48,151 nt of DNA from a virus: IMG/VR virus record IMGVR_UViG_3300028030_000017, positions 1 through 48,151 of that record; one strand, 5' to 3'. This document shows positions 1 to 48,151 of the stretch, one piece after another (positions within the stretch are counted from its first letter, which is position 1; every line of letters starts with the position of its first letter). The notes under the pieces are model-generated. The model saw only the letters and a list, made by a program, of their open reading frames with translations, made no database searches and was not told the origin of the DNA. The position numbers and the translations under genes are program-made.

Positions 1-102
1 GAAATAGTATAGTTAGTATGTAAAAAATACTAATAGTATATTTCCGACCCCCCCCTAAATTTTTTCGGGAAACCCGCGTTGTTTTTGAGAGGAGGTGGAC
101 GC
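1..102. other. Left-end non-coding stretch
   Basis: No gene was found here. The first 40 bases are AT-rich and contain an inverted repeat with 7-base arms (TTAGTAT at 13-19, ATACTAA at 27-33) flanked by two copies of ATAGTATA (4-11 and 33-40). A run of eight C lies at about 48-55, followed by an A/T run. No direct repeat shared with the right end of the window was noticed, so a terminally redundant genome end is not supported. The stretch lies upstream of the packaging genes, where a cos or pac site would be expected, but no known signal was recognised. Confidence 0.4.
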
Positions 103-156
103 GTGAAGGTTTGCGGCGGCGAGGCGTGTGAATGTTTGCGGCGGCGAAGGCCGTGA
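103..156 (+). CDS. Possible 17-residue Cys/Arg-rich micro-ORF
   Basis: A strong Shine-Dalgarno (GAGAGGAGGT) stands about 8 bases before a GTG that opens a 17-codon frame. The peptide would contain three Cys and end in four Arg and a Pro. The frame spans the two copies of TTTGCGGCGGCGA (110-122 and 135-147). It has no recognisable family and precedes the promoter at 153-182. The good ribosome binding site is the only support, and it may be coincidental in a GC-rich spacer. Confidence 0.2.
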   Translation: MKVCGGEACECLRRRRP

Positions 157-182
157 CAATCGCGAGGCTTTTTCGCTATAAT
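153..182 (+). promoter_or_regulatory. Plus-strand promoter for packaging genes
   Basis: GTGACA at 153-158 (5 of 6 to the sigma-70 -35 box) and a perfect TATAAT at 177-182 are separated by 18 bases. It lies just upstream of the first well-supported gene (210) and is the natural start of the rightward late operon. Confidence 0.55.
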
Positions 183-209
183 GGCGGTAAGACTTTTTGG
201 AGGTCGAAA

Positions 210-329
210 ATGAATGAGGCGAAAAGTTTGCAAAGGAAAAATTTTTTCTTTTACGCAGCCGCACCGATTGAATCGGTTAAGGGCCGGTTTTTCCTAACGG
301 TCGGTAAGTTTGGTGATGGGGGCGCGTGA
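210..329 (+). CDS. Small hypothetical protein upstream of TerS
   Basis: A 39-residue product of unknown function, basic at its N-terminus with an aromatic run (residues 12-15 are FFFY). The start is chosen at the ATG of 210 because a strong GGAGGT lies 6 bases upstream and a promoter lies just before it. An in-frame upstream start at 132 would precede that promoter and lacks a ribosome binding site. Its TGA stop overlaps the GTG start of the next gene (GTGA), which suggests translational coupling to the small terminase. Confidence 0.5.
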   Translation: MNEAKSLQRKNFFFYAAAPIESVKGRFFLTVGKFGDGGA

Positions 330-889
330 CGATGGCGGGCAAGCGGCGGACCTATAAAACGCGCAAACGCTTGGCGCAGGCTGCGGGCGTGAGTCCCGAA
401 AGCATCCCGACGAGCGTGACGGCGCAAGACGAACCCGTTACGAAGCGCGTCTTTTTTCGCGCGCGTAATTACAAACCCGGCACCCGTAAACTTTTCGATA
501 CCCCCGCGGAGATGATGGAGGCCTTGGAAGTTTATGCGAACGCCTGCGCCGCCGAGGGCAAACCGTTTTTGAAGACGGGTTTTTGTATCTTTTTGGGCGT
601 GTCGGAGGCGGCGTTGTACCGCTACGAAAAAGACGACTACTATCGCCCCGTCTTCGAGATGATGGAAACGTTAGCGAAGCATGATGTGCTTTACGGCGGA
701 CTGCTGGAGCGATATAGCCCGTCGATGGCGAAGTTTGTATTGCAAAATCACCATGGCTATCGGGAGAAGGTCGATAACGTCGTGAAAGATGATCGCGCCC
801 CCGCTTTGACGGTGGAGATTGTCGAAGCCGACGTGCCAAAACGCGAAACGGCAAAAATAAGCCACGAAAGCATTGAGGGTGCTGGGTGA
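326..889 (+). CDS. Terminase small subunit (TerS)
   Basis: Probable DNA-recognition subunit of the packaging motor, which marks the phage DNA and recruits the large subunit. The 187-residue product has a basic N-terminal tail. A helical DNA-binding core occupies about residues 58-105. Near residue 130 the segment PSMAKFVLQNHHGYREK is the C-terminal signature common in small terminases (a yaxFxLkNxxGwrDK-like pattern). The GTG at 326 overlaps the preceding stop; an ATG at 332 is an alternative start. It lies directly upstream of TerL, the usual position. Confidence 0.75.
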   Translation: MTMAGKRRTYKTRKRLAQAAGVSPESIPTSVTAQDEPVTKRVFFRARNYKPGTRKLFDTPAEMMEALEVYANACAAEGKPFLKTGFCIFLGVSEAALYRYEKDDYYRPVFEMMETLAKHDVLYGGLLERYSPSMAKFVLQNHHGYREKVDNVVKDDRAPALTVEIVEADVPKRETAKISHESIEGAG

Positions 890-937
890 CACTACTTCGA
901 TGCAGATCGTCGAAATTTACCCCCAAAGCGTGACGCT

Positions 938-2188
938 ATGAAGCATCTACGACTTGAACTGTTACCGTACCAGATGCAGATGGTCAAATCTACTGCGAAG
1001 TATCTCGGCTTTATCGGCGGTACGGGTACGGGAAAATCTTTTATGATTCCGACGTGGCTTTTATCGAAGATGTCCCAGCATCCGGGCAACGAGTGGATCG
1101 TGAGTGCCCCTACGACGATGATGTTAAAGCGAACCGTACTCAAATACCTCATCGACGACTTTAAAACGTGGGGCGTACCTTTCGAGATCAATAAATCCGA
1201 TCTGGTCGTCGAAACGCCGCTGGGCATTATTTACTTCATATCGGCGGAAACCCCCGACCGTATGCAGGGCGTGCATCCGAAAGGGATCATCGGCGACGAA
1301 GCGGGGCTTTATGATCGTTTGTGGTGGCAAACCGCTATCCAGCGCGTGTCGTTTCGTTCAGGGCAAATCTTTTTGACAACTACGCCGTATGATCCGAATC
1401 ATTGGCTAAAGTTGGAGTTTTGGGATCGATGGAAAGCGGGCGATCCGAATTTTGAAATCGTCAATCCGATATCGCTCGACAATCCGTTTTACCCTGAAGA
1501 TGAGTATTGGCAAGCGAAACGACGACTACCGAAGTGGCGTTTTGATCTACTTTACAACGCGAAATTTCCGGAGCAGTCCGACAATGCGCTCTTCAAAGTC
1601 GCCGACTTACGGCGCGTCATCGATATCGAGGCTCAAAGCGTCATCGACCGCACTGAAGACGAAGAGCTTTACATGACTATCGACGTGGCACGCGAAGGCA
1701 CCGATGAAAGCGTGATTTGCCTTTGGCGCGGCTATGTACTCGAAGAGATTCACCGCTACGAAACTAATACGCTCACGGAGCTAGTGGCTTCGGCACACGT
1801 ACTATCCCGCGGACGCGAAAGTAAAATTACCTACGTCGTGGATTCAAGCGGTTTGGGTGCAGGGGTGTACGATATGCTTTATGAGCAGGGGCTTAACGCT
1901 TACGGCGTGAATTTTGCCCAGCGCGCCGACGATGAAGCTTACGCGAATGCGCGCGCCGAAATGTATCACAATTTAGCGAAAGCCGTCGAAGATGAAACGG
2001 TCAAGCTGCTGGACGACGACTATCTTATCGACGATTTGATTGTACAGGAGCGAACGTATAATAGTCGTGGACAGATCGCGCTGGTGCTGAAAGAGAAAAT
2101 CAAAGAGAAAATTGGCCGCTCGCCTGACGTGGCAGATGCGGTAGCTCTACGTTTTAGCGCGTATAAACCGAAAGTGGGGATTATCTGA
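938..2188 (+). CDS. Terminase large subunit (TerL)
   Basis: ATP-driven packaging motor and headful or cos nuclease. The N-terminal ATPase has Walker A GGTGTGKS (residues 27-34), Walker B GIIGDEAG with D120/E121, and a TTTP coupling motif near 147-150. The C-terminal RNase H-like nuclease shows acidic residues at D249 (MTIDVAREG), D302 (VVDSSG) and D397/D400 (SPDVADA). At 416 residues it is at the short end for the family but has both domains. The ATG at 938 overlaps the TGA of a possible 13-codon mini-frame (900-941). Its stop overlaps the portal start by one base. Confidence 0.95.
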   Translation: MKHLRLELLPYQMQMVKSTAKYLGFIGGTGTGKSFMIPTWLLSKMSQHPGNEWIVSAPTTMMLKRTVLKYLIDDFKTWGVPFEINKSDLVVETPLGIIYFISAETPDRMQGVHPKGIIGDEAGLYDRLWWQTAIQRVSFRSGQIFLTTTPYDPNHWLKLEFWDRWKAGDPNFEIVNPISLDNPFYPEDEYWQAKRRLPKWRFDLLYNAKFPEQSDNALFKVADLRRVIDIEAQSVIDRTEDEELYMTIDVAREGTDESVICLWRGYVLEEIHRYETNTLTELVASAHVLSRGRESKITYVVDSSGLGAGVYDMLYEQGLNAYGVNFAQRADDEAYANARAEMYHNLAKAVEDETVKLLDDDYLIDDLIVQERTYNSRGQIALVLKEKIKEKIGRSPDVADAVALRFSAYKPKVGII

Positions 2189-3423
2189 TGGCGAAAGATG
2201 TGACGAAGAACGAAGAGAAAGTGCCGTATCTTATCAAAGGCGCGATGGACTGGGTGTTTAACTTGTCAAGCGATGAAGTGCCGCTATCTACCGGACAGGT
2301 CAAAGACGCGGCGAAAATTAAACGGGCTTATACCGGAATCGTGTATGCCTGCGTATCGCTCATTTCAAAGGATGTCGCGGCTACCGCGTGGGAGTTGCAA
2401 AATGACGCGGGCGAAAAGCTTGACGAAGAGAGTTTTGACGGTTACGCACGGCTCAAAAAGCCGAATCCTCTACATACGTGGGTCGATTTTATCGAGTTGA
2501 CGCAAACTTTTTTGGAGTTGGCGGGCAATGCTTATTGGTATGTGGAAAAATCGCAGCTGGGCAAACCGACGGGCAACGTGTGGCTAATTCCGCCTTATTA
2601 TATCAAGCCCGTCCCGAAAGTAAACGAAATCGGCATCGACTTTTACCGCGTTATCGGACTTAAAGGGGTTAAGCGGTTTGAAGTCGATGAAATTGTACAT
2701 CTTAAATATCCGAATCCGAACGATCTTTATTTGGGTATGGGCACGCTTGACGCGGCTTTGGTTGAAGCTGACATCAATAATTTTGCGAAGCGTTATGTGA
2801 TGGAGTTTTACAAAAACGGGGCGATTCCCGCGGGCGTACTTTCGACGGATGAAAAGATAAGCCCCGCAGACGCGCAGCGGATCGAAAGCGTGTGGAATAC
2901 GAAGTTTCAAGGAGTGGGGCAAGGCTGGAACGTTGCGGTATTGTGGGGCGGTTTCAAATATCAGCCGCTTTCGCTTAACCCCGCAACGGAAAAATTTATT
3001 GAACAATCGAACTGGACACGGGAAGATATCGCCGCTATTTTCAAAGTGCCGTTATCGAAGCTGGGTATCGTCGAAGATGTGAATCGGGCGAACGGTGAAG
3101 TTAACGACGCTACGTATTGGGAAAATTGCATTGATCCTAAACTTCGACTCATTTCACGCAAGATTAACGAAGAACTTTTACCCAAACTGGGTATCGCCGC
3201 GAAGTTTGTTTTTGAAAATGTGGTGAAGGAAGACGTACAAAGCAAGCTTGACATAGATAGGGTGAATCTGCAAAAAGCGCAAATCGGCGGGGCTTTGGGC
3301 GTGCTTACGACAGATGAAATTCGGGAACTGTTGGGATTTGACGAATCCGCCGACGGTGAATTGGTACAACCCGAAGACGTTGAAAAATTCGTAAACGCTT
3401 TGAAAGAGTTGGCGCGGCTATGA
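2188..3423 (+). CDS. Portal protein (HK97 type)
   Basis: Dodecameric ring at one capsid vertex through which DNA passes and to which the tail attaches. The 411-residue length is typical of HK97-type portals. Typical features include an early segment AYTGIVYACVSLISKDVAAT, a conserved LIPPYYIKP motif and a later DIAAIFKVPLSKLG segment. The 3' end overlaps the next gene by four bases (ATGA). The order TerL-portal-gpF supports the call. Confidence 0.93.
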   Translation: MAKDVTKNEEKVPYLIKGAMDWVFNLSSDEVPLSTGQVKDAAKIKRAYTGIVYACVSLISKDVAATAWELQNDAGEKLDEESFDGYARLKKPNPLHTWVDFIELTQTFLELAGNAYWYVEKSQLGKPTGNVWLIPPYYIKPVPKVNEIGIDFYRVIGLKGVKRFEVDEIVHLKYPNPNDLYLGMGTLDAALVEADINNFAKRYVMEFYKNGAIPAGVLSTDEKISPADAQRIESVWNTKFQGVGQGWNVAVLWGGFKYQPLSLNPATEKFIEQSNWTREDIAAIFKVPLSKLGIVEDVNRANGEVNDATYWENCIDPKLRLISRKINEELLPKLGIAAKFVFENVVKEDVQSKLDIDRVNLQKAQIGGALGVLTTDEIRELLGFDESADGELVQPEDVEKFVNALKELARL

Positions 3424-4868
3424 GTCCTTTGGACGTGAAAAAGCAATTGCGGAGCGTACTTGAAACGCAGTTGCTTTTGATGTGGGAGCGAAAGCTTGAC
3501 GGCTTGGAGCGCGGTTTCGTCAATGCGTTACGAGCGTTTTTTACCCGGCAAGGCCGCGAAATCGTCAAGTTGTACAAAGAAACGGGATCGCTGGTTTACG
3601 ATGGTCAAAAATGGCGAAAAGAGTTAGCGGAAATCATTGCCGCTCATCATGCTAAAGCTATTGTTTACGGGCATCAGCGGTTTCGCGCCGAAGCGACCGC
3701 CGGGATCGTTAAACGTTTCGATCCGAATCAAGCGGACTGGGACGGTGTGCTAACTAACATCGAAACGGCTGGGGCCGATGTTTTGGGCCGTTTGATTGTA
3801 GGCATTGACGACACGACGCGAAAAAGACTGGCTGACTACATTACGTCGGCAATTTCGGCGGGTTTGACGACGAGCGAGATAGCTTCGGGGATTAGTGAAA
3901 AATTCGATCAATTTAAAAGTGCGCGCGCTCGAACTATTGCACGGACGGAAACTTCACGAGCTGCGAACTTTGGATATCTTCAAACCGCTAAGCAGTTGGG
4001 CTTTAAGAAAAAGCGATGGCTCACCGCGCTTGATGAACATGTGTGCCCCGTATGTCAATCGTTGAACGGAAAAATTATCGCTATTGAAGGCAACTTCACA
4101 ACTTCGGTGCAATCCAAAGAAGCGACGGCGACTTATTCGGTTGAGCAGCCACCCGCTCACGTTAATTGCCGTTGTACGATATTAGTTAGTGAATATCCCG
4201 ACTTACCGTCATCTAAACCGTCGAAGCCGTCGTCGAACGAATATCACTTTAACAAAGATGAAATCGAAGCGGCGTTGCGGGATCATGGTTTCGATCATCC
4301 GAAACTATCGGATGAAGAGAATCCGCTACAAAAAGTCTGGAAAAAGTGGAAAATCGGCTACCAGCGGCACATTCGGCAAGCTTTACAGCAGGGCGGCGCG
4401 TCGGCGGTACTTTTGCCGAATGAGATCGCTGCTTTGTCTACGCTTTTGACGAAAGTGCGAAGCGGATTTACACAACCATTATGGCGGGGTGTCACGATTC
4501 CTAAAACCGCGTCTTCGACGGTGGATTTTATTAAAGCGTTGCAGCCCGGAGATCGTTTAGAGATGGATATGAGGGGATGGTCGGTCAATGCGGAAGTCGC
4601 TAAAGGTTTCGCTACGTTAGGTGATAGCGGTACGGTGATGGGAGTCGTATGGCACATGCTAAAGCCCGCTCCCAATAGAGCGTATCCAATGGATTTTTTG
4701 TTTCCGAAACATCTTTTGGCCGAAGAGAAAGAAGTTTTGGTCGTGTCGGATAAATATACCGTCGTATCTAAAATGCTACTTACTTACGGGAAAGATAGCA
4801 AAGGAAACCGATATCCGGTGTATCAGATCGATCTGGTACCGCAAACCGAAGAGGGGGATTATCTATGA
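3420..4868 (+). CDS. Minor head protein (SPP1 gp7/Mu gpF type) fused to ADP-ribosyltransferase-like domain
   Basis: Residues about 1-255 match the head morphogenesis family that sits inside the capsid near the portal. They include a helical region, TIARTETSRAANFG at 172-185, and a zinc-binding-like set CPVC (209-212) and HVNCRC (247-252). After a Ser/Pro linker (260-275), the C-terminal half looks like an R-S-E class ADP-ribosyltransferase. R356 lies in LWRG, S388 lies in GWSVNAEVAKGFA, and E436-K-E438 lies in the EEKEVLVV strand. Similar fusions are known in other phages, and packaged transferases such as T4 Alt enter the host with the DNA. Head role: strong. Enzyme activity: inferred from motif order only. 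The ATGA overlap couples it to the next gene. Confidence 0.85.
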   Translation: MSPLDVKKQLRSVLETQLLLMWERKLDGLERGFVNALRAFFTRQGREIVKLYKETGSLVYDGQKWRKELAEIIAAHHAKAIVYGHQRFRAEATAGIVKRFDPNQADWDGVLTNIETAGADVLGRLIVGIDDTTRKRLADYITSAISAGLTTSEIASGISEKFDQFKSARARTIARTETSRAANFGYLQTAKQLGFKKKRWLTALDEHVCPVCQSLNGKIIAIEGNFTTSVQSKEATATYSVEQPPAHVNCRCTILVSEYPDLPSSKPSKPSSNEYHFNKDEIEAALRDHGFDHPKLSDEENPLQKVWKKWKIGYQRHIRQALQQGGASAVLLPNEIAALSTLLTKVRSGFTQPLWRGVTIPKTASSTVDFIKALQPGDRLEMDMRGWSVNAEVAKGFATLGDSGTVMGVVWHMLKPAPNRAYPMDFLFPKHLLAEEKEVLVVSDKYTVVSKMLLTYGKDSKGNRYPVYQIDLVPQTEEGDYL

Positions 4869-5176
4869 CTATTGCAATATTACCGCCGTCCGAATGGCTT
4901 AAATTTTTTGAGTCTGATGGTGCCATTGATCGAAACGATTGTAGGGGCGTGTTGTGGACGTTACTTTATTCGGATTCGACGAATGTTAAAGCTTTTCGCA
5001 AACTATGCGCGTACTTTTGCGATGATGTACCCGATACGATTGATGAAATTCGGGAAAAGGCGAAAAGCGAATTGATGGAACGATGGAAAAAACGCGGCGT
5101 TTTGACGGATGAGCTGATTAAAATGTATCTCGATCCGGCGGCGTATGATATTGATTTGCAATTTCAAGGCGTATAA
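4865..5176 (+). CDS. Hypothetical protein coupled to the ART-fusion gene
   Basis: 103 residues, unknown family, mainly helical and mildly acidic, with no signal peptide or membrane segment. Its ATG overlaps the stop of the gpF-ART gene (ATGA), so it is probably made in a fixed ratio to it. Possible roles are a head accessory protein or a partner that restrains the transferase domain during virion assembly; neither is shown by the sequence. Its last codons carry a promoter-like element. Confidence 0.7.
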   Translation: MTIAILPPSEWLKFFESDGAIDRNDCRGVLWTLLYSDSTNVKAFRKLCAYFCDDVPDTIDEIREKAKSELMERWKKRGVLTDELIKMYLDPAAYDIDLQFQGV

Positions 5177-5177
5177 T
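5157..5177 (+). promoter_or_regulatory. Late promoter-like element, copy A
   Basis: TGCAATTTCAAGG (5157-5169) is followed by TATAAT (5172-5177). A near-identical block stands at 25356-25375, likewise at the 3' end of a gene and about 25-30 bases before the next start. No classical -35 box is present. It could serve the phage sigma factor or a host holoenzyme that needs only the -10 element. Confidence 0.4.
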
Positions 5178-5204
5178 AGAGAAACAATTTACAAAGGGTA
5201 AGCA

Positions 5205-7157
5205 ATGCGGTTAAGATTATCTCATTCACGAGTGCCCGGCAAACCAGTAAGACTGGCACGTAGAAATGACGGTGTGCGATTGTTTCAATTCAATAAATCT
5301 TATACGTGTGAGGCTTATTCGGGCAGGGCGTACAAGTTTAACGGCGTTGATCAATACGCACGGATTGAATTACCGTACCAAAAAACCGTTTTAGAAAGCG
5401 GAGCGACGGTCAAAACGAACGGCGCGGAATATAAAGTGACGGTAGACGACGCTACCGGAACGATTACGCCGGATAACGACGTGAACGCTAACTATAAGCT
5501 TTTGTGGAGCGATACCCGCTTGGCTGTTGGCGATACCGTCGTCGTGAAATTTCATGCGGAAGGCGAAAGCGATTTTGCTAAATTGTTCTGCGGTAGTGAT
5601 TTGACTGGAATGGCTTTGTTATCACCGTCGGCGAATATCGTTCACGGCGAAAATGTTTTTGTCTTACGCGTCACTAAAGACACTTATCATTTTGAAATTC
5701 GCCCCGATAATGTGAACGGAACGGCAAGTATTACGGTCACGGACTACGAAATTGCGAAAGCGGATCAAGATACGCCCTTGCATTTGTATAAATACGTTTT
5801 GGAAAATGACGATTACACATATCAAAAATTGACCGAATGCACGCCGTTTTATTATCTTGGCGTTGAAAATGGTGCTGGAAATCGTTTTGAAGCGTTGACG
5901 TACAACAATGTGATCGTTACGGATACGGCACTTACGGAATGGCAATTGATGCGACTGCGAAACAATCCGGAGCGGTTTATTTATCGTGATAATTGGAAGG
6001 TAAAATCCGACTTCATCGATGTGAGCATCGTCAAAGCGTGGTTGCCGATGTGTGAACGCGATAGAGCGGTGCTGGATTACGTAAGTTTGGATGAAGGCGG
6101 GGCTAATGCCGACGTAGTGCAGTGGGTTGCGCAAGCCGGAGGGCCGAATTCGACTAACACTTGGACGGGCGATCATTTTGAAATTCACAATCAAGACACG
6201 AGCGATTCGGGGGCGTTGCGGTGCATTGTTGAACTGCTGAAATCCGATGCTTATTATCGCGTCGATATCGTCGTCGATTGGACTAATGGAAAACTTAAAC
6301 TCGATAAGTTGAAGTTTAGAGGCGAAAAAAGTTTAAGATATCAAGCTCTTGCAACTCTTGGAGTGGAGTATTTTTCTTTTATCGGGCAAGGCTCATTAGA
6401 CGATCCGGCAAAAATCGAGTTGATTTTTGATACGTCCGATCCTGATTATGCGACGTTTGATGCGAATGTGTATATTACCACTAAGAAGATTAACCGTGGC
6501 TGCGCGCCGATTTTTAATTATGCTTATGAAATGAAACAGATTTGGTTGAATAAAGGTTTGCAACTGATACAATGGCGCAGGGACGTGTTTCATGGGATGC
6601 CGCTGAACTACGTTGATGATAGCGCGTATTTTGATGGGAGGGGGTATCTAAAAACGCCTTTTGTACCTCCGATCAATCCTCAACCTATGTCATTTGAATT
6701 AGTGTTTGCTTCACCCGAAACACGTCAAAATTGGTACAATAAATTTTTCACTCTTGGAGCATCCTCAATAGAGGGGTCTACGGATATTCTTTTACGAACT
6801 AAAGAAAGTTTTATAGCTCGTATTTATAACGTGAAAATGTTAAGTGTTAAAGTTGGTTTCTTGCTACCGATGTTAAATCATTATATGGTGAATGTAACAG
6901 CTACACAAGTGCGGCATTTTTTTCAAGGAGCTGTTGTAGACAGTAGCGGTGAGCCATTAGCATTGAGTGCGACAGGGGAATTGCTTTTAGGTGTGTATGG
7001 ACGTGGAGATCAAATTTATTTACGCACCCGCGATAATATGCTTACCGGAAGGATTAAATTTTTTAAAGTCTACTCTCGCACATTCACGGATGAAGAAGTT
7101 TCGCAGCGGTATAATACACTTAAACAAAGTGGTTATTTAACCGGAAAGGCCTTTTAA
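5205..7157 (+). CDS. LamG-like (concanavalin A-fold) virion protein in head module
   Basis: A 650-residue, beta-rich protein. Two segments begin with the pattern seen at the start of LamG-type jelly-roll domains: AYKFNGVDQYARIELP near residue 42 and AYFDGRGYLKTPF near 477. Both are followed by the domain-closing pattern of a helix-like EWQLMRLRNNPERF (about 245) and EEVSQRYNTLKQSGYL (about 633). LamG folds bind glycans or proteins. The position between minor head and protease genes suggests a capsid-surface or vertex decoration rather than a tail fibre. It starts after an AAAGGG ribosome binding site and abuts the next gene. Function is inferred. Confidence 0.6.
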   Translation: MRLRLSHSRVPGKPVRLARRNDGVRLFQFNKSYTCEAYSGRAYKFNGVDQYARIELPYQKTVLESGATVKTNGAEYKVTVDDATGTITPDNDVNANYKLLWSDTRLAVGDTVVVKFHAEGESDFAKLFCGSDLTGMALLSPSANIVHGENVFVLRVTKDTYHFEIRPDNVNGTASITVTDYEIAKADQDTPLHLYKYVLENDDYTYQKLTECTPFYYLGVENGAGNRFEALTYNNVIVTDTALTEWQLMRLRNNPERFIYRDNWKVKSDFIDVSIVKAWLPMCERDRAVLDYVSLDEGGANADVVQWVAQAGGPNSTNTWTGDHFEIHNQDTSDSGALRCIVELLKSDAYYRVDIVVDWTNGKLKLDKLKFRGEKSLRYQALATLGVEYFSFIGQGSLDDPAKIELIFDTSDPDYATFDANVYITTKKINRGCAPIFNYAYEMKQIWLNKGLQLIQWRRDVFHGMPLNYVDDSAYFDGRGYLKTPFVPPINPQPMSFELVFASPETRQNWYNKFFTLGASSIEGSTDILLRTKESFIARIYNVKMLSVKVGFLLPMLNHYMVNVTATQVRHFFQGAVVDSSGEPLALSATGELLLGVYGRGDQIYLRTRDNMLTGRIKFFKVYSRTFTDEEVSQRYNTLKQSGYLTGKAF

Positions 7158-7519
7158 TGTACTCAGAAAATTTTTACATTAAAGCTCCCGTGGAGTTGCT
7201 TACGCAGCCTATCGAGTTGGAATATTTTCGTAGGGACGACGGCTCGTATATGACAATCCCCGAATATCTACGCCAGTTGGGGCATGAGCAGCCCCGAACT
7301 ACGCTGGATGGTAAATACTTTATTCAGGGGTTTGAATTTACGCTACCCGCTCTCGATACCGTATTGCAAAAAGCGAAGCAGTACGGTTTAACGCTGGATG
7401 AAAATTTTTGGATTTTGAGTCCGTCGGAAGCGAATAAAGAAGTGCAAAAGCCGGAATGGGTGGGCGAGTTGGGTAAACCGAATGAAAATATCGAAGATTC
7501 GGCTCAAACTAATGTATAA
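7157..7519 (+). CDS. Hypothetical virion-region protein
   Basis: 120 residues, soluble, no recognised family. The start overlaps the stop of the LamG-like gene by one base, so it is likely co-translated and may be a partner or chaperone of that protein. The tail after residue 95 is rich in Asn, Glu and Pro and probably disordered. A TATAAT at 7515-7520, overlapping the stop codon, may serve the protease gene downstream. Confidence 0.6.
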   Translation: MYSENFYIKAPVELLTQPIELEYFRRDDGSYMTIPEYLRQLGHEQPRTTLDGKYFIQGFEFTLPALDTVLQKAKQYGLTLDENFWILSPSEANKEVQKPEWVGELGKPNENIEDSAQTNV

Positions 7520-7548
7520 TTGAAATAATCAACTATGGAGGCGACACA

Positions 7549-8892
7549 ATGAAAAAATTCGTTGAGCTAACGAAAAGTGCCGATGGTGAAATTCACATCG
7601 TCGGAACGAATGAAACCGTGGATCGTGACGGTGATATTGTAAGGGCGAAAGGCGTTGACACAAAGAATTTTGCGAAAAATCCCGTTATGCTTTTTGCCCA
7701 CAACTGGAATGGCTACCCGGTTGCGAAAGCTACGAAGATTCGCAAAGAGGAGGATAAAATCATTTTCGTCCCGGAGTTTGCCGATACCGAAGAGGGCCGA
7801 AAAGTTAAGTATCTCGTCGAAAACGGTTTTTTGAAGATGACTTCAATCGGATTCATCCCGAAAAAAGTTTTGTGGAAAGATGATTTTGAAACGCTAAAAG
7901 AACTTGATCCCGAATGGTACAATGCACGAAAAAAAGAACTTTCTCACGCAAACCGTGTCATTTTTGAAAGTGAACTTTTGGAATTGTCTTTCGTACCTAT
8001 TCCGGCGAATCCGTCAGCGGAAATCGTGATGCAGGGTAAGGGGTTGAACCTATGCGCGTTTAAAGCTCCGAAAATGACCGTTGAAGAATCAGACGACGAA
8101 CTTTTGATCGAAATCAGCGGGGATGTTAAAAAAGTCGTACCCTTTAAGGATACGCCCGTCGATATGGAAGCGCGCTGGGATGGTCGCGCGGCTATTAAAG
8201 CGTTGAGGGAATGGGCGAGCGATGCCGACGGCAATATCAATTTTGCGAAGTATCGTCAGGGATTCGCGTGGTACGATGCGGAAAATGCGGATAACCTCAC
8301 CGCGTATAAACTCCCCCATCATTTCATTGAAAACGGTAAGTTGGTTGCAATTTGGCGTGGGGTCGTCACGGCGATGGCTGCACTGTTGGGCGCGCGCGGC
8401 GGCGTAGATATTCCCGACGAAGAAAAGAAAAGTGTGTATAATCATCTTGCAAAACATTACAAAGCCGTAGATCGGAAACCGCCAGAATTTCGCAAGTGGG
8501 AACCGCGGGAAGTTTTGGCCGCTACCGAGGAAGACGGCTGGGATGAAGCGCACAAAGAAGCGTATTTTGCCGATATGACTTATAAAGAGTGGAAATCGAT
8601 CATCGACGAAGAAACCGCCGAAATGAAAAAACAATTGGATGAGCTTGAAGCGGCTCACGTGAAACTTAAAGCGGAGCATGACACACTTTTGGAAAAAATC
8701 ACCGCTCCCGCCGATAAGTCGGCGGCAGATCATAGCGACGATTCCAAAAAAGAACAAAAATCCGCTGAAAGTGACGCTAAAAGCACTTCGGCGAAGGTAG
8801 AATTTGAGGTGGAGGGCGTTTCGCCCGCCGAATTAAACGCGCTGCTTGCTAAAGCGGTCGCTAAAACACTTAATTCCAAAAAAGGAGAATGA
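7549..8892 (+). CDS. Prohead protease fused to scaffold (HK97 S78 type)
   Basis: Residues 1-165 form the assembly protease that cleaves the capsid precursor. H51 lies in MLFAHNWNGYPV, S99 in MTSIGF, and LLELSFVPIPANP lies near 143-155. Residues about 195-325 hold an additional domain often found attached to phage head proteins (KLPHH and VDIPDEEKKSVYNHLAKHY signatures). From about 350 there is a coiled coil and then a charged, low-complexity segment, as in scaffolding proteins. At 447 residues it is about twice the size of a stand-alone protease, so scaffold and protease are probably one polypeptide. The start follows GGAGGCGACACA. Confidence 0.9.
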   Translation: MKKFVELTKSADGEIHIVGTNETVDRDGDIVRAKGVDTKNFAKNPVMLFAHNWNGYPVAKATKIRKEEDKIIFVPEFADTEEGRKVKYLVENGFLKMTSIGFIPKKVLWKDDFETLKELDPEWYNARKKELSHANRVIFESELLELSFVPIPANPSAEIVMQGKGLNLCAFKAPKMTVEESDDELLIEISGDVKKVVPFKDTPVDMEARWDGRAAIKALREWASDADGNINFAKYRQGFAWYDAENADNLTAYKLPHHFIENGKLVAIWRGVVTAMAALLGARGGVDIPDEEKKSVYNHLAKHYKAVDRKPPEFRKWEPREVLAATEEDGWDEAHKEAYFADMTYKEWKSIIDEETAEMKKQLDELEAAHVKLKAEHDTLLEKITAPADKSAADHSDDSKKEQKSAESDAKSTSAKVEFEVEGVSPAELNALLAKAVAKTLNSKKGE

Positions 8893-8893
8893 A

Positions 8894-9976
8894 ATGGCAG
8901 ACAAAGTTACACTCACCCCTGAACAATTCACGGAAATGATCGCGGCTCAGATCGAAAAAACGGTTAAAGAGCTGGGTCTTGATCGCACGGATAAAAAGTT
9001 TGGTGTTATGCCGACCGAAGACGATCCCGCTGGTGACGCTTTCAAAGGTTTGAAACCCGAAGAGAAAGTGCAAAAATTCTTCAAAGCTCTCGTCTTCAAA
9101 GATGGCGCGACGATTAAAGCACTGGGCGAAGGTGTTGACGCAGCCGGTGGTTATCTGGTGCCCGAAGAGTTTAAAGCTATGCTCATTGAAGCACTGCCCG
9201 ATTATACCGTTATGCGCCCGATTGTCACCGTTATGCCGGTATCGACGCTTTCTGGGCATATTCCTACGCTTACGGGTAAACCCGGCGCGGAATGGGGCAC
9301 CGAAAATTCCGCTATGAACGAGCAAAGCGCACAATTCGGCGAAGTCCTCTATACATTGAACCGCCTTCAATCTCTCATTCCGATGTCACGAGAGTTGGTC
9401 GCCGACGCTAACATCGATCTGGTGCAACTGCTTACCCGTCTTTTCGCGGAAGCTTTCGCCGCCGAAGAAGATCGTGCAATGACTGCCGGAACCGGAACCG
9501 GACAGCCGAAAGGTTTCACTACCGAGCCGATTGACAGTGCCGCGATTAGCGGAAGCGCGCTGGCTTACGGTGACGTTGCCGGACTGTTGAGCCTGCTCAA
9601 GACTCAATATCGTCGCCGTGCTGTATTTATGACCAGTCCTAAAGGTATGCAGCTACTCCGCCAACTGGTAGATGGAAACGGTCGCCCGCTGTTGTTCACG
9701 CCCGCGGATAGCGACGTATCTACTCTCTTTGGTAAACCCGTCATCGAAAACGTCAATATCGCGGAAAATCTGGGCACTAACACTAACGAAACCGAAATCT
9801 ATTTCGGTGATTTTAAATACTATTATCTGTTTGACCGCGGCGAATATAGCGTCGAATCTACGATGGATGGTTACGGCGCGTTTGAAAAACATCAAGTTGT
9901 TTTGAAAGCGTTTAACCGTCTAGACGGTAAGCTTGGATTGACCGAAAGCATCGTCAAACTGACGGGTGTTAAATAA
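8894..9976 (+). CDS. Major capsid protein (HK97 fold)
   Basis: 360 residues. The start at 8894 follows an AAAGGAG ribosome binding site; an in-frame upstream start would run into the protease gene. The N-terminal 70 or so residues are charged and probably the delta (scaffold-like) domain removed by the protease. The shell domain begins near the typical GVDAAGGYLVPEEF segment and carries the usual P-loop and A-domain patterns (MSRELVADAN, TGTGTGQPKG). Clean codon bias and a short hairpin after the stop fit a highly expressed gene. Confidence 0.95.
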   Translation: MADKVTLTPEQFTEMIAAQIEKTVKELGLDRTDKKFGVMPTEDDPAGDAFKGLKPEEKVQKFFKALVFKDGATIKALGEGVDAAGGYLVPEEFKAMLIEALPDYTVMRPIVTVMPVSTLSGHIPTLTGKPGAEWGTENSAMNEQSAQFGEVLYTLNRLQSLIPMSRELVADANIDLVQLLTRLFAEAFAAEEDRAMTAGTGTGQPKGFTTEPIDSAAISGSALAYGDVAGLLSLLKTQYRRRAVFMTSPKGMQLLRQLVDGNGRPLLFTPADSDVSTLFGKPVIENVNIAENLGTNTNETEIYFGDFKYYYLFDRGEYSVESTMDGYGAFEKHQVVLKAFNRLDGKLGLTESIVKLTGVK

Positions 9977-9980
9977 TCGT

Positions 9981-9999
9981 GGGGAGCGCGAAGCTCCCC
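9981..9999 (+). terminator. Hairpin after major capsid gene
   Basis: GGGGAGC (9981-9987) and GCTCCCC (9993-9999) form a perfect 7-bp stem with a 5-base loop, five bases after the capsid stop codon. No U tract follows and the next ribosome binding site is close. It more likely stabilises or partly attenuates the capsid mRNA than ends transcription. Confidence 0.5.
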
Positions 10000-10015
10000 C
10001 GCAAGGAGTTAACTA

Positions 10016-11017
10016 ATGGCAATTGAACGACGAACGGCACTACTCGCTAAAAAAGAAACGACTTACGGAACCGACGCTCACCCGGCACCGAATAGTGATG
10101 CCATTGAAATTTTCGACTTTTCGCTTTCTCCTAATATTGAGCAAGTCGAGCGTAAACCCTATAAAGAAAGCATTTCCCCCGAAGCTACTATTGCCGGAAA
10201 GAAATATGCGCAACTTTCGTTTTACGTTGAAATCAAGGGGAATGGCGCGCAAAATGACGGAAAGACGGAGCCGCGATTTACCAGACTACTTGAAGCGTGT
10301 GGCTTTGATGTTTCGGCTATTGCGGAAAGTGCAGCGGGTGCTGGTGACGGTTACTTTGAGCTAAAACCGAAGTCTGATGATTTTGCATCTTTGACGTTTT
10401 ACGCCTATCTCGATGATACACTTTTTGTCATTACGGGCGCGCGTGGAACGTGTAGTTTTGATATGACGGCTAATCAAGTCGGAAAGATCAGCTTTGAGTT
10501 TACGGGCAAATTCAATAAACCTTCGGAAGTTGCAACTTTTCCGGACGTGACGTATGAAACCGCTCCGACTCCCGCATTGTGTAAGGGCGCAGGTTTGACT
10601 ATGGGCGGCTCATTCGCCGATGGAAGTGGTAACACGCCTCCCGCTATTACCGGAGGTTACGCCCCTATTTTGTCTAAATTCACGGTCGAACTGGCAAACG
10701 ATATGGCTCAGCGTGATGATCTTAACGATCCTACGGGTGTCGGCGACTTTTCGATTTTGTCACGCAATACGAAAGGCACGGTTGATCCCGACACGATGAA
10801 GCTTTCGGATTATGATATTTGGCAAAAATTCGAGGCTGGTGAACCGCAAGCTATTGGCGGCAGCGTCGGTAACGATGCAGGTAATATCGTCGAAGTGTTT
10901 GTACCGAAAGCGGTCTACAATAATATCGGTCTTGGTGTCCGTGACGGGATTCGCACTTACGAAACCGCATTTACCGCGGTCGGCGATGACGATGAAGTAG
11001 TGGTGGTGTTGAGATGA
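10016..11017 (+). CDS. Major tail tube protein
   Basis: 333 residues. The N-terminal pattern LLAKKETTYGTD followed by an acidic strand (AIEIFDFSLSPN) is characteristic of siphovirus tail-tube subunits. The central part is all beta, with a repeated Ig-like GTCSFDMTANQVGKISFEFTG motif. It polymerises into the tube around the tape measure. It lies directly after the capsid gene and before the connector genes, whereas lambda-like phages usually place it after them. Its stop overlaps the next start (ATGA). Confidence 0.8.
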   Translation: MAIERRTALLAKKETTYGTDAHPAPNSDAIEIFDFSLSPNIEQVERKPYKESISPEATIAGKKYAQLSFYVEIKGNGAQNDGKTEPRFTRLLEACGFDVSAIAESAAGAGDGYFELKPKSDDFASLTFYAYLDDTLFVITGARGTCSFDMTANQVGKISFEFTGKFNKPSEVATFPDVTYETAPTPALCKGAGLTMGGSFADGSGNTPPAITGGYAPILSKFTVELANDMAQRDDLNDPTGVGDFSILSRNTKGTVDPDTMKLSDYDIWQKFEAGEPQAIGGSVGNDAGNIVEVFVPKAVYNNIGLGVRDGIRTYETAFTAVGDDDEVVVVLR

Positions 11018-11205
11018 AAGTGGTGGCGAAGAAACGAACGGCGTTTAACGGTATCGTGTACGCCGCTGGGGAAACTATCGATATGCCCAAAGAGGCGGCG
11101 GAACGTTTCGCCGCATATGGCATTGTTGACATTTTGCGGGAACGTAAAAAAGTCAAAAAAGCGGAAACGCAAGAAAAGTTTAAAGATAGCGTAGAAGTGA
11201 AATGA
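11014..11205 (+). CDS. Small conserved-type phage protein
   Basis: 63 residues: a short beta-rich N-terminus with the pattern YAAGETIDMPKEAAERF, then a Lys/Glu tail. Similar tiny proteins sit between capsid and connector genes in many siphoviruses; their function is not known to me. It overlaps both neighbours by four bases, so it belongs to a tightly coupled gene set. Confidence 0.65.
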   Translation: MKVVAKKRTAFNGIVYAAGETIDMPKEAAERFAAYGIVDILRERKKVKKAETQEKFKDSVEVK

Positions 11206-11744
11206 TCACACTTGAACAACTAAAAACCCTGCTGGATATCGCGCAAGACGATACGGAAAGTGATGATTTTCTAAATCAGATCATCGATGCGTCTGTTAGT
11301 TTGATGGAACGATACATTGGTAACAAAATCATGGCTGCCGATGTAACGGAAACCTTGAACGGCAGCGCGTCCCACGTTATCGCTCTAACTTACTATCCGG
11401 TCATTTCAATGACCTTGGCGCGTGACTTGACGATGGATAAAGATATTTTATCTTCGATAGTTTTGGAGTCTAACGGCGCGACCGGATTGGTAAGATGTGA
11501 TTCGGATTTTTTCTACGCCGATCATCAGTATAAGTTTGCTTATCGCGCGGGTTATGAAACGATGCCGCCGGATATCGCATACGCTCAACTTTTATTGAGC
11601 CAGCATCTCTACTATCAAACAGATCGAGTCAAAGGTGGTGTGCAATCGGTCGTTACGCCCGATGGAAGTTACGTGTATGACACGCACGCTATCCCCTTGC
11701 AAGTACAGCAAATTTTGGATCGTTACCGAAAGCACTACTTTTAA
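11202..11744 (+). CDS. Head-tail connector (HK97 gp6-like)
   Basis: 180 residues, mostly helical. The N-terminal pattern LEQLKTLLDIAQDDTESDDFLNQII and SLMERYIGNK is the hallmark of gp6-type adaptor proteins that bind below the portal. The family usually has 100-190 residues. Following genes match the usual adaptor, stopper and terminator set. Confidence 0.8.
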   Translation: MITLEQLKTLLDIAQDDTESDDFLNQIIDASVSLMERYIGNKIMAADVTETLNGSASHVIALTYYPVISMTLARDLTMDKDILSSIVLESNGATGLVRCDSDFFYADHQYKFAYRAGYETMPPDIAYAQLLLSQHLYYQTDRVKGGVQSVVTPDGSYVYDTHAIPLQVQQILDRYRKHYF

Positions 11745-11747
11745 GCT

Positions 11748-12395
11748 ATGCAAAATAATAATTTGACGATCACGCTCAATTTTGACGATGCGGCTAAAAC
11801 CGCAATACGCAAATTGAGCGACGTTATCAACCGGACAAAATTTGAAGCCGAACTGCATAAACAAGCGGCCCGTTTGGGGATGGACTTTTCTTCGTGGGTG
11901 AAAAAGCTTTATTTGACTAACAATCCGATTCACGTCCGCACGGGACGGCTACGAAACTCTTTCGGCAATAAACTCGATCCTCACGGCATTTTTGTACTCT
12001 CCCCACTATCTCCCGGCCACGGCGTGGCTATGCACGTCGGTACGTCGCTCAAATATGCGGCTCCACTGGAGTACGGTGCCGATATCTACGCTAAAAAAGC
12101 GGACGGCGCGTTGGCGATACCGTTGGAGGGAGCTTTAACGCCGACGGGTGCCCCCAGATTCAACTGGCAACGGCGCGGCGATATACCAGCACAATTTCCT
12201 GATTTGTTTCCGATCAAGTCAAAACGAGGCAATCTTTTGTTAGTCCGAAAAGTTGGAAATCGTATCACGCCGATGTTTGTTTTGAAAAAGCATGTACATA
12301 TCGAAGGGCGGCACTATCTACAAAAAGCGGCGGAAAGCTATTTCCCGAAAATGGAAGCGGAGTTGGTCAACTGGCTTGAAAGGTTTATGCAATGA
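11748..12395 (+). CDS. Minor tail/neck protein (HK97 gp10-like)
   Basis: 215 residues. The pattern RTGRLRNSF near residue 64 followed by KYAAPLEYGAD near 103 is typical of the gp10-type tail-completion family that links head and tail. The start is weakly supported by a ribosome binding site, and translation is probably coupled to the preceding gene three bases away. It overlaps the next gene by four bases. Confidence 0.75.
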   Translation: MQNNNLTITLNFDDAAKTAIRKLSDVINRTKFEAELHKQAARLGMDFSSWVKKLYLTNNPIHVRTGRLRNSFGNKLDPHGIFVLSPLSPGHGVAMHVGTSLKYAAPLEYGADIYAKKADGALAIPLEGALTPTGAPRFNWQRRGDIPAQFPDLFPIKSKRGNLLLVRKVGNRITPMFVLKKHVHIEGRHYLQKAAESYFPKMEAELVNWLERFMQ

Positions 12396-12823
12396 CGACA
12401 CGACAAAAAATTCTTTACGACTTTGAAGCGACGCTACAAAAGCTTTTTAATGGAAAAGTGAAAAAGATTCGTCGAGGTTTAGTACCGTTAGAGAGTGTGA
12501 AAGCTACGGATATGCCGTTAATTTGTTACAACGCGGCGGCTACAATGTCCCAAAATCACCTTGGGCAAGCTTATTCACGCAATACGCTTTCGATGAATCT
12601 CGGTTTTACGCTTATTGATCGTGAAGGAAGTGATTCTCGCTATTATTCACGAATTGATGAATATGTAGAATTGATTCAGCGTGGTCTCGACGAGTATGAA
12701 CAATTTAGCGATAATATACTAAAAGCCGATTTTACAATCGAAGAAACCGTCAACGATAATTTCCTTGACGGATTCATTGTCATTAACGTGTCGATGAACG
12801 TGATTTACTATGAAGAACGCTAA
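12392..12823 (+). CDS. Tail terminator/completion protein
   Basis: 143 residues with the alternating helix-strand make-up and position (after the gp10-like gene, before the chaperone) of siphovirus tail terminators, which cap the growing tail tube. Sequence motifs are weak, so the call rests on size and gene order. Confidence 0.6.
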   Translation: MTTRQKILYDFEATLQKLFNGKVKKIRRGLVPLESVKATDMPLICYNAAATMSQNHLGQAYSRNTLSMNLGFTLIDREGSDSRYYSRIDEYVELIQRGLDEYEQFSDNILKADFTIEETVNDNFLDGFIVINVSMNVIYYEER

Positions 12824-12865
12824 CACAAAATGAGATTTAAATCGGTGGTTGTTACGCTGGTTTAG

Positions 12866-12921
12866 CTCCTATGTTTCACGCGATATTTTGTTATAATGAT
12901 GAATCCAAATTCCATAGGAGG
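12866..12921 (+). promoter_or_regulatory. Promoter and SD-sequestering repeat before tail chaperone gene
   Basis: An extended -10 element (TG-T-TATAAT, hexamer at 12892-12897) lies in the 105-base gap. CTCCTATG (12866-12873) is the exact complement of CATAGGAG (12913-12920), which contains the Shine-Dalgarno of the next gene. Read-through RNA from upstream could hide that site. RNA started at the local promoter would lack the upstream arm and leave it free. Confidence 0.45.
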
Positions 12922-12928
12922 TCATTAA

Positions 12929-13195
12929 ATGAGTAAAAAAGTTGTCAAGACTCACGTAGGTGATTTTGATGTCGAAACATTGACGTGGAAACAAATTAAA
13001 GAGGCTAAAATTTTTGGTCTTATTCAGCGGCTAATGTCTGCCGGAACCGACGATATTATGACTGCTATTAGCGACGATGATATCGATCGCGTTGTTTCCG
13101 TCGTAGCGGGTGACAAAAAAGATGAACTGACATTTTCGGAAGTGATGGATATCTTTAACGCGGTCTTGGAGGCAGCGTCTGACGCAAAAAAGTAA
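12929..13195 (+). CDS. Tail assembly chaperone (gpG-like)
   Basis: 88 residues, small and helical, directly before the tape measure as in lambda. It starts after AGGAGG with good spacing. It ends right after a slippery heptamer and is the unshifted product of a programmed frameshift pair. The chaperones coat the tape measure and recruit tail-tube subunits; this role is taken from the lambda family and the gene order. Confidence 0.85.
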   Translation: MSKKVVKTHVGDFDVETLTWKQIKEAKIFGLIQRLMSAGTDDIMTAISDDDIDRVVSVVAGDKKDELTFSEVMDIFNAVLEAASDAKK

Positions 13196-13557
13196 GTGAC
13201 GAAGCCGTAGCACTTGCAGCTTTTGCTGATGAATTAGACGCTTTCGATTGTGAAAAGTGTCGTAAATACGGCCATTTTAAAGAGCGTGGGTGCGACGGTG
13301 CTTCGTTACCTCAAAGGCAAGGTAACGCCGACGAACCTTTCGTTAAAGGCGATATTCGCGTTTCTTTTTGCCCTAAGCTCCTCTCGTTTAAGCCGGATGT
13401 TATTGAGTTGTTAGAGCTATTTTCGCATTATGAGAGTGGCTTTCTTTACCAGCATGGCGGTATAATAGATCAACCCTATTGGTATGTTTACACGATAACA
13501 AGGCTTAAAACGGAGAAAGCAAAATGGCAAAAAACGTCACTCTCGAAGCAGTCATAA
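12929..13557 (+). CDS. Tail assembly chaperone, frameshifted form (gpGT-like)
   Basis: After a -1 slip at 13186-13192, reading continues from 13192 without a stop for 121 codons to TAA at 13555-13557, giving about 209 residues. The extension has no usable start codon of its own. It holds a CEKC pair, a further Cys after a Gly/Arg loop and another Cys near CPKL, which could form a zinc site. It overlaps the tape-measure start by 34 bases. Its length and position match the gpGT arrangement found in most long-tailed phages. Confidence 0.85.
13186..13192 (+). promoter_or_regulatory. Programmed -1 ribosomal frameshift site
   Basis: The heptamer A-AAA-AAG is in the correct phase (0-frame GCA AAA AAG followed by the TAA stop). 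It is the same class of heptamer as in E. coli dnaX. The stop codon immediately follows and the -1 frame is open for over 360 bases. Confidence 0.85.
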
Positions 13558-15809
13558 AACTCAAAGACGAATTTTCGTCAAAGATCAAATCAATTGAAAA
13601 ATCAATTGGGCAGCTTCAAAAATCTATGCAAGATTCAGGGAAAGCGGCAAAACCGCTTTCTCAAACTTTCAAAACCCTTCAAACCGAATTAAAACACACT
13701 GCTGAAATCGGAAAGCACTCTTTTAAGCATCTTGAAGAAGTAAGCGGGCACGCGGCTCATCATATTAAAACCGCTTGGCTTACTACGGTAGCTAAAATCA
13801 CGGGGGCACTTTTAGCTTTTCGTGAAGCATTCGATATCGCGCAAGAAGCCGCAAAAGCGGAGCAGGCGTTTCAGGCTTTCGCTCTGACGGTTGAGCAGCA
13901 CGGTGCGAAAGCCGCTGAAATTTTTGAGAAAATGAAAGAAGCGTCAGGCGGTTTGGTGTCTAATCATGATTTGGTAATGGCGGCAAACCAGGCTATCGCT
14001 TTGGGAATCCCGATTGAAAAATTGGGTAAGTTGATGGAAATTGCACGTTATCGGGCACGGCTATTTGGCTCCGACGTATCGCAAGCGTTTAGCGATATTG
14101 TGACGGGTATCGGGCGAATGTCCCCGATGATCCTCGATAACTTAGGTATCACGATCAAGCTGGGTGAAGCTTACGAAGATTACGCGAAGCAAATACATAA
14201 AACCGTCGATCAACTTACTGCGCAAGAACAAAAACAAGCGGTACTTAACGCGGTGCTTAAACAAAGCGAAAAGACGGTCAAGAACTTTTCCCGCGTGCAA
14301 GAAACGTCTTATGAAAAGTTTCAACGTATGCAAGCGACGCTTGAAAATATTCGTGAAGAATTGGGAATCGCGCTCATTCCGCTTTTTGAACAATTTGCTC
14401 AGCTTATGAATGAAACTTTAGGGAGTTTGCTGCCTTACTTTGAAAAAGTCGTTGTGGGTTGGCGAATGATCGTCGCCACGTTGAAGATGGCGTTTAAAGA
14501 TATGCAAATTCTTTATTATTGGGCGCAAGATAAATTCTCGACTTCGTGGGACACAATTTCCCAGATGCTCAATCAAAACACTTTCGTGTTTAAACGCAAA
14601 ATTCGGGAGCTTAAAAAAGAGCTTGACGATTTGACGCAGATACATAGCGAAATCAACTGGGAAAGCTTCACGCACGGGCTGCCAAAATTGAAAATGGCCG
14701 CGGAAATTCACAAAGTGACCGTTTCGCAAGAGGCCGTTAACGCTATGCAAGATATCTTAAACGCTATTGAAGACGCTACCGCTCCCGATATCGAAAAAGA
14801 GAAAAAGAAATGGGATAAATGGAAAGACGAGCTACTCAAAAAAGCACGTGAAGCCAAAGCAAATACGGCATTATTGGAAATTGAGTTAGACAATATCGTA
14901 GCGAAGAAAAAAGCGGAAATTGAAGATAAGTATCGCAAACAGCAGCTACAAAAAGATGTCCAAATTCAAACACAAATTGCCGAAGCTACCTTGCAAAGAA
15001 TGCAAAAAGTTTTGGACTATCAAAATCGATTAGGTGAAATCGATAAAAAGCGATATTTGCAAAAACGGCTTGAAATTTTGAAAGAGCGTTTGCGTGTTTT
15101 GCAGTGGCAAATTAAAAACACTTTCGATCCGGTACAAACTCAAATGATAGCGAACCGAATTGCCGATATTAACGGGCAATTAGCTATCACGCAGCGTAAG
15201 TTGCAAGACTTGCAAGGTACGATAGCCGACGCACTTAAAAAAGGATTGCAAGACGCACACAATAAATTCAAAGTTACGATGGATGATTGGCGTGAATTAA
15301 GCAAAAATACGGCTCAATCGCTTCAAAGCGCGTTTAGTGACTTTTTCTTTGACGCGATGCAGGGCAAGTTGAAATCTTTGGAGGCTTACTTCAAATCTTT
15401 CGCGCAAGCCGTTATGAGGTATATTGCGGATATTTTGGCTAAAATGACGGCAATGAAGCTGCTCGAAGGTGTCGGCGGAATTTTTGGGGTTAAGTTGCCG
15501 TCGGTACATACAGGTGGAGTCGTCACGGCGCAGGGGATCAAAAAGTTTCACGATGGAGGGATCGTGACACGATCCGATGAAGTGCCCGCAATTTTACAAG
15601 TGGGCGAAGTTGTGTTATCACGAAATCAAGTCGCGGCGTTGGCGAGTGCCAAACCTAAAATCGAAATCAACGTAAAAAATGAAACGGGTGTGCCTTTCGA
15701 CTTTGACGTTGCACGATTGCAGCAGTCGCGGGAAGCCGAAGTCGTCAATATCATCGTGAAACGATTGCAGATTGATCCAGCCTTTAAACAATTAGTGAGA
15801 GGAAGTTAA
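13524..15809 (+). CDS. Tape measure protein
   Basis: 761 residues, the longest helical protein here, following the chaperone pair. It has an N-terminal coiled coil and a central domain with hydrophobic helices (about 85-115, 155-215). Long charged coiled coils (about 430-590) and a C-terminal segment with Gly/His-rich loops (VHTGGVVTAQG, FHDGGIVTR) end in a small domain. It sets tail length, which from about 760 residues would be near 110 nm at 0.15 nm per residue (estimate from the general rule). It starts at the ATG inside the gpGT frame. A TATAAT at 13461-13466 lies upstream. Confidence 0.93.
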   Translation: MAKNVTLEAVIKLKDEFSSKIKSIEKSIGQLQKSMQDSGKAAKPLSQTFKTLQTELKHTAEIGKHSFKHLEEVSGHAAHHIKTAWLTTVAKITGALLAFREAFDIAQEAAKAEQAFQAFALTVEQHGAKAAEIFEKMKEASGGLVSNHDLVMAANQAIALGIPIEKLGKLMEIARYRARLFGSDVSQAFSDIVTGIGRMSPMILDNLGITIKLGEAYEDYAKQIHKTVDQLTAQEQKQAVLNAVLKQSEKTVKNFSRVQETSYEKFQRMQATLENIREELGIALIPLFEQFAQLMNETLGSLLPYFEKVVVGWRMIVATLKMAFKDMQILYYWAQDKFSTSWDTISQMLNQNTFVFKRKIRELKKELDDLTQIHSEINWESFTHGLPKLKMAAEIHKVTVSQEAVNAMQDILNAIEDATAPDIEKEKKKWDKWKDELLKKAREAKANTALLEIELDNIVAKKKAEIEDKYRKQQLQKDVQIQTQIAEATLQRMQKVLDYQNRLGEIDKKRYLQKRLEILKERLRVLQWQIKNTFDPVQTQMIANRIADINGQLAITQRKLQDLQGTIADALKKGLQDAHNKFKVTMDDWRELSKNTAQSLQSAFSDFFFDAMQGKLKSLEAYFKSFAQAVMRYIADILAKMTAMKLLEGVGGIFGVKLPSVHTGGVVTAQGIKKFHDGGIVTRSDEVPAILQVGEVVLSRNQVAALASAKPKIEINVKNETGVPFDFDVARLQQSREAEVVNIIVKRLQIDPAFKQLVRGS

Positions 15810-15810
15810 A

Positions 15811-16152
15811 ATGGCTACACTACCGATTTTTCCTGATATCGCCCCCACTCATTTTGAAGAAACGGTGGAAGATTCGGCGATCAAAGATTCGTTTGAAAAC
15901 GGTTGGGTGCAAACCCGGCAAAAATATACGCGGGCGCGAAAGATTTACCGCTACGCTTTTACCAATATCCCAGAAAGCGACGCAGATACGGTGATGGATT
16001 TTTACTATTTGGTAGGTACGTGGCGATCTTTTACTCTTAACTTACCGAAAGGTAAGGGAACGGTCGCCGTACGTTTCACACATCCGCCAAAACGGGTTTT
16101 TGTAACGCCTAACACGTCATCGATTACCGATGTCGAATTTAGAGAGGTTTAA
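15811..16152 (+). CDS. Minor tail protein (lambda gpM-like)
   Basis: 113 residues, beta-rich, with a two-part FPDIAPTHFEETV N-terminus and a central pattern in which a long strand is followed by DFYYLVGTW. This is common in distal tail proteins placed directly after the tape measure. The next two genes match gpL and gpK, supporting the gpM assignment. Confidence 0.75.
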   Translation: MATLPIFPDIAPTHFEETVEDSAIKDSFENGWVQTRQKYTRARKIYRYAFTNIPESDADTVMDFYYLVGTWRSFTLNLPKGKGTVAVRFTHPPKRVFVTPNTSSITDVEFREV

Positions 16153-16154
16153 CG

Positions 16155-16790
16155 ATGCTACCTTTATCTGCTGAAGCGACACTTGCAAAAAATGCACTCA
16201 CCGACGACGGCGCGTTTTTACTATTTTTGAAAGTGGAAACTAATGCGGGGGACGTACTTCATTTTGTACGCAATAATGAAAATGTGACGTGGCAAAATAT
16301 CGAGTGGACAGCTTTAGCTATTGTGGACACTACAATTGAGCAAGATGCCAAAGGGACGTTACCGGAAATTTCACTCTCGCTATCGAATATATCGCGTATC
16401 ATTCAAAACTACGTCGAAGAGGATATCGAGGGGCACGGCAGTGGCTGGCGTGTAACATTATATTTTGTGTACTCTAAAAATTTAGACTCCCCCACTCCCG
16501 AAATCGAAATGACTTTCGTCGTTACAAAGGTAGTAGCGACGGAGATGGTGGTTACATTTACGTTAGGGGCGCAAAATCCGACAAAAATCGGAGTGCCGAC
16601 TCGAAAGGTTTTGCCGAATCATTGTCAAGCTATTTTCAAACGCCCCGACACGGGCTGCACGTACAGCGGCGCGGATACGGTGTGTGATAAGACGATTTTT
16701 GATTGTCAACGTAAATTCGCGGGGGCTAAAGTTGTCCCGTTTATCGGGTTTCCCTCGATGCCCGCAGCGGTTTTGAAGCGAAGTAGATGA
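16155..16790 (+). CDS. Minor tail protein with Fe-S-type cysteines (lambda gpL-like)
   Basis: 211 residues. An N-terminal beta domain is followed by a C-terminal Cys set: C157 (NHCQ), C168 (GCTY), C177 (VCDK) and C184 (DCQR). Lambda gpL carries a [4Fe-4S] cluster on an equivalent C-terminal set; the spacing here is similar, so a cluster is likely. It belongs to the tail tip, joining the tube to gpJ. It overlaps the next gene by four bases (ATGA). Confidence 0.82.
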   Translation: MLPLSAEATLAKNALTDDGAFLLFLKVETNAGDVLHFVRNNENVTWQNIEWTALAIVDTTIEQDAKGTLPEISLSLSNISRIIQNYVEEDIEGHGSGWRVTLYFVYSKNLDSPTPEIEMTFVVTKVVATEMVVTFTLGAQNPTKIGVPTRKVLPNHCQAIFKRPDTGCTYSGADTVCDKTIFDCQRKFAGAKVVPFIGFPSMPAAVLKRSR

Positions 16791-17212
16791 CGATGAAATC
16801 CGCCGTACCTTTTGAAAAAATAGCCCCTTATCTGGAGGCTACATTTACGCCGAACGGTCGAACTCTCGATGAAGGTTTTGATTGTTATGGTTTTGTACGC
16901 GCGTTAATGCGTGATATTTATGATATCGACGTGGGGGATCAGTGGAGCGACGTAGATATCGATGACGCGCCGATTTACTTTACAGAACAAAAAAGCAAAG
17001 CCGAAAAAGGCGAATCACGCTGGCGAAAAGTCGATTCTCCTGCCGATGCCCATATCGTGTTGTTGAAGCGAAAAGGTATAATTAGCCATATCGGTTTTGT
17101 ACTTGATGATAAGCGTTTTATACATCTCACGCATAAAAGCAATGTGCGGATAGATCGTTTCGATTCGCCGCTTTGGAAAAATCAAATTGAAGGATTTTAC
17201 CGCTATGGTTAA
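16787..17212 (+). CDS. Tail-tip NlpC/P60-type peptidase (lambda gpK-like)
   Basis: 141 residues. Catalytic Cys33 lies in FDCYGFVRAL and a His lies at 101 (SHIGFVLDD) or 113 (RFIHLTH), giving the papain-like order of NlpC/P60 enzymes. In lambda-like tails this protein sits at the tip and may cut peptidoglycan during DNA entry. It lacks the extra N-terminal Mov34-like domain of lambda gpK. Its stop lies inside the start of gpJ. Confidence 0.85.
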   Translation: MTMKSAVPFEKIAPYLEATFTPNGRTLDEGFDCYGFVRALMRDIYDIDVGDQWSDVDIDDAPIYFTEQKSKAEKGESRWRKVDSPADAHIVLLKRKGIISHIGFVLDDKRFIHLTHKSNVRIDRFDSPLWKNQIEGFYRYG

Positions 17213-20200
17213 AGTTGCATATATCGCAAACCCTTTGACGCGAGATGACATCATCCGCAAAGATTATGAAGCTCCCGTTAAACTATCCGATATCATCCCC
17301 GCCACAGGGGATTATATTGTAGCGGTGAACGGTACAAAAATCACATCTTATGATATGGTTTTGCCAGACGGCTCTCAAGTCGTGTATATGCCCAAAATCG
17401 AAAAACACGCCGTCGATGATGTTTTAGGTTTTGCGGCTGCGGCTTTAGTTGCCGTTTTTGCCCCCGCCGCTGGGGGTGCCATTGCCGCTGCGCTTGGTGT
17501 CACGTCCACTATCGGCACCGCGATTATCACGGCGGGCGTTGTTATCGGTGGGATGGCCGTATTGAATGCCCTTATGCCCGCTCAACTACCAACGATGGGT
17601 AAGATGGAAGCGGAATCGTTCGACGCTTCGCCGACGTACAGTTGGAACGGTATCGCTTCGGTGTCCCAAATTGGACGCCCTATCCCCGTATTGTATGGGC
17701 AATACATTACGGGAGGCAACGTTTACTTACTGGAAAAAATCTACCCGGGGTCACAAAGCGATCCTTCGGCGGAGTGGTTACACATTGAACAAGTTTTATG
17801 CGAGGGGGAAATCAACCCGATTCACGCTGCCGATATCTACATCAATAACATCCCCGCTACTCACTTGAATGATTTAGCGATTTTTAGCCGTACGGGAACG
17901 CTCGATCAAGACGCTTTTAGGCCTCCTAATTTGGAAATTCAAGCTAAACACGCGGTTTTGTTTTTTACGGGAGTGCGAGGGGTACATCCGCAATTTTCGA
18001 CTAACTACCCGTATAGCGATCAAGGCTATGTTCATCAAACTCCCGTCGGATCGGAAGTTAAGAACGGCTCCCCCGTGAGCGTTACAACGCAATCGGATAA
18101 TGTCAATACGTTAGTGCTGGGCATTTCCCTGCCGCACGGTCTTTTCTATGCTAATGACAAAGGCGGGCTGGATACACGTGAAGTCGAACTGAAAATCGAA
18201 TATCGTGAAGTCGGTGGAACGACTTGGACGGCACTTGAAGAGTATCGCCGAGATGTGGTAGGGACGGAGTATTTGTGGTTATGTACTCCCGACGGCGGCG
18301 ATATTTACTATTGGTCTTCGACACAATATATCTATTCGGAAACCCAACCGGATACTAATTGTGAAAAAGCGACACGTGATTATTTTGGCCGCAAAGCTAA
18401 AAGACCAAAATACGCCACGACTTATTTCGATACGGTTAAAATCTCCGCCGCTACGATTAAACCTATCAAGAAAGAATTCACGCTTTACGTCCCCGCGGGG
18501 AAACGATACGAAGTCCGTGTCACGAAGATCACCGCTGACGCAAATTCTTCACGTGAACAAAATGTCGTACAGTTTGACTGGCTTACGGAAAAGTATGAAA
18601 TTGGTTTGAGTCATCCCGGTATTGCGAAGCTTAAAATTATGGCTCGCGCCGATAGTCAACTTAACGGATCGCTCTCATCCATTAAAACGCTCGTAAGCCG
18701 TAAAGCGATTCCCGTGTATCGCCCTGACGGTAGCTTTTATGGGAATATGTCATCATCTAATCCCGCTTGGGCCGCGTGGGATTTATTGACTAATGTACGT
18801 TACGGAGCGGGCATTTCCTATTCTCAAATTGACTTTGATAGATTTGTGGAATTTGCCGCGTGGTGTGATGATGAAGTACGTTTTACTTTTGAAAGTAAGC
18901 AGTGGAAGACAAAACGCGCGACGTTCAATGCGATTATCGACTTTCGTTCAGATTTATGGACACTATTACAAAAAATTATGGGTGTAGGGCACGCGACTCC
19001 TGTTATACGCGGCACAAAATTTAGTTTGATCATCGATAAGCCAGCTGATCCCGTGCAACTATTTTCGATGGGTAATATCGTGGCCGGAAGCTTACAAACC
19101 ACATACGCCGGAAAAGAGGATGTGCCAGACATTATTGCCGTGAAGTATTACGATGCGAATAACTTTTATCAGCCCTCGACAATAGAATATTCAGAAAAGC
19201 CTGACGGTTTCAAAGTGCAAGAAGTCAATGCATGGGGTATCATTGACGCGCCGCAAGCTTGGCGATATGGAAGATACCTCTATCGGTCTACTAAATATCT
19301 CCGCAGGGTCGTTGAGTTTGATGTAGGTATTGACGCACTCGCGTGTGAAGTGGGTGACGTTGTGATGTTTGCCCACGATGTCCCAGCATGGGGGCATAGC
19401 GGACGTTTATTGGGTGATAACACGACTACCGTCGTTCATTTAGATGAACCAGTGCTAATTGATCCGTCTAAAAGTTACAATATTATTGTACGAATGCAAG
19501 ACGATACGATAGAGCAGCGCGCTATCGACACATCACAATTTTCATCCCCTACAAAGACGACGACTCTAACCGTCACGACCGCTTTTTCTAAAGCCCCTGA
19601 TGAATATGCACTGTATACTTTTGGGGAAGTAAACAAAGAGTATAAACTGCTTCGTGTCATTAACATATCCCGAACGCTTGAAAATAATTTCCATATCGTC
19701 GCTTCGGATTATCGCGCCGATATTTTGGAAGAGGAAGATTACATCATGCCGGAGCAGCCGATTGCGGATTTAACGGTGCCGGAAATTGTTTCGGCGGATA
19801 TTAAAGAGTATCTCGTTAAACGGCAAGACGGTACCATTGTTTCGATGGTTGATCTTTTTTGGTCAGCCGATACGGATGTAGACTATCTCGTTAATATTTA
19901 TTACCGATTGCAAGGATCGCAAGAACTTAATCAAATAGCAACGGGGATCAGCGGAAAATCTTACACTTTCGACGCTTGGTTTTTGGAAGAGGGAAAGACT
20001 TACGAATTTTTCATTCGCCCTGTTATGACAGGGCGTGAAATCGTTACGCATAACGAACCCGACGTGACACATACTTATCTGGGCAAATCGGCTCCGCCGT
20101 CAGATGTAGCGTCATTAGATTATGAGATCGATCCTCAAAACGGCGTGATTTTGAAGTGGCCGAGTGTGTCCGATGTTGACGTGGCCGGATATAACATTTA

Positions 20201-22580
20201 CATCAACGATAAATTAGTATTTGAAAAAGTTGCGGGGAATAGGTTGTTAGTAGGATTCCCGCCAGCGTCGGCGACTAAATATGCTATTCGCGCCGTTGAT
20301 ACGACGAATCATGTAAGCGTCAATGAAACCGCGATCACCGTCACATTTACAAAACCCGTAATTAACTCGGTTACGTATAAAATCGTTGGTGATAAGCTTG
20401 AAATAAGCGCAGCTGATGTAACGCAAGGCGACTTCAACTTAAAACGCTATTTATGGGTTGTCGATGATGAAGTGTTACATGAAAGGGGTCAAACGATAAG
20501 AATCACGCCGACGGAAACGACCGTCGATGTAAAAGTTACCGTTTTTGACGTGGCTGGATTTTTTGGGCAAACTACGTCAAGTTACACAATCACGTTGCCG
20601 GAAGTGACGGACGTAGCTGTTGCCCCTGAAAACGGTAAATTACGCGTCACGATCACAGGAGTAACACAAGGTGATTTTCAAATTGCCAAATATGTTTTTT
20701 CCGTCAACTCTCAAACCGTTGAAACTAAAGACACTACGACACTTTTCTCAATAAACGCGGCGGGTGATTATTCGATCACCGTTACGGCGATAGATGTAGC
20801 GGGCTTTAGCAGCGCAGCTAATTCGCAAACCTATACGGTAACCGCCCCCTCAATTAAATCTGTAACTTTGACGATTGACGATGTTTATTATGTTTTTACG
20901 CCTTCAATTGTGAAGGGCACTTTCGAGGTTGTATATATCGACGTTATTAACACGACGACGAATCAACGCTGGACGATTGAGCCGAATAGTGAATTTAGAG
21001 TAGCTCCACATCAAAACGGTGATGAAAACTACAATTTCATTGCTTATGATAAAGCCGGAATAGCTTCGGCAACGTATAGTGTGACAACCTCCTATAACGT
21101 ACCCGTGATAACGAATGCAGGCTATAAATTTGCGGGGTCTAAACTAATACTTTCGTGGGGCATCGAAAAAGGATCATTCAGCGTCGCTCATTATGAATTG
21201 CACGTAGACAATGAAATTTTAACGGTGCAGGGCACTACTTTTACAACCGACGTAAATTGGCTCGGTAGTAAAACGTTTACCATTGTACCCGTCGATGTAT
21301 TTGGTTTCGCGGCGGGCGGTACTGATGTCGTTGTCAATGTTTCACCACCAGCTGCACCCCAACTTGAAGGGGTTATCGATGATACAGTGCTTCGCTTATC
21401 GTGGAACAACCCCGCTACGACGCTTGACATTGATCATTTTGTTTTACGCTATGACAATACGGAAATCGTGACAGCATCTCACGCTTATTCTATTCCGGTG
21501 ACGTGGAAAACGCAGACTTTTTACATTCGCGCTGTTGACGTTGCGGGCAATTCAAGTGACGAAACGATTTTTGTTCATAATGTCACATTGCCGACTGTAA
21601 CTAAAGTTGACTACCAGATTATTGATAATAACGTCATTCTGAAATGGTTTGCCGATGAAGGAGCCCTACCGATTAAAACTTATCGGATTAAAAGAGGGCC
21701 GAATGAAAGCACCGCGGAAATTATCGGTACTAAAAAAGGCACTTTTACGGTCATTTTTGAAACTCACGGCGGAACGTATACTTATTGGGTCTGCCCAATT
21801 GATGCCGCGGGTAACGAAGGGCAATGTGCTAAAACTACCGTAACGGTAAGCAGCCCCCCTGATTATGTACTCAATACGATTTGGGTGAGCGATTTTAGCG
21901 GCGAAAAAGAAAATGCTTATTACTCACCCTTTACAAACCAGCTATATGCACCCGTTAACGTAAATCAAACTTATCAGCAGCACTTTGACTCACACAATTG
22001 GACGGCTCCGCAAGATCAAGTTAATGCCGGATATCCACTTTGGTCACAACCTTATGAAACAACTGCAACTTACACGGAAGTATTCGATTACGGTACAACT
22101 CTATCTTCGTCGATGATTACTATCGACGTAACTATCGGGGATTATGTAGGTAGTGCAGTGGAATTATCTTACGATATTGCCGTGTCGCAAGATGGCTCTA
22201 ATTGGACGATCCATGAGGGAGCGCAAAGCGTTTATGAAACAAATTTTAGATATGTTAGAATTACAGTACATTTCAATTCTGATGATGATAAAAGTGTTAT
22301 CGCGCTTAAAACATTAAGCGTGAAACTGGATAGTAAACGCAAGCGTGATAGCGGTATGGTCACGGTTAACGCCGACGATACGAACGGTACGTGGGTATCA
22401 TTTAATGAGTCCTTCACGGATGTCGAATCTATCACACTTACGCCACAAAGTACGGATAACTTAACGGCGGTATATGATTTTGACGATGTGCCTAATCCTG
22501 CTGGATTTAGCGTGTATCTTTTTGACCAAAATGGAAATCGCGTTAGCGGAAAAGTGAGCTGGCAAGCGGTGGGCTACTAA
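17205..22580 (+). CDS. Tail tip/host-specificity protein (gpJ-like, with gpI-like N-terminus)
   Basis: 1791 residues. The start at ATG 17205 overlaps the end of the peptidase gene; a TTG at 17187 is a less likely start. Residues 1-65 resemble the ubiquitin-like part of lambda gpI. A Gly/Ala-rich hydrophobic stretch lies at about 70-125. The gpJ core follows (SWNGIASVSQIGRPIPVLYG and later hub domains to about 840). A row of fibronectin type III-like modules (about 840-1540) and a C-terminal receptor-binding part follow. It forms the central tip fibre that touches the receptor. No separate gpI gene is present, so gpI and gpJ functions appear fused. Confidence 0.9.
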   Translation: MVKVAYIANPLTRDDIIRKDYEAPVKLSDIIPATGDYIVAVNGTKITSYDMVLPDGSQVVYMPKIEKHAVDDVLGFAAAALVAVFAPAAGGAIAAALGVTSTIGTAIITAGVVIGGMAVLNALMPAQLPTMGKMEAESFDASPTYSWNGIASVSQIGRPIPVLYGQYITGGNVYLLEKIYPGSQSDPSAEWLHIEQVLCEGEINPIHAADIYINNIPATHLNDLAIFSRTGTLDQDAFRPPNLEIQAKHAVLFFTGVRGVHPQFSTNYPYSDQGYVHQTPVGSEVKNGSPVSVTTQSDNVNTLVLGISLPHGLFYANDKGGLDTREVELKIEYREVGGTTWTALEEYRRDVVGTEYLWLCTPDGGDIYYWSSTQYIYSETQPDTNCEKATRDYFGRKAKRPKYATTYFDTVKISAATIKPIKKEFTLYVPAGKRYEVRVTKITADANSSREQNVVQFDWLTEKYEIGLSHPGIAKLKIMARADSQLNGSLSSIKTLVSRKAIPVYRPDGSFYGNMSSSNPAWAAWDLLTNVRYGAGISYSQIDFDRFVEFAAWCDDEVRFTFESKQWKTKRATFNAIIDFRSDLWTLLQKIMGVGHATPVIRGTKFSLIIDKPADPVQLFSMGNIVAGSLQTTYAGKEDVPDIIAVKYYDANNFYQPSTIEYSEKPDGFKVQEVNAWGIIDAPQAWRYGRYLYRSTKYLRRVVEFDVGIDALACEVGDVVMFAHDVPAWGHSGRLLGDNTTTVVHLDEPVLIDPSKSYNIIVRMQDDTIEQRAIDTSQFSSPTKTTTLTVTTAFSKAPDEYALYTFGEVNKEYKLLRVINISRTLENNFHIVASDYRADILEEEDYIMPEQPIADLTVPEIVSADIKEYLVKRQDGTIVSMVDLFWSADTDVDYLVNIYYRLQGSQELNQIATGISGKSYTFDAWFLEEGKTYEFFIRPVMTGREIVTHNEPDVTHTYLGKSAPPSDVASLDYEIDPQNGVILKWPSVSDVDVAGYNIYINDKLVFEKVAGNRLLVGFPPASATKYAIRAVDTTNHVSVNETAITVTFTKPVINSVTYKIVGDKLEISAADVTQGDFNLKRYLWVVDDEVLHERGQTIRITPTETTVDVKVTVFDVAGFFGQTTSSYTITLPEVTDVAVAPENGKLRVTITGVTQGDFQIAKYVFSVNSQTVETKDTTTLFSINAAGDYSITVTAIDVAGFSSAANSQTYTVTAPSIKSVTLTIDDVYYVFTPSIVKGTFEVVYIDVINTTTNQRWTIEPNSEFRVAPHQNGDENYNFIAYDKAGIASATYSVTTSYNVPVITNAGYKFAGSKLILSWGIEKGSFSVAHYELHVDNEILTVQGTTFTTDVNWLGSKTFTIVPVDVFGFAAGGTDVVVNVSPPAAPQLEGVIDDTVLRLSWNNPATTLDIDHFVLRYDNTEIVTASHAYSIPVTWKTQTFYIRAVDVAGNSSDETIFVHNVTLPTVTKVDYQIIDNNVILKWFADEGALPIKTYRIKRGPNESTAEIIGTKKGTFTVIFETHGGTYTYWVCPIDAAGNEGQCAKTTVTVSSPPDYVLNTIWVSDFSGEKENAYYSPFTNQLYAPVNVNQTYQQHFDSHNWTAPQDQVNAGYPLWSQPYETTATYTEVFDYGTTLSSSMITIDVTIGDYVGSAVELSYDIAVSQDGSNWTIHEGAQSVYETNFRYVRITVHFNSDDDKSVIALKTLSVKLDSKRKRDSGMVTVNADDTNGTWVSFNESFTDVESITLTPQSTDNLTAVYDFDDVPNPAGFSVYLFDQNGNRVSGKVSWQAVGY

Positions 22581-22601
22581 ACTTGAAATAAAGGATGATG
22601 A

Positions 22602-24920
22602 ATGGCAGATTGGTCTTTACCTACACTCACAACGGCGTATGAAGAGTTTTTAACGCAACTAAAAGCCCGTGATGAAGATTTAGCGAAACTTTTTGACGGT
22701 ACGGGGGATAACGTACCATCCGGTACGATCCGTTGGAATAGTGCCAATAAAAAATTTGAAAAGTTTGACGGTACGAATTGGAGCGCGCTTATCGATCAAT
22801 ATAACATCAATGTAGCGCAATTGCAAGGTAAAAACGTCAATGACAACGCAACGGACACTTCGGCATTGTGGACGGCTTCAAAAATCATTTCACAGCTTAA
22901 TCAACGGGCAAATACCACACTATCGAACGTATCCGACAGCACTATTTTAAATAAGCTTAAAAACGTAGACGGTAGCGGTAGCGGGCTTGATGCCGATTTA
23001 TTGGATGGGCTTAATTCGTCTGCGTTTGTACGCAGTGACGTAGACGATACGATTAGCGGCAAAATTCGTTTCACAAACACATCAGACGTAACGCTCACAT
23101 CTAACGGCGCGATAACGATAGGACCAGACGATAACCTTAACTTATCCATTGATAACGACGAAATTCAAGCGCGTAACAATGGAGCCGCTGCAACGTTAGC
23201 ACTAAACGCAAACGGCGGAACCGTGACCGCAAATGGCTCACGTGTGCTTACTACCGCAGACGAAGGTAGTGGAAAAGGATTAGATGCCGATACCGTAGAT
23301 GGTATACATGGAGCTTCGTTTGCACGTAGTGACGCAAACGACTCCATAAATGCCTCGTGGACGTGGGCATCAAAATATGGTGGCTGGGGCGGACAAAATG
23401 GGGCTCCGGCTATAAATTTTGGTAATAGTGATATTATTGGGCTGAACGGAATTGTTTTTAATGATATCTCCAACGGAGCGACGGAAGGTGTAGTTTTCCC
23501 CGTGATTGATAACCCGGATTCTTTGGATGATTACGCAACTATCAATATCGGGTCTGATCGGCAACCTTATATCTACCCTGATGCGTCATCTTCTACAAAG
23601 CATAAAATATGGCATGATGGCGATTTTGACAGTGATGAATTTGCGCATACAGTCTTTTTAGGCGGGTCGGATTATGGGTCACCTACTTACTGGAAAGTCG
23701 CCACGATTGATAGAGAATATTATCAGCTACACGCAAAATTTCGACTACTTTTAATGTCGGTAAGCGGCTCACATTCAGTCCCTTACAATGTAATGCGGAT
23801 AGATTTTTCCGTATATGGTACGTCATCGAGTACGCCTCAAATTGTCGCAATTACACAAATAAACAATCGCTCCGATGCTAAATTTCAAATTGGTTATGTT
23901 ACTTATACAACGACAGATGATGCTGGAAAAACTCATTATTGTGTGGATTTGTACGTGAAAAACCTTGAAGCCTACAACTCGTTTAAAGGTGTTTTAGTCG
24001 CTACGGCTTGTTCGTCATATACAGCAGACGGGGTTGCGAAAAAAGTATCCCCTAAATGGTACAATCCGCCAATAAAGGCCTCCGACGAACCTTCCGGCAT
24101 TTCCTACCCTGCTTTATATGTCGAAGGGCGATTGCAAAAAGATAATAAAACTCTGAATTTAAACGGCTCACCTAATGAAAGTGTGGGATCGCTGAACGCC
24201 GTAATTGGTTATGATGCTATGGCCGCAATGGGCGGGGATTCCACATTCAATACGGCAGTGGGAGCAGCTGCAGCATCTTTATTTCAAAGTGGTTATAGTA
24301 ACACATTTGTTGGAAGTTTAACAGGTGTAACGCCCCCAGGACTTGGTGAATCTGACGCAACGGGCTTCACAAATGGTAGTAACGTAACATGCATAGGTTA
24401 TTCGGCGGGGGCAGCGGATTCCCCTCACGATCTTGGAACATCTGCAAATAATGTGATTGTTTTAGGTAACAATGATGTAACCGCTGCATACATTAAGGTT
24501 AACTGGACGGTAACTTCGGATAAGCGGGATAAAACCGACATCAAAAACATCCCTTACGGTCTTGATTATATCACTAAATTACAACCGCGCCAATTCTATT
24601 TTGACGATCGCTCACGCTACTGGGAACGTGTAACAGATGAAAAAGGTAATGTCGTCGCTATTGACAAATCTAAAGCCCCTGATGGATCGAAAAAAGATTC
24701 CCGCCCTATGTGGGGATTTATCTCTCAAGAAATTTTGGCCTCAGAAAAAGAATTAGGGATCACCGAATCGATCGTCGTAGACACTAAGAACGAAGAGAAA
24801 TTAGCTTTGAAAGAAACGGCACTGATTCCCGTTTTAGTCAACGCCGTTAAAGAGCTCAAAGCCGAACTCGATAGCGTAAAAGATGAACTCGCAAAATTGA
24901 AAGAGGATTGTTGTAAATGA
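22602..24920 (+). CDS. Tail fibre with C-terminal S74 self-cleaving chaperone
   Basis: 772 residues, start after AAAGGATG. The N-terminal part contains KKFEKFDGTNWS-type collar repeats and two related units (DGLNSSAFVRSDVDDTI and DGIHGASFARSDANDSI) common in phage fibres. A Gly/Ser-rich beta shaft follows. From about residue 638, SDKRDKTDIKNI starts an S74 intramolecular chaperone that trimerises the fibre and cuts itself off at the Ser. The end is a long coiled coil. This makes it a likely side fibre for receptor recognition. Confidence 0.88.
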   Translation: MADWSLPTLTTAYEEFLTQLKARDEDLAKLFDGTGDNVPSGTIRWNSANKKFEKFDGTNWSALIDQYNINVAQLQGKNVNDNATDTSALWTASKIISQLNQRANTTLSNVSDSTILNKLKNVDGSGSGLDADLLDGLNSSAFVRSDVDDTISGKIRFTNTSDVTLTSNGAITIGPDDNLNLSIDNDEIQARNNGAAATLALNANGGTVTANGSRVLTTADEGSGKGLDADTVDGIHGASFARSDANDSINASWTWASKYGGWGGQNGAPAINFGNSDIIGLNGIVFNDISNGATEGVVFPVIDNPDSLDDYATINIGSDRQPYIYPDASSSTKHKIWHDGDFDSDEFAHTVFLGGSDYGSPTYWKVATIDREYYQLHAKFRLLLMSVSGSHSVPYNVMRIDFSVYGTSSSTPQIVAITQINNRSDAKFQIGYVTYTTTDDAGKTHYCVDLYVKNLEAYNSFKGVLVATACSSYTADGVAKKVSPKWYNPPIKASDEPSGISYPALYVEGRLQKDNKTLNLNGSPNESVGSLNAVIGYDAMAAMGGDSTFNTAVGAAAASLFQSGYSNTFVGSLTGVTPPGLGESDATGFTNGSNVTCIGYSAGAADSPHDLGTSANNVIVLGNNDVTAAYIKVNWTVTSDKRDKTDIKNIPYGLDYITKLQPRQFYFDDRSRYWERVTDEKGNVVAIDKSKAPDGSKKDSRPMWGFISQEILASEKELGITESIVVDTKNEEKLALKETALIPVLVNAVKELKAELDSVKDELAKLKEDCCK

Positions 24921-25399
24921 TCAAATTGCATTTCTACAAAGCCCCCGGCGACGTTGAAGATAAATTGATCCGATTGTGGCAATCGTTCCCGAGAAAAACT
25001 TCCGGAGCGAAATACTCTCACGTGGAAATCGAGATTGACAACGTGACATTCAGTGCCGATGCCAATTTAGGGCGTGTCGTTTCCGTTATTTCCAAATCTC
25101 ACCCGCCTCACGCTTGGGATACTATTGATCTACCCTGTAAAGATGCCCGTGAAGCTATGGCATTTTGCCGAGCGCAAGTCGGGAAAGGTTACGACTATAT
25201 CGGCATCTTCACGGCGCAGATTCTTGCCCTCAGATTCGACGATCCTAAAAGATGGTTTTGTAGCGAATTGGCCGCGCACGTGTGTAAAGTGTGTGGGATA
25301 CCTTTGAAACATTACGATTCGTGGTATAATCCTCGAAGATTGTGGGATTCAGTAGTGCAATTTCAAAGGTATAATAAAATATCAAAGTACAAAGGATGA
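24917..25399 (+). CDS. YiiX-like permuted papain-fold hydrolase
   Basis: 160 residues. H35 in KYSHVEIEID comes before Cys115 in WFCSELAAHVC, the reversed His-then-Cys order of the YiiX/NlpC-permuted family, followed by E117. Members cut amide bonds in peptidoglycan peptides or lipids. It overlaps the fibre gene (ATGA) and comes before the lysis genes. It could therefore be a virion protein or help lysis, separate from the M15 endolysin. Confidence 0.7.
   Translation: MIKLHFYKAPGDVEDKLIRLWQSFPRKTSGAKYSHVEIEIDNVTFSADANLGRVVSVISKSHPPHAWDTIDLPCKDAREAMAFCRAQVGKGYDYIGIFTAQILALRFDDPKRWFCSELAAHVCKVCGIPLKHYDSWYNPRRLWDSVVQFQRYNKISKYKG
25356..25375 (+). promoter_or_regulatory. Late promoter-like element, copy B
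   Basis: TGCAATTTCAAAGG (25356-25369) followed by TATAAT (25370-25375) is nearly identical to the block at 5157-5177, including a downstream ACAAAGG ribosome binding site. A second TATAAT is at 25325-25330. Both lie at the end of a coding region before a new small-gene set, suggesting a promoter for the lysis cassette. Confidence 0.4.
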
Positions 25400-25402
25400 A
25401 TA

Positions 25403-25651
25403 ATGGCGCAAAAAACAATTTCTAACACTGAATATATTCAAGCTAATACCAATTCGACGCTTTTTCTGGTGCAAAACATTAGCTCCGTACCCGTCGGCGG
25501 CGTATTTTCTTCGACACAACCATCCCCGGATACGCCCGTCGATATCATCTTGCCCCCTTATTCCCTCATTAACCAGCATGACTATGAAGGTATTTTGTGG
25601 TTTAAAAGTTTGTCTTCGGATTCGGCAACCATTTCAGTCGTCGAAGAATAA
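25403..25651 (+). CDS. Small hypothetical virion-type protein
   Basis: 82 residues, beta-strand rich, no Cys, no membrane segment. The pattern (short polar strands, Pro-rich loop DIILPPYSL, acidic end) resembles small structural or fibre-associated proteins, but no family is recognised. Start after AAAGGATGAATA. A weak CATAAT (25669-25674) follows it before the holin gene. Confidence 0.65.
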   Translation: MAQKTISNTEYIQANTNSTLFLVQNISSVPVGGVFSSTQPSPDTPVDIILPPYSLINQHDYEGILWFKSLSSDSATISVVEE

Positions 25652-25704
25652 CATCAACTAATTTACGGCATAATTATCACTAAATAACAATAAAGGAGTG
25701 ATTA

Positions 25705-25911
25705 ATGCAAAATTCTAAAAAGTGGTGGCAATCAAAAACAATTTGGGGTGCTATTATCACGCTTATTGCGGTTATCGCGCAGCTTTTTGGGGTTAAAATC
25801 GATCCGGCATTGCAGCAGCAACTCGTCACACAAATAACGACTATCGCGGCTGGCGTAGGGGGTTTGCTGGCTCTTTACGGGCGTATCAAAGCTGATAAAC
25901 GTATTAGCTAA
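25705..25911 (+). CDS. Holin-like small membrane protein
   Basis: 68 residues. A short basic N-terminus KKWWQSK precedes a first hydrophobic segment (about 13-31). A second segment follows (about 44-61), ending in a basic tail. This matches small class II phage holins that form the inner-membrane lesion at lysis. Start after AAAGGAG. It is placed first in the lysis cassette. Confidence 0.75.
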   Translation: MQNSKKWWQSKTIWGAIITLIAVIAQLFGVKIDPALQQQLVTQITTIAAGVGGLLALYGRIKADKRIS

Positions 25912-25915
25912 CTTC

Positions 25916-26071
25916 ATGAACGCTATCGCCGAAATCGCCGAAGCTATTAAACTTTTAGTTTCGGCGATTAAAAAAGCTATCAAAGAACGTAAAGAACAAA
26001 AACTGAAAAAAGAGATGAATGAGAAAGATGATAAGCTTACGGAAAATATGCTTCGTGAGTTACTTGATTAG
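25916..26071 (+). CDS. Small amphipathic protein of lysis cassette
   Basis: A 51-residue frame starting four bases after the holin stop, probably translated by coupling because no clear ribosome binding site is seen. The first 20 residues are amphipathic and mostly hydrophobic (AIAEIAEAIKLLVSAIKKAI); the rest is highly charged (KERKEQKLKKE). It overlaps the lipoprotein gene in another frame, as Rz and Rz1 genes overlap. It lacks a proper membrane anchor, so the call as an inner-membrane spanin partner is tentative. Confidence 0.45.
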   Translation: MNAIAEIAEAIKLLVSAIKKAIKERKEQKLKKEMNEKDDKLTENMLRELLD

Positions 26072-26234
26072 CGTGATTTTTCTTTTTTCGGGATGCTCAC
26101 AATTAGTGATTCACGATGCTACGATCAGAGCGCATTGGATGCGAAAAGGTGAAGTAGCACCATTTAATGGTATACTTTTAAACGATTACACATATTATCG
26201 GATTAGAAAGACTTTAAATGAGTGTGGAAACTGA
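26019..26234 (+). CDS. Lipoprotein, candidate outer-membrane spanin
   Basis: 71 residues with a lipoprotein signal: basic start, hydrophobic core (FVSYLISVIFLF) and lipobox FSGC, giving a mature protein of about 45 residues after Cys26. Small phage lipoproteins inside the lysis cassette that overlap an upstream frame are typically o-spanins (Rz1 type), which disrupt the outer membrane. Proline is scarce compared with Rz1, a point against. An internal ATG at 26028 is an alternative start. Confidence 0.65.
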   Translation: MRKMISLRKICFVSYLISVIFLFSGCSQLVIHDATIRAHWMRKGEVAPFNGILLNDYTYYRIRKTLNECGN

Positions 26235-26499
26235 AAAAGTGGTTGACTGGTCACAATGCCCCATTGGAAGAGATTGTAGAGAGGATTTAATGGATGTGAA
26301 AGAGGACAGTAAAGTCCTTAAAATGAAAATCGATAAAATCTTTTCCGAACTCACACAAATTAAAGTGAAGCAAGCCGAACTACACATCAAAACGGCTTTT
26401 TGGGCCGCTGTAGGTTTTGTTTTACTATCTTCAATGCTGGGTTACATCGTGACACTGATAGGGGATTTGATAAAAAATTCACATCATGCAGGGGGTTAA
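26218..26499 (+). CDS. XhlA-like membrane-anchored coiled-coil protein
   Basis: 93 residues: a charged N-terminus with two Cys (QCPIGRDC), a short coiled coil (about 25-57), then one strong transmembrane segment (about 60-83). This layout is that of XhlA/haemolysin-type holin helpers. It could also be an inner-membrane spanin facing inward. It lies between the lipoprotein and endolysin genes and overlaps the lipoprotein gene's end. Confidence 0.6.
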   Translation: MSVETEKVVDWSQCPIGRDCREDLMDVKEDSKVLKMKIDKIFSELTQIKVKQAELHIKTAFWAAVGFVLLSSMLGYIVTLIGDLIKNSHHAGG

Positions 26500-26500
26500 A

Positions 26501-26884
26501 ATGTCTTTAGTAAAAAAGCAGTGGGAATTTGTACGGGATATAGCGAAACTCATTACATTCGCTGAAAAACACGGTATTATGCTCACTTTCGGTGAAGCAT
26601 TCCGCACGCAAGACCAGCAAAAACTCAATTATTACGGCTACGAAGTCCAATTGAACGATCAAGAAATCGGCTTCAAGAAAAAAGAACCTACTTCGTGGAC
26701 GTTACAATCGCAGCACTTGAAACGTCTCGCGGTTGATTTTAACTTTTTTGTAAAAGGGAAATTAACCTACAAAAAAGAGGATGTGCAGCTGCTCGGCGAT
26801 TATTGGGAAAGTCTAAACCCGAAAAACCGTTGGGGAGGTAATTGGCTCACGCCGGATACGCCTCATTTTGAACGCTTAGACTAA
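26501..26884 (+). CDS. Endolysin, M15 (VanY/DD-carboxypeptidase-like) peptidase
   Basis: 127 residues with start at 26501 behind AGGGGGTT; an upstream in-frame ATG at 26486 has a worse site. The zinc-binding pattern of M15 peptidases is seen: H72 and D79 in SQHLKRLAVDF, then H122 in TPDTPHFER, with R35 in GEAFRT. It would cut peptidoglycan stem peptides at lysis. No signal peptide is present, so it needs the holin. Its stop codon overlaps that of the convergent sigma gene. Confidence 0.88.
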   Translation: MSLVKKQWEFVRDIAKLITFAEKHGIMLTFGEAFRTQDQQKLNYYGYEVQLNDQEIGFKKKEPTSWTLQSQHLKRLAVDFNFFVKGKLTYKKEDVQLLGDYWESLNPKNRWGGNWLTPDTPHFERLD

Positions 26885-27426
26885 AGCAAGTCTGCAATTT
26901 TAGCGTGTAGTTTTTTAAGCTGACCACGGGTAAGCCCCGTGGCTTTTTTCACCTCGAAAATTTTATATCCATCTTGAAGCAATTTTAACGCTTTCCACTC
27001 TTTAGCGTTTAACCTCGATTTTAACTTTCTCATTAAATCCTCATCAAGTATTTCTTTTTCAACCGACGCTTCGTGAGAGCTTATAGCGTCGAAAATCCAG
27101 TCGTCGTCACCGACAAAATGTGCGGAAGTTTGCACTTTTCGACTAACCGGAGAGGCAACTACACGATTTTTCATCGAGTAGTCCAGCAGCTCATTCCTTA
27201 CCACTCGGTAAGCGTAGGTTGTCAATTTCACGCCTTTTGTGGGATCGAATTTTTCAATTGCTTTGATAAACGCTAAAACTCCCTGATTTACATAATCATC
27301 GAAATCGGCGTAGCTATGATGTTTTGAAATGATTTTGATGATCAATTTCAAATTATCCAATATTAGTTTGTCGCGCTCTATTTTAGACACTCGCAAAATT
27401 AACACTCCAAAAGTAAGCAAATACAC
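26881..27426 (-). CDS. Phage sigma-70 family RNA polymerase sigma factor
   Basis: Up to 181 residues. Region 2 is clear: LILDNLKLIIKIISKHH, then DFDDYVNQGVLAFIKAIEKFD (core binding) and TTYAYRVVRNELLDYSM (-10 recognition). Region 4 at the C-terminus is AKEWKALKLLQDG with a helix-turn-helix (EVKKATGLTRGQLKKLHAK). It is likely the switch factor for late genes, but may act on middle genes. The exact start is uncertain: GTG 27426 directly abuts a hairpin, while a GGAG lies before an internal TTG/GTG about 12 codons later. Its last 60 bases carry the late terminator on the other strand. Confidence 0.85.
   Translation of the reverse strand: MYLLTFGVLILRVSKIERDKLILDNLKLIIKIISKHHSYADFDDYVNQGVLAFIKAIEKFDPTKGVKLTTYAYRVVRNELLDYSMKNRVVASPVSRKVQTSAHFVGDDDWIFDAISSHEASVEKEILDEDLMRKLKSRLNAKEWKALKLLQDGYKIFEVKKATGLTRGQLKKLHAKIADLL
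26924..26949 (+). terminator. Intrinsic terminator of the late operon
   Basis: CCACGGG (26924-26930) and CCCGTGG (26936-26942) pair with a 5-base loop and are followed by C and six T (26944-26949). It reads on the plus strand 40 bases after the endolysin stop, inside the 3' end of the oppositely oriented sigma-factor gene. Confidence 0.85.
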
Positions 27427-27428
27427 TT

Positions 27429-27467
27429 CAAAGCAAATTCAAAACGGATAACCGTGAATTTGCTTTG
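27429..27467 (-). promoter_or_regulatory. Long hairpin directly upstream of sigma gene
   Basis: Perfect 12-base arms (27429-27440 and 27456-27467) enclose a further 4-bp stem (ACGG/CCGT). It falls between the ribonucleotide reductase beta stop and the sigma start and has no U tract on the minus strand. It could attenuate read-through into the sigma gene, control its translation, or be a DNA operator. Confidence 0.6.
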
Positions 27468-27486
27468 ATAAATCCGCACGCTTATC

Positions 27487-28542
27487 TTATTTAGATTGTA
27501 ACATCATTTTGTTTAATTTAACGCCGTTTTTCCTAACATCACTCCACTCGCCCAGCCGGATATTTTTTGTGTAGCCCGTCACTTCTGTTTCAAAAAAGTT
27601 AGCCAATTCGACCGACGATAATAACTCTTCCATGAAATTGACAGGATTTTTAGTGGTTTCCCATTGAAGAGGTAAACCTAACATTTTCAATGCCCTGTTA
27701 CCCATAAAAGCCACATAGTGTTTGGCCGTTTCAATGGAAATAGTCGGATGCTCACCGTGGGCATATAGATAGTCTAAAAGCGCGAACTCTTGCTCAACGA
27801 TTTGACGGATGGCGTTTATGATATCATTACGCACTTCATCGGTATACACGTCCGCATTTTCTTCTACCAATTCCAAAAACAACATCGTGTTATATTTTTG
27901 GTGTAAAAACTCATCTTTGATCGAGTACGTGTTAATTTGAGTCATCCCCTTGAATAAACCCAATTCCGAATAAGCTAATAAAAGCATAAATTGAGCCATT
28001 AGCTCGATGCCCTCCAGCCCAGCGGCGTAAACGGCAACCATTCTAAGCACGTCCGCGCGAAACCGTTTATCAATTTCAATATCAGACAATCCCAACGCTT
28101 TATAATCGCGCCACGTCTTCACCTTCGCTTTTTCAAGATAGTTGATCTTACGCTCCATAACGGGGATGTCGAAAAACTCATTGTAAAAAGTTTCGTCGAA
28201 ACCCAAAGAATCCGTCAACAACGCATAAGCATCCACGTGAATAGCTTCGACGGATAGTGCAGTACTAAGCCACATACGTATTTCCGTAGGTTTCACAATG
28301 TCTAAAAGTCTAATGTATCCGGTCATCGCTTCCACGTCGTTTTGTGTAAATAGCCGAAGAATGTTTCGGATAAACTCTTTCTCTTTATCGGCCAGTTTAT
28401 TGTAATCGACTATATCTTCGCCGACAGGCACCTCTTTAGCCCGCCAATGTAACGCTGACTGCTCTTCATAGGCTCGATAAGCCCATTCGTATCTCATCGG
28501 TTTATAAGTCGCAAATTTCGATTTTTGTCTTAAAATGCTCAT
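27487..28542 (-). CDS. nrdB: Ribonucleotide reductase class I, beta subunit
   Basis: 351 residues. It makes the radical used by the alpha subunit to reduce ribonucleotides. Metal ligands are in the expected order: D69, E99 and H102 (VEAIH), E177, E211 and H214 (DEFLH). The radical tyrosine Y106 is four residues after H102, as in E. coli NrdB. The C-terminal FFETEVTGYTK matches the subunit-contact region. The ribosome binding site GGAGGT is well placed. It follows the alpha gene by 12 bases, as an operon pair. Confidence 0.95.
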   Translation of the reverse strand: MSILRQKSKFATYKPMRYEWAYRAYEEQSALHWRAKEVPVGEDIVDYNKLADKEKEFIRNILRLFTQNDVEAMTGYIRLLDIVKPTEIRMWLSTALSVEAIHVDAYALLTDSLGFDETFYNEFFDIPVMERKINYLEKAKVKTWRDYKALGLSDIEIDKRFRADVLRMVAVYAAGLEGIELMAQFMLLLAYSELGLFKGMTQINTYSIKDEFLHQKYNTMLFLELVEENADVYTDEVRNDIINAIRQIVEQEFALLDYLYAHGEHPTISIETAKHYVAFMGNRALKMLGLPLQWETTKNPVNFMEELLSSVELANFFETEVTGYTKNIRLGEWSDVRKNGVKLNKMMLQSK

Positions 28543-28554
28543 TGGTTTACCTCC

Positions 28555-30387
28555 TTAACCACAATAGATACATTCTTCAAAATTTCGATCAGTACCGCTC
28601 ATTGTCGTGATCATTTCATCCGCTCTCCGCATATCGTTCAAATTACCCACTTTTATAGGTTGATCGCTTCGGATGTAGTATAGACTTTTCAAACCTTTAG
28701 CCCACGCGAAAAGGTGAATCGCGTGTAGATAATCCGCGTTAACGGGAGGCATGATAAACAAATTAACCGATTGCGATTGATCGATATATTTTTGCCTTTC
28801 GGCGGCTAACTCGATAATCGCTTCTTGGGGAATTTCGTAAGCCGTTTTAAACACTGCCTTTTCTTCATCGGTTAAACCGTCTAAATGCTGCACACTCCCT
28901 GCATTCGCCCTAATAGATGCCCACACGTCGTCCGTATCCATATTTTTCGATTGCAGTAGGTTAACGAGATAGCGATTTTTTACAATTTCAGTGTAGGCAT
29001 TTGTTTTGTGAGCGTAAATGTTTGTAATGATCGGATCAATGCCCTGAGATGTCCCGCCGCAAAGCGTAGAAATCGACGCAGTTGGCGCAATAGCCGTCAC
29101 GTGAGTGTTACGTTGCATTTTGTCATGTTTTGCCGCTAACGGGCACGCGCCTTTTTCTTTAGCTAAAAGCTCGTTGGTTTCTTTGAAGCGTTGCCGCATA
29201 CGGGCAAAAATGTTTTTATTGAGTTGGAATGCCGCGACACTATCAAATGGCAGCATCTTTGACATCAGCAAATTGTGAAAGCCCATTACGCCGATACCGA
29301 TAGAGCGTTCATATTCGGCACTTTTAACGGCATTTTCAAAACCTTTTTCCCCTTCAGCGTTGGCAATAAAATCCGATAGAACGTTATCTACAAAACGATG
29401 CACGTCAAGTAAAAACAAATCAAAAATTTCAGGGGATGAAAATTCGTCGTAATGCTCTAAATTGATGCTGGACAGTACGCAAATCGCGTCATAGTTTGGA
29501 TTAGTGTGTAGTGTAATTTCGGAGCATAGATTAGAGGTAAATACAAATTTGTCATCTTGCACATACAAATCAGGGCGATTCTGATTAACCGTGTCTACAA
29601 ATAGTATAAACGGCGCGCCCCGAAGCATTCGTTGATCTAAAAGTTTAGTCCATAAATCGAAAGCGTCTACGGTTTTTATTACTTCACCAGTTTTCGGTGA
29701 AATCAAATCATAAGATGCTCTATCGTTAACCGCTTTCATAAATTTATCATCAATGACTACGCCCGTAAACAATTTATGAGTGCGGCGATAAATATCGCCA
29801 GACGGATCGCGTAAAGAGATGAATTCATCAATTTCGGGATGCCATATCGGGAGCCACGCCGCCTCCGATGCACGCCTCAATCCGCCCTGCGAAACGGCCA
29901 AAGTCATAGCTTCATCGACTTTGAGAAAAGGGATGATCCCAGATGATTTACCATAAATACCGACTTTTTCACCCGCTGACCTTACATCACCCCAATAACG
30001 ACCAATGCCCGCGCCTCTCGCTCCGAGGTGAAACCCGTTGAACCATGTCTGCATAATCGAATCTTTATTGTCGCCCACGTGCTGAACAAAACAACTAACG
30101 GGAAATCCGTGTGACGGTAGCCCCGCATTAGCACTGACGGGCGTAGCTGGGTGAAACCAATGATTCCGAATATATTGTTTTATTCGGCCACGATGCTCAC
30201 GGGAATCGCTATATTGTCTACACACTCGATCTAACCACGTTTCATAATCTTCACCGTCTTTAAAATATCGACTCTCGTAGAGTGTCCGGGAGCGTTTCGG
30301 CAAACCGCCCCAACCTCTCCCGGATATAATCGGTACTTTAAATTCATTGACCATAACATCTCCCATGTGTATTTTTCGCACGCTCAT
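28555..30387 (-). CDS. nrdA: Ribonucleotide reductase class I, alpha subunit (no ATP cone)
   Basis: 610 residues, the catalytic subunit of class I reductase. Catalytic residues are visible: C99 (PVSCFV) and C303 (AICVLSS) as the disulfide pair, the radical site C288 within NLCSE (N286, E290), and the C-terminal C606/C609 redox pair (EECIYCG). It is about 150 residues shorter than E. coli NrdA and lacks the N-terminal ATP-cone, so overall activity control by dATP is probably absent. Start after AAAGGAG; an ATG at residue 12 is possible. Confidence 0.95.
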   Translation of the reverse strand: MSVRKIHMGDVMVNEFKVPIISGRGWGGLPKRSRTLYESRYFKDGEDYETWLDRVCRQYSDSREHRGRIKQYIRNHWFHPATPVSANAGLPSHGFPVSCFVQHVGDNKDSIMQTWFNGFHLGARGAGIGRYWGDVRSAGEKVGIYGKSSGIIPFLKVDEAMTLAVSQGGLRRASEAAWLPIWHPEIDEFISLRDPSGDIYRRTHKLFTGVVIDDKFMKAVNDRASYDLISPKTGEVIKTVDAFDLWTKLLDQRMLRGAPFILFVDTVNQNRPDLYVQDDKFVFTSNLCSEITLHTNPNYDAICVLSSINLEHYDEFSSPEIFDLFLLDVHRFVDNVLSDFIANAEGEKGFENAVKSAEYERSIGIGVMGFHNLLMSKMLPFDSVAAFQLNKNIFARMRQRFKETNELLAKEKGACPLAAKHDKMQRNTHVTAIAPTASISTLCGGTSQGIDPIITNIYAHKTNAYTEIVKNRYLVNLLQSKNMDTDDVWASIRANAGSVQHLDGLTDEEKAVFKTAYEIPQEAIIELAAERQKYIDQSQSVNLFIMPPVNADYLHAIHLFAWAKGLKSLYYIRSDQPIKVGNLNDMRRADEMITTMSGTDRNFEECIYCG

Positions 30388-30402
30388 TATACTCCTTTTC
30401 GC

Positions 30403-31098
30403 CTAATCTAAAGTTAGTTTATCTTTCACATTCTCGAAAAGAAAAAGATGCTCTTCTGGAATTTCATCATACATGGCACGGGCCAACTCTCTAAATGCCC
30501 ACAAAGCCGTTTTATCGAGCCGCAAATTCAAAACGTGTCGCAATTCCCTAAGATTGCACGTGAGTACCAGATCGGTTTTGTAACTTTCGGGCAGTGCAAA
30601 TTTTGCAATGTCGTTACTAATCTCTTCACTGACCAATGCGCGCAAATTTTCCAGTGCCCACAACGATGCACCGTCTACCGCTACGTTACCCGTAAAATAT
30701 ACATACTTTTCCGCGCGTGACGCATCGTCAAGGAGAGATCGGAAAGGTGCTTCGACTCTCAACTCTTTGAGTGTGTAACGACTTGAACGCACACTCAAAC
30801 TAATGTGACGATGACGCGCCAACTCTTGCAAAACCGCGCGCGAAATGCCGATTATGCGAAACGTGTAAACTACATGCTCAAAAACACTTTCGTGGCGATA
30901 TTTATACAACAACCGATTCAACAATTGCTTATCCGCGTCGCTAATGTCATTAGTAGATGAAGCATAGTTACCGCCTTTATGGAACGATTGCCAACAAGTC
31001 CGCGCACCAATAACAATGTTTGAAAGTTTTGTACTTTCCACCAAACTCACTTGTGGAGAGGATTTTAAAGAAAAAATTTTTTCTTTTACATCGATCAT
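30403..31098 (-). CDS. thyX: Flavin-dependent thymidylate synthase
   Basis: 231 residues. It converts dUMP to dTMP with FAD and methylene-tetrahydrofolate. The ThyX signature is present as RHRHIS at 95-100 followed by S102, S105 and R107 (the usual Asn is replaced by Ser). The preceding RHESVFEH (68-75) is also typical. Together with dUTPase and ribonucleotide reductase it supplies dTTP for replication. Its start overlaps the previous stop (ATGA) and has a GAGGAGG site. Confidence 0.95.
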   Translation of the reverse strand: MIDVKEKIFSLKSSPQVSLVESTKLSNIVIGARTCWQSFHKGGNYASSTNDISDADKQLLNRLLYKYRHESVFEHVVYTFRIIGISRAVLQELARHRHISLSVRSSRYTLKELRVEAPFRSLLDDASRAEKYVYFTGNVAVDGASLWALENLRALVSEEISNDIAKFALPESYKTDLVLTCNLRELRHVLNLRLDKTALWAFRELARAMYDEIPEEHLFLFENVKDKLTLD

Positions 31099-31355
31099 TC
31101 AGCACCTCCTCGTTTCAATGATGATGTTTTACGCTTATGTCGCAAATAAAACAACCGGATCAAAAGGATAGGAGCCGTAAATAGCACTAATATACTTCCC
31201 GTCGCTTGATCATCGTCATTGCCGAAAATCGCGTTGATCCATCCGACAAAGAAAATAGTCCAGACTATGCCCATCAAAACGGGGGTAATGTCCACTTTAG
31301 TCCCCAGCCAAATGAAAAGCATTAACAAAATGCCCACTACCAAAATTTCCAACAT
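31095..31355 (-). CDS. Three-helix membrane protein, unknown
   Basis: 86 residues with about three hydrophobic segments (about 1-18, 21-42, 51-70) and a basic C-terminal tail (HKRKT). The start is chosen at 31355 behind GGAGGTTAAA. Family unknown; being in the middle operon between nucleotide genes, it could be a superinfection-exclusion or membrane-modifying protein, but nothing shows this. Confidence 0.6.
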   Translation of the reverse strand: MLEILVVGILLMLFIWLGTKVDITPVLMGIVWTIFFVGWINAIFGNDDDQATGSILVLFTAPILLIRLFYLRHKRKTSSLKRGGAE

Positions 31356-31356
31356 T

Positions 31357-31716
31357 TTAACCTCCTTCAATAGTATTTTCGTCAAACCAACCATCTTTTC
31401 CGCAGTTGACCAACCTCACGACCTTTACATCGGTAGCACCTTCGGCGGCTTCGGTTTGTAGCCATTCCATCGTTAATGTAGCGTAGCCTGCAATATCACG
31501 CCAGTCATCCACAAATCCGCCGCCTTTGGAAATTACGCGGGAAATTTTTTGCGCTATGTAATCAAGGGCTTCTTTTTCGACAAAAGTCAAATTTTCATAC
31601 TGCTTAATTTCACGAAATTTCGCTTTCAAATCCTGTGCTATTTTTGCATTATCTTCCCACGAACCGTGAGTTTTTCCTCGTTCTTGCAACGTTGTTTGTA
31701 CGTCATTTTTCTTCAT
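31357..31716 (-). CDS. DUF6378-like phage protein
   Basis: 119 residues. The pattern ERGKTHGSWEDNA followed by KEALDYIAQKISRVI and DDWRDIAGYATL is that of a widespread phage protein family often annotated DUF6378. Its helical acidic pattern is reminiscent of MazG-like nucleotide pyrophosphohydrolases. A role in nucleotide-pool housekeeping fits its neighbours ThyX and ribonucleotide reductase, but enzyme activity is not demonstrated by sequence. Confidence 0.7.
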   Translation of the reverse strand: MKKNDVQTTLQERGKTHGSWEDNAKIAQDLKAKFREIKQYENLTFVEKEALDYIAQKISRVISKGGGFVDDWRDIAGYATLTMEWLQTEAAEGATDVKVVRLVNCGKDGWFDENTIEGG

Positions 31717-31975
31717 ATTTAAACCCCCTCAAATCGTAATATGAATCAAGTTTTTCTACGCGCCCAAACTGCTCTAAAAACGGTAACATTTTATAAAGCT
31801 CAATGACGCGATAATCAATTGCATCAAGATAAAAAACTACATCATAATCTTCCAAACCTTGAAACTCTTTTTTAAGTATTTGTTTCGCTTGATTAAGCTT
31901 ACCGTTAATGATGTAGTATTGCATAACTTCTTCAAAGTTTAACCATTTATCTAAAGCTGGGATATATGCCCGCAT
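31703..31975 (-). CDS. Hypothetical protein
   Basis: 90 residues, rich in Tyr, Leu and acidic residues, probably helical, no known family. Start after GGGGGTGAAACT. It overlaps both the preceding and following genes by some bases, so it is part of the middle operon. Confidence 0.6.
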   Translation of the reverse strand: MRAYIPALDKWLNFEEVMQYYIINGKLNQAKQILKKEFQGLEDYDVVFYLDAIDYRVIELYKMLPFLEQFGRVEKLDSYYDLRGFKYEEK

Positions 31976-32241
31976 AGTTTCACCCCCATTCTTTTTTGTA
32001 TTGCAAGCCGCTGCGCTTCTTTGTCTATCACGCCTGTAAAGGGCGCTACGATATCCAAAGCGGTTTGTTTATCTTTACCGTAAGCGCCGTTTAAATCCCA
32101 CGATAATCGATCGTGGTAGATAGATCGCCCAATAACGGGCAATTCCGGCATCGGGAAATAGCGCATAGGTTTAAAAACCGCTTCGACGTAAGCAAGATCG
32201 CCGTTACGAAGCTTATAATACTTACCCGCTTCAATTTTCAT
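31951..32241 (-). CDS. Hypothetical protein
   Basis: 96 residues. The first 35 residues (YYKLRNGDLAYVEAVF) look like a small beta-barrel or SH3-like fold, a common feature of small phage proteins; the rest is mixed. The start at 32241 follows AAGGAGGG. Function unknown. It overlaps its neighbours on both sides. Confidence 0.6.
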   Translation of the reverse strand: MKIEAGKYYKLRNGDLAYVEAVFKPMRYFPMPELPVIGRSIYHDRLSWDLNGAYGKDKQTALDIVAPFTGVIDKEAQRLAIQKRMGVKLCGHISQL

Positions 32242-32536
32242 TCTTCCCTCCTTCATCGTGAAGCTTTTTTACATATTTTTTATACTTATTTAGCTTCTCC
32301 GTTTTGTTAACAATCCGGCGGTTAATTTCAATGATCAATCCTTCTAAATGTTCACGTGTCGGATCGTCCCATTTTAACGTCATGTACTGTTTGCGATACT
32401 TTTCACGAGCGATTTTAAGCATTGCAATTTCCGCGCGAATTGCACGGATAAAAATTTCAGGGGTTGTATATGTTTTGCGGCAAAATTCCGCAAAATCACA
32501 ACCATAAACCTCATCAATAGTGTAAATTTCTTCCAT
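32231..32536 (-). CDS. Hypothetical helical protein
   Basis: 101 residues, with start chosen at 32536 behind TTGGAGGG. A longer in-frame reading runs into the nuclease gene and has no ribosome binding site. The protein is strongly helical and ends in a Lys-rich coiled segment (RRIVNKTEKLNKYKKYVKK), which could bind nucleic acid. Family unknown. Confidence 0.6.
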   Translation of the reverse strand: MEEIYTIDEVYGCDFAEFCRKTYTTPEIFIRAIRAEIAMLKIAREKYRKQYMTLKWDDPTREHLEGLIIEINRRIVNKTEKLNKYKKYVKKLHDEGGKNEN

Positions 32537-32619
32537 TACAACCCTCCAAAAAGTACCACAAATAGCAACGCCGCTAAAAAGACAAACCAAAAAATAATTT
32601 CCTCTTCTTGATTTTGCAT
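32536..32619 (-). CDS. 27-residue single-span membrane peptide
   Basis: A short frame starting at 32619 after AAAGGAGCGGAAG. The first seven residues are polar and acidic; the remainder is a hydrophobic helix (IIFWFVFLAALLFVVLF) ending in Gly-Gly-Leu. Its stop overlaps the next ATG by one base and its own last codons provide the next ribosome binding site. These are signs of a real coupled gene despite its size. Function unknown. Confidence 0.6.
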   Translation of the reverse strand: MQNQEEEIIFWFVFLAALLFVVLFGGL

Positions 32620-32630
32620 CTTCCGCTCCT

Positions 32631-33413
32631 TTAAATAGTGCCGCATACGAAAGGACACACTTTGTAATAATTGCAGTATTTTTCACTACACAACGGTGAA
32701 GCAGGGTTACCGCTAAAAAGAACTTCCGCCGGAGCCGCGTCATTGTAATACGCTTCTATTTTGTCAATCAATGTGTTAACCACGAAGCGCGCTTGGGGCA
32801 CGTTGAGTCTTAACGGCAGCACATGCACCGCTTTTTCGTGTACGATATTATGAATGATCGCTTTCGTATAATCTTCGTTATCTACCCGCGACGCAAGTAA
32901 AGCGTAAACCGATAATTGTAACGTGTAGTGTGTCGGCACCGCTTTTCTTGCCGTCGTCTTGATGTCGGCGATAGCTCCGTCAAGTACAATATCCGCAGTC
33001 CCCGCGACTTTTTCGACGACGGGCGAACCGAGCGGAATTTCATAACGCTCCTCGACTTTTTTAGGTTGTGTCACTTCCATCGTCGGCTTATACAGATCAA
33101 TATCGGTCAAAATCACGCGTTCCCAGTCTTCGGGGCGCGTGTCTTCCATTTCCGGCTCATCTTCTTTGAGCTTTTTATGAAACTCTTCGATAGCCGCATC
33201 TTTAAGCACGCTCACCGGGGGCAGGCTCCCCGATTTGATTTTTTCCGTGTAGCCGACTTCGGCTCCTTTATGAACCGCCGTTCCCGCCGTCATTCTAACA
33301 TTTGGGATCATCGGCTCACCCAAAATGTGCTGGCGAAACCATTTATAATTACAACCCACAAACGTCGAAATCGACGATGGACGAATCGTGAGTTTTTCAT
33401 TTTTCTTTTTCAT
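32631..33413 (-). CDS. Cas4/RecB-like PD-(D/E)XK nuclease with Fe-S cysteines
   Basis: 260 residues. Nuclease core: H48 in TAVHKG, D141 in AGTADIVLD, D150-I-K152 (DIK) and Q166 in YTLQLSVYAL. Four cysteines, C21 near the start and C242, C247 and C253 at the end, are placed as in Cas4/AddB-type [4Fe-4S] nucleases. Such phage enzymes trim DNA ends in recombination-dependent replication. No CRISPR genes are near, so a role in spacer acquisition is not suggested. Start after AAAGGATAAGCA. Confidence 0.85.
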   Translation of the reverse strand: MKKKNEKLTIRPSSISTFVGCNYKWFRQHILGEPMIPNVRMTAGTAVHKGAEVGYTEKIKSGSLPPVSVLKDAAIEEFHKKLKEDEPEMEDTRPEDWERVILTDIDLYKPTMEVTQPKKVEERYEIPLGSPVVEKVAGTADIVLDGAIADIKTTARKAVPTHYTLQLSVYALLASRVDNEDYTKAIIHNIVHEKAVHVLPLRLNVPQARFVVNTLIDKIEAYYNDAAPAEVLFSGNPASPLCSEKYCNYYKVCPFVCGTI

Positions 33414-33423
33414 TGCTTATCCT

Positions 33424-33861
33424 TTAATGTTTTCCGGTTGATCCAAAACCGCCGACCCGCTCCGCGTGAGTGTGCTTCACGCTCCGCATAATTGCCGCCG
33501 TTTCGTGGGGCAAAAGCAACAGTTGAGCGATTCTTTCGTACCGATTTATAACGACTGGATTTTTGCCGTAATTGATTAACAACACGCCTATTTCGTCCGG
33601 GTAATCGAGGTCGATGACCGGGAAAACGTTTGCAAGCGTAATACCACGTAACGCAAGACTCGACCGCACCGCTAACGTTAAAAAGTGAGTGTCGGCGACG
33701 CTCTTAACGTCCGCGGCGTTTACGTCGATACGCACGCCGATGGGGACTATCGTGGGCGTGAACGGCTCCAATAGAGTCATTTCACGCGCTCTTATATCCA
33801 GCCCTGCACTCTTCGCGGTTTTTCTTTCGGGTAGTAAGTTATCATCTTCAACTATGAACAT
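33424..33861 (-). CDS. dut: dUTP pyrophosphatase (dUTPase)
   Basis: 145 residues, trimeric type. Motif 1 is SAGLDIRA, motif 2 is in VRSSLALRGI, motif 3 is VIDLDYPDEIGV, motif 4 is RIAQLLLLP and motif 5 is the C-terminal GGFGSTG. It breaks dUTP to dUMP, the substrate of ThyX, and keeps uracil out of phage DNA. It overlaps the polymerase gene by 10 bases and starts after GGAGGCG. Confidence 0.95.
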   Translation of the reverse strand: MFIVEDDNLLPERKTAKSAGLDIRAREMTLLEPFTPTIVPIGVRIDVNAADVKSVADTHFLTLAVRSSLALRGITLANVFPVIDLDYPDEIGVLLINYGKNPVVINRYERIAQLLLLPHETAAIMRSVKHTHAERVGGFGSTGKH

Positions 33862-35699
33862 TTCGCCTCCTTTTCGATGTAATGTCCCACCGTTTCATAA
33901 CGGTAGATTCTATCTTTGCCTTTTTGCAAACTCTTCCAGTCAACGCCCGGCGGCACTACGTCCACTTCAACGGGCATTGGGATGTTTTTGATTTTACATT
34001 GAGGTGCGTACTGCACCCACGCTTCGGCCATCGCATCCCCTACCGCTTTCGCAATTTGCTTTGCTTCGTCTTCGGTATCCGCTTCAAAAGTGTAACTATC
34101 GTGGACGTACATTAAAAGCTTGCTAACGTCGGTCGTGTCGCTCATGTAGTGTAAAGCAAGCTTCGCAATTTCGGCACCCGCTCCCTGAATCGGGATATTG
34201 AGCCACATATTAAGCCGATCCGCTTTCACGCGGCGGCCCAAAGGCGTAACGGTAAGCTCACCAGCTTCCATGCGTTTCGCGCTCTCTTGATGCCATTGCC
34301 AAACTTTAGGATAGAGTTGGTACCAACGAATATGATAAGTATACACTTCCTCATCGGACAGGTTTATGCCCGTCCACTTCAACAGTATTGATTGTTTCTT
34401 TTTCGCCCCAGCACCGTAAAGCGAACTAAAATTGAAGACTTTTGCAATGCTTCGCTGGGTGTCGGTAACTTCGTCTTCAGGCACGCCGAAAAGAAACGCC
34501 GCCGTATAGCGGTGAAGATCGGTGCCGTCGATAAGCAAACGCGCCATCGTGTCGTCCCCTACCACCGCCGCAAATGTACGTAATTCGAGGTTGGAAAAAT
34601 CCGCGTAGATAAGATATTTGTCTTTTGACGCAAATACGTTTTTAAGCGACGAAGGGATCTGCTGGAGATTCGCTTCGGCGCATGATGAACGCCCCGAAAT
34701 CGGAGAAAGCCCTAAATGGCCTTTAACATAACCGTCAAGCGTCAAGCGTTTTTCATAGTCTTCTAAAAAAGAGTTTTGTTTACGAATCGCACGCACCTTC
34801 CGAACGGCGGCGGCACGGTAAGAAACGGGCATAGCGTCCCAGTCCTCTTTAGTCATCGTGTAACCGTCTTCGATTTGCTTTTCAAGCTCATCGAAGTTTT
34901 CCGCTTTGATTGCACGCTCTTTGATTTTTTGGGTATGTGAGCTTCCACAACCGCACGCCAACGCCGCTAACGCCGCATCGTCAGATTCGGTGATGCCCAG
35001 CCACGGACGGACTTGCCGGTAGCTATTTGCATTTACGGGCAAATTCCACCGCTTTAAAAGTTTCACGTTGTGAGAGTGCTGCTCTTTGACTTTTTCGATA
35101 TCCAAATGCAACGCACCTTTACACTCTACGAAATGTTCAGCGGTGAGTTTATCCAGACGATATGAAAACGTACCAATAGCGTCTTTGACGGCGTGAAAAA
35201 CACGCGGTAGATAAGCTACGTCGATAGCGGCATAAAGCAAGTGATTTTCATCAAGCTCAATCGCACCCCATTTTGTACGCTGAAGCTTTTTCTTTTCAAG
35301 TCCAGCTTTTTCATACGGGTCGAAGCTCCAGACTTTCATCATGCACGCATCAAGGCTGTATTTTTCCCATTCCGGTTTTGAGAGTCTTGCAAGTAAAAAA
35401 GTATCTTCCCATCGTTTAAAATCACGTGGTAGAAAGCCGTAAGGTTTTAAACAGTGGAAATCGTAAAGCAAGTTATGACCGATAATCCGGTCAGCGGTTT
35501 GGAGAGAGAGTAGGGCGGCGATTAACGCCTCATCAGTGTCTTTTTTAGTGTCGATAATGTAAAGTTTCCCATCTGAACTATCACGCGGAGTGATATACGC
35601 TTGCAATAATCTCACCGCGCCATAAAGCCCGGCAGTTTCCGTATCTATGTAAGCGTCGTAGCCCGATAGGTCAGACGGGAGCCGTGTTAAATAATTCAT
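33852..35699 (-). CDS. Family A DNA polymerase with 3'-5' exonuclease
   Basis: 615 residues, start at 35699 after AAGGAGGTTAAC. DnaQ-like proofreading domain: D19/E21 (IDTETAG), GHNLLYD (74-80), and Y156-xxx-D160 (YAAIDVAYL). Polymerase motifs: A is ADFSNLELR, B is RSIAKVFNFSSLYGAG and C is YVHDSYTFE. The motif B aromatic residue equivalent to E. coli F762 is Phe. It has T7-like overall size, without a 5'-3' exonuclease. The genome also carries a primase-polymerase, so the two probably share initiation and elongation. Confidence 0.95.
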   Translation of the reverse strand: MNYLTRLPSDLSGYDAYIDTETAGLYGAVRLLQAYITPRDSSDGKLYIIDTKKDTDEALIAALLSLQTADRIIGHNLLYDFHCLKPYGFLPRDFKRWEDTFLLARLSKPEWEKYSLDACMMKVWSFDPYEKAGLEKKKLQRTKWGAIELDENHLLYAAIDVAYLPRVFHAVKDAIGTFSYRLDKLTAEHFVECKGALHLDIEKVKEQHSHNVKLLKRWNLPVNANSYRQVRPWLGITESDDAALAALACGCGSSHTQKIKERAIKAENFDELEKQIEDGYTMTKEDWDAMPVSYRAAAVRKVRAIRKQNSFLEDYEKRLTLDGYVKGHLGLSPISGRSSCAEANLQQIPSSLKNVFASKDKYLIYADFSNLELRTFAAVVGDDTMARLLIDGTDLHRYTAAFLFGVPEDEVTDTQRSIAKVFNFSSLYGAGAKKKQSILLKWTGINLSDEEVYTYHIRWYQLYPKVWQWHQESAKRMEAGELTVTPLGRRVKADRLNMWLNIPIQGAGAEIAKLALHYMSDTTDVSKLLMYVHDSYTFEADTEDEAKQIAKAVGDAMAEAWVQYAPQCKIKNIPMPVEVDVVPPGVDWKSLQKGKDRIYRYETVGHYIEKEAKCS

Positions 35700-35719
35700 G
35701 TTAACCTCCTTCGGCATAC

Positions 35720-35736
35720 CGCCCCCGAAAGGGGCG
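35720..35736 (-). promoter_or_regulatory. Small GC hairpin between SSB-like and polymerase genes
   Basis: CGCCCC (35720-35725) and GGGGCG (35731-35736) pair around a 5-base loop, just upstream of the polymerase ribosome binding site. No U tract. It may protect mRNA or tune polymerase translation. Confidence 0.45.
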
Positions 35737-35741
35737 ACGGC

Positions 35742-36245
35742 TTATAGTCGCGGCTCCGCTGCAGTGCCTACATTTTCGTCTTCGGTCGGAATGGCCGCTT
35801 GAACGATAGAGTTATTATCGCCCAGCAGCTCATAGTATCGTTTAATCAACGCTTGCTTCGCTTCATCGGACAGTACGAGATGCAAAATCTCATACCCGTT
35901 CGATTTGCACACTTTCTTCTCGTTGTCATACTTATCGCCCTTCTTCCATTGCAGGGTGATTTTGTACGCTTCTTTAGTCCGCATCGCGCCGTTTTGAATC
36001 CGATTTTGAATGACGGTCTGATTAGGAAAGCTAACCAGTTTAGCCGACTTGACTGCCTCTTCGATTGAAGCTGCCGAAGGGTCGAATTGAAGCCCCTGAA
36101 TCACGGTGAAATTACCGTACTCCGGCGACGTAGCGTCGCCCAGTCCCATAAACAATAGCGTAATGCTATCACCAACTTGATCGAACTTAAACTGCGCATA
36201 AGGGCTATTGCCAACTTTCTCTTCCGCTTGAATGAATCCAGCCAT
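35742..36245 (-). CDS. Putative ssDNA-binding/replication accessory protein
   Basis: 167 residues; start after GGAGGTCAATT. The first 115 residues are beta-rich with several aromatic and basic residues. The C-terminal 20 are acidic to neutral and end in EPRL. Position directly upstream of the polymerase and the acidic tail recall phage ssDNA-binding proteins such as T7 gp2.5, but no OB-fold motif is certain. The primase-polymerase also ends in EPRL, hinting at a shared docking tail. Confidence 0.45.
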   Translation of the reverse strand: MAGFIQAEEKVGNSPYAQFKFDQVGDSITLLFMGLGDATSPEYGNFTVIQGLQFDPSAASIEEAVKSAKLVSFPNQTVIQNRIQNGAMRTKEAYKITLQWKKGDKYDNEKKVCKSNGYEILHLVLSDEAKQALIKRYYELLGDNNSIVQAAIPTEDENVGTAAEPRL

Positions 36246-36295
36246 AATTGACCTCCTATGTAATGATTTAGATTAAAAGTTTAACCGATAAAAGC

Positions 36296-36640
36296 TTAAT
36301 CATCGGTTAAGGTTAACCGTCGAAAAATCGCTTTGCCATCCCGATAAATGTTTACTACATAAATCGGCATAACCTTCGTTAATTTCGACAGCACCGATAT
36401 TTGAGATGGTCGAAGCGTATTATTTTCAAACTTCACTTCAAAACCACCAGCTTCAACTTCTTTAAGCCGTTTTTCAGTTACAATGAAATCCGGCAACCCA
36501 CGAAGCACGGGGGAATAGATTTTGAACCCTTCTTCAAAACCGATAATTCGTTTAAAATAAGGATATGTATCCTTTTCTTTTTTGAAATCTTTCGGCTTTT
36601 CGGGTACATAAGTATAAACCTCATCAAGGCTGTAACTCAT
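36296..36640 (-). CDS. VRR-NUC-type nuclease
   Basis: 114 residues, start at 36640 after AAGG. The PD-(D/E)XK core of VRR-NUC proteins is visible: P50-D51 (GLPDFIV), E68-V-K70 (GGFEVKFE) and Q80 (RPSQISVL). Family members act as single-domain structure-specific nucleases, possibly on Holliday junctions. It sits beside the SNF2-type helicase, a pairing seen in many phages. Confidence 0.85.
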   Translation of the reverse strand: MSYSLDEVYTYVPEKPKDFKKEKDTYPYFKRIIGFEEGFKIYSPVLRGLPDFIVTEKRLKEVEAGGFEVKFENNTLRPSQISVLSKLTKVMPIYVVNIYRDGKAIFRRLTLTDD

Positions 36641-36667
36641 AAGCAAACCTTATAATTAGATTTGCCG

Positions 36668-37888
36668 TTAAAAAGGTATTTCGCTTTTTCCCTCCTGTAT
36701 CCTTCGCCGTAAGTAGGTATCGAAATCTTCCTTTCGGTTGATGATTTTCTTAACCTCAAAATCGATATTTTGTCGTAAAAGATGTACGGCGTTAACACGG
36801 TGTGTTTGACCTGATCGATATACGCGTCCCCGCGCTTGATAATAAGTGCGAAACGCCAACGGTTGCGATAAGAAAAGCAGCGTATCGTAATGATGCTGCA
36901 AGTTGATCCCCTCCGCTATCGCATAAGTCGCAAAAACGGGGCGATCCCCCTTACTCAAAATTTTCGGTACGTCGCCTTTATAGTCCCCACGCACATAATA
37001 AAAGCTATCGCCGTATTTTTCAGCCACATATTTAACGGGGGCTTGAAAATACGAGAAAACGATCGTGTGAGGGTTGTCTTTTACGAAGTCGATAGCGTAA
37101 TCTATTTTCGCCGTATCAACTATTTCGTGAGTTTCGGGGTGAATCCCCTGCGCTATCGCATATGCCATCATGAACTGCGTCACCGTGGATTCAAGTTGCG
37201 CTTGATGTTCACGCCAAAGTTTCGCCAATTTAGGCGATTTAGGCAGATTGTGGTAGATTGGTTGCAATGGGGGCATTTCGACCGCATCGAGGTTGACGCG
37301 ATACGTATAAGGGTCGATTTGCCGCGCTATCTCGTGACGATATTCAGATCGTAAAAGCGCGACGGGCTGCCCGTACTCGTTAACGAAAAAATATCGGCTT
37401 TTCCACTTCGTCCAACTTTCGCCGTCCCACATTTTCGGATCAATGAGCCGATACTGAGAAAACAACTCATATTCACGGTCCGCTGGCGTTCCGCTCATCA
37501 ACAGTTTCGGCGTGTGTTTGTAGTATTTCCAAATCCGCTTCGTAATTTCCGCCGCGGGGTTTTTGAGGCGGTGAGCTTCGTCGCAGATAAAAAACTCAAC
37601 TTTCGGCAATAGCTTCAACCGCGTGAATTTTTCGTAGGTAAAGAGATTTTCGTTTGTCTTGAACGCCAGCCCCATTTTCGCGCCGTCTTCGATCCACGAT
37701 GGATGGGCTGATTTGGGCGCAAGTACGAAGTACTCGTCTTTCGGCAAATTTAAAGCTTTTAGCACCGCCAACGCGCCAATAGTTTTACCTACCCCCAAAT
37801 CCCCGTGAAGATATGCGGAGACGGGTTTACCGTCGCCGCGGCGCAGATACCAATCTCTAAACTCTTTTTGCCACTTACGAAGTTTCAT
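36668..37888 (-). CDS. SNF2/DEAD-like DNA helicase (SF2)
   Basis: 406 residues. Motif I is GDLGVGKT (29-36), motif II is DEAH (103-106), motif III is MSGTP, and motif VI is QARGRVYRSGQTH, the SNF2 signature of ATP-driven DNA translocases. It is compact, without extra domains. Phage homologues act in recombination or replication restart. It overlaps the next gene downstream on the strand and follows the VRR-NUC in function. Confidence 0.9.
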   Translation of the reverse strand: MKLRKWQKEFRDWYLRRGDGKPVSAYLHGDLGVGKTIGALAVLKALNLPKDEYFVLAPKSAHPSWIEDGAKMGLAFKTNENLFTYEKFTRLKLLPKVEFFICDEAHRLKNPAAEITKRIWKYYKHTPKLLMSGTPADREYELFSQYRLIDPKMWDGESWTKWKSRYFFVNEYGQPVALLRSEYRHEIARQIDPYTYRVNLDAVEMPPLQPIYHNLPKSPKLAKLWREHQAQLESTVTQFMMAYAIAQGIHPETHEIVDTAKIDYAIDFVKDNPHTIVFSYFQAPVKYVAEKYGDSFYYVRGDYKGDVPKILSKGDRPVFATYAIAEGINLQHHYDTLLFLSQPLAFRTYYQARGRVYRSGQTHRVNAVHLLRQNIDFEVKKIINRKEDFDTYLRRRIQEGKSEIPF

Positions 37889-38087
37889 GATCTTCGCGGC
37901 GGTGCTTTTCGTTGATCGCGGCCGCCCGTATTAGGTCGATAATCGCTATAATGTCGGTGTCGGTTTTATCGGCGATTTTACGCAGCCCTACCAGTATTTC
38001 GCTTAAAAGCTCCGGCACCGCGCCTTCAATATGTACGACGGGATTTTCGTCATTGTCTTGATGATTTGCTATGTCGATGTGTATCAT
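37875..38087 (-). CDS. Small hypothetical protein
   Basis: 70 residues, start at 38087 behind GGAAGGG. It starts with a His/Asp-rich strand (IHIDIANHQDND), followed by a helix (PELLSEILVGLRKIADK) and a charged tail. It overlaps the helicase start by 14 bases, so it is co-translated. Family unknown. Confidence 0.6.
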   Translation of the reverse strand: MIHIDIANHQDNDENPVVHIEGAVPELLSEILVGLRKIADKTDTDIIAIIDLIRAAAINEKHRREDHETS

Positions 38088-38332
38088 TTTACAATCCCTT
38101 CCGGCGTGATAATTCGTATACACTCCCGCAATGTGTCATTCCACAGCTCCACTACTTCGTATTTTTGCGGATCGAGGATGATGCTGAGTTTAGTCTTTGC
38201 ACTTTTTAGCCGATCCGGAAAATAGTGGATCGTGATAAACTTGTCTTTTTCCGATTTGTTTTGTATTTCAAAATCGTTGACTTTAATGTAATTTTCGCGC
38301 TTACCGCCTTTATAAACGATTCGCATTATCAT
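38084..38332 (-). CDS. Small hypothetical protein
   Basis: 82 residues, beta-rich (repeated short strands such as FITIHYFP and LSIILDPQKYEVVELW). No family recognised. Start follows GGAGGG; a second ATG two codons later is possible. It overlaps the next gene by four bases. Confidence 0.6.
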   Translation of the reverse strand: MIMRIVYKGGKRENYIKVNDFEIQNKSEKDKFITIHYFPDRLKSAKTKLSIILDPQKYEVVELWNDTLRECIRIITPEGIVK

Positions 38333-38334
38333 TG

Positions 38335-38544
38335 TTATTTGCCCTCCTTTTCATTGATTATCCAGTACCGCCGTCCCGCAATGACAATATTTTCAAGCGG
38401 TACTTTAACCGGATGTCCTTTACGCTCTACGTAAGCTGCGCCCACGCCCCTTTTAGGTAAGCACAGCGCAACTTCTTCCCAGCGATTGTGAGTCGCGTTC
38501 CAAACGGTAATCATCGCTCCCAATGTCCAGCTTATCGGGCACAT
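38335..38544 (-). CDS. Small hypothetical protein
   Basis: 69 residues, start at 38544 behind GGAGGTGCTGG, overlapping the methylase 3' end by 13 bases. It reads as a small beta barrel: MITVWNATHNRWEEV and a KVPLENIVIAGRRYW closing strand. Such KOW/SH3-like proteins are common in phages. Unknown function. Confidence 0.6.
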   Translation of the reverse strand: MCPISWTLGAMITVWNATHNRWEEVALCLPKRGVGAAYVERKGHPVKVPLENIVIAGRRYWIINEKEGK

Positions 38545-39347
38545 CCAGCACCTCCATTTATCACGATACATTCCGTGTTTCGATGTTTCGCTTCGGCATA
38601 ATTTTTGTTTTTTCCGCTGCCGATACAGATGGTGTAGTCAAATTTCACGACTTTATAATCACCTTCAAACCGCTTGACAAAATCATCATAGTAATGACTT
38701 AAAATCCAGCGGCCTCTAATGTTTCGTAGCACCTCTTCAAATTCATCATAATCGAATGGCGGCACGCCGCTATATTTTTCAGTGTCTTTGTACGGCGGAT
38801 CAAAATAGAAAAATGTGTCGGGGCTATCAAAACGCTTCACGATAACTTTGTAGTCATCATTGAAAATGTAAGCGTCTTTAAGCCGCGCCGCCGTGTCCAT
38901 GATTCGCGCTTCAATATTTTGTTTTGTGTGCGGATGGTTTCGTTTTTTCGAGAAAGCGAAACCTCCGTTGATTTTTTGAGTGAATGATCCGCACACATTA
39001 AAAAGAAAAAGTGCCGCTTTTTCCGCAGGCGGAGCGTTTCGGTAGTAATCCGTTGTAGTTTTAGCCTGATTGTAATACACATCTTTTGCATAGGGTAAAA
39101 GCGAAAAGATTCGCTTCACCTCATCGGGATTTTTACGCAGCTGATCGAAAAGATTCACAATATCGCCGTTAAGATCGTTTAAAACCTCGATATACTTCGA
39201 GGGGGCGATATCGGAGCGGCTTTTCGCAAAAAAGATCGCCGCCGATCCGCAAAACGGCTCAACGTAGACCGTATGCTCCGGAATGTAAGGTAATATCTTT
39301 TTTGCTAATTTTTGTTTCCCTCCCATATAACCGAAAAGCGGCTTCAT
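38532..39347 (-). CDS. DNA adenine-N6 methyltransferase (Dam/D12 class)
   Basis: 271 residues. Substrate/cofactor motifs: FGYMGGKQKLA at the start, the AdoMet site VEPFCGSAA (29-37), and the catalytic DPPY (183-186). It modifies adenines, probably at GATC-like sites, protecting phage DNA from host restriction or marking it for replication and packaging. Start after GAGGAGGCG, overlapping the HTH protein's stop region. No cognate endonuclease is adjacent, so it is an orphan methylase. Confidence 0.9.
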   Translation of the reverse strand: MKPLFGYMGGKQKLAKKILPYIPEHTVYVEPFCGSAAIFFAKSRSDIAPSKYIEVLNDLNGDIVNLFDQLRKNPDEVKRIFSLLPYAKDVYYNQAKTTTDYYRNAPPAEKAALFLFNVCGSFTQKINGGFAFSKKRNHPHTKQNIEARIMDTAARLKDAYIFNDDYKVIVKRFDSPDTFFYFDPPYKDTEKYSGVPPFDYDEFEEVLRNIRGRWILSHYYDDFVKRFEGDYKVVKFDYTICIGSGKNKNYAEAKHRNTECIVINGGAGCAR

Positions 39348-39348
39348 T

Positions 39349-39558
39349 TCACGCCTCCTCTTCGGAATCTTTCACATCATAATCTCCCGCACTTTCACGC
39401 AAACCCTCTTTAAGTTTGCAAATATACCACTCTTTCAAAGCGGCATAAACTTTGGGGCGTGAGTTTTTCCAGTGATAGAGTGTGCGGGTTTGGATGTCCA
39501 AAGCTTTCGCCAACTGTGGATTTTTGATATCTTCCGGATTGATGGTCGGTTTAGTCAT
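39349..39558 (-). CDS. Small helix-turn-helix protein, candidate regulator
   Basis: 69 residues, start at 39558 after GGGAGAG. The segment LAKALDIQTRTLYHWKNSRPK (about 16-36) reads as a helix-turn-helix, and the C-terminal 15 residues are acidic. It is the only small DNA-binding protein found near the operator-controlled early promoters, so it is a candidate repressor of them; there is no direct evidence. Overlaps its upstream neighbour by eight bases. Confidence 0.65.
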   Translation of the reverse strand: MTKPTINPEDIKNPQLAKALDIQTRTLYHWKNSRPKVYAALKEWYICKLKEGLRESAGDYDVKDSEEEA

Positions 39559-39955
39559 TTTTCTCTCCCTTAGATTGGATAAACGCTTCGGCGGATGAAA
39601 AAATTCCAAGCCCTGCTAACACGTCAATCGTCGCCGCGGGTACGTTTTGTACTAACCATTCAATAATTTTCGATTTTTTGTTTCCCGTCAACAATACGCT
39701 GTTAAACTCATTCCGTTTATTCATTGGTAGCAACAAACCGAAAACAAGTAACCGCTCAACTTTTTTATTTTCATTCGAGGCTTCTATAACACTATCCAGT
39801 GCTTTCCCTACAAAAAACAGCTTTTCACGCGGTGTAAGGGCATCAAAATCGCCCTCCGCAACTTTCACCGCCATTTTTTCAAGCTTTTCATCAGGTATTC
39901 CCAACGCTTCGCTTATTGCAGTGGCTTCGTGATTTATTTTGATATCTTTATACAT
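39551..39955 (-). CDS. Hypothetical helical protein
   Basis: 134 residues; the start at 39955 follows AAAGGAGGTCAAA. A longer in-frame reading (to about 40141) lies inside the neighbouring gene and lacks a site. Helical throughout, with no known family. Segment LTPREKLFFVGKALDSVIEA recalls small phage regulators, not firm. Overlaps the upstream gene by eight bases. Confidence 0.6.
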   Translation of the reverse strand: MYKDIKINHEATAISEALGIPDEKLEKMAVKVAEGDFDALTPREKLFFVGKALDSVIEASNENKKVERLLVFGLLLPMNKRNEFNSVLLTGNKKSKIIEWLVQNVPAATIDVLAGLGIFSSAEAFIQSKGEKND

Positions 39956-40574
39956 TTTGACCTCCTTTAGTATGTGATTTTTGTGATACTTTAGCCCCTT
40001 CGACAATAAAATATTCCGCCGCTGTACGTACGAAGATATCCCACTCATCTTTGTTACCCTGCTCGTAAAATTGTCTTGCAAGTTGTAAAGGTATAGAGGG
40101 GGCATCGTCTGAAAAATTGATTTTTCGATCAGCTTTACCAATTCCCGGCATCCACGAAATCATCATATCTGTTAGTTTAGATCGCCCAAAACGGGCCGCT
40201 ATCATTGCACCTAAAAGCGTAGGCTCCGCGCCGTCAAAAATCTCTCTTAACATCCCGTTCACCGCCATCGCTAAAAGTAAGCTTCCGTGGGGCAAGTCGA
40301 TATAAACATATTCAACCCCCTCTTCGGCAAGTGAACGAATGTAATTCATAACGTATTTGGTATTCTTATCCGTATCCGTCGTGTCAGTCAAACCCAATTG
40401 ATATGGAAACGGATAGCGTGCCTTACCACGTTCAGGGTCAATGTAGAAAATCCCCGCTTTTTCGCAAGTGCGGCGGATAAGACTCTCACGATCCCCGTCA
40501 TCAAAAACGCCGAACGTTTCAGCGTAATCCTTCAAATCTTCCAAACTCATTTCTCTTAGTGTTTGTTCAGTCAT
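39948..40574 (-). CDS. Hypothetical protein downstream of structured leader RNA
   Basis: 208 residues, soluble, mixed helix/strand, no family recognised. Notable parts are a Glu-rich N-terminal helix, FYIDPERGKARYPFPYQ and an Ala-rich stretch with AMIAARFGRSKL. It starts after AAGGAGGTCAAA at 40574. It is the first full-length gene after promoter P1, the structured RNA element and a 9-codon leader peptide, so its expression may depend on that RNA. Confidence 0.6.
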   Translation of the reverse strand: MTEQTLREMSLEDLKDYAETFGVFDDGDRESLIRRTCEKAGIFYIDPERGKARYPFPYQLGLTDTTDTDKNTKYVMNYIRSLAEEGVEYVYIDLPHGSLLLAMAVNGMLREIFDGAEPTLLGAMIAARFGRSKLTDMMISWMPGIGKADRKINFSDDAPSIPLQLARQFYEQGNKDEWDIFVRTAAEYFIVEGAKVSQKSHTKGGQNV

Positions 40575-40575
40575 T

Positions 40576-40604
40576 TTGACCTCCTTATATTTTTATGTTA
40601 TAAT
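40576..40604 (+). promoter_or_regulatory. Possible antisense promoter
   Basis: TTGACC (40576-40581), 17 bases, and TATAAT (40599-40604) on the plus strand would start RNA at about 40611, antisense to the structured leader RNA. The -35 part is also the complement of the common GGTCAA ribosome binding site, so it could be fortuitous. Confidence 0.3.
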
Positions 40605-40627
40605 CGCTGCGCCGTTAAATAAGGCAT
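40598..40627 (-). CDS. 9-residue leader peptide (MPYLTAQRL)
   Basis: A strong AAAGGAGGTC precedes ATG at 40627; the frame closes with TAA nine codons later, 23 bases before the next start. The site and start codon lie inside a stem-loop (GCAGCG and CGCTGC arms). It may be the relic of a former gene whose leader was interrupted by the structured RNA, or a real regulatory leader peptide. Confidence 0.4.
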   Translation of the reverse strand: MPYLTAQRL

Positions 40628-40639
40628 TTGACCTCCTTT

Positions 40640-40869
40640 GCAGCGTAAAGCGGGGCACTATCCCTCTGTTAGCTTGCAGCCCCGCTTGCAAGCAATTATC
40701 CTTCAACGTTTCCGGTCGCCCTCCCGTCAGGGCGTTTCGGGATTCTCACGGCTACCCTGTTTCCGCACGCCTTGCCAAAGGGCGTGTCACGAGGGCGGGA
40801 AATCCCCTCGCGGCTCGTCTTTCCGAGCGGTCATGGCGTCGGGCTTTCGGCTGCCCTCGGCTTATTGTT
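40640..40869 (-). ncRNA. GC-rich structured RNA with pseudoknot, unknown class
   Basis: About 230 bases without a convincing gene, clearly more GC-rich than the neighbours, driven by promoter P1. Hairpins on the minus strand: 40813-40828, 40790-40810, 40766-40786 and 40717-40734. The stems 40649-40656/40679-40686 (8 bp) and 40672-40678/40687-40693 (7 bp) interleave, which is an H-type pseudoknot or a two-state switch. Unpaired stretches on the minus strand are GAAA/GGAAA-rich, as expected for the sense strand of a folded RNA. Candidates are a new phage RNA, a leader riboregulator, or a HEARO/omega-type or TnpB-type guide RNA remnant. No IscB or TnpB gene is present in the window. Confidence 0.6.
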
Positions 40870-40875
40870 ACCGTT

Positions 40876-40908
40876 ATTATAACATACTTGACGCTATTTG
40901 TCAAGTAT
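40876..40908 (-). promoter_or_regulatory. Early promoter P1 with palindromic operator
   Basis: Minus-strand TTGACA (40904-40899), 17 bases, TATAAT (40881-40876). Arms ATACTTGAC and GTCAAGTAT overlap the -35 and spacer with a 7-base centre. Feeds the structured RNA and the genes down to the sigma factor. Confidence 0.85.
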
Positions 40909-40910
40909 AT

Positions 40911-41168
40911 TTAATCGCGGCTCACCAACTTTTTAATGTCACCTTCCAAATCATAGCTTTGAAAGACAATTCCGCCACCAAAGTCGCGGCCTCGATATTT
41001 CTTACCACCGATTCGCTCTTTGGCGATTTTGACAGCCTCATCATAAGACTCGGCACCAGGCACGACTCCCCACCAAACTACGTAGCGGGGATTCCCGTTC
41101 ACGTCGTTTTTGATTCGCTCGACGTGAATAGGCTCATCGTGAACGTAGATCGTTTTTGTGTTAGTCAT
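40911..41168 (-). CDS. Small hypothetical early protein
   Basis: 85 residues, start at 41168 after AAGGAGGTTGAA. Two short strand-helix units (TIYVHDEPIHVERI; YDEAVKIAKERIGG) with a Gly-rich turn. Unknown family. It has its own promoter, P2. The gene runs up to promoter P1: its stop is three bases from the operator. Confidence 0.65.
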   Translation of the reverse strand: MTNTKTIYVHDEPIHVERIKNDVNGNPRYVVWWGVVPGAESYDEAVKIAKERIGGKKYRGRDFGGGIVFQSYDLEGDIKKLVSRD

Positions 41169-41196
41169 TTCAACCTCCTTCATTTTTCTTACTGTT

Positions 41197-41225
41197 ATTA
41201 TAACGTAATTAACAGTAAATGTCAA
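41197..41225 (-). promoter_or_regulatory. Early promoter P2, variant operator
   Basis: Minus-strand TTGACA (41225-41220), 17 bases, TATAAT (41202-41197). The spacer is diverged from the other copies. Instead of the usual palindrome, TACTGTTA and TAACAGTA form 8-base arms around the -10 box. It may escape the common regulator or answer to another one. Confidence 0.8.
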
Positions 41226-41242
41226 GAGGTTACAACTAAAAT

Positions 41243-41473
41243 CTACAAAATTTCAAAATTTTTTCCGTCGCCGTCGAAGTAAAGAGTGTACTGCGTCACG
41301 TCATCGACGACTAAAACTTCCCGATTTTTTACGTCGTTAAAAGTCGGATCGATACTCTCCCACACACTCCCATCATCTTGAACGACGTAAATAAGCAACT
41401 CATACGGATCATCGTCTTCATCGAGTAGCCCGAACGCGACGAATTTTTCATAAATCGTATCTCTAACACTCAT
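41243..41473 (-). CDS. Acidic small protein
   Basis: 76 residues, start after GGAGATGCT. It has about 19 Asp/Glu against 5 Lys/Arg, giving a net charge near -14, with beta strands (TQYTLYFDGDG). Small acidic phage early proteins are sometimes DNA mimics that block restriction or other defences. Possible here, but only charge and setting support it. Confidence 0.6.
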   Translation of the reverse strand: MSVRDTIYEKFVAFGLLDEDDDPYELLIYVVQDDGSVWESIDPTFNDVKNREVLVVDDVTQYTLYFDGDGKNFEIL

Positions 41474-41496
41474 AGCATCTCCATTAACGCAATATT

Positions 41497-41514
41497 CGCC
41501 GCATATTTGCGGCG
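41497..41514 (-). terminator. Perfect 7-bp hairpin between early genes
   Basis: CGCCGCA and TGCGGCG arms with a 4-base loop (41497-41514) between two early genes, right after a TATAAT (41524-41519, minus) that overlaps the preceding stop. No U tract. It could be a weak terminator or a 5' stability element for the 41243-41473 gene. Confidence 0.45.
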
Positions 41515-41519
41515 TGTCA

Positions 41520-41879
41520 TTATACGCTATAGCGGCGGCGAGATACTTGAAGTTGACTCACGTGGGATTCTAATTTTCGGTAAATTTCCATGGGGGAAAG
41601 ATCAGACTGTTTGGCGATATTGGCGATCAAAGCGGCACATATAACTAACGCTTCCTCACCGGATACTTTTTCCGCATTCGTTTCCATCCGCGCTTTTAAC
41701 ATATCATCCCCAAAATCTTCCAAAACAACGGCGAAACCGAAATGGTGAGGCGTTTTACGAAACCAGCGTGAAAATGCTGACTTTTCTTTCATTTTTCGCA
41801 TTTTACGAATCAACGTATCGCCCACCGCCGCGCTTACCACAGCGATAGCCCCGTAAATTAAAATTTGATTCCACGTCAT
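41520..41879 (-). CDS. Membrane-anchored early protein
   Basis: 119 residues. A single hydrophobic segment near the start (about 5-22: ILIYGAIAVVSAAVGDTL) is followed by a basic stretch, so the rest probably faces the cytoplasm. The C-terminal helix is Gln/Arg-rich. It starts after AAAGGAGAG and overlaps its upstream neighbour (ATGA). Unknown; superinfection exclusion is one possibility. Confidence 0.6.
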   Translation of the reverse strand: MTWNQILIYGAIAVVSAAVGDTLIRKMRKMKEKSAFSRWFRKTPHHFGFAVVLEDFGDDMLKARMETNAEKVSGEEALVICAALIANIAKQSDLSPMEIYRKLESHVSQLQVSRRRYSV

Positions 41880-42256
41880 TTTCTCTCCTTTCTATGCTTT
41901 CGCATTTTTGCGATTTTTTCCGCGAGCGCATCGATTTCATCCCCTGTTAGATACGGCAGTGCATCTTCAATTTTATCGGCGATATATTTAGCTTCGCGGT
42001 GATCCGTCGGATCGAGCAAATCGCGCGTCAGTACGTCTTCGACGATAACTTTGTCATCGACGCGTTCCAGCAGGTCGATAGGATCATATTCTTGCAATAC
42101 GCGCTTCGGGTACTTTTTCACAACCCGCTCGACCAACTCATCTTCCGGCCATATTTCCGTGGGGTCATACCAGTCACAGCACGCTCCCATTAAATAGCCG
42201 TCATCGACTTCGATAATTTCGCTATCGAAAGCGACGGCATTTTGAGTTATAATCAT
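41876..42256 (-). CDS. Acidic early protein
   Basis: 126 residues, start after AAGGAGGTTAAA. Asp/Glu total about 32 against about 19 Lys/Arg, with the basic residues concentrated in the last 15, so residues 1-110 are strongly acidic. A CC pair sits near residue 26. Helical C-terminal half. Unknown family; a DNA-mimic or anti-host role is possible but unproven. Confidence 0.6.
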   Translation of the reverse strand: MIITQNAVAFDSEIIEVDDGYLMGACCDWYDPTEIWPEDELVERVVKKYPKRVLQEYDPIDLLERVDDKVIVEDVLTRDLLDPTDHREAKYIADKIEDALPYLTGDEIDALAEKIAKMRKHRKERK

Positions 42257-42277
42257 TTTAACCTCCTTCGTTTTAGT

Positions 42278-42604
42278 TTAAAAAATCACGGCTTCCCCAT
42301 CATCGGAGAACCAAAGAGTATCGGGATCAGTACCACCGAAATAGAGAGGGATTTTAAGCCCTTCGGGATAATATTCAACTTCGTAACCAGCATCGGTCAG
42401 CCAGTCAATCATCGTCGCTTTGTCGGTAGCTACTTCATAGTCATCTGCTTTGTACGCTTCGACTACATCTTCGGGCACACAACCTAAGACGTAGCTATGT
42501 GTGTCGGTAGCCGGATCATACTTATAAGCGTGACCGTCGCGGTCGTAAAGTACGACCAGCTCGTCGTTTTTTCTAGCAATTCCGATAATGTTGTAGCGTT
42601 TCAT
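42278..42604 (-). CDS. Acidic early protein
   Basis: 108 residues, first gene behind promoter P3, start after AAGGAGGTTGAA. About 23 acidic against 9 basic residues. Two beta-rich halves separated by a helix (PEDVVEAYKAD); many Tyr. No family recognised. Same charge type as the proteins at 41243-41473 and 41876-42256. Confidence 0.65.
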   Translation of the reverse strand: MKRYNIIGIARKNDELVVLYDRDGHAYKYDPATDTHSYVLGCVPEDVVEAYKADDYEVATDKATMIDWLTDAGYEVEYYPEGLKIPLYFGGTDPDTLWFSDDGEAVIF

Positions 42605-42634
42605 TTCAACCTCCTTCTTTGTTTTCTTGTCATT

Positions 42635-42667
42635 ATTATAACATACTTGACGCTATTTGTCAAGTAT
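42635..42667 (-). promoter_or_regulatory. Early promoter P3 with palindromic operator
   Basis: Minus-strand TTGACA (42663-42658), 17 bases, TATAAT (42640-42635). Operator identical to P1 (ATACTTGAC-7-GTCAAGTAT). Leader begins AATAATGACAAGAAAACAAA, close to P4-P6. Confidence 0.9.
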
Positions 42668-42683
42668 GCACTAAAATTTTCGT

Positions 42684-42878
42684 TTATTTAATTGCAATTT
42701 CTCCATTTGCGCCTTCTCCTGGGTACAATGTAACAGATTCAAGATCGCTCAACGTCATTTCATACTTACTTCCGACAATCGTTTCAATTTTAACGATTCC
42801 CTCATCTTGAAGATGGACGAAACGAATAGCTTCGACCCATACAACCTCATTTTGTAGCGTTTTGATTTTAATAAGCAT
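42684..42878 (-). CDS. Small hypothetical early protein
   Basis: 64 residues, all-beta pattern (short strands separated by charged turns: VVWVEAIRFVHLQ, IVKIETIVGSKYEM), resembling small barrel proteins. It starts after AGGAGG with a long 11-base gap. Unknown. Confidence 0.6.
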   Translation of the reverse strand: MLIKIKTLQNEVVWVEAIRFVHLQDEGIVKIETIVGSKYEMTLSDLESVTLYPGEGANGEIAIK

Positions 42879-42880
42879 TT

Positions 42881-43213
42881 TCAGTTTACCTCCTGTTTAG
42901 TTTTAAACTTTTCCGTTAGCTCTTTTTCAAGACTGTTTAACCATTTCCGAATCGTCAATTTATTGTAAGGTTTGCCCCTCGAATCAAGCGACTTCAATTT
43001 CGTATAGATATCGATCAACGGTATGACGACTCCGCGCTTTTCCCAAAACACGCGATTATCGCTATCCACGAAGTACCAGTCAAAATCTTCCGTGATAGCC
43101 AACTCGTCATCCAGATTGTCATCCAGATCGTCCCCACCACGAAATTTTCTTTGAATTTCCAAAATTAAAAGCGACCGTAACGCGATCCGCTTTACCGGGT
43201 CAACGTGCCGCAT
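42881..43213 (-). CDS. Hypothetical early protein
   Basis: 110 residues, start at 43213 behind TAGGGG. It begins with a basic helix, then an acidic stretch (GGDDLDDNLDDE), a Trp/Tyr-rich strand and a basic C-terminal helix (KLTIRKWLNSLEKELTEKFK). The end could contact nucleic acid. Unknown family. It overlaps the upstream gene by 22 bases. Confidence 0.6.
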   Translation of the reverse strand: MRHVDPVKRIALRSLLILEIQRKFRGGDDLDDNLDDELAITEDFDWYFVDSDNRVFWEKRGVVIPLIDIYTKLKSLDSRGKPYNKLTIRKWLNSLEKELTEKFKTKQEVN

Positions 43214-43404
43214 TTTGTATCCCCTACAATCATAAAACCACACGCCGTGAGTCTGGCGACGAGGCAGCCGACGGCTTCACGCGCTTCGGTGACGGTGAAG
43301 AATGTCTGGCGGTAGGTACCGCACAACTCTTTCGCGGTGACGGTAGTACCGTCGATAGTAATGACGACGTGCGTCACGTTATTAGTCATTGTGATTGTTT
43401 TCAT
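43192..43404 (-). CDS. Small Cys-containing early protein
   Basis: 70 residues, start after GGAGCTG at 43404; an internal ATG at 43389 is possible. Four Cys (LCGTY, VGCLV, TACGF, TKCGT) are spread over the chain. Beta-alpha pattern with FTVTEAREAVGCLVARL as the helix. Unknown family. Confidence 0.55.
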   Translation of the reverse strand: MKTITMTNNVTHVVITIDGTTVTAKELCGTYRQTFFTVTEAREAVGCLVARLTACGFMIVGDTKCGTLTR

Positions 43405-43682
43405 TTTTCAGCTCCTTCAACTTTGTGATATCCATCAGCTTTTAAGATAGCGGCAAAACGCTTACCGACTGTAAAAGCGATACGAGCATTTTCATACTCA
43501 CGCCACCAAAAATCTCCGTCAGAATCGACGGTAATAAACGGCCCTCTAACTTCGACGTGGACGCTCGAATGATCTTCGTTCACCCAGTCGCTTCGCAACG
43601 CTGCAGGGTAGCCGCCGGGCAGCTTCGCGGGCGAGTTGACAAAACCTGCAAGGGCTTTTTTAAGATTGTTTCGCTTTTTCAT
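43401..43682 (-). CDS. Small hypothetical early protein
   Basis: 93 residues, start at 43682 after AAAGGAGGTCAAA, first gene behind promoter P4. Basic N-terminus, then a central beta part with an FWWREYEN aromatic patch. An in-frame upstream extension into the promoter is not coding (see rejected items). Unknown family. Confidence 0.65.
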   Translation of the reverse strand: MKKRNNLKKALAGFVNSPAKLPGGYPAALRSDWVNEDHSSVHVEVRGPFITVDSDGDFWWREYENARIAFTVGKRFAAILKADGYHKVEGAEK

Positions 43683-43710
43683 TTTGACCTCCTTTTGTTT
43701 TCTTGCCATT

Positions 43711-43748
43711 ATTATAACATACTTGACATTATTTGTCAAGTATGTTAT
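43711..43748 (-). promoter_or_regulatory. Early promoter P4 with 35-bp perfect palindrome
   Basis: Minus-strand TTGACA (43739-43734), 17 bases, TATAAT (43716-43711). Perfect 15-base arms (43714-43728 and 43734-43748) with a 5-base centre cover the promoter. This is the cleanest copy of the operator. Confidence 0.9.
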
Positions 43749-43751
43749 TTA

Positions 43752-44021
43752 TTATTTTTCTTCGCTCGGAAAAATCGCCGATAAATAAGCCCACGACCAG
43801 TCATGCCATTTTATTTTAGCACTGTTACTTTTAAACACTTTGGCACTCACGGGCATCCACTCACCGGCGGCATTTTCAGGGTGACTGACATAAAGCGTAC
43901 CCGTCTCATAGTTTGCAAGTTTCGACGCTTTCGCTTTCGCACTCCTCAAAGTGCGAGCGGTGAACTCATAAGTACCTTCGGCGGTTACGAATTTGAAGTT
44001 GTAGATTTTTGTGGCTTTCAT
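43752..44021 (-). CDS. Small early protein, paralogue pair member A
   Basis: 89 residues, start at 44021 after AAAGGAGGTCAAA, the only gene of promoter P5. A strand (TYEFTART) is followed by an Ala/Lys helix (LRSAKAKASKLANYE), a strand (GTLYVS) and WMPVSAKV. The same layout recurs in the protein at 44407-44625, so the two are probably paralogues. Unknown function. Confidence 0.65.
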   Translation of the reverse strand: MKATKIYNFKFVTAEGTYEFTARTLRSAKAKASKLANYETGTLYVSHPENAAGEWMPVSAKVFKSNSAKIKWHDWSWAYLSAIFPSEEK

Positions 44022-44049
44022 TTTGACCTCCTTTTGTTTTCTTGCCATT

Positions 44050-44085
44050 ATTATAACATACTTGACAAATAATGTCAAGTATGTT
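44050..44085 (-). promoter_or_regulatory. Early promoter P5 with palindromic operator
   Basis: Minus-strand TTGACA (44078-44073), 17 bases, TATAAT (44055-44050). 14-base arms (TAACATACTTGACA and its complement) with a 5-base centre. Leader nearly identical to P4. Confidence 0.9.
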
Positions 44086-44410
44086 AGCGAAGCAATGCGA
44101 TTTTTGTAAGTAAAGAATCGAGTTTATTTTTGTCTTCGGAATGAACTGCCGCCGCTATCTCCGAAGCGTGTCGCGCGAGATAGTCTTGGGCTTTTTCAAG
44201 TTTCTTTCGTGAAAATCTGCTGTTACGAAACGTAAAGACGATGCCGCGGTACGTTTCATACTTACGGAAACCGTCTTGCATCTCAAAAAGCATGACCCAT
44301 ATGTACCAGCCTTTTAACTCTTTATTATGCTCAATACCGATATCGAAGTAAGTATCTTCGATTCTAACCAGCGTTTCCCAGTTGCGGGGCATTTCATTTT
44401 TCTTTCTCAT
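44084..44410 (-). CDS. Hypothetical early protein
   Basis: 108 residues, start after GGAGAGGCTGA; it overlaps the preceding gene by four bases (ATGA). The beta-rich first half has many Trp/Tyr; the second half is a Lys/Arg-rich helix (FSRKKLEKAQDYLARHASEI) that could bind nucleic acid. Unknown family. It ends at the P5 operator. Confidence 0.6.
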   Translation of the reverse strand: MRKKNEMPRNWETLVRIEDTYFDIGIEHNKELKGWYIWVMLFEMQDGFRKYETYRGIVFTFRNSRFSRKKLEKAQDYLARHASEIAAAVHSEDKNKLDSLLTKIALLR

Positions 44411-44625
44411 TCAGCCTCTCCACCATCACCATAATTTTCCCAGTGGCCGTCAGGGAATTTCACGGCGAGCCACATTCCATCCAGCGTTTCGAGCCGAATA
44501 TAGGTGCCGTAATAAGCCTGACGGCGGGAAGCGGCGCGCTTCGCTGCGGTCAGATTTTTCGCTTCGATAGTGACACCTTTTCGCTCAGAATTTTCTGTTT
44601 GCAACTCTTTAATTACATAGTACAT
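44407..44625 (-). CDS. Small early protein, paralogue pair member B
   Basis: 72 residues, start at 44625 after AGGAGGTCAAAA, first gene of promoter P6. Pattern TIEAKNLTAAKRAASRR, then GTYIRLE and MWLAVKF, aligns with the protein at 43752-44021 (strand, Ala/Lys helix, strand, Trp strand). Unknown function. Confidence 0.65.
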   Translation of the reverse strand: MYYVIKELQTENSERKGVTIEAKNLTAAKRAASRRQAYYGTYIRLETLDGMWLAVKFPDGHWENYGDGGEAE

Positions 44626-44656
44626 TTTTGACCTCCTATTTTGTTTTCTTGCCGTT

Positions 44657-44687
44657 ATTATAACATACTTAACACTATTTGTCAAGT
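44657..44687 (-). promoter_or_regulatory. Early promoter P6 with imperfect operator
   Basis: Minus-strand TTGACA (44685-44680), 17 bases, TATAAT (44662-44657). Arms ACTTGACA and TGTTAAGT differ at one base from a perfect palindrome. First promoter after the primase-polymerase gene. Confidence 0.9.
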
Positions 44688-44728
44688 GATTAGGGTGAAA
44701 ATTTTTATTTTAGAGGTTTGGGAGTTAG

Positions 44729-44754
44729 ATAAGCGGCGCGCCCTCGCCGCTTAT
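44729..44754 (-). terminator. Hairpin after primase-polymerase gene
   Basis: Perfect 10-bp stem (ATAAGCGGCG 44729-44738, CGCCGCTTAT 44745-44754) with a 6-base loop, nine bases beyond the primase-polymerase stop on the minus strand. There is no U tract, so it is a weak or factor-dependent terminator, or an mRNA 3' end protector. Confidence 0.55.
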
Positions 44755-44762
44755 TTCGTGGC

Positions 44763-47700
44763 TTATAATCGCGGCTCAGGCGTATCGCACGCGGTAGATT
44801 TATCAAATTCGGGGCGGTTGGCGGCGGCTTCCGCTTCGACTTCACTTTTTGTCGATTCGTAGACTTCCTTCAAGCGATCCAGCGGGAGTGTGTCTAATAC
44901 GCTTACTTTACGCTTCGTCTTACGCCAGTGTCCGTCTTCGGCCCACCAGCCCGATATCATTGATTCTCGTGTCGTAGCGACTACGGGAATCTGCAATCGT
45001 TTTTCTTTGATTTGGCCCCAATGGAACTCCCCGGACGCGACGCGCTTCACGACCTCTTCAAGCCCGCTTCGCTCTTCGGAACGAAAAACGGCTAACCGCG
45101 GAACGTGGCGAAGCGGAGCATCCGTGCGGTGCGGATAGACGAGCGTGAAGTAGCGTAACCACTTCGGCACTGACGGTTGATTGAACATCGGCGCATCTGG
45201 ATTCTTTTTGTAGTCTTGCATTTTGAGGTCATACCACACAACGGCACTGTATATGTCATCGATAAGTTTATCAGTCAGTCGGTCGTTAAGTACGTCAAGC
45301 TCCGGACGGCGTTCGATTTTGTATTTTGCGTGGAAATAGGCTAACCACTTCACCGCTTCGGCGCGATAATCGTCGCGGCGGAGCCAGCGGGCGTAGGTTT
45401 CGACGAGTTTAAGCCATAAATATAGACGTACCCGCAGGTTGACGGTATAAAGATCGAGTCCGCGCTTTTCGGCGCGTCGCATAAAATCACCTTCAAGCTC
45501 CCATTCGCTCAAACGGTTGATAGTCTGCACGTCGGCACCTTCCGACGCGGGTAGCGGCTGATCCGCCGATAAGAAAATCCTCGCCCCGATCTGAATTTCG
45601 CGTTGATTTTTGTACTTGGGGGCGACGCGCCAATATTTGCCCGTTGAACTTTGGAACGGTTTATCTGGAATGTGTGTCACTTCGTCGAAGTAGACCGCAC
45701 GTACTTTCATCAATTGAGCATCGTCGAGGTTGACCGTTTCGCCTTTATGTAGCCCCGAAATATGTTTGAGCGACAGCGGGTAGAAATACTCTTTGAGATG
45801 ATGGGTCATCAAATATGATTTGCCGAAGTTGCTATCCGCGTGAATGAAGAGGTTAGCCTGCTTCGTATCAGGTGACAAATCCGCCGCAACGAAAAATTCG
45901 ATCAACTCGTCCAAACGGTTTTTGCCCCAATGCTCACGGTAGAATTTGACTTCCGGCGTAGCTTCGAGTTTTGCAATGTCGATTCGTTTAAGAGGCTCCG
46001 CAAGCGTGTCTTTTCTCACGAGTACGCCGCTTTCTTTCCATTGAAGCGGTATCGTTTCACCGCTTCGGGCGAACTTTTCGGCGGTCACGAAAATATCGTG
46101 GGGCAACTCTAAGATAGTGTTTGAATATACCGTTACTTCGGTGCGTGTGCCGGAAAGCACTAAGCCGCAAGTACGGTCGTAGTCGCGTGAAAATTTCAAC
46201 GTTTCGTTATATTGGCGGGCGTAGGAAAGGTAGGATAGCACCAGCGCGAAAAAGTTTTTCCGCTCCTCCGCGACGATCCGCCCCGCTTTCTTGACGGTTG
46301 TGATTCCTACGTGAGCTTTTAGCGTATCGATAAGAGCCGTTTCGTATTGCAGCGACGACTCATAATCGGTCGGGGTGAGTGCCGCTAAAGCTTCGCGTGC
46401 TTCGTCAGCAAGCTCCGCATCTTTCTGTCGCGTGAGGGAAAGTGCCGTATCGATTCGCGCTTGAACGTAAGCCGATTTGTCTATGATATAGAGCCACTGG
46501 GCGGCAAGTTTTTCCGGCGAGTTGTTGATCCATCTCAACGTTCCGCTTTTAGATACCCAAAGCACGGCTCCGGTCGTCTTCGTGGGATTGATGACGGCGT
46601 TAGCGAGATACGCGCCCAAAACGTCAAGATTGACATAGGGTGGAATTTTTTCGGTGCGCATCTCGTCATTGTTTTCTTTATAGCGCAAAAATTCACGTTT
46701 TTCGCGCTCAATTTCGTTGCTAAACGGTTGAGGTGAATCGAAGCGGGTATCCGCGAGATAAACGTCGGGAGAATCCTCACCGACGACCGTTTCGACTTCA
46801 CCGCCGAAGCGGATGTGCTGCTCCGGTAGAAACAAAGGCGCGAGTTTCGTGACGATCAAAGGGTCGAGTGCTTTTTGGGCGGTGCGTTCAAAATAGCCGA
46901 GGTCGTGACCTTTTTCAGGTTTGCGTCCAATCCTCTCACGCCACTCTTGCAGGGGGCTGCGTCGGTAGACTTCCGCGATTGTCTGGATGTCGAAGCATCC
47001 TAAAAGTCCGCAAGTACGTACAAAATAAAAGTCGAGTACCGAAGCATCCGAAGCGTCGCTTTCGTTGTTTCGGGCGAGTGTCTGGTAGTCTTCAAGTGTC
47101 CACAATTTCACGCGGTGCAGCTCATTTTCAAGGTCGTCGGGCGTGAGGTTTCGTACACGGGCCGGATAGAGTTTTTCCATTACGGATTTGATGAGGTTGG
47201 GCGGCACGTGGGCCGATTCGTCAGCCGTCGTGAGGGTCAATCCGGTAAAGCGTTCAATGTCGTCACGTGACCATGTGGCGAGGGTGTCACGATTCTCGAA
47301 GACGTTTCCGGTGAGAGTCATCAAGCGGCTGTGGAAGTAGACTTCGACTCCATCGGTGTTTTTGCCCGTGTATCGATCCCAGTCGGAAAGCTTGAAGATG
47401 ACGTGGATACCTTTGCCGCTGGGCGATATTTCGGTATAGCTGGCTACGTTGTTCACGACGCTTCTCGGGTACGGTTTGAGAGTCACGCCGTCATCCTCGA
47501 AAGCGTCGTCGAGATCGATAACCCCGAACGGGCGGTCAACGACGAAAGCCAGCACGTACTCTCCACGGTCGAATTTCTCTTTGTATTTATTGTAGAACGC
47601 TTCGGCGGTTTCGGCATCGACCCACGTGGCGGGGTTGGTAGACGAAGCCATCGCGGGGCGCGTACCGTCGAGTTTTATAGTGTACGGGAGTTTACGCGGC

Positions 47701-47786
47701 TTCGCGTCCGGATGGGCTGAATCACGTACAATTTTGAAGTAAACGAAGTTGCTTTTTCGCAGGTAATCGGGTATAATAGTAGTCAT
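44763..47786 (-). CDS. Primase-polymerase with SF3-like helicase domain
   Basis: 1007 residues, start at 47786 behind GGAGGTTCT. The N-terminal archaeo-eukaryotic primase-like domain has D91-L-D93 (FGVIDLDDAF), S123-G-K-G-I-H128 and the LMTLTG strand (155-160). This is the motif set of primase-polymerases such as NrS-1, which start DNA synthesis without a primer. The C-terminal ATPase has the P-loop-like ADSNFGKS (650-657), VYFDEV (698-703) and FLSADQP (738-743), as in SF3 viral helicases. It is larger than NrS-1 polymerase (718 residues, from memory) and likely acts as replication initiator. C-terminus EPRL. Confidence 0.88.
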   Translation of the reverse strand: MTTIIPDYLRKSNFVYFKIVRDSAHPDAKPRKLPYTIKLDGTRPAMASSTNPATWVDAETAEAFYNKYKEKFDRGEYVLAFVVDRPFGVIDLDDAFEDDGVTLKPYPRSVVNNVASYTEISPSGKGIHVIFKLSDWDRYTGKNTDGVEVYFHSRLMTLTGNVFENRDTLATWSRDDIERFTGLTLTTADESAHVPPNLIKSVMEKLYPARVRNLTPDDLENELHRVKLWTLEDYQTLARNNESDASDASVLDFYFVRTCGLLGCFDIQTIAEVYRRSPLQEWRERIGRKPEKGHDLGYFERTAQKALDPLIVTKLAPLFLPEQHIRFGGEVETVVGEDSPDVYLADTRFDSPQPFSNEIEREKREFLRYKENNDEMRTEKIPPYVNLDVLGAYLANAVINPTKTTGAVLWVSKSGTLRWINNSPEKLAAQWLYIIDKSAYVQARIDTALSLTRQKDAELADEAREALAALTPTDYESSLQYETALIDTLKAHVGITTVKKAGRIVAEERKNFFALVLSYLSYARQYNETLKFSRDYDRTCGLVLSGTRTEVTVYSNTILELPHDIFVTAEKFARSGETIPLQWKESGVLVRKDTLAEPLKRIDIAKLEATPEVKFYREHWGKNRLDELIEFFVAADLSPDTKQANLFIHADSNFGKSYLMTHHLKEYFYPLSLKHISGLHKGETVNLDDAQLMKVRAVYFDEVTHIPDKPFQSSTGKYWRVAPKYKNQREIQIGARIFLSADQPLPASEGADVQTINRLSEWELEGDFMRRAEKRGLDLYTVNLRVRLYLWLKLVETYARWLRRDDYRAEAVKWLAYFHAKYKIERRPELDVLNDRLTDKLIDDIYSAVVWYDLKMQDYKKNPDAPMFNQPSVPKWLRYFTLVYPHRTDAPLRHVPRLAVFRSEERSGLEEVVKRVASGEFHWGQIKEKRLQIPVVATTRESMISGWWAEDGHWRKTKRKVSVLDTLPLDRLKEVYESTKSEVEAEAAANRPEFDKSTACDTPEPRL

Positions 47787-47847
47787 AGAACCTCCTTCGA
47801 TCCCGGCTCGCCTGACTTCCCAAATCATTGGCGGGCCGGGATTTTTT
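47784..47847 (+). ncRNA. Candidate antisense RNA over primase-polymerase start site
   Basis: TATAAT (47772-47777) with TTGCTT 17 bases upstream would start plus-strand RNA near 47784. A hairpin with 13-base arms (47800-47812 and 47830-47842) followed by a T run to 47847 would end it. The RNA would be complementary to the ribosome binding site and start codon. One pair in the stem is a G-U wobble on the plus strand but a C-A mismatch on the minus strand, favouring plus-strand function. Confidence 0.45.
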
Positions 47848-47869
47848 ATTTGATTAAAATCACTCTGCA

Positions 47870-47878
47870 AGTATACCA
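47870..47878 (-). promoter_or_regulatory. Probable primase-polymerase promoter (extended -10)
   Basis: Minus-strand TGGTATACT at 47878-47870 is an extended -10 element. The -35 position has no good match. Transcription would start about 75 bases before the gene and run through the hairpin region. Confidence 0.4.
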
Positions 47879-47883
47879 CACAA

Positions 47884-47941
47884 CCCAAAAATTACCCAAA
47901 TTTTCACACTCATTTTGGCCCAAATTTTTACCCGAAATTCT
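47884..47941. repeat. Iteron-like units of putative origin
   Basis: Four related 11-12 base units starting CCCAAA or CCCGAA: 47884-47894, 47895-47905, 47919-47930 and 47931-47941. They form two adjacent pairs with a 13-base gap. Spacing of one helical turn and placement just upstream of the replication initiator gene resemble plasmid and phage iterons. Confidence 0.5.
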
Positions 47942-47978
47942 ATTCTGGATAAAATTGGATAAAATCGAAAAATCGGGG

Positions 47979-48018
47979 TTTGCTTAAATTTCGCTTAATT
48001 AAGGAAAATTTAAGCAAA
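47979..48018. repeat. 40-bp palindrome of putative origin
   Basis: 13-base arms TTTGCTTAAATTT (47979-47991) and its exact complement (48006-48018) surround a central palindrome CTTAATTAAG (47994-48003). AT-rich surroundings hold GGATAAAAT (47947-47955, 47958-47966) and again near 48074. It may be a cruciform or strand-opening element. Confidence 0.55.
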
Positions 48019-48151
48019 TTCAGGGTTTTAAAATTTCTACCCAGATAGAACTATGCTTTATCTCAAGGGTGCAGGATAAAATTTTACTCTCTGAACCCCC
48101 TATTTTAGGTACTTTTATAATTTCTATCTTTTTATCTTCCCTTTTTTAAAG
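48019..48151. other. Right-end AT-rich stretch
   Basis: No gene was found. It is AT-rich with GGATAAAAT and T-rich runs; a TATAAT at 48116-48121 has no good -35 partner. Probably part of the origin/intergenic region; the window ends here. Confidence 0.4.

Follow-up and report, generated by a model that had tools for sequence, protein, structure and literature searches.

A putative structured RNA leader ahead of the replication operon of an unclassified tailed phage

One of six early promoter cassettes in an unclassified tailed phage carries, between the shared promoter and leader start and the shared ribosome-binding site, an extra stretch of ~220 nt (40641-40864, minus strand), delimited by cassette comparison and likely to be a structured RNA of the minus strand. 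We propose that the transcript from this promoter, P1, carries the element as a structured 5' leader, and that it acts in cis on the replication operon behind it, a reading that we hold with about as much confidence as doubt. The main argument for such a role in cis is the association, in a single case, of an insert with a long operon. A preliminary description of this DNA had reported a common promoter start and a common end at P1 with a GC-rich stretch between them, and this is confirmed here; it had overlooked that P1 heads a 13.7-kb operon, as well as a nine-codon open reading frame (ORF) and a promoter-like site on the plus strand.

The window, i.e. the whole stretch of DNA analysed, is a complete IMG/VR virus record of 48,151 bases. 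Genes for portal, capsid, Mu F-like and tail proteins lie on the plus strand of the phage, and genes for replication and nucleotide metabolism on the minus strand; a plus-strand terminator is found at 26923, where the two gene sets converge. The DNA polymerase shares at most 35% identity with those of named phages. Searches of IMG/VR with the 208-aa protein encoded behind P1, the primase and the polymerase returned no close relatives, so that the phage is a singleton in that collection and an orphan.

Six early promoter cassettes and one insert

The six early promoters, P6 to P1, are found on the minus strand, with TATAAT at 44662, 44055, 43716, 42640, 41202 and 40881, respectively. They share the -35 and -10 boxes and a short leader, match the consensus at 12 of 12 positions with a 17-bp spacer and, with the exception of P2, have TG before the -10 box. 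P1 (40876-40904, minus strand; TTGACA-N17-TATAAT, TG before -10) has the layout of P2-P6 and is a putative promoter by the same signs. An inverted repeat, CTTGAC-N7-GTCAAG, overlaps the -35 box at P1 and P3-P5, occurs with one mismatch at P6 and is missing from P2 (minus-strand sites at 44685, 44078, 43739, 42663 and 40904); it is a possible operator for a shared repressor.

The distance from the predicted start to the Shine-Dalgarno sequence AGGAGG is 17-19 nt at P6-P2 and ~230 nt at P1. The short leader described earlier as common to P3-P6 is indeed present, but in its exact form, AGGAGGTCAAAATG, it is confined to P4 and P5; P6 has one additional A, and P2 and P3 read GGAGGTTGAAATG. At P1, TTGACA-17-TATAAT is followed by AACGGTAACAATAAGCC, and CAAAGGAGGTCAAATG then appears at ~40640-40625. 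The P1 cassette has kept both the common start AACGGTAACAA and the common end CAAAGGAGGTCAAATG, with ~220 nt between them. This insert is unique to P1, the other five cassettes being its empty counterparts, and no second copy is present in the record.

The cassettes also differ in what they head. Spacing from P6 to P1 is just 0.3-1.4 kb, and P2-P6 head short units; a 104-aa ORF in this region (40911-41225, minus strand) matches Pfam Phage_TreK at E 1e-18, a family of terminal-repeat proteins from Staphylococcus phages. P1 is the last promoter of the series and the only strong one ahead of a contiguous operon of 13.7 kb and ~20 genes (26881-40574, minus strand; gaps of at most 60 nt). Encoded there are a D12 methyltransferase, a SNF2-type helicase, a family A DNA polymerase, a PD-(D/E)XK nuclease, ThyX, the large and small chains of ribonucleotide reductase and a sigma-70-like protein. 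A single promoter-like site, a weak one, was found inside the operon (38680), and a simple scan detected no intrinsic terminators within it. The last gene (26881-27426, minus strand) encodes a sigma-70 region 2 protein, a candidate for the switch to late transcription. A GC hairpin, GCCCC-TTTC-GGGGGC, lies just 5' of the DNA polymerase gene (35690-35740, minus strand); this gene probably begins 18 nt inside the listed ORF, at the ATG that follows AAGGAGGTTAAC.

Directly behind the element, the old binding site of the cassette, CAAAGGAGGTCAA, now opens a nine-codon ORF, MPYLTAQRL-stop (40597-40640, minus strand), which is presumably translated and precedes the gene for the 208-residue protein. 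A second, near-identical binding site ~50 nt downstream, AAGGAGGTCAAA, serves this gene itself (39948-40574, minus strand), the first full gene of the operon. No family was found for its product, and the predicted protein structure (pLDDT 48) was too poor for use.

Predicted structure of the element and searches for relatives

With 61% GC against 45% for the phage, the element exceeds in GC every other stretch of this length in the window. The preliminary description had set a protein reading frame against an RNA, and every minus-strand frame is interrupted within the element. Two plus-strand ORFs over it, of 112 aa (40576-40914) and 214 aa (40638-41282), were considered as genes and dismissed, since both have TTG starts and the longer crosses a real gene on the opposite strand; we take them to be by-products of GC-rich palindromic DNA.

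The same description had noticed five or more strong stems, an interleaved 8-bp/7-bp pair and A-rich loops on the minus strand, all of which were found again. The minus-strand RNA contains five non-overlapping perfect hairpins, a number equalled in 25 of 2000 shuffles (1.25%; shuffle mean 1.7). The predicted hairpins, all on the minus strand, are H1 (GGGC/GCCC; 40841-40856), H2 (GCUCG/CGAGC with loop GAAAGA; 40813-40828), H3 (CGCGAGGG/CCCUCGUG; 40788-40812) and H4 (CACGCC/GGCGUG with loop CUUUGGCAA; 40766-40786), of which the H4 loop could pair alternatively with the 5' end (GCCGA) or the binding site (CAAAG). In H5 (40717-40742), UCCCG/CGGGA is predicted to interleave with CGCCCU/AGGGCG; as almost no linker would remain, the two helices are probably alternatives and not one pseudoknot.

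At its 3' end the element probably folds into an H-type pseudoknot (40648-40693, minus strand). Stem 1, GCUUGCA/UGCAAGC, has 7 bp (40693-40687 with 40678-40672) and stem 2, AAGCGGGGC/GCCCCGCUU, has 8-9 bp (40687-40679 with 40656-40648); because they have a single base in common, they can coexist as 7+8. The loop, UAACAGAGGGAUAGU, measures 15 nt, and the pseudoknot would end ~10 nt ahead of the Shine-Dalgarno sequence. Its score was matched by 15 of 3000 dinucleotide shuffles (0.5%), and interleaved stems elsewhere in the 48 kb outscore it at two sites, so that the pseudoknot alone is inconclusive and its genome-wide significance modest.

Nested folding energy is modestly low (z -1.9 on the minus strand and -1.5 on the plus strand), the similar folding of the plus strand being expected of palindromic stems. 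A makes up 44% of the bases predicted to be unpaired on the minus strand and 16% of those on the plus strand. Structured RNAs typically show such an A bias when read in the sense orientation, and it is the strand with the A-rich loops that P1 drives.

No family of Rfam 15 matches the element, either at the gathering score or at E up to 10. The scan proposed earlier, with HEARO included, was likewise negative: neither the covariance model of HEARO (RF02033) nor that of EAR (RF01735) hit the element, even with E relaxed to 10, whereas the EAR model did hit its control in B. subtilis. BLASTN against phages and plasmids produced chance matches of 20-40 nt only, and a translated frame had no match in plasmids. 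Exact scans with four element motifs in IMG/VR and one in GTDB genomes revealed no homologue, as the matches inspected lay in coding sequence or in surroundings without similarity, and a scan of IMG/VR for the promoter cassette found none. The covariance search for relatives that had been recommended was run over ~1,400 genomes with a model built from the single sequence (the 3' 139 nt of the element), and it too yielded no homologue; its two weak matches, one inside a prmC-like gene (L019) and one overlapping ORFs on both strands (L020), were rejected as chance, given the size of the search. Exact motifs and a single-sequence model detect close relatives only, and records near the window's own were possibly left out. 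As no homologue emerged from the collections searched, the structure could not be tested by covariation, and the statistics above describe one sequence. From the earlier view of an inserted, mobile RNA we retain a structured, probably minus-strand RNA within a stereotyped cassette and let go of mobility, the element being single-copy and without a relative in these collections.

A proposed cis-acting operon leader and its alternatives

RNA polymerase starting at P1 would first make ~228 nt, comprising a row of GC-rich hairpins and the 3' H-type pseudoknot, and would then pass ~10 nt, the ribosome-binding site, the nine-codon ORF, the 208-aa gene and the ~20 genes spread over 13.7 kb. Since the element occurs only in the cassette that heads a long operon, an operon-wide role is the most likely: it might help polymerase through the long transcript in the manner of the put RNA of phage HK022, or protect the 5' end. 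Our leaning towards this role rests on positional analogy with put. In a second mode, the pseudoknot beside the binding site would control translation locally. Several results speak against a cis-acting leader, namely the missing homologue and covariation, a z of only -1.9 with the other strand folding about equally, and the unmatched EAR model; in addition, as the simple scan found no intrinsic terminator inside the operon, any need for antitermination is hypothetical.

In an alternative explanation, the element is a noncoding phage RNA that acts in trans: it would use P1 as its promoter, be cut from the leader and either bind a protein of host or phage or imitate a host RNA. The element resembles free structured RNAs in its size, in the compact folding of its GC-rich sequence and in its A-rich loops. 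On either side of the insert, the start of the leader and the binding site have been preserved, which implies that the gene behind needs no insert and is also favourable to an RNA working elsewhere. On the minus strand, however, the element has neither its own terminator nor a processing site, and no Rfam family or relative was found, so we regard this explanation as unlikely. Less probable is that the phage captured a GC-rich fragment without function, or that the structure arose by chance, the insert being tolerated because promoter and binding site are intact. This would agree with a single example lacking detected relatives, with the modest folding z-score and with a composition foreign to the phage, but hairpin and pseudoknot counts exceed those of composition-matched shuffles, and phages seldom keep non-functional DNA in front of a main operon.

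The plus strand offers a further explanation. A promoter-like site, TTGACC-N17-TATAAT with TG before -10 (40576-40604, plus strand; 11/12, predicted start ~40611), faces the element and the early genes. It has the 11-mer TATGTTATAAT in common with the early promoters, and the early promoters and this site are the only 17-spaced TG sites with at least 11 matches in the 48 kb. RNA started at ~40611 would be complementary to the binding site, the short ORF and the pseudoknot, and might end after ~90 nt at a terminator-like stem of 8 pairs with a weak T tail and a weak consensus match (40672-40693, plus strand). This RNA could serve a sense-antisense switch resembling plasmid copy control, shutting down expression from P1 and perhaps of other early genes that share the binding site; its predicted 5' end pairs with the P2-P6 leaders at ~-20 kcal/mol. 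Complementarity to the other binding sites is nevertheless automatic. The -35 box TTGACC is the mere complement of GGTCAA in the binding site of the 208-aa gene, so that half of this site may be coincidence. Furthermore, the terminator tail is weak, no homologue demonstrates conservation and the 5' 150 nt of the element are left unexplained; such a switch is, in our view, improbable.

The domesticated or decayed transposon guide RNA suggested by the preliminary description (HEARO/IscB omega RNA or TnpB reRNA) is very improbable: its size range and 3' pseudoknot would broadly suit such an RNA, but HEARO is unmatched, the TnpB zinc-ribbon domain (PF07282) has no match in the record, the element's model and DNA resembled nothing in 49 and 55 TnpB loci, respectively (two phyla; such RNAs are very diverse), and the pseudoknot is followed 3' by a ribosome-binding site and not by guide-like sequence.

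Comparison with known systems

For a cis-acting operon leader, the put RNA of HK022 is the nearest precedent in position. It renders RNA polymerase resistant to terminators with no need of protein factors. Like put, the element would be a leader RNA placed directly behind an early phage promoter (it starts within ~10 nt of the predicted P1 start) and heading long early transcripts. The putL site is found directly behind PL, and its action extends over >10 kb (PMC9378689). Whereas put consists of ~70 nt in two stem-loops, the element has ~220 nt, at least five hairpins and a pseudoknot; as its size and form fail the put definition we do not file it as put, and with a likeness that is positional any put-like activity is putative.

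EAR (epsC, RF01735), which mediates antitermination in Bacillus, is also the structured leader of a long operon, but it differs from the element in size and its covariance model found no match there at E up to 10. The repZ leader of ColIb-P9 combines a pseudoknot, a leader peptide encoded by a short ORF and a facing antisense RNA, Inc. The same three parts are predicted here, namely a leader pseudoknot, a short ORF and a facing antisense promoter; in the phage, however, the pseudoknot precedes the binding site of the short ORF, the antisense RNA is only predicted and no replication-initiator gene was identified downstream. HEARO and TnpB-linked RNAs resemble the element in size range and in having a pseudoknot, and are unlike it in that no model matches, no nuclease gene is present and nothing similar turned up at the TnpB ends sampled.

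Phage leader RNAs known to govern an entire early operon with no help from a protein are very few. It is a tentative and rather doubtful prospect that the element represents a previously undescribed kind of large phage leader RNA, which modifies RNA polymerase or is paired with its own antisense RNA and has no relation to put, EAR or the families of Rfam. Its effect would be directly measurable by leader swaps in a reporter, the five paralogous insert-free cassettes of the same genome serving as built-in controls, and if the element did act on RNA polymerase, it would constitute a second, larger design beside put RNA.
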